The notes below the pieces were generated by a model. The model was not told the origin of the DNA. It saw only the letters and a list, made by a program, of their open reading frames with translations, and ran no database searches. This document shows positions 1 to 64,000 of a stretch of 64,000 nucleotides of DNA, piece by piece; within the stretch, counting starts at the first letter, position 1, and each line of letters begins with the position of its first letter. A program made the translations under genes and the position numbers. The stretch spans positions 186,001 to 250,000 of the forward strand of contig DUNO01000066.1 in assembly GCA_012839295.1 (NCBI GenBank). Reading direction: 5' to 3'. Origin of the DNA: Clostridiales bacterium (GTDB lineage: Bacteria; Bacillota; Clostridia; Lachnospirales; Lachnospiraceae).

Positions 1-368
1 TCTTCTCCCTGCTTATAATCATCCTCGGCGCCTTCCACCGCCTGGAATACCGCGGGATATCCTCCCGCAATTAATCCCTGCACCAGCTCCGGCTCCGTAG
101 AATAGGTCGGCGGGCACTCAACCGCATCCAGAATCCCCAGCCTTCCCGAGGTTCCGCAGCCACAATAAATCAGTCGCCCATCCTCCTTCATTTTCTGTGT
201 TATTAAATCAATCGCAGCTGCGATGGGTTCCAACTCCTCTTCCACGGCAAATGCTACTTTTTTATCTTCATCATTAATTAACCGAACCATATCCAGCGTA
301 GATAATTCATCTATGTGGGCCGTCCTGTCGTTTCTCTGTTCGGTTATTATTTTCTCTATGTCCAGCAC
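1..368 (-). CDS. murQ: N-acetylmuramic acid 6-phosphate etherase, N-terminal part (cut by window edge)
   Basis: Only the first 122 codons lie in the window; the gene runs off at base 1. MurQ cleaves the D-lactyl ether of MurNAc-6-phosphate to give GlcNAc-6-phosphate and D-lactate, in cytoplasmic muropeptide-sugar recycling. The visible sequence has the family's opening (TEQRND, then [18 protein letters not shown]), the SIS-domain sugar-phosphate loop GCGTSGRLG followed by [12 protein letters not shown], and LIAGG / AVEGAEDD. I chose the GTG at 366-368 because AGGAGGGA lies seven bases upstream and the MurQ reading frame starts there; no ATG fits. It is the last visible gene of an operon with an RpiR regulator and a CUT1-type ABC importer, 31 bp beyond the second permease. 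Family assignment is firm; only the truncation limits it. Confidence 0.92.
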
Positions 369-399
369 AAAATCCCTCCTTTGGAATATACTGCTATGT

Positions 400-1269
400 T
401 TAACCCTTAACCGCCCCTATCGTAACTCCTTCAAGGAAATATTTTTGCAGTGAAAAGAATAGGACAAACATCGGCAATGCAGATATCGTAGCGCCTGCCA
501 TCATGGGTCCGAATAATGTTGAATTAGCAAATTTAAAAAACTTAAGTCCTACCTGAATCGTATACATGCTATCCTTGCTGGTAACTAAAAACGGCCAAAA
601 GAACGTATTCCAGGTACTCATAAAGGTATTGATCGCCATTACCGCAAGCACTGTCTTCGATAACGGAACAACGATGCGGGCAAAAATATTCAATTGGTTA
701 CATCCCTCAATTTTCGCACTCTCAATTAACGAAGTCGGCAATCCTCCAAAGAACTGTTTTGATAAGAAGATATTATAGGAAGTAACCAGTCCCGGTAAGA
801 TCAGGGATGCATAGGTATTTGACAAATGAAATTTATTTACAATTAAAATATATAAGGGAACCTGTGTTACCTGGTAGGGTATCATCATCGCAACTAAAAC
901 CGCAAAGAATAAAAAACTCCTTCCCTTAAAGGGTATTTTGGAAAACGCATATCCGGCCATGGAGGCAAAAACCACATTTCCTAATACCACCAGCCCTGCT
1001 ACCAATAAGCTGTTCCAAATCCAGCGCAGGGAATACTTATTAAAATCGAAGAATGCCCTATAAGAGTCCAGCGTCCAGATCTTTGGAATAATTGTTCTGG
1101 ATGCCGATGCCGAGTCCGTCGCCGGCCCGAAGGAAGACATGATCATATATACAATCGGAAACAGTGAGATCACCGCTCCCAGAACCAGCAGGAACGTCAA
1201 TATACTATTGCGCAGATACAGCACTTTTTTATTTCTGGTATGTTTTGAATACAAACTCATCTCTGACAT
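400..1269 (-). CDS. Carbohydrate ABC transporter permease, MalG-like
   Basis: Membrane subunit of a CUT1-type sugar importer. The protein is about 289 residues with six predicted membrane segments. The cytoplasmic coupling (EAA) loop is visible as [23 protein letters not shown], the helix that docks on the ATPase. It ends in [10 protein letters not shown], the usual MalG-family tail. A GTG two codons upstream (1273-1275) abuts the Shine-Dalgarno sequence directly, so the ATG at 1267-1269, six bases after GGAGG, is the likelier start. It lies 11 bp downstream of its partner permease. No ATPase gene is present; CUT1 systems in Firmicutes commonly share an MsmX-type ATPase encoded elsewhere. The substrate is inferred from murQ and RpiR to be MurNAc or a related amino sugar. 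Confidence 0.88.
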
Positions 1270-1280
1270 TTTCACCCTCC

Positions 1281-2192
1281 CTAATATTCCACGTCAACGC
1301 CCATAAGTTTAAACTGTACGAAGGATATTGCAGCGATAATGATCGCCAGCACAATGGCCTGGGCGCATGCAAGTCCGTACTTGGAATATACAAAGGCATT
1401 ATTGAAGATTAAAAGTCCGATCATCGTGGTATTGTTGTCCGGCCCTCCTCCCGTCATCATGTATGCATTCATGAAGACCTGGAAGGATCCGATAATACCG
1501 GTTACGAATAAAAACAGTGTGGATGGCTTTACGAGAGGAATAACAATATAACGGATCTTCTGCATAAAGCTGGCACCGTCCAGCTCCGCCGCTTCAAAGG
1601 TGCTGTTATCAATTCCCAGGAGGGCTGCCACATAGATAATGATGCTGCTGCCCTGGCTGGATGCAAGGGCCATGATAATCAGTGACAGCATGGAGGTCTT
1701 GCTTGAATTCAGCCAATTCTGGGTTGACAGGCCAAAGAAGGACAGGATCCGATTAAACAGACCGGAGGGAGAAGAATCATACAGCCACAGCCAGACAACG
1801 GAAAGTGCTACGCCGGAGGCAATGCCCGGCAGATAATAAATAGCTTTAAATATCGATTGTGTCCTTTTCCTGAATGCCATAACCATGACAGCTATACTGA
1901 AGGCAATGACCAATGACAGGGGCACTACAACAACCGTATAAACGATAGTATTTTTCACTGATTTATAGAATAAGGCATTTGTGAATGTCTCAATATAATT
2001 TTCAAATCCTACAAATTCAGATCCAAAGGGCTTATATTCAACAAAGCTGGTTCGTATGGCAGAAAACACAGGATATACCGTAAAGGCCGCAAATATTATC
2101 ATTGCTACGCTGATGAACAGATATCCGCTGATATCATCCGCCTTGATCCAGGATCGCTTCCGTTTCGTTTTGTTCTCTTGCTTTTTGGTCAT
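1281..2192 (-). CDS. Carbohydrate ABC transporter permease, MalF-like
   Basis: First of two permease subunits of the CUT1 importer, about 303 residues and six membrane helices. It has the EAA coupling loop EAAELDGASFMQKIRYIVIPLVKPS. The start is placed at the ATG (MTKKQENKTKRKRSW), nine bases after GGAGG; an in-frame ATG 14 codons upstream has no ribosome binding site. The charged lysine/arginine-rich N-terminus before the first helix is typical of MalF/UgpA-type subunits. A stem-loop at 2228-2256 separates it from the upstream lipoprotein gene. Pairs with the downstream permease to form the membrane channel. Specificity cannot be read from this subunit. Confidence 0.88.
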   Translation of the reverse strand: MTKKQENKTKRKRSWIKADDISGYLFISVAMIIFAAFTVYPVFSAIRTSFVEYKPFGSEFVGFENYIETFTNALFYKSVKNTIVYTVVVVPLSLVIAFSIAVMVMAFRKRTQSIFKAIYYLPGIASGVALSVVWLWLYDSSPSGLFNRILSFFGLSTQNWLNSSKTSMLSLIIMALASSQGSSIIIYVAALLGIDNSTFEAAELDGASFMQKIRYIVIPLVKPSTLFLFVTGIIGSFQVFMNAYMMTGGGPDNNTTMIGLLIFNNAFVYSKYGLACAQAIVLAIIIAAISFVQFKLMGVDVEY

Positions 2193-2227
2193 CAAACTCA
2201 TCCTCCAATACATGACACATATAATTT

Positions 2228-2256
2228 GGCTCACCCACCATTACAGGGGGTGAGCC
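2228..2256 (-). terminator. Stem-loop between binding-protein and permease genes (attenuator-type)
   Basis: A nine-base perfect stem (GGCTCACCC / GGGTGAGCC) with an 11-base loop lies 31 bp after the lipoprotein stop and 36 bp before the permease start. It is not followed by a long T-run on the transcribed strand, so it would stabilise the upstream mRNA or terminate partially. This is the known malE-malF arrangement that gives more binding protein than permease. Confidence 0.6.
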
Positions 2257-2287
2257 TTTGGTTATATCAGGAATACTTCGCCTTCAA

Positions 2288-3742
2288 TTATTGAATTGCA
2301 CCGGACACACAATTTTCTTGGCCGAATTCCTTGTATGCCGCTTTACAGATTTCATCATACATTGCCTGTGCCGTAACCTCACCGGCTAACAGTGCCTGCA
2401 GCTTTGGAGCAATTACCTGTTCCATTAAGGTTGCCGCTTTGGAGCTCATATCTGCGGTCAGTCCGGTTGGAGGAGCAACTACAAGACCCATCTGTCTGGA
2501 AGCGCTCGCAAGGTTATTCTCATCACGGCCTTCTACTAAATAATCGCCAATTACCGCTCTGCCGGATTCACATACCGCATCCAGATATAATTCGGAAGCT
2601 ACATCCGCCGCTATTTTACCGGAGCACAGATAATTCATGGCCAGCATGACATTAGCCAGGTGCTCATCCGTTGTCTTGGTGTTACGGAATGCCATTAAGC
2701 CGTCCACGGTACCAAAGCAGGATTCGGTAATGCCGTTCATGGTAGGAATAGGAAGGTATGCATACTGAACCGGAATGGAGCCTTCTACAGCCGTTCCGTC
2801 CTTAGCCTCAAGGGCTGCATTATTCTTATTAATGTTACCTTCAAATAAAGGCATCGCCTTACCAAAGATCATCGCATTGCCGGTCTGGCACATAACCATA
2901 CGCTGTGAAGCATCTACACCGTAGTTGGGCATATAGCCGGAAGCACTGATTTCTTCAATTGCCTGCAGGAAGGTAAGCATGTTGGAGCTGGTGTATGCGT
3001 ATTTTAATTCGGGGGTAAATGCATTATTCAGCCCTGCAGAGATGCCAAAGATATTAAGCATATCGGAAGCGGTTACTGCTGAGGTTGCAAATACAAAGCC
3101 AAAGCGGTTATCTTTTGTTCCGTTGGCAATCGCTGTTTTGAATTCCTCAAAGGTCCAGCCGTTCTGTTGGACATCCAGAACATCCACTCCTGCTTCCTCT
3201 AACATCTCTTTATTTCCGCCGATGGCCTGGATGGACAGATAGAGGGGTAAGCCATAGGTTTTGCCTTCCAGGGACATATAATCCAAAGCATTCTTATCAA
3301 AATCCGCAAGAGCAGCTTCATCCATATAATCTAAAATATTAATTCCTACGCCAAGCTCTGCATAGGTTCCAATCATGGAATAAGAAACCTCTGCAATATC
3401 AGGTGCTTCACCTGCGAGAGCCATGGTAGATAATTTCTCGGCATGATCATCCCAGGATGTCTCAATGATCTCTATTGTCAAATTAGGGTATAACTGATGG
3501 AACTCGTCTGCCCATACGCGGACCTTCTCAAGGTAGGTGGCAGATACGGGCGGCACCATTAAGGTAATGGTATCCTCTTTGGCATTTTCAGCCGGGTTCG
3601 TCGGTTCTTCCGTATTATCTGCAGCTTTTGTAGGTGCTGCGCCTGTTCCCCCGTCCGTTGTTTCTTTCGTACCGGAACTACAGCCAACCAACATGCCACA
3701 AACCATCGCCAACACGAGGAGCATTGCTAATACTTTTTTCAT
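2288..3742 (-). CDS. Sugar ABC transporter substrate-binding lipoprotein (family 1)
   Basis: A 484-residue extracellular binding protein. The N-terminus is a lipoprotein signal peptide with lipobox LVGC; the cysteine at residue 21 would be lipidated and tethered to the outer face of the membrane. A Thr/Ala/Glu-rich linker (about 25-55) precedes a MalE-like type-2 binding fold beginning TITLMVPPVSATYLEKVRVW. AGGAGG lies seven bases before the ATG. It follows the RpiR gene by 24 bp and precedes both permeases, so it is the recognition subunit of this importer. Context (murQ, RpiR) suggests an amino-sugar ligand such as MurNAc or GlcNAc-MurNAc; that is inference only. Confidence 0.9.
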   Translation of the reverse strand: MKKVLAMLLVLAMVCGMLVGCSSGTKETTDGGTGAAPTKAADNTEEPTNPAENAKEDTITLMVPPVSATYLEKVRVWADEFHQLYPNLTIEIIETSWDDHAEKLSTMALAGEAPDIAEVSYSMIGTYAELGVGINILDYMDEAALADFDKNALDYMSLEGKTYGLPLYLSIQAIGGNKEMLEEAGVDVLDVQQNGWTFEEFKTAIANGTKDNRFGFVFATSAVTASDMLNIFGISAGLNNAFTPELKYAYTSSNMLTFLQAIEEISASGYMPNYGVDASQRMVMCQTGNAMIFGKAMPLFEGNINKNNAALEAKDGTAVEGSIPVQYAYLPIPTMNGITESCFGTVDGLMAFRNTKTTDEHLANVMLAMNYLCSGKIAADVASELYLDAVCESGRAVIGDYLVEGRDENNLASASRQMGLVVAPPTGLTADMSSKAATLMEQVIAPKLQALLAGEVTAQAMYDEICKAAYKEFGQENCVSGAIQ

Positions 3743-3766
3743 AAAAATACCTCCTAATACTATTTG

Positions 3767-4642
3767 TTATTCGGATTTTTCGGCATCCGTACTGCCTTCG
3801 GTGCCAGCCTTGCTGATATAGGTTCTCTTCAGCTGGCTGATGCTTTCATCATAATTCCTGTTGATGTATGCCACATATAATATATCAATGATGTTCAATT
3901 GAGATATCCTTGAGGACATAGCACCTGTTCTTATCAGCACTTCTGAAGAGGCAACACATAGATTTAAATCAGACAGTTTGGCGAGGGGAGATTCGTCGGA
4001 ACGCGTAATTGCAATAATCGGAGCCCCGTTCTTTTTTATATTCCTTGCACAGGTGAGCATTTCCTGGGTATACCCGGAATAGCTGATGATAATTGCAAGG
4101 TCCTTTGGTTTAATGTTTCTTGCCTGAAGCAGCTGGGCATGCCAATCATCACTAATGCAGCACGCTTTATTGATTCTTAAAAACTTCAAGTATGCATCAC
4201 GCGCTACCAGCAGGGATGAACCGATACCAAACAGATATAATGTATCGCATTGTATTAGTAAATCAATACACTTGCCAAGAACATCAATATCGACTAACTT
4301 CCTCGTATTATCAAGGGATATCATATTCTTATATGTGACTTTCTCTATCATCTGCTCCAGGGTATCGCCCCGGTTAATATCTTCCATCTTACCAAGGGCA
4401 TTCTCCTTCTCTATGGCAACATCCTGAATGAGTGATTTCTGAAGCTCCTTATATCCGGAAAACCCCATCTTCCAGCAGAGCCGCATAATCGTTGAAGGTG
4501 AACAGTAGGTTCTTTGGGCAAGTGACTGTACACTGCACCCAATCGCTTCTTCGGGATGTGACAGGAGAAATCTAACAAGGTTTTTCTCTGCAGTACTGGC
4601 ATCCATCATATATTCTTGCAATTTTACTAGAACGTTTTTCAT
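3767..4642 (-). CDS. RpiR/MurR-family transcriptional regulator
   Basis: A 291-residue regulator with an N-terminal helix-turn-helix (about 1-80; CSVQSLAQRTYCSPSTIMRL is the recognition region) and a C-terminal SIS sugar-phosphate-binding domain (about 115-255; LYLFGIGSSLLVARDAYLK and IIISYSGYTQEM). SIS domains of this family sense phosphosugars; MurR binds MurNAc-6-phosphate. It is the first gene of the operon that ends in murQ, which supports MurNAc-6-phosphate as effector. GAGGAGA precedes the ATG by five bases. A good sigma-A-type promoter sits just upstream. Likely controls the whole operon; whether it activates or represses cannot be told. Confidence 0.88.
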   Translation of the reverse strand: MKNVLVKLQEYMMDASTAEKNLVRFLLSHPEEAIGCSVQSLAQRTYCSPSTIMRLCWKMGFSGYKELQKSLIQDVAIEKENALGKMEDINRGDTLEQMIEKVTYKNMISLDNTRKLVDIDVLGKCIDLLIQCDTLYLFGIGSSLLVARDAYLKFLRINKACCISDDWHAQLLQARNIKPKDLAIIISYSGYTQEMLTCARNIKKNGAPIIAITRSDESPLAKLSDLNLCVASSEVLIRTGAMSSRISQLNIIDILYVAYINRNYDESISQLKRTYISKAGTEGSTDAEKSE

Positions 4643-4663
4643 CGTATCTCCTCTTCACTTCTG

Positions 4664-4691
4664 ATAATATCATATAGATTATTTTTGTCAA
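4664..4691 (-). promoter_or_regulatory. Sigma-A-type promoter of the rpiR-murQ operon
   Basis: On the minus strand TTGACA (4691-4686) and TATTAT (4669-4664) are 16 bp apart, about 20 bp before the rpiR start. The remainder of the intergenic stretch up to 5064 holds a long stem-loop and a short tandem repeat, with no gene visible. Confidence 0.6.
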
Positions 4692-4866
4692 TTTAATAGG
4701 CGTTATATGAAATAATATACCATCATTTGAACATTTCCACAATAATTTTTAAACCTTTATGATATTTTTGTAGGATGTTACTAAATTTCTTGGACATGTA
4801 TAGCATGCTTTGGATCTGGCAAAGCAGACACAGTTCCACAAATAAATAGCAGTAAATGGGTATGCC

Positions 4867-4922
4867 AAAGGGGAGCGGATCCTCCCCCGATTTTTTGTAA
4901 TCGGAGAACCCACTCCCCTTTC
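4867..4922 (-). terminator. Long stem-loop downstream of the ABC exporter
   Basis: AAAGGGGAG (4867-4875) pairs perfectly with CTCCCCTTT (4914-4922), and an inner hairpin CCGATT / AATCGG lies between them. It is 143 bp past the exporter stop codon. The T-rich flank is better on the plus strand, but both neighbours are on the minus strand, so a bidirectional terminator is the simplest reading. Confidence 0.5.
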
Positions 4923-4926
4923 TTTA

Positions 4927-4989
4927 TAACCTATATATTTGACTTTATAACCTATATATTTAACTTCATAACCTATATGCTTGACTTCA
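4927..4989. repeat. Three tandem copies of a 21-bp unit
   Basis: Three adjacent copies of a 21-bp unit beginning TAACCTATAT and ending TTGACTTTA or similar, with one to four differences between copies. It lies between the stem-loop and the exporter stop codon. It has no coding potential and no recognised role. Confidence 0.75.
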
Positions 4990-5064
4990 ATTGCACCTTT
5001 TTGATATGGTCTTCCCGCACCGCAGTAAAATACCTGCAGCCTGGGAAGAAGGCCAGCTCATTCA

Positions 5065-6843
5065 TCACTCAAATTGGGAATGATACAACCGATAATAGAA
5101 CCCCTTCTGTTCCATCAGCTCCTGGTGGGTGCCCTGCTCCACTACATTTCCCTGATCCACAACCAGAATATGGTCGGCGCCCTGTATCGTTGACAGCCGG
5201 TGTGCAATTACAAAGCAGGTCTTCTCCTCCATCAGCTTCCGCATTGCCTTCTGTATCTTTATCTCAGTCCTGGTATCCACATTGGAGGTTGCTTCATCCA
5301 GAATCAGCATCTTCGCATCCAGGAGCATTGCCCTGGCAATGGTCAAGAGCTGTTTTTGTCCCTTCGAGATGTTCATACCATCCTCATTGATAATGGTATG
5401 ATAGCCCTGCGGCAGCCGCCGGATGAAGGAATGGATACCCGCCATTTTTGCTGCAGCAGTCACTTCCTCTAAGGTTGCATCCTCCTTACCATAGGCAATA
5501 TTGTCAAAAATACTCCCCTGGAACAGCCAGGTATCCTGCAACACCATGGCATAAGCCCTCCTCAGGCTTTCCCTGGTTATATCCCTTGTCTCTGCTCCGT
5601 CGACAAAGATATTGCCATCCCAGACATCATAAAACCTCATCAGCAGGTTAATGATTGTAGTCTTACCTGCACCTGTGGGTCCTACGATTGCCGTCAGGCT
5701 TCCCGGTCTGGCATGCAGGAACAGGTTCTTAATGACCAGCTTATCCGGTACATATCCAAAGGCTACTCCCTCCAGCCTTACATCTCCCCTTACGTCCGTC
5801 AGCGGAGCGGCATTTTCCCTGTCCGCTTTTTCCGGCTGCTCATCCATCAGGCGGAAAACCCGCTCTGCTGCCGCTGCTGCCGATTGCAGCTCGCTGATGA
5901 TATTAGCTGCTTCGTTAATCGGTCCGGAAAATTTTCTGCTATATTGGATGAAGGATGAGATATTGCCCAGGGTCATTTTTCCAAAAAGGAACAGGATTGC
6001 TCCCACCACAGTTACCAGGGATACGGATAGATTATTAATAAAATTCACCGTCGGCCCCGTGATGCTGCCGTAATACTCCGCATCATAATAAGCATCCACC
6101 GTCGCGCCATTCAACCGGTCAAACCTTCCTATGACGGAATTCTCAGCAGCATAGGCCTTTATGGTCTTTTGCCCGGATACCATTTCCTCTATGAATCCGT
6201 TCAGCTCCCCTAATCTTGCAGAGCGCTTCCGAAAGAGGGGCTTAATCTTTTTTGCCATGTATCTCGTATAGAATATGGACAGAGGTATCATAACCAGCAT
6301 GACCAGCACCAGCTCCGGGGAAATGATAATCATCATAATCAAAGAGCCTATCACAGTAATAACGCTGGCAAGCATCTGTACAACATCCGTTGACAGTGAG
6401 GTATTCACTGTATCAATATCATAGGAGATGCGGCTGATAATGTCTCCCGCCTGATTCCGGTCAAAATAACTGACAGGAAGCTCCACCAGCCTCGTAAATA
6501 AATCCTCCCTCATCTTTTGTATAATCTTCTGGCTTAGCTTAATCATCAATATAGCCAATATATAGGATAATACCGAGGACGCCACATAAAATGCAATCAT
6601 CCACCCGGCATAATAAAATACCTTTTGAAAGATAACCATTCCCTTACCAGGCTCAATTGCATCGATTGCATAGCCGGAGAGCAGGGGTCCGACGAGTGCC
6701 AGCATATTGCTGAGGATTGTCAGCAGGATTGCCAGCGTCATCATCCCTTTATAATGGTAGAAATAAGTCCAAAGTCTTCGGATCACATACTTCGTATCCT
6801 TTGGTTTGTCGGTTTTCTCACTGATTGGTCCCTTTAAAGCCAT
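5065..6843 (-). CDS. ABC exporter half-transporter, second gene of a heterodimer
   Basis: A 592-residue fused permease/ATPase of the multidrug/lipid exporter class: six-helix membrane domain (about 20-310) and nucleotide-binding domain (about 340-590). Walker A is GPTGAGKTT, Walker B is MLILDEATS with the catalytic glutamate, and the H-loop is AHRLSTI. The signature motif is degenerate: NISKGQKQ rather than LSGGQ. Together with the partner's degenerate Walker B this is the pattern of asymmetric exporters such as TM287/288, BmrCD and LmrCD, in which one ATP site is non-catalytic. The start is the ATG nine bases after AGGAGG; an in-frame ATG eight codons upstream lacks a ribosome binding site. 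Twin palindromes lie just before its ribosome binding site. Confidence 0.92.
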   Translation of the reverse strand: MALKGPISEKTDKPKDTKYVIRRLWTYFYHYKGMMTLAILLTILSNMLALVGPLLSGYAIDAIEPGKGMVIFQKVFYYAGWMIAFYVASSVLSYILAILMIKLSQKIIQKMREDLFTRLVELPVSYFDRNQAGDIISRISYDIDTVNTSLSTDVVQMLASVITVIGSLIMMIIISPELVLVMLVMIPLSIFYTRYMAKKIKPLFRKRSARLGELNGFIEEMVSGQKTIKAYAAENSVIGRFDRLNGATVDAYYDAEYYGSITGPTVNFINNLSVSLVTVVGAILFLFGKMTLGNISSFIQYSRKFSGPINEAANIISELQSAAAAAERVFRLMDEQPEKADRENAAPLTDVRGDVRLEGVAFGYVPDKLVIKNLFLHARPGSLTAIVGPTGAGKTTIINLLMRFYDVWDGNIFVDGAETRDITRESLRRAYAMVLQDTWLFQGSIFDNIAYGKEDATLEEVTAAAKMAGIHSFIRRLPQGYHTIINEDGMNISKGQKQLLTIARAMLLDAKMLILDEATSNVDTRTEIKIQKAMRKLMEEKTCFVIAHRLSTIQGADHILVVDQGNVVEQGTHQELMEQKGFYYRLYHSQFE

Positions 6844-6862
6844 TGTCCATTTCCTCCTATCC

Positions 6863-6907
6863 CCCATAATTATGGGATTTTCTCCCGTAATTACGGGATA
6901 CTATCCC
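6863..6907 (-). promoter_or_regulatory. Tandem palindromes upstream of the second exporter gene
   Basis: Two perfect 14-bp palindromes, CCCATAATTATGGG (6863-6876) and CCCGTAATTACGGG (6884-6897), have centres 21 bp apart, two helical turns. A third inverted repeat, GGGATA-C-TATCCC, spans 6895-6907. In RNA the first two would be hairpins with identical AAUU loops directly before the ribosome binding site. Either operator DNA for a dimeric repressor or RNA hairpins that set translation of the second subunit. Confidence 0.6.
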
Positions 6908-6928
6908 TACTATAGGCTTTCCTCAGAG

Positions 6929-8635
6929 CTAGGCCATCATCTGTGACTGATATATTTCCTTATATACCTCACAGTTTTCCAGCAGCTCATCGTGAGTCCC
7001 GTACCCAACCATCTGACCCTCCTCCAGCACAAGGATGTGGTCCAGCTTCATGACGGAGCTGATCCTTTGCGCAATCACAATCGTTGTCGTACCCTTATAA
7101 TTCTCACGGATTGCCTTACGCAGCAAAGAATCCGTCTTATAATCCAGGGCACTGGAGGAATCATCCAGGATTAAAATCTCAGGCTTACCTGCCAGCGCTC
7201 TTGCTACCAAGAGCCTCTGCTTCTGGCCTCCGCTTAAATTGCTGCCCTTAATCGCCAGCTTAAAATCCAGCCGGTCATCCAGCTCCTCTATAAAAGCCGC
7301 TGCCTGGGCATGCTCCGCCGATTCAAAGATACGTTCCACCGGCAGCTCCCTTCCGATACTGATATTTTCATAGACCTTATCCGCAAATAATACGTCATTT
7401 TGGAACACAACTCCGAACCGCCGCCTTAACTCCTGCTTATCAAAGCTTCTGATATCCTGGCCGTCAATTGTAATCCTTCCCCTGGTCACATCATAAAAAC
7501 GCATCAGCAGATTCACTAAGGTTGTTTTCCCGGCTCCTGTTGATCCAATGATCCCCAGACTGCCTCCCTTTTTAATACCAAAATTCATGTCCAGGATACA
7601 GGGCTCATTGGTATAAGAAAAATCCACATGCTCAAAGGCAATATGGTACTCCGGCTTCCCCGTAGTGCTCTGGGCCGCCTTAACCTCCAGGTCTTCTGCT
7701 GTCTCCAGCACCTCTGCAATTCGTGAGGCTGATGCGCTTGCCCTTGAGTATACAACAAAAATCCTTGTAATGGCCATAACTGCCTGCAGCATAATCGTAA
7801 AATAGGAAAGGAAGGCAACAATTTTACCCGGCTCTGATGCCCCGCTGTTTACCCGGTATGCTCCTACCACCACCACAAAAGTCAGCCCCAGGTTCAAGAG
7901 CAGATTCATGATGGGGCTGGTAACTGCCATGGTCATTCCCGCTGTCTGCTCCTTGCCGACCACTTCATCATTAATCCGGGAAAAGCGGCGCTTTTCTGAA
8001 GCCGTCTTAGATAGGGCTTTGATTATCCGGACTCCCGTGATATTCTCACGGACGATGCGGACCATCTTATCAACTGATTTTTGCAGCTCCAAATAGAGCG
8101 GAATTCCTTTCTTGGAAACCGCATAAACAACCAGGCCAAGGAAGGGAAGTACCGCCACCAGCACCAGGGTCAATACCGGCTCCAGGGTGCTTGTTATAAT
8201 AATTCCTCCAATTAGGATAATCGGTGCGCGGACACCCAGCCTCTGCATCAGGCCTATCATATTATGTATATTATATGTATCCGTGGTCATCCTGGATTCC
8301 AGGGAAGGTACAGTGAAATGATCCAGCTGTGTTCCTGATAAACTTAGAATTTTTTCAAACAAATCATGTCTTAGCTTTTCCGTTGCATTGCGGGCAACCC
8401 GGGCAGCCATCCGGTTTGCTATGATATTAAAGCTTCTGGCACCGATCGACAATAGGATCATAGCCAGCCCCCACCATAAAATCAAGGACACTTTTTTATA
8501 TGGTATAACATCATCAAGGATATAGGCCAGCACCCATGGTAATCCAAGATCCATAAAGGTCCCTGACACCTTGATGATAAATCCGATTATCATACGCAGA
8601 GTATAAGGCTTTAGATAATTCAGTACTTTCTTCAA
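6929..8635 (-). CDS. ABC exporter half-transporter, first gene of a heterodimer
   Basis: A 568-residue permease/ATPase fusion, transcribed first. Membrane domain about 10-310; nucleotide-binding domain about 335-565. Walker A GSTGAGKTT and signature NLSGGQKQR are canonical. The Walker B is ILILDDSSSALD, with aspartate where the catalytic glutamate belongs, and the H-loop histidine is glutamine (IAQRISSV). It therefore supplies the Walker A/B half of the degenerate ATP site and the good signature for the catalytic one. The gene ends 85 bp before its partner. Substrate unknown; drug, peptide or lipid export are all possible. No regulator gene is adjacent. Confidence 0.92.
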   Translation of the reverse strand: MKKVLNYLKPYTLRMIIGFIIKVSGTFMDLGLPWVLAYILDDVIPYKKVSLILWWGLAMILLSIGARSFNIIANRMAARVARNATEKLRHDLFEKILSLSGTQLDHFTVPSLESRMTTDTYNIHNMIGLMQRLGVRAPIILIGGIIITSTLEPVLTLVLVAVLPFLGLVVYAVSKKGIPLYLELQKSVDKMVRIVRENITGVRIIKALSKTASEKRRFSRINDEVVGKEQTAGMTMAVTSPIMNLLLNLGLTFVVVVGAYRVNSGASEPGKIVAFLSYFTIMLQAVMAITRIFVVYSRASASASRIAEVLETAEDLEVKAAQSTTGKPEYHIAFEHVDFSYTNEPCILDMNFGIKKGGSLGIIGSTGAGKTTLVNLLMRFYDVTRGRITIDGQDIRSFDKQELRRRFGVVFQNDVLFADKVYENISIGRELPVERIFESAEHAQAAAFIEELDDRLDFKLAIKGSNLSGGQKQRLLVARALAGKPEILILDDSSSALDYKTDSLLRKAIRENYKGTTTIVIAQRISSVMKLDHILVLEEGQMVGYGTHDELLENCEVYKEIYQSQMMA

Positions 8636-8666
8636 GACACCCTCCTCCAGTTTTATTCATTTAAGC

Positions 8667-8713
8667 TTCGAGCGGCAAAGGTTTTTCTAGATCTCGCCCA
8701 TTTGCCGCTCGAA
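8667..8713. repeat. 13-bp perfect inverted repeat between activase and exporter genes
   Basis: TTCGAGCGGCAAA (8667-8679) and its exact complement (8701-8713) flank a 21-base loop. It sits about 100 bp past the activase stop codon and just upstream of the exporter start. No T-run follows on either strand, so termination would be weak. It could be a processed RNA hairpin or an operator. Confidence 0.55.
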
Positions 8714-8814
8714 CCGTACTAAATTTATTCTAGTCCTCCAGATTTGTCCAGTCAATACCTGCAGCCTGTTTCTCTTTATCTTTGTGCAATATGTCGAAGT
8801 TTTTTTGGCTCTTT

Positions 8815-11800
8815 CTATTCAACAATTGACTCCTGTCCTTTTTCTGCAATGGATAAAAGCAGCTTTATCCGGTTTAGCTGGTTTACGCTTGAGATACCCG
8901 GGTCATAATCAATTGGCATGATATTCGCATCAGGATACCGTTCACGCAGGGGCTTGATCATACCCTTGCCTGTCACGTGGTTTGGCAGGCAGGCAAGGGG
9001 CTGGACACAGATAATATTCTTTACTCCCTGCTCCACAAACTCTGCCATCTCCGCCGTCACCAGCCAGCCTTCTCCCGTCTGGTTCCCAAGAGATACAATA
9101 GTACCTGCCAGCTCCGCTAATTCCTCGATGGAAGTAGGTGGTGTAAACCTTTTGCTCCCCTTAAGCTCCTGTACCATAATGCTTCTAAAGTGCGTAATAT
9201 AAGCCCTGGCGATATCTCCTTTTTTCATGTCTAGTTTCGTCCCGGCAAGATATCGGAACCGGAAGCGTGAATTAAAAGTAGAATATAAGAAATAATCCAT
9301 AAGATCGGGTACAACTGCCTCAGCTCCTCCCTGTTCTAATATAGTAACAATATCGTTATTTGCAGTAGGATGGTATTTGACAAGAATCTCGCCCACAACT
9401 CCTACCTTAGGCTTTCGGACAGGCAATAACTCCAACCGGTCGAAATCCCGGATGATCCCGCGTATGATTTTCTTAAAAGTCTTCCTGCTTCCATTGTCCA
9501 TATTCTCCTTAGCCCGTTTCATCCATTTTTCATACAGCAGCTCCGCCGAGCCCGGGAAACGTTCGTAGGGCCTTGTCCGGTATAATACCTTCATAAACAA
9601 ATCACCGTAGGTAATGGCCATGATGCAGCGGTTGATCAAGGGAAGGGTCATTTGAAAGCCCGGCTGTCTCTCCAGCCCCACCGTATTTAAAGAAATAACC
9701 GGTACCTGGGCAAAGCCCGCCTGTTTCAGCCCCAGCTTTAAAAATGCGATATAATTTGTGGCCCTGCAGCCTCCGCCGCTCTGGGTAATGATGACCGAGG
9801 TATGGTTTACATCATATTTTCCTGATTTTAAGGCCTGGACTACTTGTCCGATCATAATGATGGCGGGATAGCAGGCATCATTATTGACATATTTCAGGCC
9901 CTCATCCACCGCGGACCGGTCCATGGCCGGAAGCACTACCATCTGGTATCCGCAGGCACGCGCTGCTGCCTGTACCAGCTCAAAATGGATCGGTGCCATC
10001 TGGGGTGCTAAAATCGTATGGGTATGCTTCATCTTCCTTGTAAATACGGGGCTTTGGACATCCTTTGCTCCCTGGGCACTCTTTTCTCGCAGGTAGTGGA
10101 TATTTCCCTGCTGCTTCCCTCGTTCTTCCACTGCGGCCTTTAAGGACCGGATCCTTATCCCAGCTGCTCCCAGGTTATTACCCTCATCTATCTTAAGCAT
10201 GGTATACATCTTATCCCCCGCGGCCAAAAGCTCCGCAATTTGATCCGAGGTAACTGCGTCCAGGCCACAGCCAAAGGAATTTAACTGGATTAAGTCCAGA
10301 CACGGTTCCGTCGCCACAAATGAGGCTGCACGGTACAGCCTTGAATTGTAGACCCATTGGTCTACAACCCTAAGCTTTGGCATCTGGTTTGCCAGATGTG
10401 CGATGCTGTCCTCGGTTAATACGGCAAAGCCATAGGAATTTATTAAATCTGCGATGCCGTGGTTGATCTCCGGATCCGTATGGTAGGGCTTACCGCAGAG
10501 CACAATACCCCGGTCTCCTGATTTCCTTAACTGCTTTAGCACCGCCTCACCTTTTTGCCTAAGCTCCCTTTTGTATTCCTCCTGTTCCTTCCAGGCTAAG
10601 GACACGGCATTCCCTGCCTCTTCCTCCGTAATATCATAATCCTTTAATTCCTCCCTCAAGCGCTTTACCAGCACCTTTTGGTTATCCAGGGACAGGAAAG
10701 GTGTAATCAGCTTAACCTGCTGCGAAAGTCCGTCCACATTATGGCGGATCACCTCCGGATAGGATATCACCACCGGACAATTATAGTGATTGTCCGCATC
10801 CTTAAATTCCTTTCTTTCATATACGATGCAGGGATAAAAAATAGTTTTTATCCCCCGGTCGATCAGGTCACTGATATGCCCATGGCTAAGCTTTGCCGGG
10901 TAGCAGGCGGATTCCGATGGGATTGTTTCCAAGCCCTTCTCGTATAGCTTCTTCGAGGATGGTGAGGATAGCACCACCCGAAAACCCAGCTCAGTAAATA
11001 AGGTAAACCAGAAGGGGTAATTCTCATACATATTCAACACCCTTGGAATCCCAATGGTTCCCCTCTTTGCTTTTATTTCCTCCAGAGGCTGGTAGCCAAA
11101 GGTCCTGGTGTTTTTAAAATAGTAAAGGTTCGGGAGCCTCTTACTCTCCCGCCTCTCTAAACCGGCTCCCTTTTCACACCGGTTACCGGCAATGTATTTT
11201 TCTCCATCCGCGAAGGTATTCACTGTCAGCAGGCATTGGTTCCCACATTTTCCACAATGGACACAGGAGGTCTTTACCGAAAAATGCTGCAGGGCTTCTA
11301 GCGACAGCAGCTTTGTCTCCTCACCCTCCCGGTAACGCTCCTGTGCAATTAATGCTGCACCGTAGGCTCCCATCAGCCCGGAGATATCCGGCCTGACTGC
11401 CTCCCTTCCGGTAATTAATTCGAAGCAGCGCAGTACGGCATCATTATGGAAGGTTCCGCCCTGCACAATAATCTTCTCCCCAAGCTCCCTTTCATCCCTG
11501 ATTTTTATCACCTTAAACAGGGCATTCTTAATTACGGAGTAGGACAGGCCTGCCGATAAATCAGCAATGCTAAGACCTTCCTTTTGGGCCTGCTTCACCT
11601 TGGAATTCATAAATACGGTGCATTTTGTCCCCAGATCCACGGGAGACTCTGCAAATAGGGCTGCCTTCACAAAATCAGTAAGCTCCAGGCCCAAGGACTT
11701 TGCAAAGCCCTCCAAAAAGGATCCGCAGCCGGAGGAGCAGGCTTCATTTAACAGGATGGAATCAATAGCCCCATTCTTTATCCTAAGGCATTTCATATCC

Positions 11801-13068
11801 TGTCCGCCGATATCAAGAATGAAATCCACACCGGGTTTAAAACGCTCCGCTGCTTTGAAATGCGCAATTGTCTCAATTTCACCGGTATCAGCGTGGAGCG
11901 CTGCCTTCATAAAGGCTTCACCATATCCGGTCACCGCACATTTGCACAATTTTGTCCCTTCCGGCAGCTGCCCATACAGCTCCGACAGTATTTCAATCAC
12001 CTTCTGCAGCGGCTTTCCTTCGTTATTACAATATTTTGAATATAATAATTCTCCCTGTTCTCCGGTTAATGCGACCTTCGTCGTGGTGGAGCCCGCATCA
12101 ATTCCTAAGAACGCATTCCCCTGATAGCCGGAAAGCGGAACTCTTTTGACCTTTTCCCTGCCATGGCGTTCCACAAAGCTTTGGTACTCCGATTCCTCTG
12201 CAAATAAGGGCTCCAGATGTCTGATTCCCTCTTCCCGGTAAGCCACAATTTTTTCTGCCCTCTTGACTAACTCCTCCAGCTTAAGCTGCTCCTCCTGGGC
12301 AGCGGATAAGGCTGCGCCGATTGCCGCATAAAGCTGTGAATGCTCCGGCGTGACTGCATCCTCCTCTGACAGCCCCAGGCTCTCCCGAAACCGCCCACGA
12401 AGCTCTGATAAAAAGAAAAGGGGACCTCCCAGAAATGCAACCCTCCCACGGATCGGCTTTCCGCAGGCCAGTCCTCCTATGGTTTGGTTCACGACGGCCT
12501 GCAGGATGGATGCTGCAATGTCCTCCTTCCGGGCTCCCTCATTGATCAGCGGCTGCACATCCGTTTTCGCAAATACCCCACAGCGGGAGGCGATGGGGTA
12601 AATTGTCCGGCTGCCCTTTGCATATTCATTCAATCCTGCCGCATCCGTATCAAGAAGCACCGCCATCTGGTCAATAAAGGCTCCGGTGCCTCCGGCACAG
12701 CTGCCATTCATACGCTGCTCCATCCCACCCCGGAAATAGGTTATCTTCGCATCCTCCCCGCCCAGCTCAATTACAACATCCGTCTGCGGGAGCTTAGCCC
12801 TGACTGCCTTGGTGCAGGCGACCACCTCCTGGATAAAGCTTAATTCAAGCCATTTCGAAACCCCGAGGCCTCCGGAGCCTGTCATGCTGAGCTTAACCTT
12901 AATGTTTCCCATGGACTGGTAACAGTTGTTAATCAGCTCCACTACCGTCTTTTTTATATCTGACAAATGTCTTTTGTATTCACTGTATATTAACTGGTTA
13001 TCCTGGTCGAGGATCGCCAGCTTCACTGTCGTCGAACCAATATCAATGCCCGCCCTATATTGCACCAT
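8815..13068 (-). CDS. Fused acyl-CoA dehydratase activase (two ASKHA ATPase domains plus DUF2229-type region)
   Basis: A 1417-residue protein of the BadF/BadG/BcrA/HgdC superfamily. Two ASKHA ATPase domains occur in tandem: about 1-265 ([22 protein letters not shown]) and about 318-580 ([22 protein letters not shown]). Each carries the two cysteines that in homodimeric HgdC ligate the shared [4Fe-4S] cluster: C124/C163 ([18 protein letters not shown]) and C444/C483 ([18 protein letters not shown]). A ferredoxin-like CxxCxxCxxxC (C602, C605, C608, C612) follows, then a DUF2229-type region and a 2-hydroxyglutaryl-CoA-dehydratase-like C-terminal part. HgdC-type proteins drive ATP-dependent low-potential electron transfer. 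Long fusions like this occur in many clostridia, but their partner and reaction are unknown. The start is the ATG seven bases after GGGAGG. Nothing nearby encodes a dehydratase. Confidence 0.88.
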
Positions 13069-13306
13069 TTGTCCACCTCCCACAGAATTGATCTATTTTT
13101 CTGCTAATTATATATTTTTGGTTTTTAAAAGAAACTTTCTTCCCTGAAAGTATAGATTCCACCTATGAATTATTTACAGTTCGAAGCGGTTTTATTCGTA
13201 AAAAGCAGTGAAATGGCTTTTTCCAGCCTTCCATCAATGATTCAGACAGCAGGTGCCACCGGGAATTGCAGGACTAAAAATTCAGATGGGAAGGTTAAAA
13301 TTACAC

Positions 13307-13335
13307 TTTACGAAATGGGTACAAGTAATTATAAT
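13307..13335 (+). promoter_or_regulatory. Probable promoter of the small lysine-rich gene
   Basis: TTTACG (13307-13312) and TATAAT (13330-13335) are 17 bp apart, about 40 bp before the ATG. The rest of the 307-bp gap from 13069 shows no gene; it must also hold the minus-strand promoter of the activase, which I could not place with confidence. Confidence 0.5.
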
Positions 13336-13375
13336 ATAGATATAAACTATATAACTTTCAAAAGGGGTGATCTCT

Positions 13376-13501
13376 ATGGCGAACAGGGATATTAAAAAGG
13401 ATGTTAAGAAAAAGAAAAAAGCAGATACGGCTCCATTGCCATCTTTAAAACCGATGATGCCGGAACCTGAAGTAGTCAAAAAAACAAAAAAGCATGTGTA
13501 G
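13376..13501 (+). CDS. Small lysine-rich hydrophilic protein
   Basis: Forty-one codons: starts MANRDIKKDVKKKKKAD, then a proline-rich middle (PLPSLKPMMPEPEVV) and ends KKTKKHV. AAGGGGTGA precedes the ATG by six bases, a -10/-35 pair lies upstream and a strong terminator follows, so it is a self-contained transcription unit. Very basic N-terminus, no membrane segment, no recognised domain. A DNA- or RNA-binding, or spore-associated, role would fit the composition, but nothing in the sequence proves it. Confidence 0.7.
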   Translation: MANRDIKKDVKKKKKADTAPLPSLKPMMPEPEVVKKTKKHV

Positions 13502-13506
13502 CAAGC

Positions 13507-13590
13507 TGGACCGGCAAACCGGTCCACCTGCCATAACCAAAGGCTGCCTGACAACTCCTGTAAAGGAGTGATCCGGCAGCCTTGTTTCTA
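13507..13590 (+). terminator. Two hairpins ending the small-gene transcript
   Basis: A short stem TGGACCGG / CCGGTCCA (13507-13526) is followed by a longer one (13540-13583) whose base AAGGCTGCC pairs with GGCAGCCTT and whose tip is CTCC / GGAG, then GTTTCT. Good rho-independent terminator for the plus-strand small gene. The following stretch to 13737 shows nothing recognisable. Confidence 0.75.
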
Positions 13591-13737
13591 AAGAAGTATA
13601 ATACCTTCTTTATGAATGCATTCTATGGTTCAAATACATTTTTTAATCCTGTAATCTTGTTGCTGGTCCCATCACTAGGTCGCCACTAGCATAGCTTCCT
13701 AAATAATTGTATAGCTCTGGGAATGTTGCACTAGCCC

Positions 13738-13977
13738 CTATTGTCCGTATTTATAAAATACGACTATCTTTCCTGACTGTTTCTCAAAAAGCATCTTACT
13801 GGTATAAACCTTCATTACATGTTTATCCATACGGTTACTTAAGAAACAAAGGACGGGCGAGGATAGCTTTACACCTTTAGTAACTAAAAAGTTAATAATA
13901 CGATTATAAAAACGAAATACTCTCCATTCAACTTCCAGGCTTACTAATAATCTCCTTCCCTTCATATTCAACCCCAT
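13738..13977 (-). CDS. Hypothetical small basic protein
   Basis: Up to 79 residues, unrecognised. The translation is rich in Arg, Lys, Val and Leu with regular spacing (RRLLVSLEVEWRVFRFYNRI), as in a real small helical protein. The first ATG lies only two bases after AGGAG; an in-frame TTG two codons on has better spacing (eight bases), so the true start may be there, at about 13971. No conserved motif is visible. The neighbours are unrelated. Moderately likely to be genuine. Confidence 0.42.
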   Translation of the reverse strand: MGLNMKGRRLLVSLEVEWRVFRFYNRIINFLVTKGVKLSSPVLCFLSNRMDKHVMKVYTSKMLFEKQSGKIVVFYKYGQ

Positions 13978-14170
13978 TTCTCCTAATCATTTGCGATTAT
14001 TCTAAATACAGTTACAATGACTTATGTTTTTAGATATTAGTACATCTTCTGTTTTATTATTTGATATATGGCAATATTTCATTCATAAATCGTATTATAC
14101 ACTCAATTGGTTATATTTTCAATTATTTATTAAAAAATTTGGTAAATTTTATCATTTTCTGTTTTTGGAT

Positions 14171-14776
14171 CTAAATCTGGACCTCCAGCTCCCGGAGCTC
14201 CCCTATTGCCTGGCCGTAGCATTCAAAAAGGATTGCGTTAAAGCCCAATTCTTTTGCGGCATCTATGTTAACCTGGAGATCATCCAAAAAGACGGCCTCA
14301 GACGGATTAATCCGATACTCCTCTATCAAGGCATGATAAATGGCAGCCTCCGGTTTTACATGCTTTATTTTATAGGAAACGATGCCTCCGTCGATATGCT
14401 TTATAAATTCGAAGCCATCCTTTTGGCTTTCATAGCTGGCCTTCGAATAGTTTGATAATATGTAGACCTTATAACCATTGCCTTTCAACCGCTTTACCAG
14501 CCCAGCAGCATAGTCATATTCCACGATCATTGAATGAATATTATCATAAAAATCCCGTATTTCTTTTTCTACACTGGGTTCCCGTAAGCAGCTCAGCTCA
14601 ATTAATTCCCTGCTTTCCTTTACGCCCCTGTCCCACTCCAGCCAAATATCGCTCTGGACTGTTGCATTGCTAATCTTCCTTAAGGTTTCCTCATCATAAT
14701 TACAGCTGAGCAGATAATCCTTCCAGCCAAAATGTGCGAGTACATTGCCAATATCAAATATGATTGTATTTATCAT
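14171..14776 (-). CDS. HAD-superfamily phosphatase, YihX-like
   Basis: A 201-residue cytoplasmic hydrolase. All four HAD motifs are visible: I FDIGNVLAHF (nucleophile Asp; the usual second Asp of DxD is Gly, as in YihX and the epoxide-hydrolase N-terminal domain), II YILSNYS, III KHVKPEAAIY, IV VFLDDLQVNIDAA. An alpha-helical cap (about 15-85) sits between motifs I and II. YihX is a glucose-1-phosphate phosphatase, so a sugar-phosphate or similar small phosphate ester is a reasonable guess. The start is the ATG of MINTIIFDIG, eight bases after AGGAGG; an in-frame start ten codons upstream has none. It appears monocistronic. Confidence 0.85.
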   Translation of the reverse strand: MINTIIFDIGNVLAHFGWKDYLLSCNYDEETLRKISNATVQSDIWLEWDRGVKESRELIELSCLREPSVEKEIRDFYDNIHSMIVEYDYAAGLVKRLKGNGYKVYILSNYSKASYESQKDGFEFIKHIDGGIVSYKIKHVKPEAAIYHALIEEYRINPSEAVFLDDLQVNIDAAKELGFNAILFECYGQAIGELRELEVQI

Positions 14777-14879
14777 TCTAACGTCCTCCTGATTCTTCTT
14801 TGTCAATTATACCATGGAAAGCCTCCCTGGTATAGCGCTTTGCGCCAAGATGCGCACTCCGCCGGCCGGCGCCGGCCTC

Positions 14880-14916
14880 AAAAAAAGTACCTGTCTCCAA
14901 AGGGATTCAGGTACTT
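14880..14916 (-). terminator. Rho-independent terminator of the chemotaxis-type gene
   Basis: Nine-base perfect stem AAGTACCTG / CAGGTACTT (14885-14893 / 14908-14916). On the minus strand it ends in a run of seven Ts, 77 bp past the stop codon of the gene at 14993-15829. The adjacent GC-rich patch at 14860-14878 is locally unusual but has no assignable role. Confidence 0.85.
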
Positions 14917-14992
14917 AGGATTTTTGAGGTAGTGTATCCAAAGTTTAATATGTAAAATGGATAAATACTATAATTAGTCAGTACATTAGTAC

Positions 14993-15829
14993 TTATCGTC
15001 GTTTGATTTTTGCAATTTGTTCTAATTTACTTGCATCTTGAGTAATCTCCTCTAATGAAGCCGCCATTTCTTCCATCGCAGCGGCCTGCGTGGTAGAAAT
15101 AACCGCCGCACTATTAATTTCAGTGTTTATATCCTTTAATTTTCCAAACATATCATATAAGCTATTACCGATTAATTTTGTTGATTCTCCACTAACTTTT
15201 GCTAATTTACCCATTTCATTAGCAACAATAGAAAATCCTTTTCCCTCACTGCCCGCCCTGGCTGCTTCAATAGATGCATTAACTGCCAGTATTTTGGTTT
15301 TATGAGAGTTTGCTTCTATCCCCTTTACCAAAGAAGAAGTATCAGCTACCAGTTCTTCTATTTTTTGCGAAAAGCTTCTGGCTTTTTCCAATTTTTCTGC
15401 TAGATCCGAGGCACTCTCTGCTATTTCATTCGTAATATTTTGGCTGTTAGTCAAATTATTGTTTAAGTTTCCTGCCGCATTCTCAATTTCAATTCTGCCC
15501 TTAATCGATACGGCCGCACTTACTACTCCTACTACTTTTCCATCTTCAAATATTGGGGTTATAATTCCATCTACTGCAACCCCATAAACGAATTCTGGAA
15601 GAATTCCCGAATTTCCTATTCCAGTTTCCATTGCTTTCAACATCATATCTGTACCTGGTTTCTTAATATCCAGTGGATCGCCCACTTTAACATCCATACG
15701 AAAGGTATCCCCATACCATACACCAATAGTTTTTTCACGATCACATAGACAGATTTGTGTATCTAGTCCAAAAATTTTCTTTACCAAAGGCAATGCGATC
15801 ATTAACGCATCTAGTACCTTAACTTCCAT
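14993..15829 (-). CDS. Short cytoplasmic methyl-accepting chemotaxis-type protein
   Basis: A 278-residue soluble receptor with no membrane segment. Residues about 1-115 form a PAS/GAF-like sensor (DTQICLCDREKTIGVWYG... VVGVVSAAVSI). Residues about 120-278 are a coiled-coil signalling domain with the hairpin tip VNASIEAARAGSEGKGFSIVA, the CheA/CheW contact region. It is much shorter than typical MCPs and lacks a HAMP domain. AAGGAGAGG precedes the ATG by five bases. It stands alone, with its own terminator and no chemotaxis genes near it. It probably reports an intracellular signal to the chemotaxis array; the ligand is unknown. Confidence 0.85.
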   Translation of the reverse strand: MEVKVLDALMIALPLVKKIFGLDTQICLCDREKTIGVWYGDTFRMDVKVGDPLDIKKPGTDMMLKAMETGIGNSGILPEFVYGVAVDGIITPIFEDGKVVGVVSAAVSIKGRIEIENAAGNLNNNLTNSQNITNEIAESASDLAEKLEKARSFSQKIEELVADTSSLVKGIEANSHKTKILAVNASIEAARAGSEGKGFSIVANEMGKLAKVSGESTKLIGNSLYDMFGKLKDINTEINSAAVISTTQAAAMEEMAASLEEITQDASKLEQIAKIKRR

Positions 15830-15855
15830 ATTACCCTCTCCTTACGACTAAATAG

Positions 15856-15883
15856 GCAGGAACAACTATTTTTTCATTCCTGC
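15856..15883 (-). terminator. Possible weak terminator after the GH3 gene
   Basis: GCAGGAA / TTCCTGC stem with a 14-base loop, 59 bp past the GH3 stop codon on the minus strand. No clear T-run follows, so read-through into the chemotaxis-type gene is possible. Confidence 0.35.
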
Positions 15884-15941
15884 TTTACAATACTTTCATC
15901 AACTTCATTATAACTTGGTTATGTCCATCAATCTGTATCCT

Positions 15942-17627
15942 CTAGTAAGCTAATTCTGTCCTTCCACAAAATGGATCTACCGGACTTATACCTTTAAACC
16001 CACTTTCCCCTGTTATTTTCTTAATCAATTCCTCCAATACATACTGATTATTAGAATAGCAATTAATATAGGTCTTTATCATTGGAGCATCAAACAAATG
16101 ATATGGATTAGCAACGCTTGCAAAAACAGTAGGAACTTCATAAACAAACCATGGGATATTATTTCCTTGACCAAAGAAGGTATACCAGTTAATTCTGTTG
16201 GTCGTCCTATTGCTCGCATTTTCAACATTACCAATATAAAACACCAGATCATACTTACTCTTAAATGTTGTTACATTATCTACACCTTTTGAAAAATCCT
16301 CCGGCTCATATACCATCACTTCAAAACCCCGTTTTTCCAATTCCCCCTTTATTACGGTTACAATTCTCTCATTTGATGGGAAATCTCCGAGTATCTCCAG
16401 CAAAATTCTTTTATGTTTCTTAACGGAAATTGGCAATAATCTCTGTGTGTCTTTTACTAAGGTAATTGCCTGATCCGCCAGTTCATAAGCCCAGTCGACA
16501 TGTTTTTGACATTTCAGTATCTTTAATGCTTCTTCTCCTGGTACCAGTTGCATTGTTTTCTTTTTGTTATGAAGCTTTAAGGCTGCTTTAACTGCCAGAA
16601 TTCTTCGATTGGCATCCATTAACCGTTCCTCGGAAAGAATACCATTTTGATATCCTCGCTTCATAAAATTATAGTCTTCTGCTAAATCTTTATTAAATAG
16701 TAACATATCACAACCGCATTCAATGGAATAAGGAACCGCAGTAGCTCTGTCCATTGCTGCCGTAAACCCAACCATTGGTGTTGCATCTGTAACGATTAAC
16801 CCATTAAATCCGAGCTTTTCACGAAGCAGACGATTTATAATTTCCCTGGATAAGGTGGCTGGAATTATCTGCTCCTTACTATCAGGATTAAAATATTCCT
16901 GGTATGCCGGCATAGCGATATGACCCACCATTACAGTAAGGGCATCCTCATCAATTAATGATTTATAAACTTTGCCATAGGTATTGTCCCACTCCTCTAT
17001 TGACAGAGAATTCACTGAGGTAAGTATATGCTGATCTCTCTCATCTATCCCATCCCCTGGGAAGTGTTTAATAGAAACTGCTATATTATGCTCCTTTGCC
17101 GCACGCATATATTCCATCGCATGATTTATAACTACATCCGGATTGCTTCCATATGTTCTGACATTGGTAATTGGATTACGAAAATTATAGTCAATGTCTA
17201 CTACCGGAGCGAAAGCCCAGTTAATCCCCAGGGCAGCTGCCTCAGAGCAGGCTATCTGCCCTAAGCGATATGCATATTTTTTATCTCCGGCTGCAGCTAC
17301 CTGCAGCTGCTTTCCGTACGCTGTTCCATCGATTGCCGCACCGTCTCCTCCTGCTTCCAAATTAGATGGGATTAATAAGGGGATCTTTGAATTCTGTTGG
17401 GCAAATGCAAAGGTATCCTGCATCTCCTTGCCTGCACCATCTCTGAAAAACAAGCCGCCAATATGCTTATCCAGCAAACTATGCTTTATATATTCAGGAT
17501 CCGTAAAATAACCTATTGGACAAAACAGCTGCCCAAGCTTCTCATCGACCGTCATCTTCGCCAAAGTATCTTCTACCCATTTAATATCAAAATCACTTAA
17601 ATAAAATGGTGATTTCTTCAAGTCCAT
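15942..17627 (-). CDS. Glycoside hydrolase family 3, NagZ-like beta-N-acetylhexosaminidase
   Basis: A 561-residue cytoplasmic enzyme (no signal peptide). The GH3 TIM barrel (about 1-340) has KHFPGDGIDERDQH with the Asp-His pair D198/H200 on the loop that acts as acid/base in NagZ-type GH3 enzymes, and the nucleophile aspartate D281 in IVTDATPMVG. A second domain (about 370-561) follows. The Asp-His dyad points to N-acetylglucosaminide substrates rather than plain beta-glucosides; some relatives are phosphorylases. The start is the ATG seven bases after AGGAGG. It is the last gene of a five-gene minus-strand cluster with a CUT2-type importer, 62 bp after the permease, so it probably cleaves the imported glycoside. 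Confidence 0.88.
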   Translation of the reverse strand: MDLKKSPFYLSDFDIKWVEDTLAKMTVDEKLGQLFCPIGYFTDPEYIKHSLLDKHIGGLFFRDGAGKEMQDTFAFAQQNSKIPLLIPSNLEAGGDGAAIDGTAYGKQLQVAAAGDKKYAYRLGQIACSEAAALGINWAFAPVVDIDYNFRNPITNVRTYGSNPDVVINHAMEYMRAAKEHNIAVSIKHFPGDGIDERDQHILTSVNSLSIEEWDNTYGKVYKSLIDEDALTVMVGHIAMPAYQEYFNPDSKEQIIPATLSREIINRLLREKLGFNGLIVTDATPMVGFTAAMDRATAVPYSIECGCDMLLFNKDLAEDYNFMKRGYQNGILSEERLMDANRRILAVKAALKLHNKKKTMQLVPGEEALKILKCQKHVDWAYELADQAITLVKDTQRLLPISVKKHKRILLEILGDFPSNERIVTVIKGELEKRGFEVMVYEPEDFSKGVDNVTTFKSKYDLVFYIGNVENASNRTTNRINWYTFFGQGNNIPWFVYEVPTVFASVANPYHLFDAPMIKTYINCYSNNQYVLEELIKKITGESGFKGISPVDPFCGRTELAY

Positions 17628-17689
17628 ATCCAGTCCTCCTATCATAAACCAGCCAAAGTTTTCTTTTGACTGACTTGTTTATGCTACAT

Positions 17690-18691
17690 TTATTTTTGCT
17701 CTTTATCTGCGTACACTTTCCTGTCAAACATAAAAAGCTGCTTCAGTTTATTCTCATTATTTAAATAGATCAGGAATATCACCAAAATTATTGCTGTAAC
17801 AATTTGCTGTACAGAAGAAGATACATTCAGCCTGGCATAGGTTAATGATATAAATGCTGTCGTAACAGCACCCAATAAGTACCCTATCTTTTCATTGCAG
17901 AATCTGCCAATGAAGCCTCCGATAAACATAGGCAAAAATGCTGTAAACATTACTCCAATCGATCCAAAATTCAGCGCGATCTGTATATTACCTGTATTAG
18001 TAGCTGTTATAAATCCAACAACCCCCATCAGGCCACCTGATATTATGTAACATAAAATAGCATTCGTCTTTTCCTTAATCCCTATATTAACTGCTACTTT
18101 TTGACCTGATAATAAGGTCTTATATTCATAACCAAACTGTGTATATTCAAATAGAAAAATAATTGCAACCAAACCTATCAATATCACTAATGAATAATTT
18201 AATATACCAGGGAATGAGATTAATTCTATATTGGTTACAAAGGAAACCCCATATCCTTTGGTAAAAGCAAAAGCGGCACCTTCGAACAACAATGCCACTC
18301 CCAAAGACACAATGATAGGCGGAAGCTGTATAAACACGTAAATAATACCTGATACCGCTCCCAGAACTGCTCCCAGAATTAAAGAAAGTATTAACATAAC
18401 CCCTACCGGCAGTCCTAGCTTCATGCATACAGTTGCACTAACAACAGATGACAGCAACGAAATGGATCCAATTGAAAAATCGAATCTACCTGAATTTAGG
18501 TTAATGGATAGGGCAAAGGTAGTAAGCATGACGGCCGCTGCTGCCCGAAAGAACGCAATATAGTTCCCTTCTGATTCAAAAAGAATAACGCCTCTTACGG
18601 AGCAAAAGGCTAACATAATCCATAATGTACCCAAAGGTATAATGCTAATTCCTATCAATCTTTTTATGATGTTCATCCTATTCTTTTTCAT
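17690..18691 (-). CDS. Ribose-type (CUT2) ABC transporter permease, second of two
   Basis: A 333-residue membrane protein of the RbsC/BPD_transp_2 family with eight to ten hydrophobic segments. The family's NLNSGRFDFSIGSISLLSSV segment is clear, and the coupling helix region is around residues 215-230. The start is the ATG of MKKNRMNIIK after AGGGTGAT; in-frame upstream starts fall inside the hairpin at 18712-18735. It differs from the other permease at 20105-21064, so the transporter is probably a heterodimer rather than the usual RbsC homodimer. Confidence 0.85.
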   Translation of the reverse strand: MKKNRMNIIKRLIGISIIPLGTLWIMLAFCSVRGVILFESEGNYIAFFRAAAAVMLTTFALSINLNSGRFDFSIGSISLLSSVVSATVCMKLGLPVGVMLILSLILGAVLGAVSGIIYVFIQLPPIIVSLGVALLFEGAAFAFTKGYGVSFVTNIELISFPGILNYSLVILIGLVAIIFLFEYTQFGYEYKTLLSGQKVAVNIGIKEKTNAILCYIISGGLMGVVGFITATNTGNIQIALNFGSIGVMFTAFLPMFIGGFIGRFCNEKIGYLLGAVTTAFISLTYARLNVSSSVQQIVTAIILVIFLIYLNNENKLKQLFMFDRKVYADKEQK

Positions 18692-18711
18692 AATTATCAC
18701 CCTATGTATCA

Positions 18712-18735
18712 CTTGGCCGGTATATACCGGCCAAG
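18712..18735 (-). terminator. 24-bp perfect palindrome between binding-protein and permease genes
   Basis: CTTGGCCGGTAT and its exact reverse complement meet without a gap, 15 bp after the lipoprotein stop codon and 20 bp before the permease start. It forms a stable RNA hairpin without a T-run, the same placement as at 2228-2256. Probable mRNA-stabilising or attenuating hairpin. Confidence 0.65.
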
Positions 18736-18750
18736 TCTCCACGTCTCATT

Positions 18751-20043
18751 CTATTTTGACAATTGCACAACTTCATCGAAGCTATATTTACTTACAAAAT
18801 CCGAAAAGGTCTTATAATCCGAGCCAACTAGTATATCTAACGCCGACTTCGTATAAGCAGGAGACTCTTTAGAACTATCTACTGCATAATACTTTTGGAA
18901 TTCATCACTGCTTGCTGCTATCCAATATCCTTGGCTAAGAGCTAGTGCATAGCCTTCGTCTGTACGGATTGGATATCCATTTACCGTACTATACACTGCA
19001 GCAAAAACCGGCCCAATACTTGCTGAAAACTTTCCTGCCAAATAATCCAGCATTCCTGCATTCATAGCGTCCCCGTAGCTGCTTGCATATGCATCTACAC
19101 TGGCAATTTTTACATCAGCTCCCTTAATTGCTGCACCAAAGAAATCAGAACCGTTTCCAACTGCAAGAATAACTTGTAAGTCTTTTGTTTGCGCCATTTG
19201 GGCACATTGTGCAAACCATGCATCGTTCATATCATATCCGCCTACATAGGCAACTATGCTGAGTGAACCGATATTTCCCGTTTGAATGCCACTATCTGCA
19301 TAAATCTGTTGTACTATCGCCTCTTTCGTTGTTGCACCCAAATAATTTGCGTCGGCTCCACCTGCTTCAACCATGGCTGTCAGCATACCAGCAGCACGAT
19401 AAATATGCATATCAGTAAAATATGGAATAGCCCCACCGAAAATAGCATAGTTTGTATTTCCCAGATCTATGTAACGCTTCGCCATATCATATCCGGTCTG
19501 ATATTCATCCTCTAAAGAGGGGCCTATCGCACCTACATAGTATTCATTATCCTTGTATTTGTCATACTGCTCCTGTGTTAATGTTCCTGTTGCAACAGCA
19601 TAATATACTTTGGCACCCGCACATTGTTCAATCTGTGCAGGGCGATCAAAGGATGAAAAGGAAATAATAGCTTTACAATTGTTTGTAACTAATGTATCAA
19701 TAGCTGACTTCTCACCCGCCGCATCCTTTAATTCATCAGAATAAACAAATTCCACGTTATACTGCTTCTGGATGTAATCCGTATAGTAGGACCTGAAAGC
19801 TAATGCTTCTGGAGTTGTTGCGTCTGAAACTAATACACCAATCTTAATTGTTTTGCTGGTATCAATTTCAACTTTCTTGGCACCCTCTGTGACATCAGGT
19901 GTTACTTCTCCCTCCTGTGTTGGAGCCTCTGTGATGCCTATGTTGTCGGCGTTTCCCTTGTTTTCCGTTGTTTCTTTCCCGCAGCCTGATGCTAATGTCC
20001 CGACCATCATTAAACATAAGGCAAGTGCTAATACTTTTTTCAT
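18751..20043 (-). CDS. Substrate-binding lipoprotein of the CUT2-type importer
   Basis: A 430-residue lipoprotein: signal peptide with lipobox LASGC (cysteine at residue 21), an acidic Thr/Glu-rich linker to about residue 60, then a type-1 periplasmic-binding fold starting KIGVLVSDATTPEALAFRSYY. It is about 100 residues longer than RbsB-like proteins and more divergent, so its ligand may be larger than a monosaccharide. AGGAGG precedes the ATG by eight bases. It lies between two permease genes. Ligand unknown; the downstream NagZ-like GH3 suggests an N-acetylglucosamine-containing glycoside. Confidence 0.85.
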   Translation of the reverse strand: MKKVLALALCLMMVGTLASGCGKETTENKGNADNIGITEAPTQEGEVTPDVTEGAKKVEIDTSKTIKIGVLVSDATTPEALAFRSYYTDYIQKQYNVEFVYSDELKDAAGEKSAIDTLVTNNCKAIISFSSFDRPAQIEQCAGAKVYYAVATGTLTQEQYDKYKDNEYYVGAIGPSLEDEYQTGYDMAKRYIDLGNTNYAIFGGAIPYFTDMHIYRAAGMLTAMVEAGGADANYLGATTKEAIVQQIYADSGIQTGNIGSLSIVAYVGGYDMNDAWFAQCAQMAQTKDLQVILAVGNGSDFFGAAIKGADVKIASVDAYASSYGDAMNAGMLDYLAGKFSASIGPVFAAVYSTVNGYPIRTDEGYALALSQGYWIAASSDEFQKYYAVDSSKESPAYTKSALDILVGSDYKTFSDFVSKYSFDEVVQLSK

Positions 20044-20104
20044 ATCAATTTCCTCCTATTTTTTATGTATTTTAGGTGATAAACACAAAATACCAATAAT
20101 AAAA

Positions 20105-21064
20105 TTATCTAGGCAACATCTTCGCTCGCTGGTTACTGGTTGCTACAAATACTACAAATAGAAAAATAGCTGCTTTAACCATCTGTCCGATTCCCAGGTT
20201 TAAATTAAAAAGTATCATAATCTGACTTAAAAATGTCATAGAAAAAGCGCCAATTAAAGCAGCTGTAATCTTACTTCTTGCACCCCCGGAGACTGGCATC
20301 CCCCCAAAAACAATTGCAATAATTACATCCATTCCAACACTGGTAGCAGTATTTTTGGTAAGAGTTGGAGCATAAATAATGCAAAGAAAGGCACCTAATC
20401 CCACTCCTATGCCCGACATAACAAAGGCAACGATAGACATTTTCTTATCAGAGATTCCTGTTAGCTTAGCACATACTGGATTACTACCAAGGAATTTCTG
20501 TTTTCTACCTATTTTGGTAAAGTTAAACACAAAGATACAGAGAGCTTCAAATAAAAACAACACTAAGACCTTAATTCCCAAGTTATCTAATCCTGCTACA
20601 GCCTCTGAAGGCACTGCGATTTGTGAACCCGTTCCATTTGCACTGATAAGCATTAGCACCACCGCATTTAAAATACTGAGCATAGCTATCGTAGTCACAA
20701 ATACAGGCAGGTTAAATACCGAAGCTAAAACGGAGTTAAACAACGCGACCAATACTGCTATACCAACGCACACCGCAAGCATTAACAAAATACTTTTTGT
20801 CGCATTATAAACAATTCCTCCAAGTAGGGCACTAACTGCGACCGAAGCTCCTAAACTGATGTCAAATGATCCGAGTGTATATATAAACACCGCTCCTGTT
20901 GCAACAATGGCGACTACCACAGATTGATTAATGATCGCTTTCATTCCATAAGCCACATTAATATCCTTAATCGTACCTACCATATAGAAAACTGCAAATA
21001 GAATAAGTAAAGCAACTACCGGAGCTATCTTTAATATTTGTTTCTGTACATCAATTTTTTTCAT
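20105..21064 (-). CDS. Ribose-type (CUT2) ABC transporter permease, first of two
   Basis: A 319-residue RbsC-family membrane protein with eight or more hydrophobic segments. It has the conserved YTLGSFDISLGASVAVSALL segment and FGGMPVSGGARSKITAALIGA near the C-terminus, close to the family motif. AGAGGAAG precedes the ATG. It follows the ATPase by 15 bp and precedes the lipoprotein. Paired with the permease at 17690-18691. Confidence 0.87.
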   Translation of the reverse strand: MKKIDVQKQILKIAPVVALLILFAVFYMVGTIKDINVAYGMKAIINQSVVVAIVATGAVFIYTLGSFDISLGASVAVSALLGGIVYNATKSILLMLAVCVGIAVLVALFNSVLASVFNLPVFVTTIAMLSILNAVVLMLISANGTGSQIAVPSEAVAGLDNLGIKVLVLFLFEALCIFVFNFTKIGRKQKFLGSNPVCAKLTGISDKKMSIVAFVMSGIGVGLGAFLCIIYAPTLTKNTATSVGMDVIIAIVFGGMPVSGGARSKITAALIGAFSMTFLSQIMILFNLNLGIGQMVKAAIFLFVVFVATSNQRAKMLPR

Positions 21065-21079
21065 ATAATTCTTCCTCTT

Positions 21080-22603
21080 CTAAATCATATACTGGATAAT
21101 GTCAGCCTCACACAATTCCTTACTGCGGGGAAACTCTTTCATTATTCTTCCGTCTTTCATTACTACAAGCCTGTCTGCCATGCCTATTAATTCTGACATT
21201 TCCTCCGAAATAATTATGATGGACTTTCCTGCTTTTTTCATGGTATACATCAGCTGATACATGGCTTGCTTCACACCAATATCAACACCTCTGGTCGGAC
21301 AGTCAAGTATCAATATTTCGCTTCCTCTTCCTATCCACTTACCAAAAACAACTTTTTGCTTATTTCCTCCAGACAGGGCAGAAACATATTGGTCTTTATC
21401 AGTACACTTGATACTCAAGCTATCAATTTGTTCTTGTACATATTTACTTTCCTTGTTAGGTAAGACCAAAAAATTATTTACAGCAAATTCATCCAATCCA
21501 GCAATCGCAATATTGTCTCTTATGCTCGCATTAAGACATAGCGATTCGATATCCCTGTCTTTTGCAACATAGCCCATCTTCTGTTTCATTGCTTCTGCTT
21601 CATCTTTAATGTTTTTACCATGTACCAGAACCTCTCCGGCATCTGGCATTATGGATCGAAACAGAACTTTTCCCAGTTCGTGCATGCCGCAATGGGAAAG
21701 CCCTCCAATTCCTAAAATTTCCCCCTTATGTAATTGCAGATTAAAGTCTTTTAGCCGGTTGTTTAGCTGTACATTCTTTATCTCCAGGACAACTTCACTT
21801 TCATAACTCCCATCATAATCACTACGATAGTAGTCACCTTGAAGCTCCCTACCGATCATGCTTGTTTTTATCAACTGTTCATCAAATTCATCCTTTTTAA
21901 AAGTGATAATAATTTTACCGTCCCTGAGTATTGTCAAAGCATCGCATACTCTTATGATTTCATCCAAGTCATGGGAAATGAAAATAACCGCTTTATTTTC
22001 TTCTTTCATCCGATTCATGATTTTATAGATGATATCACGGCCAATTTGTGAAAGTGCTGTTGTTGTTTCATCCACAATTAATACATCCGGATTCTTATTT
22101 ATTATTTTTGCAATTTCTATTAATTTTCTGTCCTGTAAATCCAGGGCACCTGTTAGCATCTCAGGAGCAATATGAGTTACTCCGATATTATCCAGGACTT
22201 TCTCTGCAGCAGCCATCATCTGCCTCCGCCTAATAAATCCCCACTTCCTTCCGTTTCCAGCTGAAAAGCTTTTAAACTTTTCGTATTCCCCAATAAAAAT
22301 ATTTTCCGCAACTGTTATGCCCGGTACCGTCCCATTCTCCTGAACAATCATTCCTATCCCATGATCCAGTGCATACAGCATGGAATCCGGCTGCCACTTT
22401 TCTCCCCTGAAAATCATTTCGCCACTATCTGCTCTTTGCATTCCTGATATTATGGATGTTACTGTAGATTTCCCTGACCCATTCTCGCCGATTAACCCTA
22501 TAATTTGCCCCCGGTTTATCGTGATATTTACATTATTTAAGGCTATTGTAGAACCAAATCGTTTTTCCATATGTTTTACTTCAATAATTGTATCTTTTAC
22601 CAT
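21080..22603 (-). CDS. CUT2-type sugar ABC transporter ATPase with two unequal nucleotide-binding domains
   Basis: A 507-residue RbsA/MglA-type double ATPase. Domain 1 has a canonical Walker A (GENGSGKST), Walker B with glutamate (LIVDETTTAL) and switch histidine (FISHDLDE), but a ruined signature (LDLQDRKLIEIAK in place of LSxGQ). Domain 2 has a good signature (LSGGNKQKVV), but no Walker A lysine (GLSHCGMHELGK), cysteine in place of the catalytic glutamate (LILDCPTRG) and SEEM in place of the switch histidine. Thus one composite site (Walker motifs of domain 1 with signature of domain 2) looks functional and the other dead. The degenerate second Walker A is normal for RbsA; the loss of the first signature and second Walker B glutamate is not. 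The start is the ATG of MVKDTIIEV, eight bases after AAAGG. First gene of its operon. Confidence 0.9.
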   Translation of the reverse strand: MVKDTIIEVKHMEKRFGSTIALNNVNITINRGQIIGLIGENGSGKSTVTSIISGMQRADSGEMIFRGEKWQPDSMLYALDHGIGMIVQENGTVPGITVAENIFIGEYEKFKSFSAGNGRKWGFIRRRQMMAAAEKVLDNIGVTHIAPEMLTGALDLQDRKLIEIAKIINKNPDVLIVDETTTALSQIGRDIIYKIMNRMKEENKAVIFISHDLDEIIRVCDALTILRDGKIIITFKKDEFDEQLIKTSMIGRELQGDYYRSDYDGSYESEVVLEIKNVQLNNRLKDFNLQLHKGEILGIGGLSHCGMHELGKVLFRSIMPDAGEVLVHGKNIKDEAEAMKQKMGYVAKDRDIESLCLNASIRDNIAIAGLDEFAVNNFLVLPNKESKYVQEQIDSLSIKCTDKDQYVSALSGGNKQKVVFGKWIGRGSEILILDCPTRGVDIGVKQAMYQLMYTMKKAGKSIIIISEEMSELIGMADRLVVMKDGRIMKEFPRSKELCEADIIQYMI

Positions 22604-22688
22604 CCCTAATGCCTTTCTGCGTCTATGTATGCTTTTAATCATGAATCAAAATATGTTTAATTTTTTGTTATTCCTTTCTTTAATAACC

Positions 22689-22716
22689 ATTATACATTTG
22701 CCATACTTTGAAACAA
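22689..22716 (-). promoter_or_regulatory. Promoter of the CUT2/GH3 operon
   Basis: On the minus strand TTGTTT (22716-22711) and TATAAT (22694-22689), preceded by TG, are 16 bp apart and about 86 bp before the ATPase start. It is divergent from, and 45 bp away from, the araC promoter, so both may be controlled from the shared region. Confidence 0.6.
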
Positions 22717-22738
22717 TTGTCTGTATTAATCAATATTA

Positions 22739-22767
22739 TTGACTTTTTTTAACCATCATATTATAAT
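22739..22767 (+). promoter_or_regulatory. Promoter of the AraC-family gene
   Basis: TTGACT (22739-22744) and TATAAT (22762-22767) are exactly 17 bp apart, leaving a 5' leader of about 110 bases before the ATG. The shared 283-bp divergent region is AT-rich. Confidence 0.7.
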
Positions 22768-22886
22768 CCATATATATCTATTGATACATATTAACATATT
22801 ACTGCATTGTACATTTTTTACACCATTAAAGACGGCACAGGGAACCAAATATATCAAATTCATTATAAATCGGGGGGGATGAGTAT

Positions 22887-23933
22887 ATGGATATGTCTGC
22901 ATTACAGGCGACTTTATATAATCTGAATGAAGATGAATTATTTTATCGGAAATATTATTTTGCAAGGCAACAAGAATATTCTCTTAAAAATTTCATCGCT
23001 ACATTAGACATGAACTATGTCAAGGCAAGAAATCTTCTGATATCAGAACTACCAGAAACAATTCCACCAGAATATGAAGACGAGTGGTATTTTGATTTGA
23101 ATAACAGCCAAAGTATATCCATACTGAAACATAACTGTTATTCCCCTGCAATCCCACACCACCATACTTTTTTTGAATTAATTTATGTTTATGACGGTAA
23201 ATGCAACCAGTCCATCGGAGATAGTAAAATCAAAATGCGTACCGGTGATTTTTGTATCATACCTCCCGGCGTAACGCATACGATAGAAGTGTTTGATGAG
23301 AGCGTTATTATCGATATTTTAATCCGCAAAAATACTTTAGAAAATATTTTCTTTAATTTTTTAAGAAACGATAATATACTTACCATGTTTTTTCTTAACA
23401 ATATTTATTCAAAGAATGTAAATGATTATATTATATTTCACTCTGGCGACGATTATCATATCAGGACTGCTATATCCTATATGTTACTGGAATATATTAA
23501 TAAGGATCAGTATTATTATCAAATGATGAGTAATACAATCATGAATGTATTTGGATTACTGTTAAGAAATTACGAGAAGAATGTGGAGCTACCTTCCATT
23601 GTAAAAAAATCTGATGTACAACGATTTGCACTTGTTCGTTTTATACAAGATAACCATGCAAATGTTACCCTGGAGGATATCTCTAAGAAATTTCATTTTA
23701 CACCGGAATATACTTCCAAGCTTATTAAAGCTACTACTGGTTATACATTTACTCATATTTTACAAAAAATCAGGATGGAAAAAGCGAAATCACTTCTATT
23801 AGATACCAATCTTTCCGTTAGCAGTATAGGACTACAAATTGGTTATGAGACAACAGAGCATTTTATACGCACCTTCAAAAAAAACCAGCAAATGACTCCG
23901 ACAGAATTCAGAAAAAGCAAAGATTTATTTTAG
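22887..23933 (+). CDS. AraC-family transcriptional regulator with cupin sensor
   Basis: A 348-residue one-component regulator. An N-terminal helical stretch (1-75) precedes a cupin-like sugar-binding domain (about 85-180; PHHHTFFELIYVYDGKCNQSI, then TGDFCIIPPGVTHTIEV) and a C-terminal double helix-turn-helix (about 245-345; VTLEDISKKFHFTPEYTSKLIKATTG and SVSSIGLQIGYETTEHFIRTFKK). GGGGGGGA precedes the ATG. It is transcribed divergently from the CUT2/GH3 operon and is its obvious candidate activator, probably responding to the imported sugar. It could also act on the GH30 gene that converges on it from the other side. Confidence 0.9.
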   Translation: MDMSALQATLYNLNEDELFYRKYYFARQQEYSLKNFIATLDMNYVKARNLLISELPETIPPEYEDEWYFDLNNSQSISILKHNCYSPAIPHHHTFFELIYVYDGKCNQSIGDSKIKMRTGDFCIIPPGVTHTIEVFDESVIIDILIRKNTLENIFFNFLRNDNILTMFFLNNIYSKNVNDYIIFHSGDDYHIRTAISYMLLEYINKDQYYYQMMSNTIMNVFGLLLRNYEKNVELPSIVKKSDVQRFALVRFIQDNHANVTLEDISKKFHFTPEYTSKLIKATTGYTFTHILQKIRMEKAKSLLLDTNLSVSSIGLQIGYETTEHFIRTFKKNQQMTPTEFRKSKDLF

Positions 23934-23973
23934 CGTTTCATAAACGTGCTCCGTGCTCCATCGGGCACACAGC

Positions 23974-24015
23974 AACAAAAAGCATCACCCCCGATGTTGG
24001 ATGATGCTTTTTGTT
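23974..24015. terminator. Bidirectional terminator between araC and GH30 genes
   Basis: AACAAAAAGCATC / GATGCTTTTTGTT stem with A- and T-runs on both sides, between two convergent genes, 40 bp after the araC stop and 21 bp before the GH30 stop. Serves both. Confidence 0.85.
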
Positions 24016-24036
24016 TTATTAGCTCTTTACTTTTTC

Positions 24037-27000
24037 TTATTTCAAATATAAATTAAGCTCTGCAATTGACCACCAGTTAGGCGCTTGACCAGTTTGGTTG
24101 ATTCTTAAATATCTAGCAGATACATCAGAGAATTGTATCCTGGTCACTACATCATATCCATAGGCAGTAGCAACCTCCATCCAGTTTGTACCATCTTGTG
24201 AAACAGAAACACTTAACTGCCGCCCATAATCCTCTTTATAATCATGTATCCCACAGTTCAAGGTAACCGTATTAAAAGTCTGTGGTGAACCCAGATCAAC
24301 CTGGAACCATTCGGAACCTGTCTGCGCTATGCCAGAGCTCCATCGTGAGGCCGTATTGTTTATGGAATCTCCACCACCAAAGGATCTGGGATTTTCTCTT
24401 GGCTGCATAAGCTGACCATCAATAGCAACATTGGGATCTCCTCCAATTTCCGTACTGGAAGCTGTTGCAATCCATCCCTGATGGCTAAGTCTAATCCCTA
24501 AATCAGGTGCGCTTTCCACACCATATAAATTAAGTTCTGCAATAGACCAGCTGCTTGCAGCCGATCCAATTTGTGTGATCTTGACATAACGTGCTGCACT
24601 TGCGGTGAAGCTAATATTGTTATCCGCATTCGGAATACTTCCTTGAGCTACTGTATTCCAGGTTACTCCATCCAAAGAAAGCTCTACCCGATATACATTG
24701 GGATAATTATCTAAATAATTGCCTGCATTTAATCCAACACCAGTCAAGATATTGATCTTTCCCATATCGGCTCTGAACCATTCTCCGCCTGTTTGTATTG
24801 TTCCTGCACTCCATCTTGTAGCATTGCTACCATCAAATACATTTGCTTCGGATGAACCGCTGGCTGTCCCCGATGCTGTTGCGCTCCAACCAACTCTGGG
24901 TAAAATAATTGGGTTCTGATTGAATACCCTGAATTCAGATATTGACCAATAATTAGAGGGAGCCGTATCTGTTTGAACAATTTTAATGTATCTTGCCGTC
25001 ACACTCTGGAAGCTGACCTGTACTTTCTCAGCAATACCTACTCCACTGGCAATCGGATTACCCCAGTTTGTCCCGTTGCCCGATACATACAGTTCATATC
25101 CTCTTGGATAATCATTATCATTCCTTCCTGCATCAATTTCAATTTTATTAAAGGTTTTTAATTCTCCCAAGTCGACGGTAAACCATTGTCCATTTTCCTG
25201 TGAGGTTCCATTTGCCCACCTGGTCGTTGCTTTACCGTCAATGGCATTGCTTGCAACGCTGTATGCATCTGTATGAGAAGCCACCGCCGTCCAATTTGTG
25301 TTTGGAAGCAAGCCACCTTTTGTATTATATACCGAAATATCAGCTATGGTCCACCAATGAGGTGCTGCACCAGTGATTTTAATCTGTATATACTGCTTTG
25401 TTTGTGATGCAAAGGTTATATTTGTCATGTTTGGACTTCCTGAGCCTGTCGCAATAGCATTTCCCCAGTTTGTTCCATCCGCTGAAGTATAAAGTTCGTA
25501 TACAACCGGGCAGTCATCTGCAAGTCTTCCACTATTAAGTGTCACCTGATCGAAGGTTTGTACGGAACCAAGATTTAATGTAAATGTTTGTCCATTTGCT
25601 TCATCTATACCACTTGTCCAAAAGGTATCCGTATTGCCGTCAATTGCTTGTGCAGCCGTAAATGCTGCATGCGTATTGGATGCCGTTGCCGTCCAATTGT
25701 CTTTATCCAAAGCTTCTCCGGTCGTTGGTGTATAAACATAGGTAGCCACAGTATCCCCAGGAATGGTATCTGTTATCTCTCCCTCAGGAGTAACGATTTT
25801 TATAGTTTTCGCCGGGGTATTCATGTCAACTGAATTCATTATTTCTGCAATTCTGTTAGAAACAACGATAACAATTGTTCCATCAGGATTCTTAAACGCT
25901 ACATTTGATACGTTTTCAGCCGAAACTTCATTGCTGTCAATCCTAACGGCACCAGCCTGGATATATCTCGAAAATTGCCCAAAATGATAATACCAGTTAT
26001 TAAGCTGGTAGGTACTGGCACCGGGAGTTCCTGCCCACGAGACCTGTGCCTCGGTAAAATAGTCAGGATCCTCTTCTGCATTCCTATCTTGATCCTGCCA
26101 TACACCCGGGCCGGGACCAGGATTCATGAATTCACGAAAGGTCACCCAATACATATAATAGCTCATGTAGTTTCGCATATATTCAATAATCTTTGAAGCC
26201 CCATGTGTCATCTCATCAATTCCGCTTGTCGTATCCGGATATTGATAGTGAAGAGCTGTTGATTCTGTCAATTCATACTGGGAATAGTTATGGAATGCGA
26301 AGGAATCAACGGCTGAAGAAACATTTGCATTGTTCTTTAGAACAGTCGCATAGTCTACGGAGACATTATCATTATCGTCAACGCCCCATATCTTAGTATC
26401 AATATCATTATTCTCAAAGGTCTGTACTAAAATTTCAGCAAATGCTTCATACTGACTTGTGGAAAAACCAGTAGTCGGAAACATATATTCAATTGATGGT
26501 TCGTTTGTAACTGATATGGCGTAAATAGGAATTCCCAGTGCTTTATACGCCTGGATAAACTTTACATAATAGTTTGCCATAGCTTGATAATATTGAGGGT
26601 AAACTGTTCCTCCCCAGAATATGGTGCCAGACGTCTTCATCCATGCTGGTGGTGACCACAAACATGCCATATATTTCACATCAGGGTTTATTTGTAGCAC
26701 CTGTTGCAGCAACGCAATCTTTCCGCTATCAATATCCCTTTGTATAGAAAAATTAGTTAGATCCGGGTCGGTTTCACCTGGCGGCATATCATCATATGTC
26801 CAGGATCCATGATCGGGGAATTCATCCGCAACGTATTCTGGATAAAAATCACAATGTCCGATCGGAATCCTTACCAAGTTATAATTATTGCCTGATGCAG
26901 GATTAAATAAAGCGTTTAAAGCTGCTGCCCTGTCCGCCTCTGATAAACGGGTGAATTCATAAACCGAAGTATTTTCCAGGGATCCACCAAAACCTAGCCA

Positions 27001-27258
27001 AGATTGATAGGTAATTGACGGATCAATGGTAATCGTACCGTCCGCCGTATTATTACTAACAGGCGTAAAAGTCTTATCCATTTGTTGCGTAAGTCGGTTA
27101 TTTGTATCTGTATCATTGTAAGAGCTGTAAATCACTTCTACACTAACGTTCTGGCCAGTAGTGCTCGCCTGTACTGGAGTAGGAGTATAATGAAATCCTG
27201 TTACTAATAATGTTGTTACTAATAACGGTGCAAATATTTGTTTCGTTTTCGATCGCAT
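24037..27258 (-). CDS. Secreted GH30-family hydrolase with four discoidin (F5/8 type C, CBM32-like) domains
   Basis: A 1073-residue exported enzyme. Signal peptide 1 to about 31 (cleavage near PVQA-STTG). GH30 catalytic region about 70-510: WLGFGGSLENTSVYEF, LVRIPIGHCDFYPEY, CLWSPPAWMKTSG, acid/base E253 in VTNEPSIEYMFP, candidate nucleophile E349 in GIDEMTHGAS. This last assignment is by position, and the surrounding sequence departs from the common GH30 motif. Four F5/8 type C domains follow (about 520-650, 651-785, 786-920, 925-1073), each with the WTAxAS...IDG...W...G..Q.F..D.G pattern and ending WWSIAELNLY or similar. No anchor (LPXTG, SLH, dockerin) is seen, so it is probably released. 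GH30 members include beta-1,6-glucanases, glucosylceramidases and xylanases; the substrate is not determined. The start is the ATG after AAGGGGGT; in-frame codons upstream lack a ribosome binding site. Confidence 0.88.
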   Translation of the reverse strand: MRSKTKQIFAPLLVTTLLVTGFHYTPTPVQASTTGQNVSVEVIYSSYNDTDTNNRLTQQMDKTFTPVSNNTADGTITIDPSITYQSWLGFGGSLENTSVYEFTRLSEADRAAALNALFNPASGNNYNLVRIPIGHCDFYPEYVADEFPDHGSWTYDDMPPGETDPDLTNFSIQRDIDSGKIALLQQVLQINPDVKYMACLWSPPAWMKTSGTIFWGGTVYPQYYQAMANYYVKFIQAYKALGIPIYAISVTNEPSIEYMFPTTGFSTSQYEAFAEILVQTFENNDIDTKIWGVDDNDNVSVDYATVLKNNANVSSAVDSFAFHNYSQYELTESTALHYQYPDTTSGIDEMTHGASKIIEYMRNYMSYYMYWVTFREFMNPGPGPGVWQDQDRNAEEDPDYFTEAQVSWAGTPGASTYQLNNWYYHFGQFSRYIQAGAVRIDSNEVSAENVSNVAFKNPDGTIVIVVSNRIAEIMNSVDMNTPAKTIKIVTPEGEITDTIPGDTVATYVYTPTTGEALDKDNWTATASNTHAAFTAAQAIDGNTDTFWTSGIDEANGQTFTLNLGSVQTFDQVTLNSGRLADDCPVVYELYTSADGTNWGNAIATGSGSPNMTNITFASQTKQYIQIKITGAAPHWWTIADISVYNTKGGLLPNTNWTAVASHTDAYSVASNAIDGKATTRWANGTSQENGQWFTVDLGELKTFNKIEIDAGRNDNDYPRGYELYVSGNGTNWGNPIASGVGIAEKVQVSFQSVTARYIKIVQTDTAPSNYWSISEFRVFNQNPIILPRVGWSATASGTASGSSEANVFDGSNATRWSAGTIQTGGEWFRADMGKINILTGVGLNAGNYLDNYPNVYRVELSLDGVTWNTVAQGSIPNADNNISFTASAARYVKITQIGSAASSWSIAELNLYGVESAPDLGIRLSHQGWIATASSTEIGGDPNVAIDGQLMQPRENPRSFGGGDSINNTASRWSSGIAQTGSEWFQVDLGSPQTFNTVTLNCGIHDYKEDYGRQLSVSVSQDGTNWMEVATAYGYDVVTRIQFSDVSARYLRINQTGQAPNWWSIAELNLYLK

Positions 27259-27429
27259 GATAAACCCCCTTTGTATTGTAATATACCTACACATTTTAAT
27301 AAACTTACACAAGCTTTAATTTTTCAACCGTATATACGTTTAACATACAATCATAAGCATCCCCCCTTGTATCTTGACAAATAATCTTTTGTTCAACATT
27401 TGTTCTCCACCCATATTCCGATATATTAC

Positions 27430-30400
27430 TTATTGATATAATCTCAATTCAGCAATTGACCACCAGTTATTTGCCTCACCTGTTTGAATGATCTTAATAT
27501 ATCTGGCATTAGTAGCCGGAAAATTACATCTCAGTATTGAACCATCCCCTAGTCCTGTTGCAATAGTTTCCCAATTCGATAAATCTGTTGATACATAGAT
27601 AATATATCCCCTTATAAAATCATTCAGTTCTGTTCCCACATCAAGTTCCAACTGATTAAAGGTTTGATTGCTTCCTAAATCTATTTGGAACCACTGGCCA
27701 GCTATTTGTGAAGCACCGCTTGTCCATCTTGTATTTATATTTCCGTCCAAAACATTATTTGGGGTACTATCCAAGCTGGTATGAGACGCTGATGCGCTCC
27801 AGCCACTGCTGCCCATCATAGCTTCACCGAATACGGTTAATTCAGCAATTGACCACCAGTTTGCGGCACTGCCAGTCTGCTTAATTCTTAGATATCGCGC
27901 ATTCTGAACTGGGAAATCTATTACAATGGCAGCAGAATCACCTTCTCCTTCAGCTACAGACAACCAATCAATTCCATTGTTGGACACTTCAACCCTATAC
28001 TCTCGCGGATAATCTTCTGTATCCTCCCCTGTGTTTATGAATATTCCATCTATAGTTTGGCTTTGCTTCATATCAATCTGATACCACTGCCCGCCTGCTT
28101 GGGCGATCCCCGTTGACCACCTTGTGTTGATGTTTCCATCAAGTGCATTATTGACAGATCCGCCACTTTCTACAGATGACGCAGACGCCTCCCAGCCTGA
28201 TCGGTTTAATTCAGGTTCACAGTATGCATTTAACTCAAGCACCGACCACCAGTATTTCTTCGTTCCCGTCTGCATTACCCTGATATACTGTGCATACTGC
28301 TTTTCAAACGGGATGACCATTTTGTACCCAAATCCACTGCCGCTTGCTACTGTAACCCAATTAGACGCATCACCAGATACTTGGACCTGATATTCTTTCG
28401 GATAATCCTCGTCATATACTGTTTGTCCACATTCCAGGGATATTTTATTAAACAACTGTTTTTTACCCATATTAATCTGGATCCACTGACCATTCGTCTG
28501 CAATCCCCCCGTTGCCCATCTAGTCCCATAATTTCCATCCAGCATATTGGATGGAGAACCACCAGCTTCCGTTGAGGAAGCCAGGGCAGACCAGTTACTT
28601 CGGTTTAATGCATATTGGTTGATGACTGAGCTCCCATCTTTGGCAAAGAGCTTTATCAGGTTAATCAATCTTTTATTAGGCTTATAATCCGTGGTTGCAA
28701 ATGCATTCCATTTTGAACGGATCGTATCCACATTGTCATTATTGATATCAGGCCCCTGATGACTGTTTGAATGAAAGAATGCCCAGAACTTATTTGGCTC
28801 CCAGCCTTCACTGCCAAGGGTATTTTTATATGACCAGTTTGACCATGATATGTTTAATGCGTTTAATCCATTCATCCACTTTGCCCATAGGTCTTCAAAT
28901 GCCCAGAAGGAATATTCTCCTGCAAAAATCGGAACATTCCATTCTTTCTGGTAATAGGCCAGGTTTTGTAGTGAATAATCTATATAATTATTTTGCGCAT
29001 TCCAGTCAATCGTGTCTCTTCCATTATTAGCTGCCGCATAATGGTGCGTTTCATAGACAACATTTTCCCATCCGAAGGTGGAGGGTGGAACAATTAAGGA
29101 AAAATCCCAAAAGGCATTAATAATGATGATATGATCCGGATCGATGCTACGAACCTCGTTATACAATGTATCATAGAGATTAGCGGTCGCTATACTGCTG
29201 TCACTGCTAACCGGCTCATTCAGTAAATCATATGCGGCAATTGTAGAATTACCCTCATAACGTCCTGCAATTCCCTTCCATATTTCTACGGTTTTATTCT
29301 GGCACCAAGGGTCAGTCCATAGCTCATTTGCATTCGTCTGTCCACTGGTGGGATATCCATTAAGACCTCCAGGTACTCCATGCAGATCGATTATCACATA
29401 GATGCCACGCTCCCTAGCTTCGTTCACTATCCAGTCAAGATGTGTCCATGGGTTTGCTTTCCAGGTACCGTCCTGATTCATGAGCTCCAGCCAGTAAATT
29501 GGAACCCGCACAGCATTGATGCCCATCCCTGCCAGATGATCAAGATCCTCTTCCTGAATATAAGAATCCTGGAATGATTCAAATAAGTTATTTGCGGTAT
29601 CATTCCCAAATCTTTCTGATAGCTTTTGCCTGACGGAATACTCATCCACATGCAAATAAACATTTAGTTCAGAGATCGTCCAGTAATACGATGATATACC
29701 CGTTTGAATAATTTTTATATACCTTGCACCTACCGATGGGAAGTTGACGGGGATTACTTGACGGGTACCATAACCCTTGGCCACCTGTATCCAGTTACTT
29801 CCGTCAACTGATACCAGGATCTCATACTCACGTGCATAATCATTACTGGATTGAGTACCTGAGTCCATCACTATTTGGTTAAATGTATGTGTTGCCCCCA
29901 TATCTATCTGGTACCATTGGCCTTTCGTCTGAGGTGCCCCACTACTCCAGCCCGTAGCTGTGTCACCGTCCAAACCATTACTTGCCAAGGTTCCTGATTG
30001 GGATGCTGTTGCCAGCCATCCCTCCCGGTCAAACGCCCCATCCGTATAAATAGAAAGCTCCGCAATCGACCACCAATTCGATGCTGCATTTTCTGTCTGG
30101 ACTATTTTCAAGTATCTTGCATCATATCCGCCTATGGCCATATATGTAATTCTTGAAGCTCCATATTCATTTAGGACCGTAGTCCAGTCAGCTCCATCCT
30201 TTGACACTTGAACCCTGTAACCACGGGGATAGTCCATGGGGGCAGAGGCTCCTGAATCAAGCAGCAGGCCTTTAACTGGCTGTACTTTTCCCATATCAAT
30301 CTGATACCATTGCCCATCTGCCTGAGCAGTGCCATTGCTCCAGCATGTACTTTGTTCTCCGTCAAATGCATTTCCAGGTGTTGTTCCCACTGCTGAAGAA

Positions 30401-31053
30401 GAGGCAGTTGCTGTCCAGTTTTCCATGCCATAGACAGGTTCTGAATATATATTTATTTCTGCTATAGACCACCAATCTGCTGAACTGCCAGCCTGAATTA
30501 CTTTTATGTACCTTGCGACCTGTGACGAGAAACGTATTACCGTATTCTCTTCATCGCTTGTCCCTGAGGCCACATCTTCCCATGCAGTTCCATCATCTGA
30601 AACCATGATCTGATAAGCAGATGGATAACCTCCAATACAAGAGGCTGCATCAATACTGATCTTGTTAAATAAATGCTTTGTTCCCATATCGATTTGAAAC
30701 CATTGTCCATTGGATTTATTAGCTCCGCTGCTCCAGGTAGTCGATGTATCTCCATCAATAGCCGCTTCTGCATTATCAGCATTAAGCGAAGCTGAAACAA
30801 CCCATCCCTCCCGCTCAAGCCCTGCAACCCCTAATGTCCCCATCCAGTCCTCTTGTAACAGCCAGCCTCCCAGGTTAGTGCCTCTAAGATTTACAATGGA
30901 ACCTATCCCCGAGTGATTTTTTATAAACTTTCCATCTGTTTTTAAAAAATCACTTTCATCCATGGAGGCACTGACATATGTGGGTTGTGGAAGCATCATA
31001 TTCAATGCTAAAGATATTACTAATAATGACAAGACGGTCCTTTTATTTAACAT
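27430..31053 (-). CDS. Secreted GH5-family glucanase with three discoidin domains inserted in the catalytic domain and three at the C-terminus
   Basis: A 1207-residue exported enzyme. Signal peptide 1 to about 29 (near YVSA-SMDE). The GH5 fold opens with NLRGTNLGGWLLQEDW (about 54-70), the start typical of exo-beta-1,3-glucanase-like GH5 enzymes. It is then interrupted by three F5/8 type C domains (about 76-203, 210-338, 340-466) and resumes at DEYSVRQKL (about 470) through about 800. Acid/base E613 (YDLLNEPVS) and nucleophile E713 (FAGEYSFW) are intact. Three more F5/8 domains follow (about 816-944, 948-1075, 1080-1207). The start is an ATG ten bases after AAGGGG; an in-frame TTG 12 codons upstream lacks a site. 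It lies between the Lpl-type permeases and the GH30 gene. A beta-1,3-glucan-like target is inferred from GH5 similarity. Confidence 0.9.
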   Translation of the reverse strand: MLNKRTVLSLLVISLALNMMLPQPTYVSASMDESDFLKTDGKFIKNHSGIGSIVNLRGTNLGGWLLQEDWMGTLGVAGLEREGWVVSASLNADNAEAAIDGDTSTTWSSGANKSNGQWFQIDMGTKHLFNKISIDAASCIGGYPSAYQIMVSDDGTAWEDVASGTSDEENTVIRFSSQVARYIKVIQAGSSADWWSIAEINIYSEPVYGMENWTATASSSAVGTTPGNAFDGEQSTCWSNGTAQADGQWYQIDMGKVQPVKGLLLDSGASAPMDYPRGYRVQVSKDGADWTTVLNEYGASRITYMAIGGYDARYLKIVQTENAASNWWSIAELSIYTDGAFDREGWLATASQSGTLASNGLDGDTATGWSSGAPQTKGQWYQIDMGATHTFNQIVMDSGTQSSNDYAREYEILVSVDGSNWIQVAKGYGTRQVIPVNFPSVGARYIKIIQTGISSYYWTISELNVYLHVDEYSVRQKLSERFGNDTANNLFESFQDSYIQEEDLDHLAGMGINAVRVPIYWLELMNQDGTWKANPWTHLDWIVNEARERGIYVIIDLHGVPGGLNGYPTSGQTNANELWTDPWCQNKTVEIWKGIAGRYEGNSTIAAYDLLNEPVSSDSSIATANLYDTLYNEVRSIDPDHIIIINAFWDFSLIVPPSTFGWENVVYETHHYAAANNGRDTIDWNAQNNYIDYSLQNLAYYQKEWNVPIFAGEYSFWAFEDLWAKWMNGLNALNISWSNWSYKNTLGSEGWEPNKFWAFFHSNSHQGPDINNDNVDTIRSKWNAFATTDYKPNKRLINLIKLFAKDGSSVINQYALNRSNWSALASSTEAGGSPSNMLDGNYGTRWATGGLQTNGQWIQINMGKKQLFNKISLECGQTVYDEDYPKEYQVQVSGDASNWVTVASGSGFGYKMVIPFEKQYAQYIRVMQTGTKKYWWSVLELNAYCEPELNRSGWEASASSVESGGSVNNALDGNINTRWSTGIAQAGGQWYQIDMKQSQTIDGIFINTGEDTEDYPREYRVEVSNNGIDWLSVAEGEGDSAAIVIDFPVQNARYLRIKQTGSAANWWSIAELTVFGEAMMGSSGWSASASHTSLDSTPNNVLDGNINTRWTSGASQIAGQWFQIDLGSNQTFNQLELDVGTELNDFIRGYIIYVSTDLSNWETIATGLGDGSILRCNFPATNARYIKIIQTGEANNWWSIAELRLYQ

Positions 31054-31203
31054 ACTCCATTTTCCCCTTCCATTATTTAACTTTTTCAATATATTTACAT
31101 AATATACCGGTATATTTTTCCAATCTACTGCTTATGTGACATATTAAGTGACATTTGTTTCGTAAATCCCCACCTCACGATGTGGATCCTTTTCTAGGCG
31201 CAC

Positions 31204-32091
31204 TCATCCTTTTACTGCACCAATCGTTATTCCTTTTACAAAATAATTCTGGAAAAACGGATAAGCTATCATTATCGGAATTACTCCCAGTACTGCAATG
31301 GCCATTCTTATGCCTACACTTGGCATTTGCATGCCGGCCACTCCTGCCTGGCCCACTTTAGAGACAGTGGCCAAGAACTGCACATTCAGCAGCATCTGGT
31401 TCAACAATTGCTGCACGCTGTACAATTTGGTATTCGTTATAAAATATAACCCATTCGTCCAGTCGTTCCAGTAACCTAATACAGACATTAGCCCCAGCGT
31501 CGCAATAATGGGCTTTGACATAGGTGCCACGATTTTATATAGAATTCGGTACTCACTGGCTCCATCAATTCTTGCTGCCTCAATTACCTCTTCCGGAATA
31601 CTCGACAAAAAGAAGGAACGTGCCATCATAACACTAAACGCATTTAATAAAAGATTTGGTAATAACAACGCCCAAATTGTATTCTTAATTCCGAATCCCC
31701 TAGTCCACATAATGTAATATGGAACCAGCCCTCCATTAAATAGCATCGTTAACATAACATAAAACGATAGTAGCCTTTTAAATCTTAGCTCCCTCCTGGA
31801 AAGTGGATAGGCCAGTAAAATCGTTATTAAAAGACTTAAAGAAACACCAGCTGCCGTTACCAGGAACGTTATTCCATATGCGTTAAAAATCACTTCTGAT
31901 TTCTGTAAAATATATCGATAGGCATCCAGGCTGAATTCCTTCGGGAAGAAATTGTACCCATAGCGAATCAATGCGTTTTCAGAAGAAAATGAGGATGACA
32001 CAAGCAAGAGAAATGGAAGAATGCAGCTTGCGGCCAATAACAATAAAATAATATTTGCAAATGCCTGAAACCAACTTATTTTTTTTAACAT
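31204..32091 (-). CDS. Oligosaccharide ABC transporter permease, LplC/YtcP-like
   Basis: A 295-residue, six-helix CUT1-type permease of the LplC/YtcP group that works with LplA-type binding proteins. EAA coupling loop: EAARIDGASEYRILYKIVAPMSKP. It ends VKGITIGAVKG. AGGAGG precedes the ATG by seven bases. It is 11 bp downstream of its partner permease. No ATPase is encoded in this cluster, so a shared MsmX-type ATPase is expected. The following 150 bp before the GH5 start hold a short GTGACAT direct repeat but no clear terminator. Confidence 0.9.
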   Translation of the reverse strand: MLKKISWFQAFANIILLLLAASCILPFLLLVSSSFSSENALIRYGYNFFPKEFSLDAYRYILQKSEVIFNAYGITFLVTAAGVSLSLLITILLAYPLSRRELRFKRLLSFYVMLTMLFNGGLVPYYIMWTRGFGIKNTIWALLLPNLLLNAFSVMMARSFFLSSIPEEVIEAARIDGASEYRILYKIVAPMSKPIIATLGLMSVLGYWNDWTNGLYFITNTKLYSVQQLLNQMLLNVQFLATVSKVGQAGVAGMQMPSVGIRMAIAVLGVIPIMIAYPFFQNYFVKGITIGAVKG

Positions 32092-32102
32092 AGGTATACC
32101 TC

Positions 32103-33044
32103 CTAAAATATCCCTTCTGATCCACTATATCTATTCACAATCTTATTAGCCGCCAATACTAAGACAAAGCCTACCAATGATTGATAAAGACCAGCTGCTG
32201 ACGCCATTCCCATATCATTCAGCTGTGACATAGCCCGATAAACATAAGTATCTATTGTATTTGTTGCATTCTGTAGCATACCTGAATTCATAGGTACTTG
32301 ATAAAACAAACCAAAATCCGAATAGAATATCTTTCCTATGCTTAACAAGGTCATTGTAAATACCGTCTGCTTCAACCCAGGAAGGGTTATGTTTATAAGC
32401 TGCTGCCAGCGGCTTGCTCCATCGACAGAGGCCGCCTCATAGTATGAGCGGTCAATAGAAATCAGTGTCGCATAATATATGATGCAGTTAAAGCCAAAGC
32501 CTTTCCAAAGATTAACGACAATCAAAATAATTGGCCAGTATCTGGGTTCTGTATACCAGGAAACGGCCTCCTTCCCAAGGGCATTAAGAATCGTATTGTT
32601 AATAAAACCATTGTCAGCACTTAACAGCGCAAAGACAAGATAACTCACTACCACAATCGAAATCAATGCAGGTAGTAGGATTGTAGTTTGATATACCTTC
32701 TGTATCCACTTAACGGTAATTTCATTCAATAAGATTGCAACCGTAATAGCACATAACGTTCCTAATACAATAAAAGCAAAATTATATAATAGCGTATTTC
32801 TTGTTATGAGCCATGCGTCCTGCGTTTGAAATAAGTATGTAAAATTTTTCAAACCAACAAATTTACTCTTTAATATTCCTACTGAAAAATCCAACTCTTT
32901 AAATGCGATAATCACGCCCGTCATTGGGATATAATTATTAACAAACAGGTAAGTTAACCCTGGGAGCATCATAAGAAAAAATGCACTATCTCGCTTTCGT
33001 TTTTTATTCTTTTTTTTAACTTTTGTTTGTTGCAGATTTGACAT
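32103..33044 (-). CDS. Oligosaccharide ABC transporter permease, LplB-like
   Basis: A 313-residue CUT1-type permease of the LplB group. A lysine/arginine-rich N-terminus (KVKKKNKKRKRD) precedes LMMLPGLTYLFVNNYIPM, the family's first helix. The EAA loop is EAASVDGASRWQQLINITLPGLKQ. AAGGGAGG precedes the ATG. It is separated from the response regulator upstream by 161 bp that contain that gene's terminator, so the permeases probably have their own promoter under response-regulator control. Confidence 0.9.
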   Translation of the reverse strand: MSNLQQTKVKKKNKKRKRDSAFFLMMLPGLTYLFVNNYIPMTGVIIAFKELDFSVGILKSKFVGLKNFTYLFQTQDAWLITRNTLLYNFAFIVLGTLCAITVAILLNEITVKWIQKVYQTTILLPALISIVVVSYLVFALLSADNGFINNTILNALGKEAVSWYTEPRYWPIILIVVNLWKGFGFNCIIYYATLISIDRSYYEAASVDGASRWQQLINITLPGLKQTVFTMTLLSIGKIFYSDFGLFYQVPMNSGMLQNATNTIDTYVYRAMSQLNDMGMASAAGLYQSLVGFVLVLAANKIVNRYSGSEGIF

Positions 33045-33124
33045 TCTAAAACCTCCCTTTCTTTGTTACCAGTTTAATAAAAATGGACTTTTCTCTCTAC
33101 CCGAAATATAATCTGATCTATCAT

Positions 33125-33166
33125 AAAAATGACAGGAGATCGTATCACTACAATTTCCCGTCATTT
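33125..33166 (-). terminator. Terminator of the two-component operon
   Basis: AAATGACAGGAGAT (33127-33140) pairs with ATTTCCCGTCATTT (33153-33166), with two positions compensated as G-U pairs in RNA. A five-T run follows on the minus strand. It lies 40 bp past the response-regulator stop codon. Confidence 0.75.
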
Positions 33167-33205
33167 CTTCTTACATTATTTTCTTTATTTTACTCACCTC
33201 ATCCT

Positions 33206-34795
33206 TTATGACTTCCTTTCCTTCTCATACTGCTTTCTGATATGCATTGGTGATGTTTCATATACTTTCCTAAATGTCTGAGAAAAATGTGAAAAGTTTT
33301 TGTATCCTACCCGGATAGCAATATCACTAACCAAAATATCCGTGTTTATTAAATAACTGTAGGCTAATTTCATCTTTTCATAAATAACATAATCACTTAG
33401 GGTCATCCCCATTTCCTTCTTAAACAATCTGGATAAATACTCCGGTGAAATATAAAGTAGCTCTGCCAGCTTAGTCCTGGAAATATCCTTTTCAATATGT
33501 TCCCCGATATACATGCACGCCTTTTCGATATAGGATTGTCCTGCATCATTAGCATCGATATGTTCCAGAAAATGCATGGCATATTCCACTAGCTTGCACA
33601 TATCCTCCACCGAGTGGTGTGCATGAATGTATTTTTCAAAAATGACATCCTCCACAAAAAAATCATGTACCTTTACTTTTTTATATGAAATAATATGAAA
33701 GAACATCTGTATGAAGCTTTGGTAGAAATTCTCCAGTATCTTTATATTTACGATATCCTCTTCATTCCACGTATCCAGTAGCTCAAGCATTTCTTTTCTG
33801 ACCTCTTTATAACAGCCCTGTTCCATCATTTTTTCCCACTTTTCCATATCCGGCTGGACAAGATGGTAGCTCTGCATGATTTTCCACCGTTGTTTTGTAT
33901 GTACTGCACTTTTATAAATCACGTTGTTTTGCTCCATATCATAGAGCGTCCCCATTTCTTCATATAGGTCTTGAAATTCGACTTCATTTCCGAGGTAGCA
34001 GGTAACAGAAAAATGTAGTGCCTCTTCACAGAATTGAACAAATTTCTGAAGCTGATCCACCGAAACCCCCGATACATTATCTGACAATATTAAGAAAGCA
34101 CAATTCATTAAATCTAACTGTGTGCTTAAATATTGACCCGTATTTAGGTTGAATATTTCGCAGAGGATATTATCAAATGCATACCGTATCAGATCATCCT
34201 CCCACATCCCTTCCGGTTTGCGATTGCCTATCATATGGATTAGAATTGGAATCACCTTTGTATCCTGTTGTAATTTATAACCCATCGTATGCATCTTCTC
34301 AATTACTGTTTTACAGGACTGGTCATTTTTCAATAAATATGGCTTTAATACAGTATCCAGAATATCCCGTTCCTGCTTCTTCCAATACCTCCCATAATCA
34401 TAGATCTCTAACATTTCATTGGTATTCTTTTGATGTTTGACCGCCCTGGCAAGTACTTGCTGAATCTCAGAATACGGCGCTGGTTGCAAAATATAGTCAA
34501 AGCATCCCAGCTTCACCGCCTCCTGGGCAAATTCAAACTCTGCATGGGCTGATAGAAGGATAAATTCAATTTTTTCTTTTCTCTGTTTAACCCATCTTAA
34601 AAGCTCGATGCCATTTCCCATTGGCATCTCAATATCACAAAGTATTATCTGTATGCTATGGACGTTTATTATCTCTTTTGCATCCTGGATATTATAGGCA
34701 TAAAAAACGTTATCTACCCCAAGCTCCTCCCAATTGACAGCCCGGATAATACCTTTCACTATATCAACCTGGTCATCCACAATACAAATATTCAT
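33206..34795 (-). CDS. YesN-type response regulator (REC plus AraC-type DNA-binding domain)
   Basis: A 529-residue response regulator. Receiver domain about 1-120 with the acidic pocket IVDDQ, phospho-acceptor aspartate in IILCDIEMPMGNG (D54), switch serine in LLSAH and a lysine position replaced around YILQPAPYSE, where the usual KP motif reads QP: the conserved receiver lysine is glutamine here. A long helical linker (about 130-415) leads to two helix-turn-helix motifs (about 425-525; ISRTKLAELLYISPEYLSRLFKK). AGAGGGGG precedes the ATG, and the start overlaps the kinase stop by four bases. It should activate the Lpl-type importer and perhaps the glycosidases. Confidence 0.92.
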   Translation of the reverse strand: MNICIVDDQVDIVKGIIRAVNWEELGVDNVFYAYNIQDAKEIINVHSIQIILCDIEMPMGNGIELLRWVKQRKEKIEFILLSAHAEFEFAQEAVKLGCFDYILQPAPYSEIQQVLARAVKHQKNTNEMLEIYDYGRYWKKQERDILDTVLKPYLLKNDQSCKTVIEKMHTMGYKLQQDTKVIPILIHMIGNRKPEGMWEDDLIRYAFDNILCEIFNLNTGQYLSTQLDLMNCAFLILSDNVSGVSVDQLQKFVQFCEEALHFSVTCYLGNEVEFQDLYEEMGTLYDMEQNNVIYKSAVHTKQRWKIMQSYHLVQPDMEKWEKMMEQGCYKEVRKEMLELLDTWNEEDIVNIKILENFYQSFIQMFFHIISYKKVKVHDFFVEDVIFEKYIHAHHSVEDMCKLVEYAMHFLEHIDANDAGQSYIEKACMYIGEHIEKDISRTKLAELLYISPEYLSRLFKKEMGMTLSDYVIYEKMKLAYSYLINTDILVSDIAIRVGYKNFSHFSQTFRKVYETSPMHIRKQYEKERKS

Positions 34796-36486
34796 CCCTG
34801 ATCCCCCTCTTCTCCCTCGGTTATTTGGAAAACTATTTCAACAGCAGCTCCATGGTTGCTGTTATAAAAATAGATGGATGCTTTTTCTCCATAAATCAAT
34901 TTTATTCTCTTTTTTACGTTTGCAATCCCTACATATTGATCTGAATATATATTCTCCATATCACCATTTATTATATTTAGCATGTCTTCCGGGAATCCAG
35001 TTCCATTATCCTCTATCCGGATATGTAATTTACCTTTTGTTTCTGTTGCTTCTATTTTTAGCATCAGGCCGACACCTGGCTTCATTCCATATTTAAAGGA
35101 ATTCTCTACAAAGGTTTCTAAGGTAAGGGTGGGTATTTTAAATTCATAAAATTTAGAGGCAATGGAAATATCATATTCAATTGTATAACTGGTACTAAGT
35201 TGCTGAATACGGATATAATTCTTAATATGCTCTAATTCTAACTGTAACGGCACCAAAGAGAGGTTATCCTTAAAATTGTAGCGTATATGCTGGGAGATGG
35301 CCAGGATCATCTCCTGGATTTGTTGGTACTTCTGGCATTCTACCCTTGCATATATGATTTTAAGACAGTTCAGGAAAAAATGTGGGCGTATTTGCAGCTG
35401 CAGGTATTGAAGCTGCGCCCTTTTCTTCTCAATTTCATTTTCATATGCTTCGATTTTAAATTTTTTAATTTCATATATCATAGTATTAAAAGTATCACTA
35501 ACGCGCCGATACTCAATAATTCCAAAATCATCCTCCATTTTTTCTTCGGTATGTCCTTCTTTTATCCGCTCCATTGTATCCATGAGCTTCTTGAGCGGGC
35601 TGGTAATATATTTCTCAATCCACCAAATGCTTATTGGGATAATGAGTATGGTTAACAAGGAGACTATCATTAGGATAAGCTGTACATGATTTAAATTACT
35701 GATGTAACCGGAATTGGAAATCATCATTTTCAGGCTTAAATCCGTATTCTGAATTTTCTCACCAATTACCATATGTCTGGGTTTTCCAGAGAAAACAATA
35801 TTATCATTATCGTAGTCAAATGAAATCTGATTTTTATTGATATAATCCTTTTCCACTATGGCTTGATTTAAACTTGTGCAAAAGGTTATCCTGCTTACAT
35901 CATTCCCTTTCTCCATCGCTAAACTGCATTTTTCCATATCAATAAATGATATGATGTATGTTTCATTTCGTCCTAGGATGCGGTACAAGACCGGCTTAGA
36001 TCCCACGTCAAGAATATGCCATTCTTTTGAAAGCCCTTCGCTCTTTTCTAGGCTTGAGGTTACATATTTCCGTATTTTTAGTTGTGTATCGTAAGTAAAG
36101 CCTTTTATAAATACAGCTTGTTCAACCTTCTTATCCTTGTTATATAGTACATAGCCCCCGACCTCTTCCTGCATGGCTAAATTACTCTTTAAGCTTTGCA
36201 TTACTTCCCATGCTCCGGTATAGGCATCCAAACTATTTTCTGTGTTTACCAGCTGCTGGAAGGAATAATTATTTGCAACTATTTCTGCAACAAAAGTCTC
36301 CACATTTTTTATTTTCTTCTGGATTTGATTCTGATATATGATAAGCCGTGTTCGATTCGACTGCTCAATTTTATCATTATAGATATGGATGGAATAAAAA
36401 TTATAAAATAGTAACAACAAGATTATTGGAAACAATATTCGAAATAGCACGCCCAATATCTTTCTTTTAAACGTTTCTATCTTCAT
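34792..36486 (-). CDS. YesM-type sensor histidine kinase
   Basis: A 564-residue membrane kinase. Two membrane segments (about 12-32 and 265-285) flank a large extracellular sensor of about 235 residues. A HAMP segment (about 290-345) leads to the His_kinase domain, with phospho-acceptor histidine in LQIRPHFFLNCLKII (H373), and an HATPase_c domain with LETFVENSFKYGMK and EDNGTGFP. AGGAGGGG precedes the ATG. It shares a four-base overlap with its response regulator. In this family the sensor usually detects extracellular oligosaccharide, directly or through the binding protein. Confidence 0.92.
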   Translation of the reverse strand: MKIETFKRKILGVLFRILFPIILLLLFYNFYSIHIYNDKIEQSNRTRLIIYQNQIQKKIKNVETFVAEIVANNYSFQQLVNTENSLDAYTGAWEVMQSLKSNLAMQEEVGGYVLYNKDKKVEQAVFIKGFTYDTQLKIRKYVTSSLEKSEGLSKEWHILDVGSKPVLYRILGRNETYIISFIDMEKCSLAMEKGNDVSRITFCTSLNQAIVEKDYINKNQISFDYDNDNIVFSGKPRHMVIGEKIQNTDLSLKMMISNSGYISNLNHVQLILMIVSLLTILIIPISIWWIEKYITSPLKKLMDTMERIKEGHTEEKMEDDFGIIEYRRVSDTFNTMIYEIKKFKIEAYENEIEKKRAQLQYLQLQIRPHFFLNCLKIIYARVECQKYQQIQEMILAISQHIRYNFKDNLSLVPLQLELEHIKNYIRIQQLSTSYTIEYDISIASKFYEFKIPTLTLETFVENSFKYGMKPGVGLMLKIEATETKGKLHIRIEDNGTGFPEDMLNIINGDMENIYSDQYVGIANVKKRIKLIYGEKASIYFYNSNHGAAVEIVFQITEGEEGDQG

Positions 36487-36516
36487 GACCCCTCCTGTGT
36501 TCCTATCTTAGCCATG

Positions 36517-36556
36517 GAAAAGAGAAGAGGATCTGTATACTCCATCCTCTTCCCTT
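36517..36556 (-). terminator. Terminator after the LplA-like lipoprotein gene
   Basis: GAAGAGGAT / ATCCTCTTC perfect nine-base stem (36524-36532 / 36544-36552), followed on the minus strand by TCTCTTTTCC. It lies 19 bp past the lipoprotein stop codon, so transcription may drop before the two-component genes. Confidence 0.7.
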
Positions 36557-36570
36557 TTATACCATATATT

Positions 36571-38118
36571 TTACTGGTTACCCTTCGCCTTTACCCATTC
36601 ATCAATTTGCACTTGTTTTTCAGCGATTATTTTATCCAAACCGGCCTTTTTCAACTCTTCATTCATCTGCGGCAGCGCCTCTTTCGGATCCACTACGCCT
36701 GCTTGAAGGGCTCTGACATATTTATCGGTAATATTAGTGCAGGTTGTTATTTCTGCCTTTACATTTGAACTGTCAAAGGTATACCCCATAGCCCCTGACT
36801 TAATGGCTTTCGCATTAAATTCAGCTAATTCATTCCAATAATCCGGTGAATTACCATTCCATATGGCTGCTTTGAATTGATTAAACCAAGCCCAGCCCAA
36901 GGAAGGTGAATATGGTGTTGTATTGGCATCTAATCCATCTGCATAATCAATTATGTTATTGTCCTTATCAACGTATTTGTAATGTACGTTCTCAATCCCA
37001 TAAATCAATAAGTTGTTTAGTTCAAAGCTGGTATATGCAAAGTTTAGGAATTTCATCGCTGCCTCTGAATTTTTACTGTTGCTTGAGATACACCAGGTTA
37101 AACCAGCCGCATTGCCTGTGAGAGATAGAGGCTCTGCCAGATTAATCCTTACGACCTCATACCCTGTATCACGCTGTACTTGTTCTTCAAATCCCGGCTT
37201 CATGCCCGCAAAAGCTCCCACTGCCTTGCCGCTTCTTACTAGGCTCTCACTGGTTTCCGTATTGTTCAGCACATCTTTCATAATCAGGCCTTCCTGATAC
37301 CACCTGTGCATGGTTTCCGTATAGTTCTTGTATTCCTCCGTTTCATACAAATTAACTACCTGTAACTCCTTGCCATAATCCATAAGAACCCCTAGTCCAT
37401 TGGAAAGATCATCCCAGTTTGATATTCCTACCGGCACAGCATTTGACTGGGGTACCACCGGATATAAATCCGGTTCGCCTTTATGGATCGTCAGCAAAGC
37501 TTTTTCAATATCCTCCAAGGTTTTAAGGCTATTGACATCAATATTATATTTATCACATAAATCCTTGCGCATCCAGAATCCATTCTGGGCAGCTAAATCA
37601 CGGTTTGTAGTGATTCCGTATAGCTTTCCACTTACCTTGCCGCAATCCAAATAATCCGCTCCTATGGCTTCAGGAATATCTGCTCCATACTGGGCAAGTA
37701 GCTCATCTAAAGCCTGAACTTGTCCGTTAGCCACATAGGTAGCCAGAGGTGTAGCAAAAGCCGGAAAAATATCCAGCTCCTCACCACTGGATAGAATCAT
37801 GTTCATCTGCTGTTGCCAGGAGCTTCCGGGAATAACTTCGATCTCAAGGACGATGTTTAATTCTCTCAGGGTTATTTCATTTGCTTTTTTAAGTACTGCG
37901 TCCATGTCATCCATATTAGCATAATTAAAAATTGCCAAATGAAGGGTTGTAGGTTCCTCAGCTTTTACTTCTTTCTCTGCTCCCTCTGTCGCTTTTACTT
38001 CTGCTGCATTCCCATCCGTGTTTACCTCCTTTTCCGTAGCCTTATTGCCACCTGCGCATCCGGCTAACAGAGTAAAAATCATAATTCCCATAAGTACTGT
38101 TGCTAATTTCTTTTTCAT
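36571..38118 (-). CDS. LplA-like oligosaccharide-binding lipoprotein
   Basis: A 515-residue binding lipoprotein: signal peptide, lipobox LLAGC (cysteine at residue 21), Lys/Glu-rich linker to about residue 55, then a large type-2 binding fold of the LplA/YtcQ kind. LYGITTNRDLAAQNGFWMRKDL matches the family's ligand-lobe segment. GGAGGA precedes the ATG. It is placed upstream of the kinase rather than next to the permeases, but the family pairing with LplB/LplC permeases is clear. Ligand unknown; probably an oligosaccharide released by the GH5 and GH30 enzymes. Confidence 0.9.
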   Translation of the reverse strand: MKKKLATVLMGIMIFTLLAGCAGGNKATEKEVNTDGNAAEVKATEGAEKEVKAEEPTTLHLAIFNYANMDDMDAVLKKANEITLRELNIVLEIEVIPGSSWQQQMNMILSSGEELDIFPAFATPLATYVANGQVQALDELLAQYGADIPEAIGADYLDCGKVSGKLYGITTNRDLAAQNGFWMRKDLCDKYNIDVNSLKTLEDIEKALLTIHKGEPDLYPVVPQSNAVPVGISNWDDLSNGLGVLMDYGKELQVVNLYETEEYKNYTETMHRWYQEGLIMKDVLNNTETSESLVRSGKAVGAFAGMKPGFEEQVQRDTGYEVVRINLAEPLSLTGNAAGLTWCISSNSKNSEAAMKFLNFAYTSFELNNLLIYGIENVHYKYVDKDNNIIDYADGLDANTTPYSPSLGWAWFNQFKAAIWNGNSPDYWNELAEFNAKAIKSGAMGYTFDSSNVKAEITTCTNITDKYVRALQAGVVDPKEALPQMNEELKKAGLDKIIAEKQVQIDEWVKAKGNQ

Positions 38119-38319
38119 GGTTCTCCTCCATTCAATATTGATAAATAAAGATTAGCAGGTATTCTTAATTGCAACTACCGATATTATGATTTCAACTTTA
38201 TATATTATGACCTACTTTTCTTCAATAGCCAAAACGGTATCCTCATTCCAATATGCTCACCCGCTCTTAACTTAATATGCACTAATGCAGTTCGCAGAAT
38301 CTATCATTATACAGTATAC

Positions 38320-39891
38320 TCAACTGCCGGCTCGTGCCTTTTTACTAAGCAACCCCATAAGATTCACATTTGTTTCGTAATTATTACTGCTGTATTGTCC
38401 CCACTTATAACAAATTGTTTCATAGGAGTCTTTTAGTAAATCAGCAAACTCTCCTTTAAAATGGTATCTGCATGCCCAATTATCTTGAATATTGGGATCG
38501 ATATTTTTGTAATTCCAGTTAGACCAGCTTACTCCCATGATTTCCAGTCCATCCAGCCAGTATTCCCAAACGTCTAGAAACTCCCAAAAACAAAACTCTC
38601 CAATCAACACAGGTACCTTCCATTTATTTTGATATTTCTTAATTATGGCTATGTAACTGTCAACGCTTCTCTCCACCTCATCATGATCTCTCCAATTACT
38701 GGCATAGCAATGGATTTGGTATATTACCTGCTCCCACCCCCGTTCCTCGGGATTGCCCAACAAATCATTATCTATAAAAGGTTGAACACTAAGAATATGC
38801 ATATCACCAGTTGACCTTGCCGCATCGTATAGCTTTTGATAAACAGTCTGTATCTGTATTCTCACATCATCACATAAATGTACTTCACCAGAAATTAGAT
38901 GTTCATCATTTCCGTCAACGATGTATTTATCCGAAGAATCATATATATCAACAGCCGGTTCATTTAATAGATCAAATGCTGCTATTGTCGGCTCGTCCTT
39001 ATAACGATTAACCAGCGCTTTTATTATTCTACAGCTCATATCTTGATATTCTTCCTTATTCCAGAATTCATTGAAATCTAATTGCCCACAGGTAATACTG
39101 CCAGATGTATGCCCTCCAGGAGCCCCATGATAATCCAACATAACATAAATCTCTTTTTCCCTGCACTTTTCAATTAACCAATCCAACTCACTAAATGCAC
39201 TTTCTTTTATGCTTCCATCCGAATTCATTATTTCCTGCCAGTAAATTGGGATACGCACAAGATTAAATCCTATTTTTTTTATTTCCTCCAGGTCTTCATC
39301 AGAAATATATGCTTTCTTATAAATAGTGAGTAATTCTTCCATCTTCTGCTTACCAAAACGCTCTTCTAATATTTTGCGGGAAATGAATTCATCAACATCT
39401 CCATATCTCATGATTGCTGATATTTCATTGGAAGATTCACACTCCAATTTAACAAATCTTGATCTCACTTCATTAAAGCATATTTTCCCATCATATAGAT
39501 ACGTACCGAAATTATAAGTTTTCCCAGAAATATCATAAGGTACTGGTTTACCTTCGGGGAATGGACATCGTTCCGGCTCATTCAAATTAACAGTGCAAAT
39601 TTCGTCCCATGTTATTCCGTCATTGGAAGAATGTAACTTGATTCTTTCATCTGTTTGGGAAACTATCTTTATTCTATTAAAGCGCTTCACTTCTCCAAAA
39701 TCATAGATTGTACATTCTTCTAAATGACGCGTATCCTTTATGGAGACTGGTATTTCAAATGCGCCCGTATCCATCCAGCCCTCACGTAGAAGCCATCCGC
39801 CTAAATTAGTTCCTCTTAATATAATTCTTTTTCCTTTATCATTTACTAGCTCTGAACCCTCGCAATGGAGCATATCAATTTTTTTAAACAT
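38320..39891 (-). CDS. Cytoplasmic GH5-family glucanase with an inserted discoidin-like domain
   Basis: A 523-residue enzyme without signal peptide. The GH5 domain opens with LRGTNLGGWLLREGWM (25-40), is interrupted by one divergent F5/8-like beta domain (about 45-163; DFGEVKRFNRIKIVS, HSSNDGITWDEI, SRFVKLECES), and resumes at DEFISRKIL (167) to about 515. Acid/base E311 (FDLLNEPAV) and nucleophile E432 (LIGEFCFW) are intact. It is a clear paralogue of the secreted GH5 at 27430-31053, with the insertion at the same point. AAAGGTG precedes the ATG by eight bases. A role in trimming imported oligosaccharides is inferred from the lack of a signal peptide. Its stop is about 200 bp from the lipoprotein start. 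Confidence 0.9.
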   Translation of the reverse strand: MFKKIDMLHCEGSELVNDKGKRIILRGTNLGGWLLREGWMDTGAFEIPVSIKDTRHLEECTIYDFGEVKRFNRIKIVSQTDERIKLHSSNDGITWDEICTVNLNEPERCPFPEGKPVPYDISGKTYNFGTYLYDGKICFNEVRSRFVKLECESSNEISAIMRYGDVDEFISRKILEERFGKQKMEELLTIYKKAYISDEDLEEIKKIGFNLVRIPIYWQEIMNSDGSIKESAFSELDWLIEKCREKEIYVMLDYHGAPGGHTSGSITCGQLDFNEFWNKEEYQDMSCRIIKALVNRYKDEPTIAAFDLLNEPAVDIYDSSDKYIVDGNDEHLISGEVHLCDDVRIQIQTVYQKLYDAARSTGDMHILSVQPFIDNDLLGNPEERGWEQVIYQIHCYASNWRDHDEVERSVDSYIAIIKKYQNKWKVPVLIGEFCFWEFLDVWEYWLDGLEIMGVSWSNWNYKNIDPNIQDNWACRYHFKGEFADLLKDSYETICYKWGQYSSNNYETNVNLMGLLSKKARAGS

Positions 39892-40205
39892 AAAATCAAC
39901 ACCTTTCTATTTTTAGGTTTATTTTACTTATTATTTTCAATAAGCTTCTACTGATTTCATGATTTTTAATATCTTTTTTATGACTTTGTATGTCTTGATA
40001 CAATTTTTAGTACTACAACTTTTATTTGCTTTTCTATAAAATTGGATTGTTTTCTCTTTTAAATATCTCATTATTATACACGTAATCCTATTATTTTCAA
40101 TTTACTATGTTAACCATTTTTATTGATTTATTTTAACCTCAATATAGCATTGCTATAGAAAAAAATATTGTACATCGCTAAAAATCCTTCTCTAATAACG
40201 AGATA

Positions 40206-40256
40206 AGGAGTATAGAGGATAGGCTCTTCACTTATCCTCTATACTCCTATTTTTTA
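40206..40256 (+). terminator. Orphan strong terminator pointing along the plus strand
   Basis: AGGAGTATAGAGGATA (40206-40221) pairs perfectly over 16 bases with 40233-40248, followed by ATTTTTTA on the plus strand. No plus-strand gene lies upstream between 39892 and 40205, which is very AT-rich and otherwise empty. It may end a small RNA, or act in reverse as a poor terminator for ilvC. Confidence 0.7.
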
Positions 40257-40309
40257 GGTTCTATAATTCATACTTCCAACATTTTATTTTTTATATTAAA
40301 AATCATAAA

Positions 40310-40396
40310 ATGTTAAAAGGGGACAACAAAAGACCCTGTGACCTTATTCCGCTTTATAATGATGACCTGAGGGAAGCCCATTACCTGAAAGAATAG
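40310..40396 (+). pseudogene. Possible gene remnant, first fragment
   Basis: A 28-codon reading frame whose translation (GDNKRPCDLIPLYNDDLREA, then HYLKE) looks protein-like rather than random. No ribosome binding site precedes its ATG. It ends five bases before a second protein-like fragment in another frame. I suspect a decayed or frame-shifted gene; the family is not recognised. Confidence 0.25.
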
Positions 40397-40400
40397 TTCT

Positions 40401-40547
40401 ATGGACGACGTTAAAACAAAGAGGCTTATTTCGCATGCGCAAAACAATCATTATAAAAGGAAACATAAAATGACCCTAAATGCAGTAATGGGGCAGGATT
40501 CAGAGAATCCCACCCCAACACCTGACAAAGAGCCAGATCTTTATTGA
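40401..40547 (+). pseudogene. Possible small gene or gene remnant, second fragment
   Basis: Forty-eight codons: starts MDDVKTKRLISHAQNNHYKR and ends PTPTPDKEPDLY. An internal in-frame ATG at 40470 has a weak AAAGGAAA site ten bases upstream and would give a 25-residue peptide. It meets the ilvC stop codon without a gap (ilvC is on the other strand and ends at 40548). The last part overlaps a hairpin TGGGG...CCCCA (about 40488-40517) that could serve ilvC termination. Unrecognised; genuine coding status is uncertain. Confidence 0.3.
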
Positions 40548-41570
<1,023 letters not shown>

Positions 41571-41632
41571 CTAATTTGTATGCGAGGATTTCTCCTCATT
41601 ATTTATTTCAGGTAAATTACTCCCTTAATTAT

Positions 41633-41700
41633 GTCCATGCCCATCATTACGGGCATTGCCCTTACACAGCACAAATCGCCCTGAAAGTGCCGGCATGGAC
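41633..41700 (-). promoter_or_regulatory. Structured intercistronic region between ilvN and ilvC
   Basis: An outer nine-base perfect stem GTCCATGCC (41633-41641) / GGCATGGAC (41692-41700) can enclose, or compete with, an inner hairpin ATGCCC / GGGCAT (41637-41642 / 41651-41656). The two structures share the bases 41637-41641, so they are mutually exclusive. It could be an RNA switch, processing site or attenuator between the genes. No known riboswitch consensus is recognised. Confidence 0.5.
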
Positions 41701-41741
41701 CCAGTCCACCTTCGTTCATTAATTTTTATTTCTTTTAACCT

Positions 41742-42248
41742 TTAATCCTCAATGTATTCCGAAATATCACCAAAGCCCCTTGCCAATCCGGTAATACCGG
41801 TGCGGACAAGCTCCTTAATTGTATATGGCTCCAGTAATTTAATAAAGGCATCCAGCTTCTCCTGGCTTCCGGTTAATTCTATAATAAGTGATTCCGGCGC
41901 CACGTCTACGATCTTAGCTCTGAAGATATCCGCAATCGAGATAATTGCCTGACGGTCCTTTTCCGGTGCACAGACCTTGGCCAAAATCAATTCCCTGGTT
42001 ACTGATTCACCGGGCACTAGCTCTTTGATTTCTATAACGTCCTCCAGCTTAAACAGCTGTTTACTGATCTGCTCCAAAATCTGGTCGTCACCATGTGCCA
42101 GAACCGTCATTCTGGAAATCGCAGGATTTTCAGTTTCACCCACCGTTAAGCTATCGATGTTATACCCTCTTCTACTGAATAATCCTGATACACGGCTCAG
42201 GACACCTGCCGTATTATCCACCAGAATTGAAAATACCATTCTCTTCAT
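41742..42248 (-). CDS. ilvN: Acetolactate synthase regulatory (small) subunit
   Basis: A 168-residue protein of the IlvN/IlvH family. It binds valine through its N-terminal ACT domain (about 1-75; VDNTAGVLSRVSGLFSRRGYNIDSLTVG) and stimulates the catalytic subunit; the C-terminal domain (about 80-160) has the ELTGSQEKLDAFIKLL segment. The start is the ATG of MKRMVFSILVDN, six bases after GAGGAG; an in-frame start 15 codons upstream has none and lies inside the hairpin leader. The catalytic subunit gene (ilvB) is not adjacent, which is unusual. Confidence 0.95.
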   Translation of the reverse strand: MKRMVFSILVDNTAGVLSRVSGLFSRRGYNIDSLTVGETENPAISRMTVLAHGDDQILEQISKQLFKLEDVIEIKELVPGESVTRELILAKVCAPEKDRQAIISIADIFRAKIVDVAPESLIIELTGSQEKLDAFIKLLEPYTIKELVRTGITGLARGFGDISEYIED

Positions 42249-42276
42249 AGCATACTCCTCTCTGTATATGTAAATA

Positions 42277-42398
42277 GAATGCAGAAATCGCATTCACATG
42301 GATGCAAAAAACACATTCACACAGAATGCAAAAACGCATGCATTAGGGAAATTACCAGAGCAATCTCCTAGTGAAAATAGAATGCAAGAAACGCATTC
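42277..42398 (-). repeat. Four short repeated hairpins in the ilvN leader
   Basis: Four copies of a small inverted repeat GAATGC - 7 bases - GCATTC or a close variant lie at 42277-42295, 42300-42318, 42324-42344 and 42380-42398. Copies one and four are perfect; two and three have a base change. They sit between the ilvN ribosome binding site and the terminator-like hairpin upstream, so they are in the transcribed leader. Confidence 0.7.
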
Positions 42399-42410
42399 AT
42401 TGGCAACTGT

Positions 42411-42476
42411 GCAACAGTAGCAGCTTATAAGAAAAGCCCGTCACCACAGGTCACTCTGCAATGGGGCTTCTGTTGC
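42411..42476 (-). promoter_or_regulatory. Attenuator-like structure upstream of ilvN
   Basis: On the minus strand AAGCCC / GGGCTT (42469-42464 / 42439-42434) forms a stem followed by TTTCTTAT, a terminator-like end. An outer stem GCAACAG / CTGTTGC (42476-42470 / 42417-42411) encloses it. Its place about 165 bp before ilvN suggests transcription attenuation. The T-box consensus AGGGTGG is not present, so it is not an obvious T-box. Confidence 0.5.
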
Positions 42477-42642
42477 TGTATAAAAAGTAAGTTTATTAAG
42501 TTTAAGTTATTGTATCAACTGTATTTGTATTTGTCAAGTGCCGAAACGTGCTTAACCACACATTTTTTTATTAGTTTAAATCACTAAAGTAAATGTATAA
42601 AAATACAATGCTTTATAACACAAGAACAAATCTTTTAATAAA

Positions 42643-42772
42643 AAGTCAAAAGACAGCTTCCCATAGCTTATATTATCGAATCAAAATCCATGATTCAATA
42701 ATCATGATGCACGGTGCAAAAACAGCGCCTTTTATCAGAAGTTAAAAGGTAACTTTTGATAACTTATATAAT
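42643..42772. repeat. Two diverged 34-bp direct repeats
   Basis: Copies at 42643-42676 and 42739-42772 match at 25 of 34 positions; most differences are transitions. Each ends CTTATAT-T/A-AT. The second overlaps the last codons of the downstream glycosyltransferase gene. Between them is a hairpin ATGATT / AATCAT. Origin unknown. Confidence 0.45.
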
Positions 42773-43693
42773 GATCATGAGCCCAATATTGCGTACAAGG
42801 CCGGTCTTAAAAAACTTATAGCGCAGGATCACCTGTCTGCGTTTGATGTATCCCAGCCTCCCTAAATCTGCAAAGCTACGTATGATCTCCCTCTTCTCTT
42901 CCGGTATTTCCTCCTGATAGATAGCTATAAATTCATCCGCCTGACGCCCCAGTGCCCGAAGCGCCTCCCTTTGGCTGCCCAGGGCAGTGATCCGTTTTTT
43001 AACATAGTCCGCAAAGCCCTGGCCGCCGACAACGTTCCCTCCGTGCTGGCGGTAAAGCAGTGTCCCTTCCCTCACGAAGCTAATCCTGCCCATGGATGCC
43101 CCAATCAGGCCAACCCACCAGTCGTGGTATCTGGCATTGTTCGGAAGGTGGCTGCTTTGCAGAACTTTACGGAGTGCGGCATTGATCATAACAGTACATC
43201 CGATTAATTTATTTTCCATTAACATGTGGGGCAGGTCCGTCCTGCATGGATTTAAGTGGGAGCTGCAGAAAAAGGAATTTGAAATCACCTTCAAATCCTG
43301 GTCCACCATTACCGCATCCGTAAATACCACCATGGGTACCGCCTTGCCGGTCTGTGCTTCCATATTCCTCATGCGCTTTAGCGTAATTGCAATTTTATTT
43401 GGCTTCCATACATCATCCTGGTCACAGAACATCACATAATCCATAGTAGTCTTACAAACACCCTGCAAAAAATTTGACACAAGCCCCAGGTTCCCGGCAT
43501 TCTGATGCAAATGTATTTTATCCGGGTACTGCAATTCATACTCCTTAAGAATGGGCAGAGTACGGTCCTTTGAGCCATCATCAAAGATAAATAGTTCAAA
43601 ATCCTGATAAGATGATGCCAGAATAGAATCTACCTGCTCCCTTATATACTTCTCTCCATTATAAGCAGCCATAACAATTGCAACTGTACTCAT
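42764..43693 (-). CDS. Glycosyltransferase family 2, rhamnosyltransferase-like
   Basis: A 309-residue GT-A-fold transferase. Nucleotide-sugar site AIVMAAYNGEKYIREQV at the N-terminus, FIFDDGSKDRT (DDGS), and FCDQDDVWKPNK, where DQDD is the metal-binding DxD motif typical of RgpB-type rhamnosyltransferases. No signal peptide; the C-terminus is hydrophobic and may attach to the membrane. GGAGA precedes the ATG by ten bases. It follows a second GT2 gene by 40 bp. It probably adds a sugar to a cell-surface polysaccharide; the sugar is not established. Confidence 0.85.
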   Translation of the reverse strand: MSTVAIVMAAYNGEKYIREQVDSILASSYQDFELFIFDDGSKDRTLPILKEYELQYPDKIHLHQNAGNLGLVSNFLQGVCKTTMDYVMFCDQDDVWKPNKIAITLKRMRNMEAQTGKAVPMVVFTDAVMVDQDLKVISNSFFCSSHLNPCRTDLPHMLMENKLIGCTVMINAALRKVLQSSHLPNNARYHDWWVGLIGASMGRISFVREGTLLYRQHGGNVVGGQGFADYVKKRITALGSQREALRALGRQADEFIAIYQEEIPEEKREIIRSFADLGRLGYIKRRQVILRYKFFKTGLVRNIGLMIII

Positions 43694-43733
43694 GCCATAA
43701 TCATCTCCCTATCTGTTTATCAATCAGTACCCG

Positions 43734-44702
43734 CTAATCCCAATAGGATTTATTCATACTGCACCTTTTTACAAACTCCCTGGGAAAAAGCTCATAGTGC
43801 TTCCCCAGCTGGTAACCCAGAAATTTGCATCCGCTGCTGATAATCAAATCCGGTATCATTAAAAATTGCTTCTTTTTAATAAGGTAGTCAATACTGCTCA
43901 CTACTAACCTGATTCCCTCGGATTCTGATTTTAAGCCCCGGAACACCTCAGCATACTGGCTATGGGAAACTCCAAGGTCAAAATTCCTTGTGAACTGCTG
44001 CACATAGCTGTATCTATGGGAATGGACCACCTTTGCTTCCGCGGTGTAAGCCACCTTATGGCCGGCCCGGATCATAGCCGCCGCCATAATCATGTCCTCG
44101 TTAAATATGGTCCTGTCCACAAAGCCCCCGAGCTGCTGGTATACGCAGCTGCGGTAGGTTGCACATACATCGGAGCAAAAGAAGGTCTTGATGCCAAGCT
44201 CTTCCATATCCGCCTTTGACTTTACCCTGCTGTATTTGGGATAATTAAAATGCCTCGTATACCGTTCCAGTAAATCCGCCTTCTCATCCGGCAGCTGTCT
44301 TGCATAGGTTGCGGAAACCTCCGGATCCGCATAGGGTTCCAGGAGCCTTTCTATCAGATATTCATCCACGGGAACCGCATCCTGGGTCATAAACATGAGA
44401 ACATCCGCATCCGACAAGGAAGCTCCATATTTACGGGTGCCTCCATGGTCAAAGTTTTTTTTCTCAATCGGTATTACTGTGATATTACTACCCTCGATCT
44501 GCGGATAGCTTTGCTCCTCGCCCTCCTTCTCCACGGAATGAAGAACCAGCACCCGGTCCGGCTTAACCGTCTGGGCATAGAGCATGTTTATCAGCTTATC
44601 AAATTTCTCCTCCGAATGATAGGTTGGAATAATGACATCGATTGTATACTTCCTCCTGGCTTCACCTTTCTTTTCTTCTAATGCTTCGTTGTTCTGCTCC
44701 AT
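43734..44702 (-). CDS. Glycosyltransferase family 2
   Basis: A 322-residue GT2 enzyme: TIDVIIPTYHSEEKFDKLI at the N-terminal nucleotide-sugar site, FMTQDAVPVDE in place of the DxD loop, FNEDMIMAAAMIRAGHKVAY as the acceptor/catalytic region. The RxxF-type segment VQQFTRNFDLGVSHSQYA is typical of WbbL/RfbN-like rhamnosyltransferases. The start is the second ATG, six bases after GAGG; the first ATG overlaps the ribosome binding site. It forms a two-gene unit with the next transferase. Role in surface glycan synthesis inferred; acceptor unknown. Confidence 0.82.
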   Translation of the reverse strand: MEQNNEALEEKKGEARRKYTIDVIIPTYHSEEKFDKLINMLYAQTVKPDRVLVLHSVEKEGEEQSYPQIEGSNITVIPIEKKNFDHGGTRKYGASLSDADVLMFMTQDAVPVDEYLIERLLEPYADPEVSATYARQLPDEKADLLERYTRHFNYPKYSRVKSKADMEELGIKTFFCSDVCATYRSCVYQQLGGFVDRTIFNEDMIMAAAMIRAGHKVAYTAEAKVVHSHRYSYVQQFTRNFDLGVSHSQYAEVFRGLKSESEGIRLVVSSIDYLIKKKQFLMIPDLIISSGCKFLGYQLGKHYELFPREFVKRCSMNKSYWD

Positions 44703-44866
44703 AATCCACCTCATAATTCAGATTTATCAGTTTATATAATAAAAACAGTATAACACAGTTTAAAGAAAAGAAAACCTGAAAATTGGAATTACAAGGTAAT
44801 AACAGATACTTTTTATAAAACATTTATAATTTTTATACTATTTCAATATTATACTATTTTAAAACC

Positions 44867-44934
44867 ATGGAAAGTTAGCTTGACATTCCACTTTCTTCAT
44901 GTTATGATTTAGTTATGGAAAGTTAACTTTCCAT
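44867..44934 (+). promoter_or_regulatory. Promoter and operator of the small XRE regulator
   Basis: TTGACA (44880-44885) and TATGAT (44903-44908) are 17 bp apart. A perfect 20-bp palindrome with half-site ATGGAAAGTT (44915-44934) covers the expected transcription start. A copy of the same half-site (44867-44876) overlaps the region just upstream of the -35 box. This is the layout of an autorepressed HTH gene. Confidence 0.8.
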
Positions 44935-44950
44935 AGAAAGGAGTCAACCT

Positions 44951-45154
44951 GTGAAGAATCGTTTAGAAGAGCTCCGAAAACAGCGTGGCATCCGACAAGA
45001 GGAATTGGCCGCTATTCTTGAGGTATCAAGGCAGACCATCGGTTCCCTTGAAAATGGGAGATATAACCCCTCCATTGTCCTGGCTTTTAAAATAGCCCGT
45101 TATTTCGAAATGAGTATTGAGGAAATATTTATCTATGAGGAGGATATTGTATGA
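44951..45154 (+). CDS. Small XRE-family (Cro/CI-like) regulator
   Basis: A 67-residue protein that is almost entirely one helix-turn-helix: RGIRQEELAAILEVSRQTIGSLENGRYNPS is the HTH, followed by FKIARYFEMSIEEIF. The GTG start is supported by AAAGGAG seven bases upstream. It overlaps the following membrane-protein gene by four bases (ATGA), so they are translationally coupled. The palindrome at its promoter makes autoregulation likely. This small HTH plus membrane-protein pairing is frequent in Firmicutes. Confidence 0.93.
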   Translation: MKNRLEELRKQRGIRQEELAAILEVSRQTIGSLENGRYNPSIVLAFKIARYFEMSIEEIFIYEEDIV

Positions 45155-45582
45155 AACAAAAAGCTTTTGACTACCTGCTTGCCTTAGTCGGATTTGCGCT
45201 TCTGGCTGCCGGCCTTTATCTTGTAAAAAGAGGAATAGCCTCACCGGAAATTTTTAAGGCTCTACCCTATGTCAGCATTGGCCTCGGCTGTGGTATATTT
45301 GGTCACGACATGGGTAGTATCATTAGCCGAAAGGCAATTCAACATAATCCAGACATACAGAAGCAAGTGGAAATTGAAAAAAAGGATGAACGTAATATTG
45401 CCCTTGCTAATCGTGCAAAGGCAAAGGCTTATGACCTGATGTTGTTTGTTTTCGGCGCTTTAATGCTAGCCTTTGCCCTGCTGGGGGTAGATTTGGCCGT
45501 AATTCTGCTGCTGGTATTGGGCTATCTCTTAGTTATTTTTTATTTTATTTATTACCTTGCAAAATACAACCGTGAAATGTAG
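45151..45582 (+). CDS. Membrane protein coupled to the XRE regulator
   Basis: A 143-residue protein with about four hydrophobic segments (7-27, 38-56, 88-108, 112-133) and a charged cytoplasmic stretch (60-87) rich in Lys and Glu (VEIEKKDERNIALANRAKAKAYD). That ERN...AKA segment is characteristic of DUF2178-like small membrane proteins found beside XRE regulators. GAGGAGG precedes the ATG. Function unknown. The pairing suggests that it affects the regulator's activity or is its main target. Confidence 0.8.
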   Translation: MKQKAFDYLLALVGFALLAAGLYLVKRGIASPEIFKALPYVSIGLGCGIFGHDMGSIISRKAIQHNPDIQKQVEIEKKDERNIALANRAKAKAYDLMLFVFGALMLAFALLGVDLAVILLLVLGYLLVIFYFIYYLAKYNREM

Positions 45583-45610
45583 GCCAATCCATTACTATTC
45601 CATTAAAATA

Positions 45611-45715
45611 TGGCAGAGGGTGTTAAAATAAGAAACGCCTATACCATATTGCAGAATCACCTCTGATATCTGCAATATCCCGTATATTCCTTCTATTTTG
45701 CAACACCCTCTGCCA
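45611..45715. mobile_element. 105-bp MITE-like imperfect palindrome
   Basis: Perfect 14-bp terminal inverted repeats TGGCAGAGGGTGTT / AACACCCTCTGCCA, with further matching arms inside (AAAATA / TATTTT and ATATTGCAGA / TCTGCAATAT), so nearly the whole element folds as one hairpin. No coding content. It looks like a non-autonomous element related to an insertion-sequence end. I see no clear target duplication. Confidence 0.7.
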
Positions 45716-45717
45716 CC

Positions 45718-45785
45718 AGGGTATGTCTGAAAACTGCTTGTGCCGGGCCATTCAGAACGGTACAATGAGTTTTCAGACACGCCCT
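45718..45785. mobile_element. 68-bp MITE-like palindrome
   Basis: Terminal repeats of 18 bp beginning AGGGTATGTCTGAAAACT differ from the reverse complement of the other end at two positions. The inner arms TTGTGCCG / CGGTACAA also pair. It lies two bases from the preceding element, so two different miniature elements sit side by side between two membrane-protein genes, or the second inserted beside the first. Confidence 0.7.
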
Positions 45786-45812
45786 AGTTAAATGGATCAT
45801 TTTGGCACCGGT

Positions 45813-47471
45813 TTATTTCATTGTAACGGACTGTCCTGAACGGAATATGGAATAATTGAAGTCCCTGAATTCCCGCCCTGAGGCCGCCCGTCTGATTCTT
45901 GCGTAATAGTCCTCCTTCATGGCTTTCGCAGACTCTTTATATCCATAATCCATATAGCCATATTCTCCGTCATAATTTCCGGTATATTCTCTATCATAAT
46001 CCCCAGCGTATTCTCTATTATATTCCCCGGTATGCCCCTCCGGCTCCCCGTCATCTATCTTCTCATCAACCCAGCGTTCCTTATCCGATAATACCGGAAG
46101 AACCGCCGGAGCCGCATCCAGGGACAGCTCCCTTGTCAGATAACCCATATCCGAATAGCTAAGGGTATCAACATGGTCAAGTAAGTACTCCGCAATATAA
46201 TGGTCCGGCTTTGAAAAGGAGAAGACCAGATAGCTCGCTGTTACTACCACTACACAGTACTGGAACAGCGGGAATTCCTTTTTAAATTCTGTAATAACAA
46301 CTCCAGCCAGGACAAATGCGATAATGAACAGGGACAGCAAAACAAATACCCTTAAAAAAGTCAGATGATAAGCCCCAATATACAGCAGCATCCGGTAGGT
46401 GGCAGAACCAATCATAATATAAGTACAGAGTGACATGATTGTAACCAGGACACTTACGAGCCTGCTTTCCCGAAACAGTGCCTTTTCCGCCAGCATCAGG
46501 ATAATATTGATTGAGGCAACCGCCAGCAGTTCAAAAAAGCCCCTTCTGGCATATTCCGCAAAGGTGAACTCCTCAGGCAGCACAAAGATACCATTTGCGA
46601 ACAGATAAGTAAGCTGGATCCCGCAGAAAACCACATAGACAAAGCACAGGATCAGCATAACGGTAACCGCAATGGACGCATCCACCTTCCTTCCTGGCAC
46701 AGAATCCTCCTTTCCCACCCGTGCAACAGCCCCGCAGAGGATGCAGTAACAGGCCAATATACCAAAGGCCAGCATAAAGCAGATGCCAAAAACATCCCCG
46801 GAGAAAATGACCTGGAACAGGCTTTTTGTCATCTCCCCAAATAATATATCCGCACTGGATAATAATGCAAGAATAACCAAAAGCAACGGCACCGAGATAA
46901 CAACACCTATGAAAATATTGCGTACCCTATCATTTTTCAGCACCTTAACCTGCTTCATGAACTCCGCTCCATGGACAAAAGGCTTTCCAAGGGATGCAAT
47001 GCTTAGAAACAACAGCCCAATCATTTTCATGAAATGCCTGGTAAAATCCCATTTTCCATCCTCATAAAATTGGTGGAGCAGGGACAGGTCCAGCAACAGC
47101 AGTATTCCGATTACATTAATAAATTGGAGATTCCCGCTTGAAGTAAGCATCGTGGAAAGCCCCAACAATATCGCCCCCGCATAATATAACAGGGTTGTTC
47201 TTTTCCTGGGAACAGACAGCTTATCCGTAGCAAGGCACAGCAGGCCTACCATAACAATAGTAAATGCAAATACATTAAGTCCAATGGAGACCTCATAAAA
47301 TAACATGGTAAACAGCAGTCCAAAGACCAGACTGATGCCACCAAAGACTCCAAATTTTTGGCGTATTTTAATAAGCAGGGGGGCTTCTTCCTTCCTCAGG
47401 AAATCCTCAACTGCAGGCTTTTTCTCTTCCTGGATTACTTGTTCAGGAAGATCCTTATTTAATTGTTCCAT
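45813..47471 (-). CDS. DUF4173-family membrane protein
   Basis: A 552-residue integral membrane protein with about 12 to 13 hydrophobic segments from residue 40 to 425, and the DUF4153/DUF4173 pattern (KNDRVRNIFIGVVISVPLLLVILALLSSADILF). A charged N-terminus (1-35) and a long soluble C-terminal tail (430-552) flank it. The tail contains a tyrosine-rich repeat (EYNREYAGDYDREYTGNYDG). AAGGAGG precedes the ATG by eight bases. It is 108 bp downstream of the small HTH gene at 47579-47797. Function unknown; a module of HTH, DUF2975 and DUF4173 proteins is plausible. Confidence 0.85.
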   Translation of the reverse strand: MEQLNKDLPEQVIQEEKKPAVEDFLRKEEAPLLIKIRQKFGVFGGISLVFGLLFTMLFYEVSIGLNVFAFTIVMVGLLCLATDKLSVPRKRTTLLYYAGAILLGLSTMLTSSGNLQFINVIGILLLLDLSLLHQFYEDGKWDFTRHFMKMIGLLFLSIASLGKPFVHGAEFMKQVKVLKNDRVRNIFIGVVISVPLLLVILALLSSADILFGEMTKSLFQVIFSGDVFGICFMLAFGILACYCILCGAVARVGKEDSVPGRKVDASIAVTVMLILCFVYVVFCGIQLTYLFANGIFVLPEEFTFAEYARRGFFELLAVASINIILMLAEKALFRESRLVSVLVTIMSLCTYIMIGSATYRMLLYIGAYHLTFLRVFVLLSLFIIAFVLAGVVITEFKKEFPLFQYCVVVVTASYLVFSFSKPDHYIAEYLLDHVDTLSYSDMGYLTRELSLDAAPAVLPVLSDKERWVDEKIDDGEPEGHTGEYNREYAGDYDREYTGNYDGEYGYMDYGYKESAKAMKEDYYARIRRAASGREFRDFNYSIFRSGQSVTMK

Positions 47472-47578
47472 TTCTTAAACCTCCTTTTTAGGAGCTTTCC
47501 CTCCTAAGAATTAATTCTAAATCCAACAGCCCTTCTCTTTCCCTAAATGCCCATAGTGATACAATGGCCCACCTAAGG

Positions 47579-47797
47579 TTAACCGGCTGGCTTTTCTTCA
47601 TCCACATATTTTAACAGGTCACCCGGCTGGCAGTTCAGCGCCTTGCAGATTGCTTCCAGGGTACTAAAACGGACTGCCTTTGCCTTATTATTTTTTAAGA
47701 TAGAAAGATTCGCCATCGTGATATCCACTTGCTCCGCTAATTCTGTTAATCCTATTTTCCTTTGTGCCATAACAACATCTAAATTCACTTCGATCAT
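47579..47797 (-). CDS. Small HTH regulator, YozG-like
   Basis: A 72-residue XRE-type HTH protein (IGLTELAEQVDITMANLSILKNNKAKAVRFSTLEAICKALNCQPGDLL). The NNKAKAVRFSTLEAICKALNCQPGDLL signature is that of YozG-type regulators, which are normally adjacent to DUF2975 membrane proteins, as here. AAGGAGG precedes the ATG. It starts 12 bp after the DUF2975 stop codon. Probably autoregulatory. Confidence 0.92.
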   Translation of the reverse strand: MIEVNLDVVMAQRKIGLTELAEQVDITMANLSILKNNKAKAVRFSTLEAICKALNCQPGDLLKYVDEEKPAG

Positions 47798-47809
47798 AGC
47801 GGCACCTCC

Positions 47810-48262
47810 TTAAATGGTCAAATCATTCTCTTGTTTATAGGTTACGGCCTGATCAAATACCATCGACAATACCAGGGAAAAAAGCCCTGCGATCATAAAG
47901 ACTACAATTAAAACAAGTGCTGCCGGTGTTATGACTAAGAATAACCTGGTGGCCATACATACAGCAATAATAAAGGCACATGCTCCCATTCTTTTCAAGG
48001 AAATAACATTCTCTTTTACAAAGGGATCCCCACTTAGGACCGTCCGGAACATCCTCCGGAGCTCCCACAGGATGACAAGTGCAAATACTCCCGCGATCAT
48101 GAATATAATACAGAAGGGCAAATAAAACCTTTCAAAAATTTTATAGACGTACTTTCCCACATAGTGGAAGCTAATTGGGACTGTAGCACAGACTATAATC
48201 CCAGAATAAAACATAAAATCTAATATCAGCTTTGTAAATTTCACAAATGGATCCTTGCTCAT
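47810..48262 (-). CDS. DUF2975-family membrane protein
   Basis: A 150-residue protein with four membrane segments (about 14-34, 48-68, 92-112, 115-138). It matches the DUF2975 family by size, topology and its immediate YozG-like HTH neighbour; RRMFRTVLSGDPFVKENVISLKRMG is the conserved cytoplasmic loop. AGGAGG precedes the ATG by six bases. Function unknown. It has a strong promoter about 240 bp upstream, with a leader that contains a small repetitive reading frame. Confidence 0.88.
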   Translation of the reverse strand: MSKDPFVKFTKLILDFMFYSGIIVCATVPISFHYVGKYVYKIFERFYLPFCIIFMIAGVFALVILWELRRMFRTVLSGDPFVKENVISLKRMGACAFIIAVCMATRLFLVITPAALVLIVVFMIAGLFSLVLSMVFDQAVTYKQENDLTI

Positions 48263-48316
48263 CCACGACCTCCTGCATTCTTAGCTTTTTTCATTTCATC
48301 CAAAATTAAATGTATC

Positions 48317-48469
48317 CTATATCTCCTTACCCCGCTGTTCCTCACTGGAATGCGGTATCACCCTTTTTTCATAGCTGCCATTCCCACAGCTACCTTTTCG
48401 ATAGCCCTTTTCATGGCTATCATTCACGCAACTACCTTTTCGATCGCTCTTTTTCACACTCCTTTCCAT
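48317..48469 (-). CDS. Candidate small repetitive peptide in the DUF2975 leader
   Basis: Fifty codons on the minus strand, in a transcribed leader. It contains two copies of a 14-residue unit RKGSC-[VG]-N-[DG]-S-[HY]-EK, encoded by a 42-bp near-perfect tandem repeat. The ribosome binding site is poor: GGG lies nearer an alternative ATG in another frame. The coding status is therefore uncertain, but the two copies differ largely at positions that keep the peptide pattern (Gly/Val, Asp/Gly, His/Tyr), which hints at protein-level reuse. Could instead be RNA structure. Confidence 0.3.
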   Translation of the reverse strand: MERSVKKSDRKGSCVNDSHEKGYRKGSCGNGSYEKRVIPHSSEEQRGKEI

Positions 48470-48504
48470 AGCTACCCATAGCTATCCCTTCATTCTTATT
48501 GAAT

Positions 48505-48533
48505 AATATAGCATTTGCCCATTCGATTGTCAA
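48505..48533 (-). promoter_or_regulatory. Promoter of the DUF2975-HTH unit
   Basis: On the minus strand TTGACA (48533-48528) and TATATT (48510-48505) are exactly 17 bp apart, giving a leader of about 235 bases. A TTAT-TCG-ATAA inverted repeat lies just upstream (about 48547-48557) and might be an operator. Confidence 0.75.
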
Positions 48534-48580
48534 TATTTTTTTATTGTTATTCGATAATTAATTGTTGTTCTATGATAAGA

Positions 48581-48653
48581 CAGAGACACAATTACAGAGA
48601 CACAATTGAGGTTGAGGAACTTAATAGTAGGAACTTAATAGTACTTAATAGTA
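48581..48653. repeat. Microduplications in an intergenic region
   Basis: CAGAGACACAATT occurs twice (48581-48593, 48595-48607) and TTAATAGTA three times (48621-48629, 48635-48643, 48645-48653). These are local slippage-type duplications. No function is seen. Confidence 0.6.
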
Positions 48654-48660
48654 ACCGATC

Positions 48661-48696
48661 AAAAAAAGCGTACCATTATTCTCTAATAGTACGCTT
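48661..48696 (-). terminator. Terminator of the TIGR04076-type gene
   Basis: AAGCGTAC / GTACGCTT stem (48666-48673 / 48689-48696), followed by seven Ts on the minus strand, 164 bp past the stop codon of the gene at 48860-49180. The intervening DNA shows nothing recognisable. Confidence 0.7.
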
Positions 48697-48859
48697 GCAT
48701 TATCATATACTTTCTATTACCATTGGCCCACCATCAGGCACTGCCCGTTTCCTTATAGGATTTGCCTGACAAAAAGCTTCTTTATACTAGCTCGGTGAAT
48801 ATGGGTGTATTTATATCCACCTCACAGCCTAAATCCAGCCCAATCTCTTGCTACAGCAT

Positions 48860-49180
48860 TCATACATCACTATCCATAACTGCTTCTAATTTGAATATAA
48901 CCGGACGGATACCATCCGTACAGCAAAGAATTTGCATTCCATCCTGATTATTCCAGGGAGCATATGTAGCACCGGCAGAAAGTGCGTTTACACCCCTATA
49001 AATATCAATCCAAGCCCATGGACATAGTCCCTTTGGCATTTCTGCACCGCCCTCATAGAGAAATTCATCACCAACATCCAGAATTGGACATGGGCCGGCT
49101 TCCCTGCCATCAGTCAGATAACTGTCAGCAAATTCAGGATAAAATTCTTTCCGTATAACAACTATTTTTACCTTCTTCAT
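48860..49180 (-). CDS. TIGR04076-family small protein
   Basis: A 106-residue cytoplasmic protein. The family pattern is plain: MKKVKIVVIRKEFYPEFAD, then CPILDVGDEF, GLCPWAWIDIYRGVNALSAG and QDGMQILCCTDGIRPVIFKLE. The three or four cysteines (in GPCP, GLCPW and LCCTDG) are conserved in the family and could bind a metal. The second of two adjacent ATGs fits GAGGAGG better, by five bases. Role unknown; relatives occur widely in anaerobes. Confidence 0.88.
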   Translation of the reverse strand: MKKVKIVVIRKEFYPEFADSYLTDGREAGPCPILDVGDEFLYEGGAEMPKGLCPWAWIDIYRGVNALSAGATYAPWNNQDGMQILCCTDGIRPVIFKLEAVMDSDV

Positions 49181-49257
49181 CATATCCTCCTCATAAAAAA
49201 TATAACCTTGCTTATCCGGCGCACTCTTTTACCAACCAGACCTTGACCTCCCTGCCG

Positions 49258-50532
49258 TCAGCCCGCTTCCCCCATTAGCTTCCGCTCCTTGAACCGGGAA
49301 ATGACCAGAATGGCCAGCAGATACAAAAAGCTGCTTAATACAAATGGGAGCCTCCGGTCAATGCTGGAAAGCAATCCTACCATATATCCAAAGGGCGAGG
49401 AAAAGCCAATCATAAAGGCGGTCAGCAGTGCAACGATACGCGCCCGCTCAGCCGGATCTACACTCATCACCTGCATGGCATCCTTGCGGGGCATCACAAG
49501 GGCATTGGCTATCGCCTCCAGCAAAGTGAACAGTACCACCGGCCAAATCCTGCCCTTCGGGCCAAAAATCAGCAGCATTTGGCAGAGCACATAAACCACT
49601 AATCCTACCTGCATGGGAATTTTGAGCTTCAAGCGCTCCAGCCGGTGCTGGATTGCAAACATGAACACAATCATCACAATAGCACGCAAAATAGGAAAGA
49701 ATGCCAGATATTGCTCAGGAATACCCATCCTCAGGTTAACATAGAGCCCAAAAAAATTGTTATTTATCATGCCGGTTATGTAAACGATCACCATGATTGC
49801 CAGGGTTTGCATTGTCGCCTTATTCCGGAAGATATACGGCACCAGCTGCTTATATTCCGCTACCAGCTTCCATACCGACACGCCCTTCGTAGCTTGCCTG
49901 CGTACCATTCCCTGCCGCGTCTCCTTCGTATAGCGCATTGTGATAAAAGTTTTAAGCAGCATGGAAATACTGAAGGAAAAATACACCACCCTGATTACTG
50001 GCACCAGTGAGAAACGACCAATCAGCAGGCCGGATATGGGGGCGAAGAATACTGCAACCAAGCCTCCGATGGTGATCCAGTTAAAGATATTTAGAATATC
50101 CTTTTCCTCGGAATCCTCAACCAACAGACAGTACCAGGCGGTCTGGTTAATCTGCTCAAAGCTGTTCATTAACACTGCAATCAGAAAAAACCAAAAATTC
50201 TGGGAGATCGCCCAGATAAAGCAGGCAACGCTCCAGCCAAAGAAATCCCCCAGCATCGTAGTGATACGCCGGCCTAGTTTGTCTGCAATAATCCCTCCCA
50301 AAAAGGAAAAGGCCACCTGCACCACCATGGCGATAGAGAGAATCAGGCCAATCTGCACATCGGTAACCCCCAGCGCTACCATATACAATGTAATAAAGGG
50401 AGCCAGCAGATTGAAGGGAATCCCCCATAGGGGTTCAATCAAAATCAAGGGCTTTGTATTCCCTTTCACGGTAAATAAAAACTCAAATAACGGGTGGGAA
50501 CGCATCGCCCTCACCCACCTGTTCTTTTTCAT
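49258..50532 (-). CDS. Major facilitator superfamily transporter
   Basis: A 424-residue, 12-helix MFS transporter. The loop 2-3 motif A is GGIIADKLGRR. The protein begins with a cytoplasmic stretch MKKNRWVRAMRSHPLF and has a lysine-rich central loop between helices 6 and 7 (TKETRQGMVRRQATKG). GGGAGG precedes the ATG by four bases. It is 19 bp downstream of the acetyltransferase gene, so they are probably co-transcribed. Efflux or uptake and substrate cannot be told. Confidence 0.88.
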   Translation of the reverse strand: MKKNRWVRAMRSHPLFEFLFTVKGNTKPLILIEPLWGIPFNLLAPFITLYMVALGVTDVQIGLILSIAMVVQVAFSFLGGIIADKLGRRITTMLGDFFGWSVACFIWAISQNFWFFLIAVLMNSFEQINQTAWYCLLVEDSEEKDILNIFNWITIGGLVAVFFAPISGLLIGRFSLVPVIRVVYFSFSISMLLKTFITMRYTKETRQGMVRRQATKGVSVWKLVAEYKQLVPYIFRNKATMQTLAIMVIVYITGMINNNFFGLYVNLRMGIPEQYLAFFPILRAIVMIVFMFAIQHRLERLKLKIPMQVGLVVYVLCQMLLIFGPKGRIWPVVLFTLLEAIANALVMPRKDAMQVMSVDPAERARIVALLTAFMIGFSSPFGYMVGLLSSIDRRLPFVLSSFLYLLAILVISRFKERKLMGEAG

Positions 50533-50551
50533 TGCTTCCTCCCGTCACCTT

Positions 50552-50992
50552 CTACTTTTTGTCCTTTACCATCTGTACATAATCAAGAGCTTCATAACCA
50601 AGCCTATAATATAGCTCGACCGCTTCTTCATTATCTCCCCTGACTTCAAGGCGGATCCGCTTGGCAGACGGGTATTCCTGCTCTACAAATTCTAAGAACC
50701 GGCTGCCATATCCCTTACCTCTGTAGGCTTCACTGATGTAAATCTCCTCAATCCATACCACAAGTCCGCCTGCTTCATTTGAATGGGTAAAGGATAAAAG
50801 CGCATACCCTATAGGATTTCCCTCGTCCTCTATAATAAAAATGCGTATGAACGGTGATTTGTCCATCGCAGCAGTAAAGGTTGCCTCGAAATTTCCAGAA
50901 TCAACATTATGGACCACTGCGCTTGATGAATAAAAGCTTTTGGCCATTGATAAAAATATCTCACGGTCAGCTGATAATATGTCACGGATCAT
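50552..50992 (-). CDS. GNAT-family N-acetyltransferase
   Basis: A 146-residue GNAT protein. The acetyl-CoA pyrophosphate loop is EAYRGKGYGSRFLEFVEQEY (R-G-x-G-x-G), followed by RLEVRGDNEEAVELYYRLGYE, the usual fourth-motif ending. A single-domain protein covering the entire fold. AAGGAGG precedes the ATG by seven bases. It heads a two-gene unit with an MFS transporter, which might suggest acetylation and export of a common small molecule, but nothing else supports that. Confidence 0.9.
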   Translation of the reverse strand: MIRDILSADREIFLSMAKSFYSSSAVVHNVDSGNFEATFTAAMDKSPFIRIFIIEDEGNPIGYALLSFTHSNEAGGLVVWIEEIYISEAYRGKGYGSRFLEFVEQEYPSAKRIRLEVRGDNEEAVELYYRLGYEALDYVQMVKDKK

Positions 50993-51244
50993 TTTTTTCC
51001 TCCTTATTATATAAATAATTCCAGGTCACAGTTACACTCAGATCTGATTATATCAATAAACCAATAAATATTCAATTTTCTTTCAGCACTTTCTTTTCAC
51101 TATCTTTTCATTTTCTTTTATCAGTTGCTTTTTCATAATTTCTGCTATATGATACTGAATAGTGCTTTTAAGCAATTCCCCATTTACTTATTATACAATA
51201 GATAAATAACCTGGAACCCCCCTTATTAAGGAGACACAAACAGA

Positions 51245-52213
51245 ATGCCAGAAAAGAATACCATCATGAATACAAATACCCGCCATAACCTATTTACAAA
51301 ACCGATCAACATACTATTATTGTCCATGCTATGCACCGCTTTGTGGGGAAGCGCCTTCCCCTGCGTGAAAATCGGGTACCAGCTATTTTCCATTGCTGCG
51401 GAGGACACCTCCGGGAAGCTGGTATTTGCCGGAATTCGGTTCTTCTTTGCTGGGGTAATCACTTTAATAATTTCTACGGTCCAAAACCATAAAATCCCCC
51501 TGCTGCGCCCTCACAATGTTAAGGGCGTATTGATGGTCAGCCTAGTTCAGACCGTGCTGCAATATATCTTCTTTTATATCGGCTTATCCAATATAACTGG
51601 CGTAAAGGGATCCATTTTGGCTGCGTGTAATTCCTTCTTTGTAGTTTTACTTGCCCATTTCTTCTATAAAAATGATAGGCTATCCATTTCCAAAATAATT
51701 GGCTGCTCCATCGGCTTTGCCGGAATCATCCTGGTCAACCTGAATGGAATGAGCTCAGCTGATCTTGGCTTTAACCTTTCAGGTGACGGCCTTATGTTAT
51801 TCGCTGCACTTTCCTTTGCCATCGGCTCCCTGATCAGTAAAAATGTATGCCAGAAAGCAGATGCTACAATCGTCACCGGTTATCAATTAGGGATCGGGGG
51901 TCTAGTCTTAATGCTGCTCGGCTTCTTAAGCGGAGGCCGCTTATCACAGGTTACTTTTCCAGGTATCCTGCTGTTAGCTTATATGTCTCTACTCTCTTCC
52001 ATAGCCTTTACCGTCTGGACGATACTGTCTAAATATAATAAAATCAGCAGGATAGCCGTCTATAATTTCCTGACACCCATCTTTGGCGCACTTTTATCGG
52101 CCCTGTTCCTCGGCGATGCCTTGTTCAGCTGGAACAGCCTGCTTGCACTGGCTCTGGTCTGCATCGGAATTTACATTGTAAATGCGGGAAAGCGAGAAAA
52201 TGCCCAAAAATGA
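51245..52213 (+). CDS. EamA/DMT-family transporter
   Basis: A 322-residue membrane protein with ten helices and two EamA repeats (about 20-160 and 175-312). Each repeat has the family sequence pattern (ALWGSAFPCVKIGY at the start; GFAGIILVNLNG closing the first half, VCIGIYIVNAGK the second). AAGGAGA precedes the ATG by ten bases. It converges on metH with only four bases between stop codons and no obvious terminator. Probable exporter of small metabolites or amino acids. Confidence 0.9.
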   Translation: MPEKNTIMNTNTRHNLFTKPINILLLSMLCTALWGSAFPCVKIGYQLFSIAAEDTSGKLVFAGIRFFFAGVITLIISTVQNHKIPLLRPHNVKGVLMVSLVQTVLQYIFFYIGLSNITGVKGSILAACNSFFVVLLAHFFYKNDRLSISKIIGCSIGFAGIILVNLNGMSSADLGFNLSGDGLMLFAALSFAIGSLISKNVCQKADATIVTGYQLGIGGLVLMLLGFLSGGRLSQVTFPGILLLAYMSLLSSIAFTVWTILSKYNKISRIAVYNFLTPIFGALLSALFLGDALFSWNSLLALALVCIGIYIVNAGKRENAQK

Positions 52214-52217
52214 ATTA

Positions 52218-54917
52218 TTAATTCTCTGTTAATCTCTTTACCAGGGCTACAGCGGACTGGGCATCCTCCGAATAACCGTCCGCACCGATTTCCTCGCAAT
52301 AGCTTTCGGTTACAACAGCTCCTCCGATAATGATCTTAGCCCTAAGACCCTGCTCCTTTGCTTTGATAACCACATTCTCCATTTCAATCATCGTGGTTGT
52401 CATCAGGGCAGAAAGGGCGATGACGTCCGCATCCTCCTCCCTGGCAACCTGGAGGATTTTCTCAGTGGGAACATCCTTCCCCAGGTCAATGACGCGGAAG
52501 CCATAGTTTTTCAGCATCAGACTAACGAGATTCTTACCAATATCATGAATATCACCGGCTACCGTCGCGATAACAACTGTTACCTTGTCCTTGGAGGTTC
52601 CCTCCTTTGCCAGCATTGGCTCCAGGTAATCAATCGCCACCTTCATCGCCTCCGCGCCACTGATGAGCTGCGGAAGGAAATAAATCTGGCAGTCGTAAAG
52701 CCGCCCCACCTCATTGATGGCCGGAATTAAGGTGTCCGCAATGAGTGAATCCGGAGAAACCCCATCCGCCAATACCTTATCAACCAAGGGCAGGATATTC
52801 TTCCTGTTTCCTTTCACCACGGCTTGGAACACAGCCTGCCGGTTCTCACTCCCGTCCTCCGGCATCATATTATCCGTTGTATTATCAGTTATATTACCAG
52901 TCACATTGCCCGTTATGCTACCTGTCGCATTACCAGCCGCATTACCCGTTATGCCGCCTGCTGTATTACCAGCCACATTGTCCGTTATGCTGCCTGCTGT
53001 ATTACCAGCCGCATTGCCCATCATACTGCCCGCTGCATTACTAATTCCGTTAGCAGTCTCTCTCTCTGCAGCTTTACCGGAGGCCAAAGCCGGTGCCGGC
53101 GGCCTTGCTTCCTTTCCCGAGCCGCCGCCCGGCGTGACCGAAACCGTTGCCGGTCTGGTGGTAACACGCCCAATATACCTCTCAGCCGCATCCTCCACAC
53201 CTAACAGTAAATCAGCTGCCAATGCGGAATTTACCAATAGATCCTGGGAAGGGTTTGCAATAGCCATAGTAAGACCTGCCTGGATTGCAAAAGCCAGGAA
53301 GGTGCTATTAATGAATTGGCGCTCCGGCAGCCCAAAGGAAATATTCGATAAGCCTATGATGGTTGCAAGCCCCAGCTCTTCCTTACAATAGCGGATAGTC
53401 TGGACCGCTTCCCGTGCCGCATTTTTATTTGCTCCCACGGTGTTCACCAGCCCGTCGACGATAATATCCTCCTTTGTTAAGCCTATTTCCAGGGCGCGGT
53501 CAAGGATTCTATGGATGATCTGCTTCTTCTCTTCCATACTTTTTGGCAACCCCTGATCAGAAAGCGGCAGAAGGATAAACATTGCACCATACTTTTTCGC
53601 AATGGGAATTAATTTTTCAAACTTTTCTTTTTCCAGGGAAATGGAATTGATCAAAGCCCGTCCCGGATAGATTCTTAAGGCAGCTTCAATTACGGATACA
53701 TGGCTGGAATCGATACATAGGGGTAGCCGGGCCGCAAGAAGGGCTTCCTGCACGGCCTCCAGCATCATCGCCTTTTCGTCAATGCCATTCATTCCCATAT
53801 TGATGTCCAGGATATCAGCGCCCAGGTCTGCCTGCTCCGCCGCCATTTCGGATACCAGGGTCAGGTCCCCTTCCCGCAGTTCGGCCTGCAGCGCCTTTTT
53901 TCCGGTTGGGTTAATACGCTCACCAACAATCATAAACCGGCCATCCAAAGGTATTTCTACCGTACTTATCTCCGTTGTCAGCGCTCTCGTCTGCTTTGTC
54001 TTCGGTGCCTGGGGAAGCATATCCTTTACTGCCTGGACCATCCGGTCCATATGCTCCGGAGTTGTCCCACAGCAGCCTCCGACAATGTTAGCCCCCGCAT
54101 CCACCAGCTTCTTCATCCCAGCGGCAAATTCCTCCGCCTCCATCGGAAATACAGTTTCATTCCCTACCAGCTTCGGAATCCCTGCATTGGGCTTTGCTAA
54201 AACCGGAATACAAGCATATTCCTTCATTTCACGGATCATTTTCTCCATTTTATCCGGTCCCGTGGAGCAATTCACCCCTACTGCCGCTGCCCCCATGCTC
54301 TGCAGCACAATGACTGCCGTCTTAGGATCCGTACCAAAGAGGGTTCTTCCATTTTCCTCAAAGGTCAGGGATATCATAACCGGTATATCACTGATTTCTT
54401 TCGCCGCAAGCAAGGCCGCCCTGCATTCCTGCAGGCTCATCATCGTCTCTACTACAATCAGATCAACACCCGCCGAAAGTATATATCCCAGCTGTTCCTT
54501 ATAGATATCCACCAAATCCTCAAAGGACAGGGTTCCAAGAGGCTCCACCTGTTCTCCTGTCATGGTAATATCTGCCGCAATATAGATCTCCCTCTGATTG
54601 CCGGTTGCTTTACGGTATTCCTCCACTGCCTGCTTAGACAGTCCAACCAGTCCTTTATTTATCTCTGCAATCTGACTCTTCAAGCCATATTTGGCCAGCT
54701 TAATGCGGTTTGCCGTAAAGGTCGGAGCAAACAGGATATCTGTCCCCACCTCAAGAAATTCTCTCTGAAGTCCGATTAGCACCTGTGGATTCTTAAGCAT
54801 CCAGTCCTCCGGGCATACCCCTGCCGGCATACCCCGTTTTTGCAGGTTCATTCCAGTTGCTCCATCCAGAATAACGATTCTTGACTGGGCAAAATCCAAA
54901 AATTCCTTCCTTGTCAT
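52218..54917 (-). CDS. metH: Cobalamin-dependent methionine synthase without reactivation domain, with a minisatellite-encoded linker
   Basis: An 899-residue MetH. Homocysteine-binding barrel (1 to about 295; zinc cysteines C217 in GVNCS and C282/C283 in GGCCGTT), pterin-binding barrel (about 325-585; VGERINPTGKK, LDINMGMNGIDE), cap domain (about 690-770) and B12-binding domain (about 779-895; DxHxxG as GDIHDIG with axial ligand H791). Between the pterin and cap domains lies a linker of about 95 residues, of which 627-685 is a Gly/Asn/Thr/Ala repeat with a 12-residue period (AGNTAGSITDNV-like). The AdoMet-binding reactivation domain of E. coli MetH is absent, as in many clostridia. GGAGGGA precedes the ATG. 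It follows the MetF fusion gene by 27 bp, forming a methyl-cycle operon. Confidence 0.95.
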   Translation of the reverse strand: MTRKEFLDFAQSRIVILDGATGMNLQKRGMPAGVCPEDWMLKNPQVLIGLQREFLEVGTDILFAPTFTANRIKLAKYGLKSQIAEINKGLVGLSKQAVEEYRKATGNQREIYIAADITMTGEQVEPLGTLSFEDLVDIYKEQLGYILSAGVDLIVVETMMSLQECRAALLAAKEISDIPVMISLTFEENGRTLFGTDPKTAVIVLQSMGAAAVGVNCSTGPDKMEKMIREMKEYACIPVLAKPNAGIPKLVGNETVFPMEAEEFAAGMKKLVDAGANIVGGCCGTTPEHMDRMVQAVKDMLPQAPKTKQTRALTTEISTVEIPLDGRFMIVGERINPTGKKALQAELREGDLTLVSEMAAEQADLGADILDINMGMNGIDEKAMMLEAVQEALLAARLPLCIDSSHVSVIEAALRIYPGRALINSISLEKEKFEKLIPIAKKYGAMFILLPLSDQGLPKSMEEKKQIIHRILDRALEIGLTKEDIIVDGLVNTVGANKNAAREAVQTIRYCKEELGLATIIGLSNISFGLPERQFINSTFLAFAIQAGLTMAIANPSQDLLVNSALAADLLLGVEDAAERYIGRVTTRPATVSVTPGGGSGKEARPPAPALASGKAAERETANGISNAAGSMMGNAAGNTAGSITDNVAGNTAGGITGNAAGNATGSITGNVTGNITDNTTDNMMPEDGSENRQAVFQAVVKGNRKNILPLVDKVLADGVSPDSLIADTLIPAINEVGRLYDCQIYFLPQLISGAEAMKVAIDYLEPMLAKEGTSKDKVTVVIATVAGDIHDIGKNLVSLMLKNYGFRVIDLGKDVPTEKILQVAREEDADVIALSALMTTTMIEMENVVIKAKEQGLRAKIIIGGAVVTESYCEEIGADGYSEDAQSAVALVKRLTEN
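52863..53039 (-). repeat. 36-bp coding minisatellite inside metH
   Basis: About four to five tandem copies of a 36-bp unit, encoding 12 residues each, with one to eight differences between neighbours. The length is a multiple of three, so copy-number changes keep the frame. The interruption is confined to the linker between the pterin and B12 modules. Confidence 0.85.
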
Positions 54918-54944
54918 GCAAATCCCTCCACTTTTAATCCAAAT

Positions 54945-56744
54945 TTATTTTTTTAATATTTTATCCATAAGACTAACCCGGTTAAAAGGCAGCATAAAAT
55001 AATATCCGTCTGTCACCGGATCCAGGAGCTCCATCATCTCACGGGCTATTTCAACTCCAACATTCTCGGCCTCTTCCTTGCTCATATCAGGGCTGTATCT
55101 GTCCACAATTTCCTCCGGGACACGAATACCGGTAACCTCATTTTTAATAAAGCATGCATTCCGGTAGCTTACCAGGGGCATAATACCGCACAGGATCTTA
55201 GTATCAACCCTTTCCTTAATCTTCTTTATCCGCTCCACGTCCTCCACCGAATAGATGGGCTGTGTCAGAAAATAGGCTGCTCCGGCAGCTATCTTCTTCT
55301 GCATCCGCTCAATCTCCCGGTCCAGGTTTCCTCTGCCATGATTTAGCGCACCTCCAAAATACAGGGGCTCGGACGCAAAATGCTCCAGGTTCATTTCCTT
55401 TACAAAATCCATCAGCTGGACCGAGTTATAATCAAATACCGCTGTTGTCTTTGCCCTGCTTGTACTGGGAACCGGATCCCCGGTTACAATGAGAAGATTA
55501 CGGATACCGTGGATATAGGCTCCCAGCAGGCTGGAACGGATAGAAATCATATTCCGGTCCCTGCAGCAGATATGGGGCATGACCTTCAACCCGGTTTCTC
55601 CTGCTATCTTTATGCTCATAAGGATGGAATCCACCCGGCTCCGGCCCATGGGGGAGTCCGCAAAGGTTATTAAATCCGCGCCACTGCTCTTTAAGATGTG
55701 CGCACACTCCATGACCCGGTCAATATCCGCATCATAGGGCGGATCCAATTCAACTGCAATTACCTTCTTACCGCTTAACAACAGCTGGTAGAAATCATTT
55801 TCCTTATGGGGCCGGCTCTGGCTCTCTGTCTTTGCAGCCTCTGTTTTTCTGGGATAGATACGTTCTTTATTTTTAATCCTGAGATTAAGGGCCTTTATAT
55901 ATGCCGGCGTAGTTCCGCAGCAGCCGCCAATCATATCCACACCCAGACCGGCGACTAATTCCATATTGTCCGAAAAATATTCTGCATTGTCCATAAATAC
56001 CATGCGGTTTTGCATCTGCTCCGGATAACCTGCATTCGGCGCTGCATAAATATACCGATCCTCAGGGAATTTGAGCTTCTTCAGGATATGGTACAGGTGT
56101 CCGGAGCCAACGCCGCAATTTAAACCGCAGGCATCAATACCGCCGGTTTGTCCGGCAGTATCTAGTAGCCTGGCGGCACTGATTCCAGCCTCCGTATACC
56201 CATTCTTGTTGACGGAAAAGCTGACCAGGATAAACATATCTGATTTTTTATTCTTAATATAGGGAAGTAGCTTCTCGATATAATGCAGGCTTGAAAAGGT
56301 CTCAAAATGAATTCCCTCCAGCCCCTCCTGGATAAAGATGTCGCACATTAATTTGTATTCGGTTAAAATATCCTCCTCATTAGTGCCGGCGTCCTCCGGA
56401 ATCGGGCCGATATCTCCCAGGATCCAGCTGGCTGCCCTGTCTTCCGGGGTCAGCCCCGCCTCTTCCAGGGCACTCTTTGCGATATAGCATGCCTGGCTAA
56501 GCAGGCTTTTCTGCTGTTCTTCCCCAAGCTGCAGCACTGCACGGTTGGCAGCGAAGGTGTTCGTGCGTAGGAGCCTCGCTCCGGCTTCAAGATATTCCTT
56601 ATGAATTTGCTTGATGATGTCCGGCTCTGACTGGTTGGCATATTCTGATATTGCACCTGGCTTGCCTACCAGTTCAGAGTAATAGGTTCCCATGGAACCG
56701 TCCGGTATCAGCCTATATTTTTTCAAATAATCCTTTAACCTCAT
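54945..56744 (-). CDS. Homocysteine S-methyltransferase / methylenetetrahydrofolate reductase fusion
   Basis: A 599-residue bifunctional protein. Residues 1 to about 290 are a homocysteine methyltransferase barrel (DGSMGTYYSELVG, zinc cysteines in GLNCGVG and GGCCGTTP). Residues about 310-599 are a MetF-type MTHFR barrel (AVELDPPYDADIDRVM, LLIVTGDPVP, AAYFLTQPIYSVEDVERI), which reduces 5,10-methylene-THF to 5-methyl-THF with FAD. The same architecture is seen in B. subtilis YitJ. GAGGTAAT precedes the ATG. It lies directly upstream of metH, so the operon makes methyl-THF and transfers the methyl group. No SAM riboswitch core is recognised in the 380 bp upstream. Confidence 0.95.
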   Translation of the reverse strand: MRLKDYLKKYRLIPDGSMGTYYSELVGKPGAISEYANQSEPDIIKQIHKEYLEAGARLLRTNTFAANRAVLQLGEEQQKSLLSQACYIAKSALEEAGLTPEDRAASWILGDIGPIPEDAGTNEEDILTEYKLMCDIFIQEGLEGIHFETFSSLHYIEKLLPYIKNKKSDMFILVSFSVNKNGYTEAGISAARLLDTAGQTGGIDACGLNCGVGSGHLYHILKKLKFPEDRYIYAAPNAGYPEQMQNRMVFMDNAEYFSDNMELVAGLGVDMIGGCCGTTPAYIKALNLRIKNKERIYPRKTEAAKTESQSRPHKENDFYQLLLSGKKVIAVELDPPYDADIDRVMECAHILKSSGADLITFADSPMGRSRVDSILMSIKIAGETGLKVMPHICCRDRNMISIRSSLLGAYIHGIRNLLIVTGDPVPSTSRAKTTAVFDYNSVQLMDFVKEMNLEHFASEPLYFGGALNHGRGNLDREIERMQKKIAAGAAYFLTQPIYSVEDVERIKKIKERVDTKILCGIMPLVSYRNACFIKNEVTGIRVPEEIVDRYSPDMSKEEAENVGVEIAREMMELLDPVTDGYYFMLPFNRVSLMDKILKK

Positions 56745-56962
56745 ATTACCTCATTTCATCCAATGCCCGTAGAAAGCATGGTTGCTCACATTTGTATTTA
56801 AACTCGAATTTTCCCTATTATATCTCATAACCTTTTATATCACAAGCATTTCTTCCTATTTTTCTATTTTCTGTTTTCTTTGACTTTCACCTGGATTTTT
56901 CAATCCCTATATCCGCTTTTTAACTTCTCCCTATACCGGAGGCTTGAAATGGCTGCAACATT

Positions 56963-57077
56963 GGTTTAAAATAGTATATTAATCGATTTAAAATAATGTA
57001 TTAATTCAGCTTAAAATAATATATTAATCCAGCTTAAAACACTATATTGATCCGGCTTAAAATAATATATTAATCCA
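56963..57077. repeat. Five tandem copies of a 23-bp AT-rich unit
   Basis: Five contiguous copies (56963, 56986, 57009, 57032, 57055) of a 23-bp unit of the form GCTTAAAATAATATATTAATC, followed by a partial sixth. Copies three and five are identical. It lies upstream of the DUF2752 gene, between it and the divergent metF-fusion gene. The rest of this 383-bp gap shows nothing else. Confidence 0.85.
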
Positions 57078-57127
57078 GCTTACGGATCATCGGGCACTAC
57101 AATATAATTCCATGAAATGAGGCTGCC

Positions 57128-57520
57128 ATGTCAAACAAAAGAATACCCAAATTATTATCTGTCCTACTACCTATAACCGCTTTATTCCTAATAATCTTCC
57201 GGGAGAGTGTTCTAGCCTTGGTGCCATATTTTCCAAGCTGTTATTTTTATCAGCTATTCCACCTTTATTGTCCTTCCTGCGGTAATACGAGAAGTGTGGT
57301 TTCCTTACTCCACGGCGATGTGCTGGGTTCCTTGCGCTTTAATGTTGTCCCTGCCATAATGCTCCTGATTCTTTTTCTGGCTTATATGGAGCTGGTCACC
57401 TATAGCTTTGGAAAGCAGGTTCGGCTGCTTCCCAGAAAACTCAGCTTTTACTTAATCCTCATTGCCGGATTAGTCCTATACTGGATTGTCCGCAATTTTA
57501 TACCCTATCTGACTCCGTGA
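57128..57520 (+). CDS. DUF2752-family membrane protein
   Basis: A 130-residue membrane protein with three or four helices. The DUF2752 hallmark is present: FHLYCPSCGNTRSVVSLLHGD (CxxCGxTR). The cysteines might bind a metal or form a disulphide. GAGG precedes the ATG by five bases. It stands alone between two repeat arrays, and a terminator lies about 290 bp downstream. Function of the family unknown. Confidence 0.88.
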   Translation: MSNKRIPKLLSVLLPITALFLIIFRESVLALVPYFPSCYFYQLFHLYCPSCGNTRSVVSLLHGDVLGSLRFNVVPAIMLLILFLAYMELVTYSFGKQVRLLPRKLSFYLILIAGLVLYWIVRNFIPYLTP

Positions 57521-57559
57521 TATCATTGTATGGCAGATGCCGGGATGAATCCAGAAAGA

Positions 57560-57800
57560 ATAAAACCTGTATAAAGAATAAATTCGTAGAAAGATTAAAT
57601 TGCAGAAAGATTAAATTGCAGAAAGATTAAATTTACACATATAAAGAATCTATATAAATAAAGAATCTGTATAAGAAAAAGAATCTGTATGAATAAAGAA
57701 TCGTATAAATAAAGAATTACATAAATAAAGAATCGTATAAATAAAGAATTACATAGATAAAGAATTACATAGATAAAGAATTGCAAAATAAAGAATCCGC
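57560..57800. repeat. Tandem-repeat array of 16- and 17-bp units
   Basis: The first part contains three copies of a 16-bp unit GAAAGATTAAATTGCA. The second contains about nine imperfect copies of a 17-bp unit ATAAATAAAGAAT followed by CGT or TAC. It lies between the DUF2752 stop codon and its terminator, so it would be transcribed as a 3' untranslated tail. Open frames through it are low-complexity artefacts. Confidence 0.8.
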
Positions 57801-57809
57801 ATAAAATAT

Positions 57810-57869
57810 AAGCCATCTGTTAAGATATCCTGGTCTGCACTACAGATCAACATAACAGATGGCTTTTTT
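57810..57869 (+). terminator. Terminator after the repeat array
   Basis: AAGCCATCTGTTA (57810-57822) pairs with TAACAGATGGCTT, followed by six Ts on the plus strand. Ends the DUF2752 transcript. It may also serve the convergent DUF4190 gene, which stops at 57913. Confidence 0.8.
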
Positions 57870-57912
57870 CATGAAATGAACTATTAATTAGCTGTTTTAC
57901 ATGAATTGATTT

Positions 57913-58707
57913 TTAATAATAAGAAGATTCAAACCCTTCGTAGAAGCTTTCCCAGAAGCTTGGCGAATTAGTCATGGCAACCGTTCCTATAAGCGCTATA
58001 ATCGCAATTACGATACCAATTGACGAAAGTACAATTCCAATAATCGCCAGGTTTCTATCATCCTTTTGTTTCTTAATGCTAATAATTCCGAGAATAAGAC
58101 CTGCAATTGATAACGGCAACGCAAAAAAGGAGAAGCAGCATAATACAACACTGCAAATACCGCAGATTAACGATGCTATGGACAAACCATTATCCTTCTT
58201 CCGTGTAGATGAATATTGCTGGTACGGATTCTGCTGGTATTGCTGTCCAGATCCCTGTTGATACTGCTGGTATCCAGGCTGACCATTATACTGGGATTGT
58301 TGATATTGGGACTGGTCATTATACTGGGGCTGCTGATACTGGGACTGTCCATTATACTGGGGCTGCTGATATTGTGGATTCTGATATGAGCCCTGATTAT
58401 AGGTCTGTTGGTTATACTGCCCCTGCTGGTACGGATTTGGCTGCTGTGGCTGTTCACCGCCATTTACCTGCTGATATTGATTCCCTTGCTGGTTCAAATC
58501 ATTTTGCGGATTAAAGCTCCCTTGTGAATCCAAATTAGGCTGCTGGACAGAGCCTCCTTGTTGGTTTAAATCGGATTGTGGATTAGAAACGTTTTGTCCA
58601 TATGGATTATTCTGAACGTTGGAATCCCCTGCCGGAGGGCTTTGCTGGCCATCATTATTTGGATTATTGAGGCCGTCATTACCTCCGTCTTTGTTAAAGT
58701 CTTCCAT
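57913..58707 (-). CDS. DUF4190-type membrane protein with a long Gln/Asn/Tyr-rich N-terminal region
   Basis: A 264-residue protein. Residues 1 to about 165 are of low complexity, rich in Gln, Asn, Pro, Tyr and Gly, with imperfect repeats of an 11-residue QPQYNGQSQYQ unit; such regions are disordered and prion-like in composition. The C-terminal DUF4190 domain (about 168-250) has two membrane helices (LSIASLICGICSVVLCCFSFFALPL, LAIIGIVLSSIGIVIAIIAL). The start is the ATG after GGGGAGG; the longer in-frame extension runs through non-coding 25-bp repeats. Topology suggests a cytoplasmic repeat region; the function is unknown. Confidence 0.82.
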   Translation of the reverse strand: MEDFNKDGGNDGLNNPNNDGQQSPPAGDSNVQNNPYGQNVSNPQSDLNQQGGSVQQPNLDSQGSFNPQNDLNQQGNQYQQVNGGEQPQQPNPYQQGQYNQQTYNQGSYQNPQYQQPQYNGQSQYQQPQYNDQSQYQQSQYNGQPGYQQYQQGSGQQYQQNPYQQYSSTRKKDNGLSIASLICGICSVVLCCFSFFALPLSIAGLILGIISIKKQKDDRNLAIIGIVLSSIGIVIAIIALIGTVAMTNSPSFWESFYEGFESSYY

Positions 58708-58770
58708 GAAAGATACCTCCCCTGCTGTATTAATATAAATAAAACATTTACCAAGTCTCATATTCCTCGA

Positions 58771-58880
58771 GACTTTTGTCCCGTATCTTTGCGAAACTTT
58801 TAGCTCGCGTCTTTGCAGGACTTTTGTCCCCACGTCTTTTGCGAGATTTCGGCCCGCACATCTTTTGCGGGACTTTTCAC
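58771..58880. repeat. Four tandem copies of a 24-26-bp unit upstream of the DUF4190 gene
   Basis: Units start at 58771, 58796, 58820 and 58846, each of the form ACTTTTGTCCCGTATCTTTG followed by CGAA or CGGG, with partial copy after. It lies in the 5' region of the DUF4190 gene and would be in its leader if the promoter is further upstream. Role unknown. Confidence 0.75.
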
Positions 58881-58895
58881 ACCTATGATACGCCT

Positions 58896-58916
58896 AAAAA
58901 AAGAAGCCTATGCTTC
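58896..58916 (-). terminator. Short terminator upstream of the repeat array
   Basis: GAAGC / GCTTC stem with a four-base loop (58903-58916) and seven Ts on the minus strand. It points toward the DUF4190 gene, so it would stop read-through from hsp20 or act as an attenuator for the DUF4190 transcript. Confidence 0.55.
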
Positions 58917-59113
58917 GAGTGAAGTATGGAAAATTAATTTAATATCATTTTAATCCTAACATAATCTCGCCATTTCTTCAAGTTATTTAACTAAATATCC
59001 CAGTAGATAAACCTAATCCTTTCATGTATATACTATATACATATATACATGCAGCACAGTTATACCTTATTATCCGTATTTATTAAGCCTTTCATGCAGA
59101 TAAACCATAACGG

Positions 59114-59141
59114 AAAAATGCCGGGATAAATTTATCCCGGC
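59114..59141 (-). terminator. Terminator of hsp20
   Basis: A 22-bp perfect palindrome with half-site GCCGGGATAAA (59120-59141), followed on the minus strand by ATTTTT. It lies about 107 bp past the hsp20 stop codon. Confidence 0.75.
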
Positions 59142-59160
59142 TGTAATCCCTGTTACTTAA

Positions 59161-59253
59161 TTCCTATTATTGAATGGCCATTATTGAATTCCTGCTATCA
59201 AATCCCTGCTATCGAATCCTTATTATCGAATCCCTATTGTCGAATCCCTATTG
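59161..59253. repeat. Array of 14-15-bp repeats overlapping the hsp20 3' end
   Basis: Six to seven imperfect copies of a unit like CCTATTGTCGAAT, running up to and slightly into the last hsp20 codons. The period of 14-15 bp varies. Role unknown. Confidence 0.7.
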
Positions 59254-59661
59254 AATCTCTATCCTCTTCGCTTCCTCAATTACTGCCTGTTCCTTCGGAA
59301 GAGTAATTCCAAGGACGCCATTGTTATATTCCGCAGAAATATTCTCCTTTTTAATTCCAGGAATGTGGAAGCTTCTGCAATAGGAACTATACCGTCTTTC
59401 CTGTCTTACATAATTATCCTTCTTTTCCCTTTTCTCTTCGTTGTGTGCCGCTGTTATCGTCAGGGTATCCTTGTCCAGGTCGATCCTGATATCCTCCTTT
59501 TGGAAGCCGGGAAGCTCTGCCTCCAGCAGATAACTATCTCCCTTATCGATTACATCCGTATTAAAGTTATCAAATTGGTTGAAGCCATTCCCAAAGAAGT
59601 CATGAAAAACTCTGTCAAAAAATAAAGGTCCCGTAGTTTCAAATAATGCTGGTCTTAACAT
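59248..59661 (-). CDS. Hsp20/alpha-crystallin small heat-shock protein
   Basis: A 137-residue chaperone. The alpha-crystallin domain (about 35-130) has SYLLEAELPGFQKEDIRIDLDKDTLTI, then RSFHIPGIKKENISAEYNNGVLGITLPK, the GVLxxxxPK ending being diagnostic. The C-terminal IEIQ is an IxI-like tail that could mediate oligomer contacts. The N-terminus MLRPALFETTGPLFFDRVFHDFFG is typical of clostridial members. The start is the ATG seven bases after AAGGAG; a longer frame runs into the promoter. It has its own promoter and operator-like palindrome. Confidence 0.95.
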   Translation of the reverse strand: MLRPALFETTGPLFFDRVFHDFFGNGFNQFDNFNTDVIDKGDSYLLEAELPGFQKEDIRIDLDKDTLTITAAHNEEKREKKDNYVRQERRYSSYCRSFHIPGIKKENISAEYNNGVLGITLPKEQAVIEEAKRIEIQ

Positions 59662-59772
59662 ATTTACCACTCCTTCTTTAAAATATAATTTTATAGTTCT
59701 AAATACTATGTGATATAACAGAACCAGATGGATCCTACCTTGATCCAACTTTATCTGTATATCTCCTTGCAA

Positions 59773-59806
59773 TATATGTTATACAACATATAGAACATAC
59801 TTTCAA
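59773..59806 (-). promoter_or_regulatory. hsp20 promoter with overlapping operator-like palindrome
   Basis: On the minus strand TTGAAA (59806-59801) and TATAAC (59783-59778) are 17 bp apart. A 20-bp inverted repeat TATATGTT - 4 bases - AACATATA (59773-59792) covers the -10 box. It is neither the CIRCE element nor the CtsR heptad repeat. A leader of about 110 bases follows. The rest of the gap to 60061 is AT-rich with nothing recognisable. Confidence 0.65.
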
Positions 59807-60061
59807 TATATTTTTTATAAAAAAAGTTTAAAATTTTTATAAACCTTCGTAAATTCCAAACGGAGACTCTTATTATTTTATTTTCAGCTACGCCTTACAC
59901 AATAAAAGCATATTCCGCAAAAGAAAACACAGCTTTCATTGAAATAACCGGCTGGACCACATGTTGCGAGAACAGCGTATATTATTACAAGCTCTGGGAA
60001 TCCTAATGCTATCGTAAAGATAAATTGTGGTTGAATTTTATTGAAAGGCATGGGATGAAAT

Positions 60062-60226
60062 ATGTCATATGTTGCTCCTGCAATAAAGGAAAAGTTTGAA
60101 ACCTTATCAGTGGACTTAAAAAATGCGATTCTAGAACGTAACGTGGAGTTGAATAATATCCACGATTTAATTAACGTGCTTGACGCGATTGTAAAAGAAG
60201 CCGAAGAAGAAGACAAAAAGCAGTAG
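60062..60226 (+). CDS. Small conserved-looking helical protein
   Basis: Fifty-four codons: MSYVAPAIKEKFETLSVDLK, then NAILERNVELNNIHDLINVLDAIVKEAEEEDKKQ. Strongly amphipathic, mostly helix, negative C-terminus. I recall similar short proteins from Lachnospiraceae with the KFETLS..LKN.IL.RNV..N...DLI.VL pattern, but no function is known. GGGATGA lies just before the ATG. A minus-strand frame over the same bases is a shadow. Confidence 0.7.
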   Translation: MSYVAPAIKEKFETLSVDLKNAILERNVELNNIHDLINVLDAIVKEAEEEDKKQ

Positions 60227-60277
60227 GCTTACGGGAAAAGAATGCTTTACCAAAGCCTTCCAGCTTATATTTGCAAA

Positions 60278-60320
60278 AAACCAGCCCCCAAAAGCCGGTG
60301 CTTCTACAGGGGACTGGTTT
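60278..60320. terminator. Bidirectional terminator between the small gene and the GGDEF-EAL gene
   Basis: AAACCAG-C-CCCC pairs with GGGG-A-CTGGTTT, with an A-run on one side and a T-rich flank on the other, located between two convergent stop codons and touching the GGDEF-EAL stop. Confidence 0.8.
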
Positions 60321-62366
60321 CTATTCTTTATAATTAACAGCATAAAAATCCTTCATTAATAAAGGATTCAACATCTCAACAGGTACAGGCTTGCTAAGCA
60401 GATAGCCCTGTCCCGAATTACAGCTTCCAGTCCTTAAAAACTCCAGCTGTTCCTGGGTCTCAATCCCCTCGGCAACAACATAAAATTCCAGGTCATGTGC
60501 CAGCCTCAGGATATTCTTTATCAAAAGCATATCAACACTGTTTTCATTAATCGCACGGATAAAGCTTTGGTCAAGCTTTATAATATTAATCGGGAACATC
60601 TTAAGGTAATTCAAGGAAGAATAGCCCGTACCAAAATCATCCAGCGCGATCCGTATACCCATATTGCGGAGCCGCTTTAAATGCTCAATTACAATGTCAA
60701 CATCCGATATATTGGCAGTCTCCGTTATCTCAATGACGACTCCTTCATAATTCACCGGAGCCTCCTGAAGGATCTGTTCGATTTCACGGAAGTTAATGGT
60801 ACTTGTCAAGGTCTTTCCAGACAAGTTAATCGATATCTCCAACTCCCCGTAGCCTTCCAGCTCCCATTGTTTCTTCTGCCTGAGAGCCTGCCTGACAATC
60901 CAGCGTTCTAGCATGTAGATCTGTCCGGATTCCTCCGCCAGCGGAATGAACTCAGAGGGCGGGATGAAGCCTTCCTCCGGATGGATCCAGCGGACCAGTG
61001 CCTCGACCCCCAAAACCCTTCCCGTCTTCAAACAAAACTGCGGTTGGTAGTATAATACAAAATGCTCGTTCTCAATACCATATTGGAGGTTATTAATCAT
61101 TTTGATCTGCCGTGCATTATTATCGTATATTTCCTTTTGATAGAAAAGCACACGGTTTTTGCCTTCCCTTTTTGCAGTATACATAGCAATATCCGCATTC
61201 TTTAACAGGGTTGTGGAGTCGGTTCCATCAAATGGGTAAGATACCACCCCCACACTCATGGAGATATAAAATTGCCGGTTTTCAATGGTCCAGGTCCTGC
61301 TAATCCTCTGTATCAGGGCTTCCAGCTTTAATAAAACCTCATCCTTCAGCATTCGGACAAATAGGATGGCAAATTCATCTCCCCCCAGCCTTGCCACAGA
61401 ATTAGGCTCACTAATTTCGTCCCTCAGCCTCTCTCCCAAGTAATTCAGGAACAAATCTCCGACCTGATGCCCCATGGAATCATTGATATTCTTAAAATTA
61501 TCAATATCAATATAGGCAATCATGAAATAATTACCTTGGATATTCCGGTTGATCTGCTCATTTATTTCACTCTCGAACTTGGCACGGTTTGGCAAGCCCG
61601 TCAATCTATCATAGTAGGCCAGATGCTCAATCTGATCCTCATAATGCTTTCTTTCATTGATATCGACACCGATGGATACAAAATAATGCCCCTCCTCATC
61701 CTCCCTGGAGCTCATCATCGTGCTATTCCATAGGATATTGATCAAAAATCCATCCTTGGTGATGAGAGGAACCTCATAATCCTGGAGCTGTTTCCTCTCC
61801 CTGATACCCTTAAAAATCTTCCTGACCTGATCCCGGTATTCCGCGGGGACCAGGATTTCAATCCAATTCTTTTCATGAAGGTCTTCTATCCCATATCCAC
61901 ACATTTTTTGCGCAAAGGGATTGAGGCTGATCATGCTCTCTTCATTGTGGGTAAAGATAAACACCGGAGCATCATTAATAATACTTTCCGTCAGCTCCTT
62001 CTGGAAAACCAATTCCGCCTTCGCTGTTGTAAGCTCGCCATGTGCTATACTAAGCTTGTTGTAGGCACCCTGGGTTTTCTTATTTTCATCCCTCAGCAGG
62101 ATGATCCTGTCACGAATTAGGAAAAAGAGCATTAGTGTTGTAATCAGGATATAGAACCAGCCCTTATAGGTTTGTAAATGCTTATAAGCTTCCATGTTTG
62201 GAATAACTAGTTCAAGTATTCTGTCCGATAATATTATCCATAATGCGCCAAAGACCCAGTAAATAGAAGCAATGATTACAGCCTCATTTTTGAAAACAGA
62301 CGGCCTTCTTTTTCTATTGGCTTTCTTTGCTTCCTTTACCTCATCTTTTGAAAATTCCCTTGACAT
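60321..62366 (-). CDS. Membrane-anchored PAS-GGDEF-EAL cyclic-di-GMP enzyme
   Basis: A 681-residue signalling protein. Two membrane helices (about 28-48 and 70-88) with a short loop, a PAS domain (about 125-245; APVFIFTHNEESMISLNPFA), a GGDEF domain (about 255-415; ARLGGDEFA, intact) and an EAL domain (about 430-675; GVEALVRWIHPEEG, with the LDDFGTGYSS and VAEGIETQEQ motifs). Both active-site motifs look complete, so it could make and break c-di-GMP; PAS would set the balance. The start is the ATG of MSREFSKDEVKE after GGGAG; the longer frame upstream has no ribosome binding site. Monocistronic. Confidence 0.93.
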   Translation of the reverse strand: MSREFSKDEVKEAKKANRKRRPSVFKNEAVIIASIYWVFGALWIILSDRILELVIPNMEAYKHLQTYKGWFYILITTLMLFFLIRDRIILLRDENKKTQGAYNKLSIAHGELTTAKAELVFQKELTESIINDAPVFIFTHNEESMISLNPFAQKMCGYGIEDLHEKNWIEILVPAEYRDQVRKIFKGIRERKQLQDYEVPLITKDGFLINILWNSTMMSSREDEEGHYFVSIGVDINERKHYEDQIEHLAYYDRLTGLPNRAKFESEINEQINRNIQGNYFMIAYIDIDNFKNINDSMGHQVGDLFLNYLGERLRDEISEPNSVARLGGDEFAILFVRMLKDEVLLKLEALIQRISRTWTIENRQFYISMSVGVVSYPFDGTDSTTLLKNADIAMYTAKREGKNRVLFYQKEIYDNNARQIKMINNLQYGIENEHFVLYYQPQFCLKTGRVLGVEALVRWIHPEEGFIPPSEFIPLAEESGQIYMLERWIVRQALRQKKQWELEGYGELEISINLSGKTLTSTINFREIEQILQEAPVNYEGVVIEITETANISDVDIVIEHLKRLRNMGIRIALDDFGTGYSSLNYLKMFPINIIKLDQSFIRAINENSVDMLLIKNILRLAHDLEFYVVAEGIETQEQLEFLRTGSCNSGQGYLLSKPVPVEMLNPLLMKDFYAVNYKE

Positions 62367-62532
62367 CGTCCTACTCCCATCCGCAGCTGCAAAGCCGCTT
62401 AGCGTATATAAAAAGCTATAACCAGGATAGTATTTTATCTTAAGCCAGTACAGAAATATTATAAAATACGTGACGATTTTTGTCAATTTATTACTCAATT
62501 TATACATTTTTAGACAATGCCTTAGCTATGTG

Positions 62533-62558
62533 ATCCACCTGGTTTTTAACCTGTGGAT
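62533..62558. repeat. Inverted repeat upstream of the GGDEF-EAL gene
   Basis: ATCCAC-CT-GGTT / AACC-T-GTGGAT hairpin, with an alternative outer pairing GTGATCC / GGATCAC (62530 / 62572). It lies in the 335-bp divergent region between the GGDEF-EAL gene and the small-protein cluster. No gene is visible here and the promoters are not clear. Confidence 0.4.
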
Positions 62559-62701
62559 TCCTTACTTCATGGGATCACGCTTTATATTTTAAGCTGACAT
62601 CTGTCGCGCAAATCTAGACCAAATTTCCTAAAGGAAAAGGAATGTATATTTTACTCCCATCGACAAATACTAATCTAAACTATAGAAAGGAGGCTTAGCC
62701 A

Positions 62702-62851
62702 ATGAAGAACAATAAAGCAACGCCCTCTAAAACCGGAGGCGCCAAAAACAACGACTCTAATAATGATGTGGACTATAAAAACAGCAATTCTTCCCGCGAC
62801 AAGGTAAATTCGACTACTTCAAATAAATCCTCAAGCAAGGGAAGCAAATAA
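62702..62851 (+). CDS. Small Asn/Ser/Lys-rich protein
   Basis: Forty-nine codons: starts MKNNKATPSKTGGAKNNDSN and ends SKGSK, with Asn, Ser, Lys and Asp making up most of the sequence and no hydrophobic core. AAAGGAGG precedes the ATG by nine bases. First of three small genes in a row on this strand. Intrinsically disordered. Not recognised; no evidence for any function beyond the strong translation signal. Confidence 0.72.
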   Translation: MKNNKATPSKTGGAKNNDSNNDVDYKNSNSSRDKVNSTTSNKSSSKGSK

Positions 62852-62866
62852 AGGAAGGTGAATTTT

Positions 62867-63082
62867 ATGGATCCGATGCAATATTCATCAACAATCATAC
62901 CTGCCTATATGCCTTATGGGGGCATCGCATTTGCCGCCGGTATCTTCATGACTGACGGTGATAGGGATAGCTATTTATCTTCACTTGATTCTGATACCCG
63001 CAGCTACATTTTAAACCATCCCGAAGAATTTGGAACCCGGCAGGAAATCGATGATTTTGTCAGCCAAATGCACCGGAGCTAA
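62867..63082 (+). CDS. Small protein with hydrophobic N-terminal segment
   Basis: Seventy-one residues. MDPMQYSSTIIPAYMPYGGI is followed by AFAAGIFMTDGDRDSYLSSLDSDTRSYILNHPEEFGTRQEIDDFVSQMHRS. The C-terminal half looks like a short helical domain; the N-terminal half might contact membrane weakly. AAGGAAGG precedes the ATG by seven bases. It starts 15 bp after the preceding stop codon, so it is probably co-transcribed. Not recognised. Confidence 0.78.
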   Translation: MDPMQYSSTIIPAYMPYGGIAFAAGIFMTDGDRDSYLSSLDSDTRSYILNHPEEFGTRQEIDDFVSQMHRS

Positions 63083-63165
63083 AGGACAGGGATAAGCCAG
63101 GAATCCACTGCCCCGGCATCTGGTCAGCAAAAAAAACTCAACCACAACGAAAGGAGACTCATTTC

Positions 63166-63321
63166 ATGGATAGCAGTAAAAATACATCCTCAAAAAAGCA
63201 GGGTAAAAGCAGCGTATCAGATAAAGCCTACGACTATACCTATAGTCCTAAGGTCGAACCTCCAGACCCGAAAGCTACTTCAAACAAAGCACCCTCCTCT
63301 GGGAATAAGAGGGGGATCTAA
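63166..63321 (+). CDS. Small hydrophilic protein
   Basis: Fifty-one codons: starts MDSSKNTSSKKQGKSSVSDK and continues AYDYTYSPKVEPPDPKATSNK, ending NKRGI. Ser, Lys and Pro rich. AAAGGAG precedes the ATG by eight bases, and a strong terminator follows at once. Last of the three-gene cluster. Composition resembles the other two. Not recognised. Confidence 0.75.
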   Translation: MDSSKNTSSKKQGKSSVSDKAYDYTYSPKVEPPDPKATSNKAPSSGNKRGI

Positions 63322-63326
63322 GATAG

Positions 63327-63370
63327 AAAAGACAGCAGATAGGTTGCGTGTGACTTATCTGCTGTCTTTT
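63327..63370 (+). terminator. Terminator of the small-protein cluster
   Basis: AAAAGACAGCAGATA / TATCTGCTGTCTTTT, 15-base perfect stem followed by TTCTG, immediately after the last small gene. Ends the three-gene transcript. Confidence 0.9.
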
Positions 63371-63539
63371 TCTGCCCTAATGAGATTTTATTTTACCTTT
63401 ATATCAAATACATATGCCTCTATTTCTTCCTTCCGGCTCTGTCTCTTGCATTCAATATAGTTCTCAAATAGTATCCCATGACTTTATAGATGAATTTTTC
63501 AATTAGATCATACAAAATAAATTTTTCAATCAAATTCAC

Positions 63540-63568
63540 TTGTCCAAATCTCTGATCCATGTTATAAT
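63540..63568 (+). promoter_or_regulatory. Promoter of the tRNA gene
   Basis: TTGTCC (63540-63545) and TATAAT (63563-63568), 17 bp apart, place the start about four bases before the tRNA. Confidence 0.65.
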
Positions 63569-63578
63569 TCTTTATCAT

Positions 63579-63651
63579 GGAGGTATAGCTCAGTTGGGAG
63601 AGCACTTGCTCGACAAGCAAGGGGTCGCTGGTTCAAGTCCAGTTGTCTCCA
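63579..63651 (+). tRNA. tRNA-Val (GAC) with cytosine at position 33
   Basis: A 73-base cloverleaf. Acceptor GGAGGTA / TGTCTCC (two G-U pairs), D arm GCTC / GAGC, anticodon stem CTTGC / GCAAG, loop TCGACAA giving anticodon GAC, variable GGGTC, T arm GCTGG / CCAGT with loop TTCAAGT, discriminator A. Base 33, normally an invariant U, is C. The 3' CCA is not encoded (ATT follows). Both points are unusual, and the gene may be a degenerate copy. A promoter lies directly upstream. Confidence 0.85.
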
Positions 63652-63926
63652 TTCTTTTATTTGTTTTTTGATGTATTTGTTTTTCAAGTATTTGTTTCTT
63701 AATGTTAATGTATTTCTTGCTTGCTTATAATTAGCATTTGCCCGTTCTGCAATACTTTAATATTCAGCTTTTCCCAAAATCAAGTTAACTCCTACCCATC
63801 TTTTTTCCTATTAGATTTTCGCTTTCATGGACTCTTTTGTGCGGATAAGCCTACGTTATCCTCGGCTGTCTTGTTAAGTACAGTATACCCTATGGCTAAC
63901 TGAATAAAAAAACAAATCATTCAAAA

Positions 63927-63950
63927 GAAAAAAGCCACTTCACAGCGACT
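63927..63950 (-). terminator. Terminator for a gene at the right edge
   Basis: On the minus strand AGTCGC / GTGGCT (with G-U pairs) makes a stem, followed by six Ts. It is 16 bp past the stop codon of the frame entering from the right edge. The stretch 63652-63926 is T-rich near the tRNA and otherwise featureless. Confidence 0.55.
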
Positions 63951-63965
63951 CTTTCCTACGATATA

Positions 63966-64000
63966 TTATTTTAACTGCTTTGGAATAAACTCCAGTTTTA
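63966..64000 (-). CDS. C-terminal end of a gene that continues beyond the window
   Basis: The minus strand reads KLEFIPKQLK and a TAA stop (63966-63968). Ten codons only. The terminator just after it supports a real gene end. Not identifiable. Confidence 0.4.
   Translation of the reverse strand, partial: KLEFIPKQLK

Follow-up and report, generated by a model that had tools for sequence, protein, structure and literature searches.

How did discoidin (F5/8 type C) domains come to lie inside the catalytic domain of a GH5 enzyme, and why at the same point in two neighbouring paralogues? The question is raised by a gene cluster in a window of 64,000 nucleotides (the whole stretch of DNA analysed here) from a Clostridiales bacterium, in which a secreted GH5 protein, P0001, and a cytoplasmic paralogue, P0002, both have a domain set between the first barrel strand and the remainder of the barrel.

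Architecture of the two GH5 proteins

Both open reading frames were confirmed on the minus strand (Table 1). Pfam Cellulase matched P0001 (E=1.5e-31, top stretch 508-756) and P0002 (E=6.1e-26, stretch 191-463), and their scores against PF00150 (GH5), 110.3 and 92.0 bits, were above the curated cut-off of 23.5. Six F5/8 type C stretches were found in P0001, three ahead of the GH5 core and three behind it, and the three inserted stretches reached 215.7 bits against a cut-off of 28.2 in a fragment ending near the GH5 core. Together with the split and the AlphaFold2 (AF2) model described below, this agrees with the initial annotation of a secreted GH5 domain that is broken by three discoidin domains before the barrel resumes. 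Secretion was read by eye from a signal-peptide-like N-terminus. The P0001 frame was called from a TTG; by eye, an ATG at 31053, directly ahead of the signal-like stretch, looks like the likelier start.

The next gene of the cluster encodes a GH30 protein, which scored 166.9 bits against the NCBIfam endo-1,6-beta-glucanase model, under the cut-off of 700. A GH3 gene lies to the left of the cluster.

Table 1. Coordinates of genes and protein segments in the window
Feature	Coordinates	Strand	Residues or length	Basis
GH30 protein with four C-terminal discoidins	24037..27312	-		Pfam GH30, E=7.5e-26
P0001, secreted GH5 with 3 inserted and 3 C-terminal discoidin domains	27430..31089	-	1219 aa	
P0001 C-terminal discoidins C1-C2-C3	27436..28611	-	827-956, 960-1087, 1092-1218	
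P0001 remaining GH5 barrel, begins HVDEYSVRQKL	28552..29652	-		Pfam, HMM, alignment, AF2
P0001 nucleophile Glu	28915-28917	-		alignment
P0001 acid/base Glu (NEP)	29215-29217	-		alignment
P0001 insert, beta1-alpha1 loop	29653..30825	-	89-479 (391 residues)	HMM split; AF2 model
P0001 inserted discoidin I3	29653..30036	-	352-479	pairs with C3
P0001 inserted discoidin I2	30040..30426	-	222-350	groups with C2
P0001 inserted discoidin I1	30442..30819	-	91-216	pairs with C1
P0001 GH5 N-terminal segment with strand beta1, LRGTNLGGWLLQEDW	30844..30888	-	68-82	HMM of insert-free relatives, model positions 2-47; AF2 beta1
Two ABC permeases (BPD_transp_1)	31204..33044	-		
Response regulator with AraC-type DNA-binding domain, and histidine kinase	33206..36486	-		
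Extracellular solute-binding protein	36571..38118	-		
P0002, cytoplasmic GH5 paralogue	38320..39891	-	523 aa	signal peptide absent by eye
P0002 remaining GH5 barrel	38332..39402	-		HMM, alignment, AF2
P0002 nucleophile Glu	38596-38598	-		alignment
P0002 acid/base Glu	38959-38961	-		alignment
P0002 insert, diverged, discoidin-like	39403..39759	-	about 113 residues (about 45-163)	
P0002 beta1 segment, LRGTNLGGWLLREGW	39775..39819	-	25-39	HMM, alignment, AF2

Position of the insert in the barrel

The split was mapped with an HMM built from 20 insert-free relatives. P0001 was split at model position 47/47, and in P0002 the N-side match ended at position 64 and the core side began at 45. By this mapping the insertion point in the two paralogues is identical within the method's reach, as had been proposed from the sequence; it is also common to the inserted proteins within a few residues. 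In the AF2 model of P0002 a strand at 26-29 is followed by the insert, helices at 168-207 and a strand at 211-217, and in the model of a P0001 fragment, numbered from residue 44, a strand at 26-29 is followed by the insert, helices at 440-478 and a strand at 483-489. The predicted order of strands and helices is that of a (beta/alpha)8 barrel that includes the N-terminal RGTNLGGWL strand, and in both models the insert is placed in the beta1-alpha1 loop, in the order beta1-insert-alpha1. This loop lies on the catalytic face of such barrels.

GH5 enzymes are defined by two catalytic glutamates and conserved Arg, His, Asn, His/Tyr and Trp residues. The catalytic Arg, His, Asn-Glu, His, Tyr, Glu and Trp columns were invariant in the alignments that contained P0002 (A2) and P0001 (A3), and both active sites are intact, as initially annotated.

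The diverged insert of P0002

The P0002 insert fell below the Pfam cut-offs for F5/8 type C, with 14.5 and 16.4 bits against 28.2 and 27.8 (E=0.038 and 0.015). It was absent from the matches to an HMM of the inserted discoidins even at E=10; this HMM was made from the inserts themselves and is not an independent test, which the Pfam runs on the loci are. In an hhalign profile comparison with discoidins the insert scored 26.2 and exceeded all of 200 shuffles (mean 10.8, highest 19.1); as further controls, four stretches from the core of P0002 scored 8.4 to 12.4. The hhalign value was 2.5% against six single inserts and 25.8% against eleven inserted domains. AF2 predicted an all-beta insert at low model confidence (block means 34-85). 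This profile comparison suggests a remote likeness to discoidin domains and strong divergence, and the claim that a diverged discoidin-like domain sits at the same place in P0002 held up.

Insert scores barely exceeded the Pfam cut-off in two relatives of P0002, L046 (32.5 bits) and L072 (30.9 bits), and the lowest scorers with the HMM of inserted discoidins were L043 and L072, both near P0002. The proposed decay in the cytoplasmic copy is plausible as erosion, but the inserts of L046 and L072 were already weak. Since both L043 and L072 seem, by eye, to be secreted, the cytoplasmic location does not by itself explain the erosion in P0002.

Distribution and history of the insert

Discoidins were present at this point, one to three each, in 27 of 79 related loci that were fetched (L039-L117) and absent in the other 52, and thus the loop is not always a discoidin domain in relatives. 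The inserted loci belong to Bacillota, Actinomycetota and one Chloroflexota, with split GH5 domains in Cohnella, Gordonibacillus, Micromonospora, Streptomyces, Microbacterium and other genera. F5/8 type C scored above the Pfam cut-off in all 27 (three sets of 14, 10 and 3), and Pfam found no other fold among their inserts. Ten inserted loci adjoin a second GH5 gene; in contrast to P0002, this second GH5 falls in a different branch of the family. Relatives of P0002 were found in 98/299 genomes of the family sample, 3/398 of the phylum sample at E<=1e-20 and 30/34 of the genus, each count including its own genome, and the insert was absent in 9/9 same-genus loci fetched. Insertion had been described as much rarer than modules appended at an end; this holds when terminal modules are the comparison, yet about a third of the related loci have the site occupied, as do plant GH5_14 enzymes. 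No report of discoidins inserted in GH5 was found in open-licence literature, by titles and abstract openings, among the matches listed. By title, no such GH5 was seen among solved structures in the best 60 of 157 sequence-profile matches, or in the best 50 matches of each fold search; titles may miss inserts.

All inserted enzymes, P0002 included, fell in one clade, both in a tree that contained L110 and L078 (100/96) and in one that leaves out these two rows with broken frames (98/96). The P0002 branch was very long (1.5-1.9 in the enzyme trees), and its support within the inserted clade was 98/96 when L043 and L072, the rows nearest to it, were present and 81/99 when they were left out. AU tests on enzyme groupings used a 38-row set. 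They rejected placing P0002 among the insert-free proteins from its genus (p=6e-16), as well as all inserted rows as an exclusive single clade (p=0.008); P0001 with the main inserted clade (p=0.06) and the same grouping with P0002 (p=0.07) were not rejected. A Paenibacillus/Thermoactinomyces group without insert was nested within the clade of inserted enzymes, and parsimony on the enzyme tree (98/96) gave two changes of state, including a loss. The shared split point, the clade membership of P0002 and the AU rejection make a shared ancestral insertion the simplest reading, in line with what the common insertion point had first suggested: one gain of the insert would have been followed by a loss in the Paenibacillus/Thermoactinomyces group.

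Pairing of the inserted and C-terminal trios

In the domain tree the inserted and C-terminal domains paired by position, I1 with C1 (97/93), I2 with C2 (92/86) and I3 with C3 (98/94); the C2 rows by themselves were not one clade. An AU test rejected all inserted domains as one clade (p=0.018; the group was chosen once the tree was known). A wider tree of 91 domains showed weaker pairing, with the last inserts joined to C3 (81/93) and the first inserts and C1 not joined. The position-wise pairing and the AU rejection argue for one cassette that was copied as a block and did not grow from a single ancestral domain. The expansion that had been proposed for the secreted copy is therefore not supported.

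Half-domain profiles assigned inserts to I1, I2 or I3 (109/114 halves right in leave-one-out, 16/18 on three left-out trios). The two-domain form L068 read as I1+I3, and L080, L082 and L083 had an I1-like N half and an ambiguous C half, followed by I3; by these profiles, two-domain inserts look like reductions of the three-domain cassette. Among one-domain forms, the C halves of L043 and L072 leaned to I2 (23.4 and 20.7), and C1 or C2 came closest for their N halves; the N halves of L039 and L042 leaned to C2 (9.6 and 3.7) and their C halves were negative; all scores of L040 and L041 were negative. In P0002 the N half leaned to I2 (9.2) and the C half to C3 (8.8). L046 was outside this set. 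One-domain inserts match no single position of the trio and could therefore be separate insertions.

Proposed function and alternative explanations

We favour, with moderate confidence, an explanation that joins loop-inserted discoidins in an exo-glucanase-like GH5, a block-copied trio, a grip on glucan and an eroded insert in P0002. A GH5 lineage akin to exo-beta-glucanases would have gained discoidin (CBM32-type) domains within the beta1-alpha1 loop, and in the P0001 line the inserted cassette would be a block copy of the C-terminal cassette or of that cassette's source. The inserted trio most likely holds polysaccharide, probably beta-1,3/1,6-glucan, at the active-site entrance, and the C-terminal trio would tether it at a distance. 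Outside the cell the GH30 protein may cooperate with P0001; the ABC importer would take in oligosaccharides, and P0002 would complete their breakdown. Since soluble oligosaccharides need no polysaccharide-binding module, the P0002 insert would be free to erode further, through relaxed selection. The substrate assignment draws on neighbouring genes and on distant structures; 9ku5, the closest of these structures, is a xylosidase.

An alternative history, which we consider rather unlikely, is that the beta1-alpha1 loop is a hot spot that readily takes up modules and received them repeatedly and independently, the singles (L040/L041; L043/L072 with P0002; L039/L042) and the trio having entered separately. 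The singles fit no one trio position, many of their half-domain scores are negative, and the positive scores in L043 and L072 are split between halves that prefer different positions. The nested insert-free group and the rejection of a single inserted clade also agree with it, as does the different, fascin-like module that plants carry after the same strand, according to the available text of PMC3526467 and PMC10858996. Against this, every insert is a discoidin by Pfam, the split point is nearly constant, and parsimony needs two changes with a loss rather than more gains. We likewise doubt that the P0002 insert, instead of being a decayed module, has been conserved for a structural role, as a lid or a dimer interface by which the cytoplasmic enzyme's pocket is shaped. 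The insert is still predicted to be all-beta and its F5/8 stretch can still be read, although the barrel beside it shares no more than 39% identity with the other rows compared. It has also been kept, whereas the group that lacks an insert within the clade suggests that such a loss can occur. However, the insert lacks the DG-x3-T-x-W stretch seen in the trio, and a low-confidence stretch (107-133) breaks it up. That the inserted trio merely spaces or stabilises the barrel without binding sugar seems improbable: its domains score far beyond the F5/8 type C cut-off, and a related bacterial discoidin, from a Paenibacillus beta-1,3-glucanase, binds laminarin as well as chitin and boosts its enzyme on composite substrates (PMC2789033, in the text available).

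With the favoured explanation, binding modules that are usually seen as end tethers would here be built into a loop by the active site, and P0002 would be a natural case of an inserted module losing recognisable form. Relatives have from 0 to 3 copies in the loop, and the same chain also carries a matching set at its C-terminus; natural variants could therefore be used to test how module position affects catalysis.

Comparison with known systems

The available text of PMC3526467 describes a fascin-like module after strand 1 of the GH5 barrel as the hallmark of plant GH5_14, and in cotton GhGH5BG the GH5 part is formed by residues 25-53 and 194-495, between which the module occupies 64-176 (PMC10858996, likewise in part). 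P0001 and P0002 resemble these plant exo-beta-1,3-glucosidases (rice GH5BG and cotton GhGH5BG) in having a module after beta1 and in their kinship to exo-glucanases. In contrast to the single fascin-like beta-trefoil described for plants, one to three discoidins are found here, in bacteria. P0001 and P0002 do not belong to GH5_14, because the module is a discoidin and the genome that of a prokaryote. As a wider reading, offered tentatively and at somewhat less than even odds, the three-discoidin cassette was duplicated whole, with one copy in the beta1-alpha1 loop and one at the C-terminus as matched near and far grips; plants would have filled the loop independently with a beta-trefoil, P0002 would have become cytoplasmic while its insert lost recognisable form, and the loop would serve exo-acting GH5 enzymes in general as a socket for modules.

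MtGlu5, a GH5 endoglucanase of Meiothermus taiwanensis, also has a carbohydrate-binding module within its barrel, a CBM29-like domain (Trp249 to Gln337, with catalytic Glu149 and Glu393) whose deletion cuts catalytic efficiency, according to the text available of PMC9063844. It differs in the kind of module and, judging by the residue numbers, in a barrel site later than strand 1. The nearest solved barrels among the profile and fold matches listed were those of a GH5_22 exo-beta-xylosidase from Geobacillus thermodenitrificans (9ku5, 9kua), together with the exo-beta-1,3-glucanases 8z2w, 1cz1 and 6zb9. 9ku5 was the closest solved chain among the matches listed (profile E=8.6e-64) and came first also in a second fold search; unlike the inserted GH5 enzymes, it has no insert after beta1 in the sequence match. 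The split architecture is real and has precedents in many bacteria and in plants; in the present case an ordered three-module set is found twice in one enzyme.

Results

Discoidin inserts split the GH5 barrel at one point

Both GH5 genes named in the initial annotation were recovered from the window, one encoding a secreted paralogue (P0001) and the other a cytoplasmic one (P0002).

Features of the two GH5 proteins and of the regulator left of their cluster
Feature	Location	Strand	Description
P0001	27430-31089	minus	GH5 with inserted and C-terminal discoidins
P0001 GH5 beta1 segment	residues 68-82		
P0001 inserted discoidins I1, I2, I3	residues 91-216, 222-350, 352-479		
P0001 GH5 core	residues 480 to about 846		
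P0001 C-terminal discoidins C1, C2, C3	residues 827-956, 960-1087, 1092-1218		
P0002	38320-39891	minus	beta1 segment, insert of ~113 residues, core from about 163
AraC regulator	22887-23933		left of cluster

A profile HMM of 20 insert-free relatives broke every inserted protein with both halves in one ORF (n = 27, including P0001 and P0002). The core-side break fell at model positions 43-48 in 25 of the 27, and at 29 and 25 in the related loci L082 and L083, where the match extended back into the insert. On the N-side, 23 of the 27 broke at positions 47-49, and the match continued to 63-79 in L041, L046, L072 and P0002. The alignments behind the AlphaFold2 models contained 20 and 15 sequences, and mean pLDDT was 80.6 and 79.1. 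The order strand 26-29, insert, helix alpha1, strand beta2 and remaining barrel strands in sequence places the insert of both proteins, as predicted, in the beta1-alpha1 loop. In such barrels this loop as a rule belongs to the catalytic face. The P0002 insert was modelled as seven strands with low confidence (block means 34-85). Among the matches listed in a fold search, GH5_22 exo-beta-xylosidase came top for both models, followed by exo-beta-1,3-glucanases for P0002 and, for P0001, mostly by discoidins of the CBM32, neuropilin and coagulation-factor kinds, GH5 barrels ranking lower.

The GTDB species genomes were scanned once, seeded with RGTNLGGW and one other motif, which gave 79 loci that do not constitute a GH5 census. 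One inserted domain was found in seven (L039-L043, L046, L072), two in four (L068, L080, L082, L083), three in 14 (L050, L056, L057, L063, L070, L074-L077, L079, L081, L084-L086), at least one in broken frames in two (L078, L110), and none in 52. An F5/8 type C match exceeded the Pfam cut-off in all 27 inserted loci, the L043 score being for the whole protein with two F5/8 stretches; the lowest of ten separately scored inserts were L072 (30.9 bits) and L046 (32.5 bits; cut-off 28.2). Hosts were Bacillota, Actinomycetota and one Chloroflexota. The inserted-discoidin GH5 architecture is real and widespread in bacteria.

A single in-frame TAG (L110, 5490-5492; L118, 775-777) or TAA (L046, 5820-5822) split otherwise readable inserted GH5 genes, reflecting either error or a pseudogene; L110 and L118, which showed no difference over 630 compared bases, may come from a single genome. 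In Cohnella terricola, two near-identical insert-free GH5 domains shared one ORF (L067:3147-8237). Insert-free L044, L059 and L066 had a C-terminal DUF7910 match (under the cut-off in two), and two of the three a weak ricin-type beta-trefoil match in the C-terminal region. In the plant enzymes this loop is occupied by a beta-trefoil, so discoidin and beta-trefoil-type modules may trade places.

Histories of the enzyme and of its insert

Trees of the catalytic core, with inserts cut out, united all inserted rows in a single clade (branch support 100/96 with 89 rows, 98/96 with 60). Inside it lay an insert-free Paenibacillus/Thermoactinomyces group, joined to L040/L041 (100/99). AU tests rejected a clade of inserted rows without that group (p = 0.008), and likewise the joining of the main inserted clade to L040/L041 (p = 0.003). 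The 60-row tree required two changes of insert state: a gain plus a loss, or else additional gains. P0002 joined L043/L072 (96/96, 60-row tree) and, when these were left out, P0001 (88/74). Its placement with same-genus proteins that lack the insert (p = 6e-16) or with L013 (p = 0.043) was rejected.

The F5/8 type C match in the P0002 insert was under the Pfam cut-off (E = 0.015-0.038), and an HMM of inserted discoidins did not pick it up. Against eleven inserted domains hhalign gave 26.2, a score reached by none of 200 shuffles (maximum 19.1), with a maximum of 12.4 for four P0002 core stretches as control. The match spanned 40 columns (DFGEVKRFNRIKI...SSNDGITW). The DG-x3-T-x-W stretch of the trio was absent from this insert and incomplete in L043 and L072 too. 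We read the insert as a discoidin whose first half is no longer recognisable; the main rival to such an eroded discoidin is an insert with a structural role. Since L072 and L046 also have weak inserts, and L072 is secreted by eye, part of the divergence is either older than the cytoplasmic location of P0002 or unrelated to it.

Inserted and C-terminal discoidins pair by position

The position tree comprised 57 discoidins from 11 proteins, eight supplying I1-I3 and C1-C3 and three (L039, L042, L068) C1-C3 only. Single-domain and two-domain inserts were all omitted, as were seven more proteins with three inserts: L075 and L081, whose C-terminal trios are complete, and five whose available sequence has fewer C-terminal domains. 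The six position groups needed the minimum possible changes, five, and I1 paired with C1 (97/93), I2 with C2 (92/86) and I3 with C3 (98/94), although the C2 rows alone were not one clade. The P0001 domains obeyed this pairing. A single group of all inserted domains, defined post hoc from the tree, was rejected (p = 0.018). Taken together, the pairing and this rejection indicate that the trio was block-copied between loop and C-terminus, in either direction. In a 91-domain tree, clustering by position was kept for 11 of 11 middle and 12 of 15 first inserts, and the I/C pairing was weaker than in the 57-domain tree. Single inserts joined no one position group, either there or with half-domain profiles.

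The fourth and last discoidin of the neighbouring GH30 (window 24037-27312) fell among last-inserted domains in the 91-domain tree (97/70, on a long branch), a hint that adjacent genes have exchanged modules.

Gene neighbourhood

The cytoplasmic GH5 stands at one end of the cluster and the GH30 at the other; between them, in order from the cytoplasmic GH5, lie a binding protein, a two-component system, two permeases and the inserted GH5. The GH30 carries four discoidins, and its best NCBIfam model is endo-1,6-beta-glucanase, below the cut-off. Among relatives, L042 and L050 have permease-like genes and an other-branch GH5 ahead of the inserted GH5, and in L039 and L043 its neighbours include kinase- and regulator-like genes (all from sequence starts only); a GH3 follows it in L056. 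This shared theme of gene neighbours points to a beta-glucan as the probable substrate, possibly one of fungal walls.

ABC importer genes, a GH3 and the AraC regulator lie to the left of the cluster (window 15942-23933), and because they adjoin it the sugar-use region probably extends further. A second, other-branch GH5 lies near the inserted one in ten loci (e.g. L042:3044-4699, L050:3139-4764, L076:3171-4730); these ten formed one clade (100/99, 89-row tree), of the GVGFGSWLLPEGYM type where read.

Discussion

Among the matches listed in a literature search by titles and abstract openings, no work on discoidins in this GH5 loop was found. This analysis adds the block relation between the inserted and C-terminal trios, a history of the insert with either a nested loss or repeated gains, and the strongly diverged insert of the cytoplasmic paralogue. 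A Paenibacillus discoidin was reported to bind laminarin, chitin and other glucans (PMC2789033), and in MtGlu5, with an inserted CBM29-like module, catalytic efficiency falls when the module is removed (PMC9063844). The published counterpart of the bacterial enzymes is plant GH5_14, an exo-beta-1,3-glucosidase subfamily whose fascin-like module, placed behind strand 1 as an insertion, was called a unique feature (Aspeborg and others, PMC3526467); in the cotton enzyme the module lies between GH5 residues 25-53 and 194-495 (PMC10858996).
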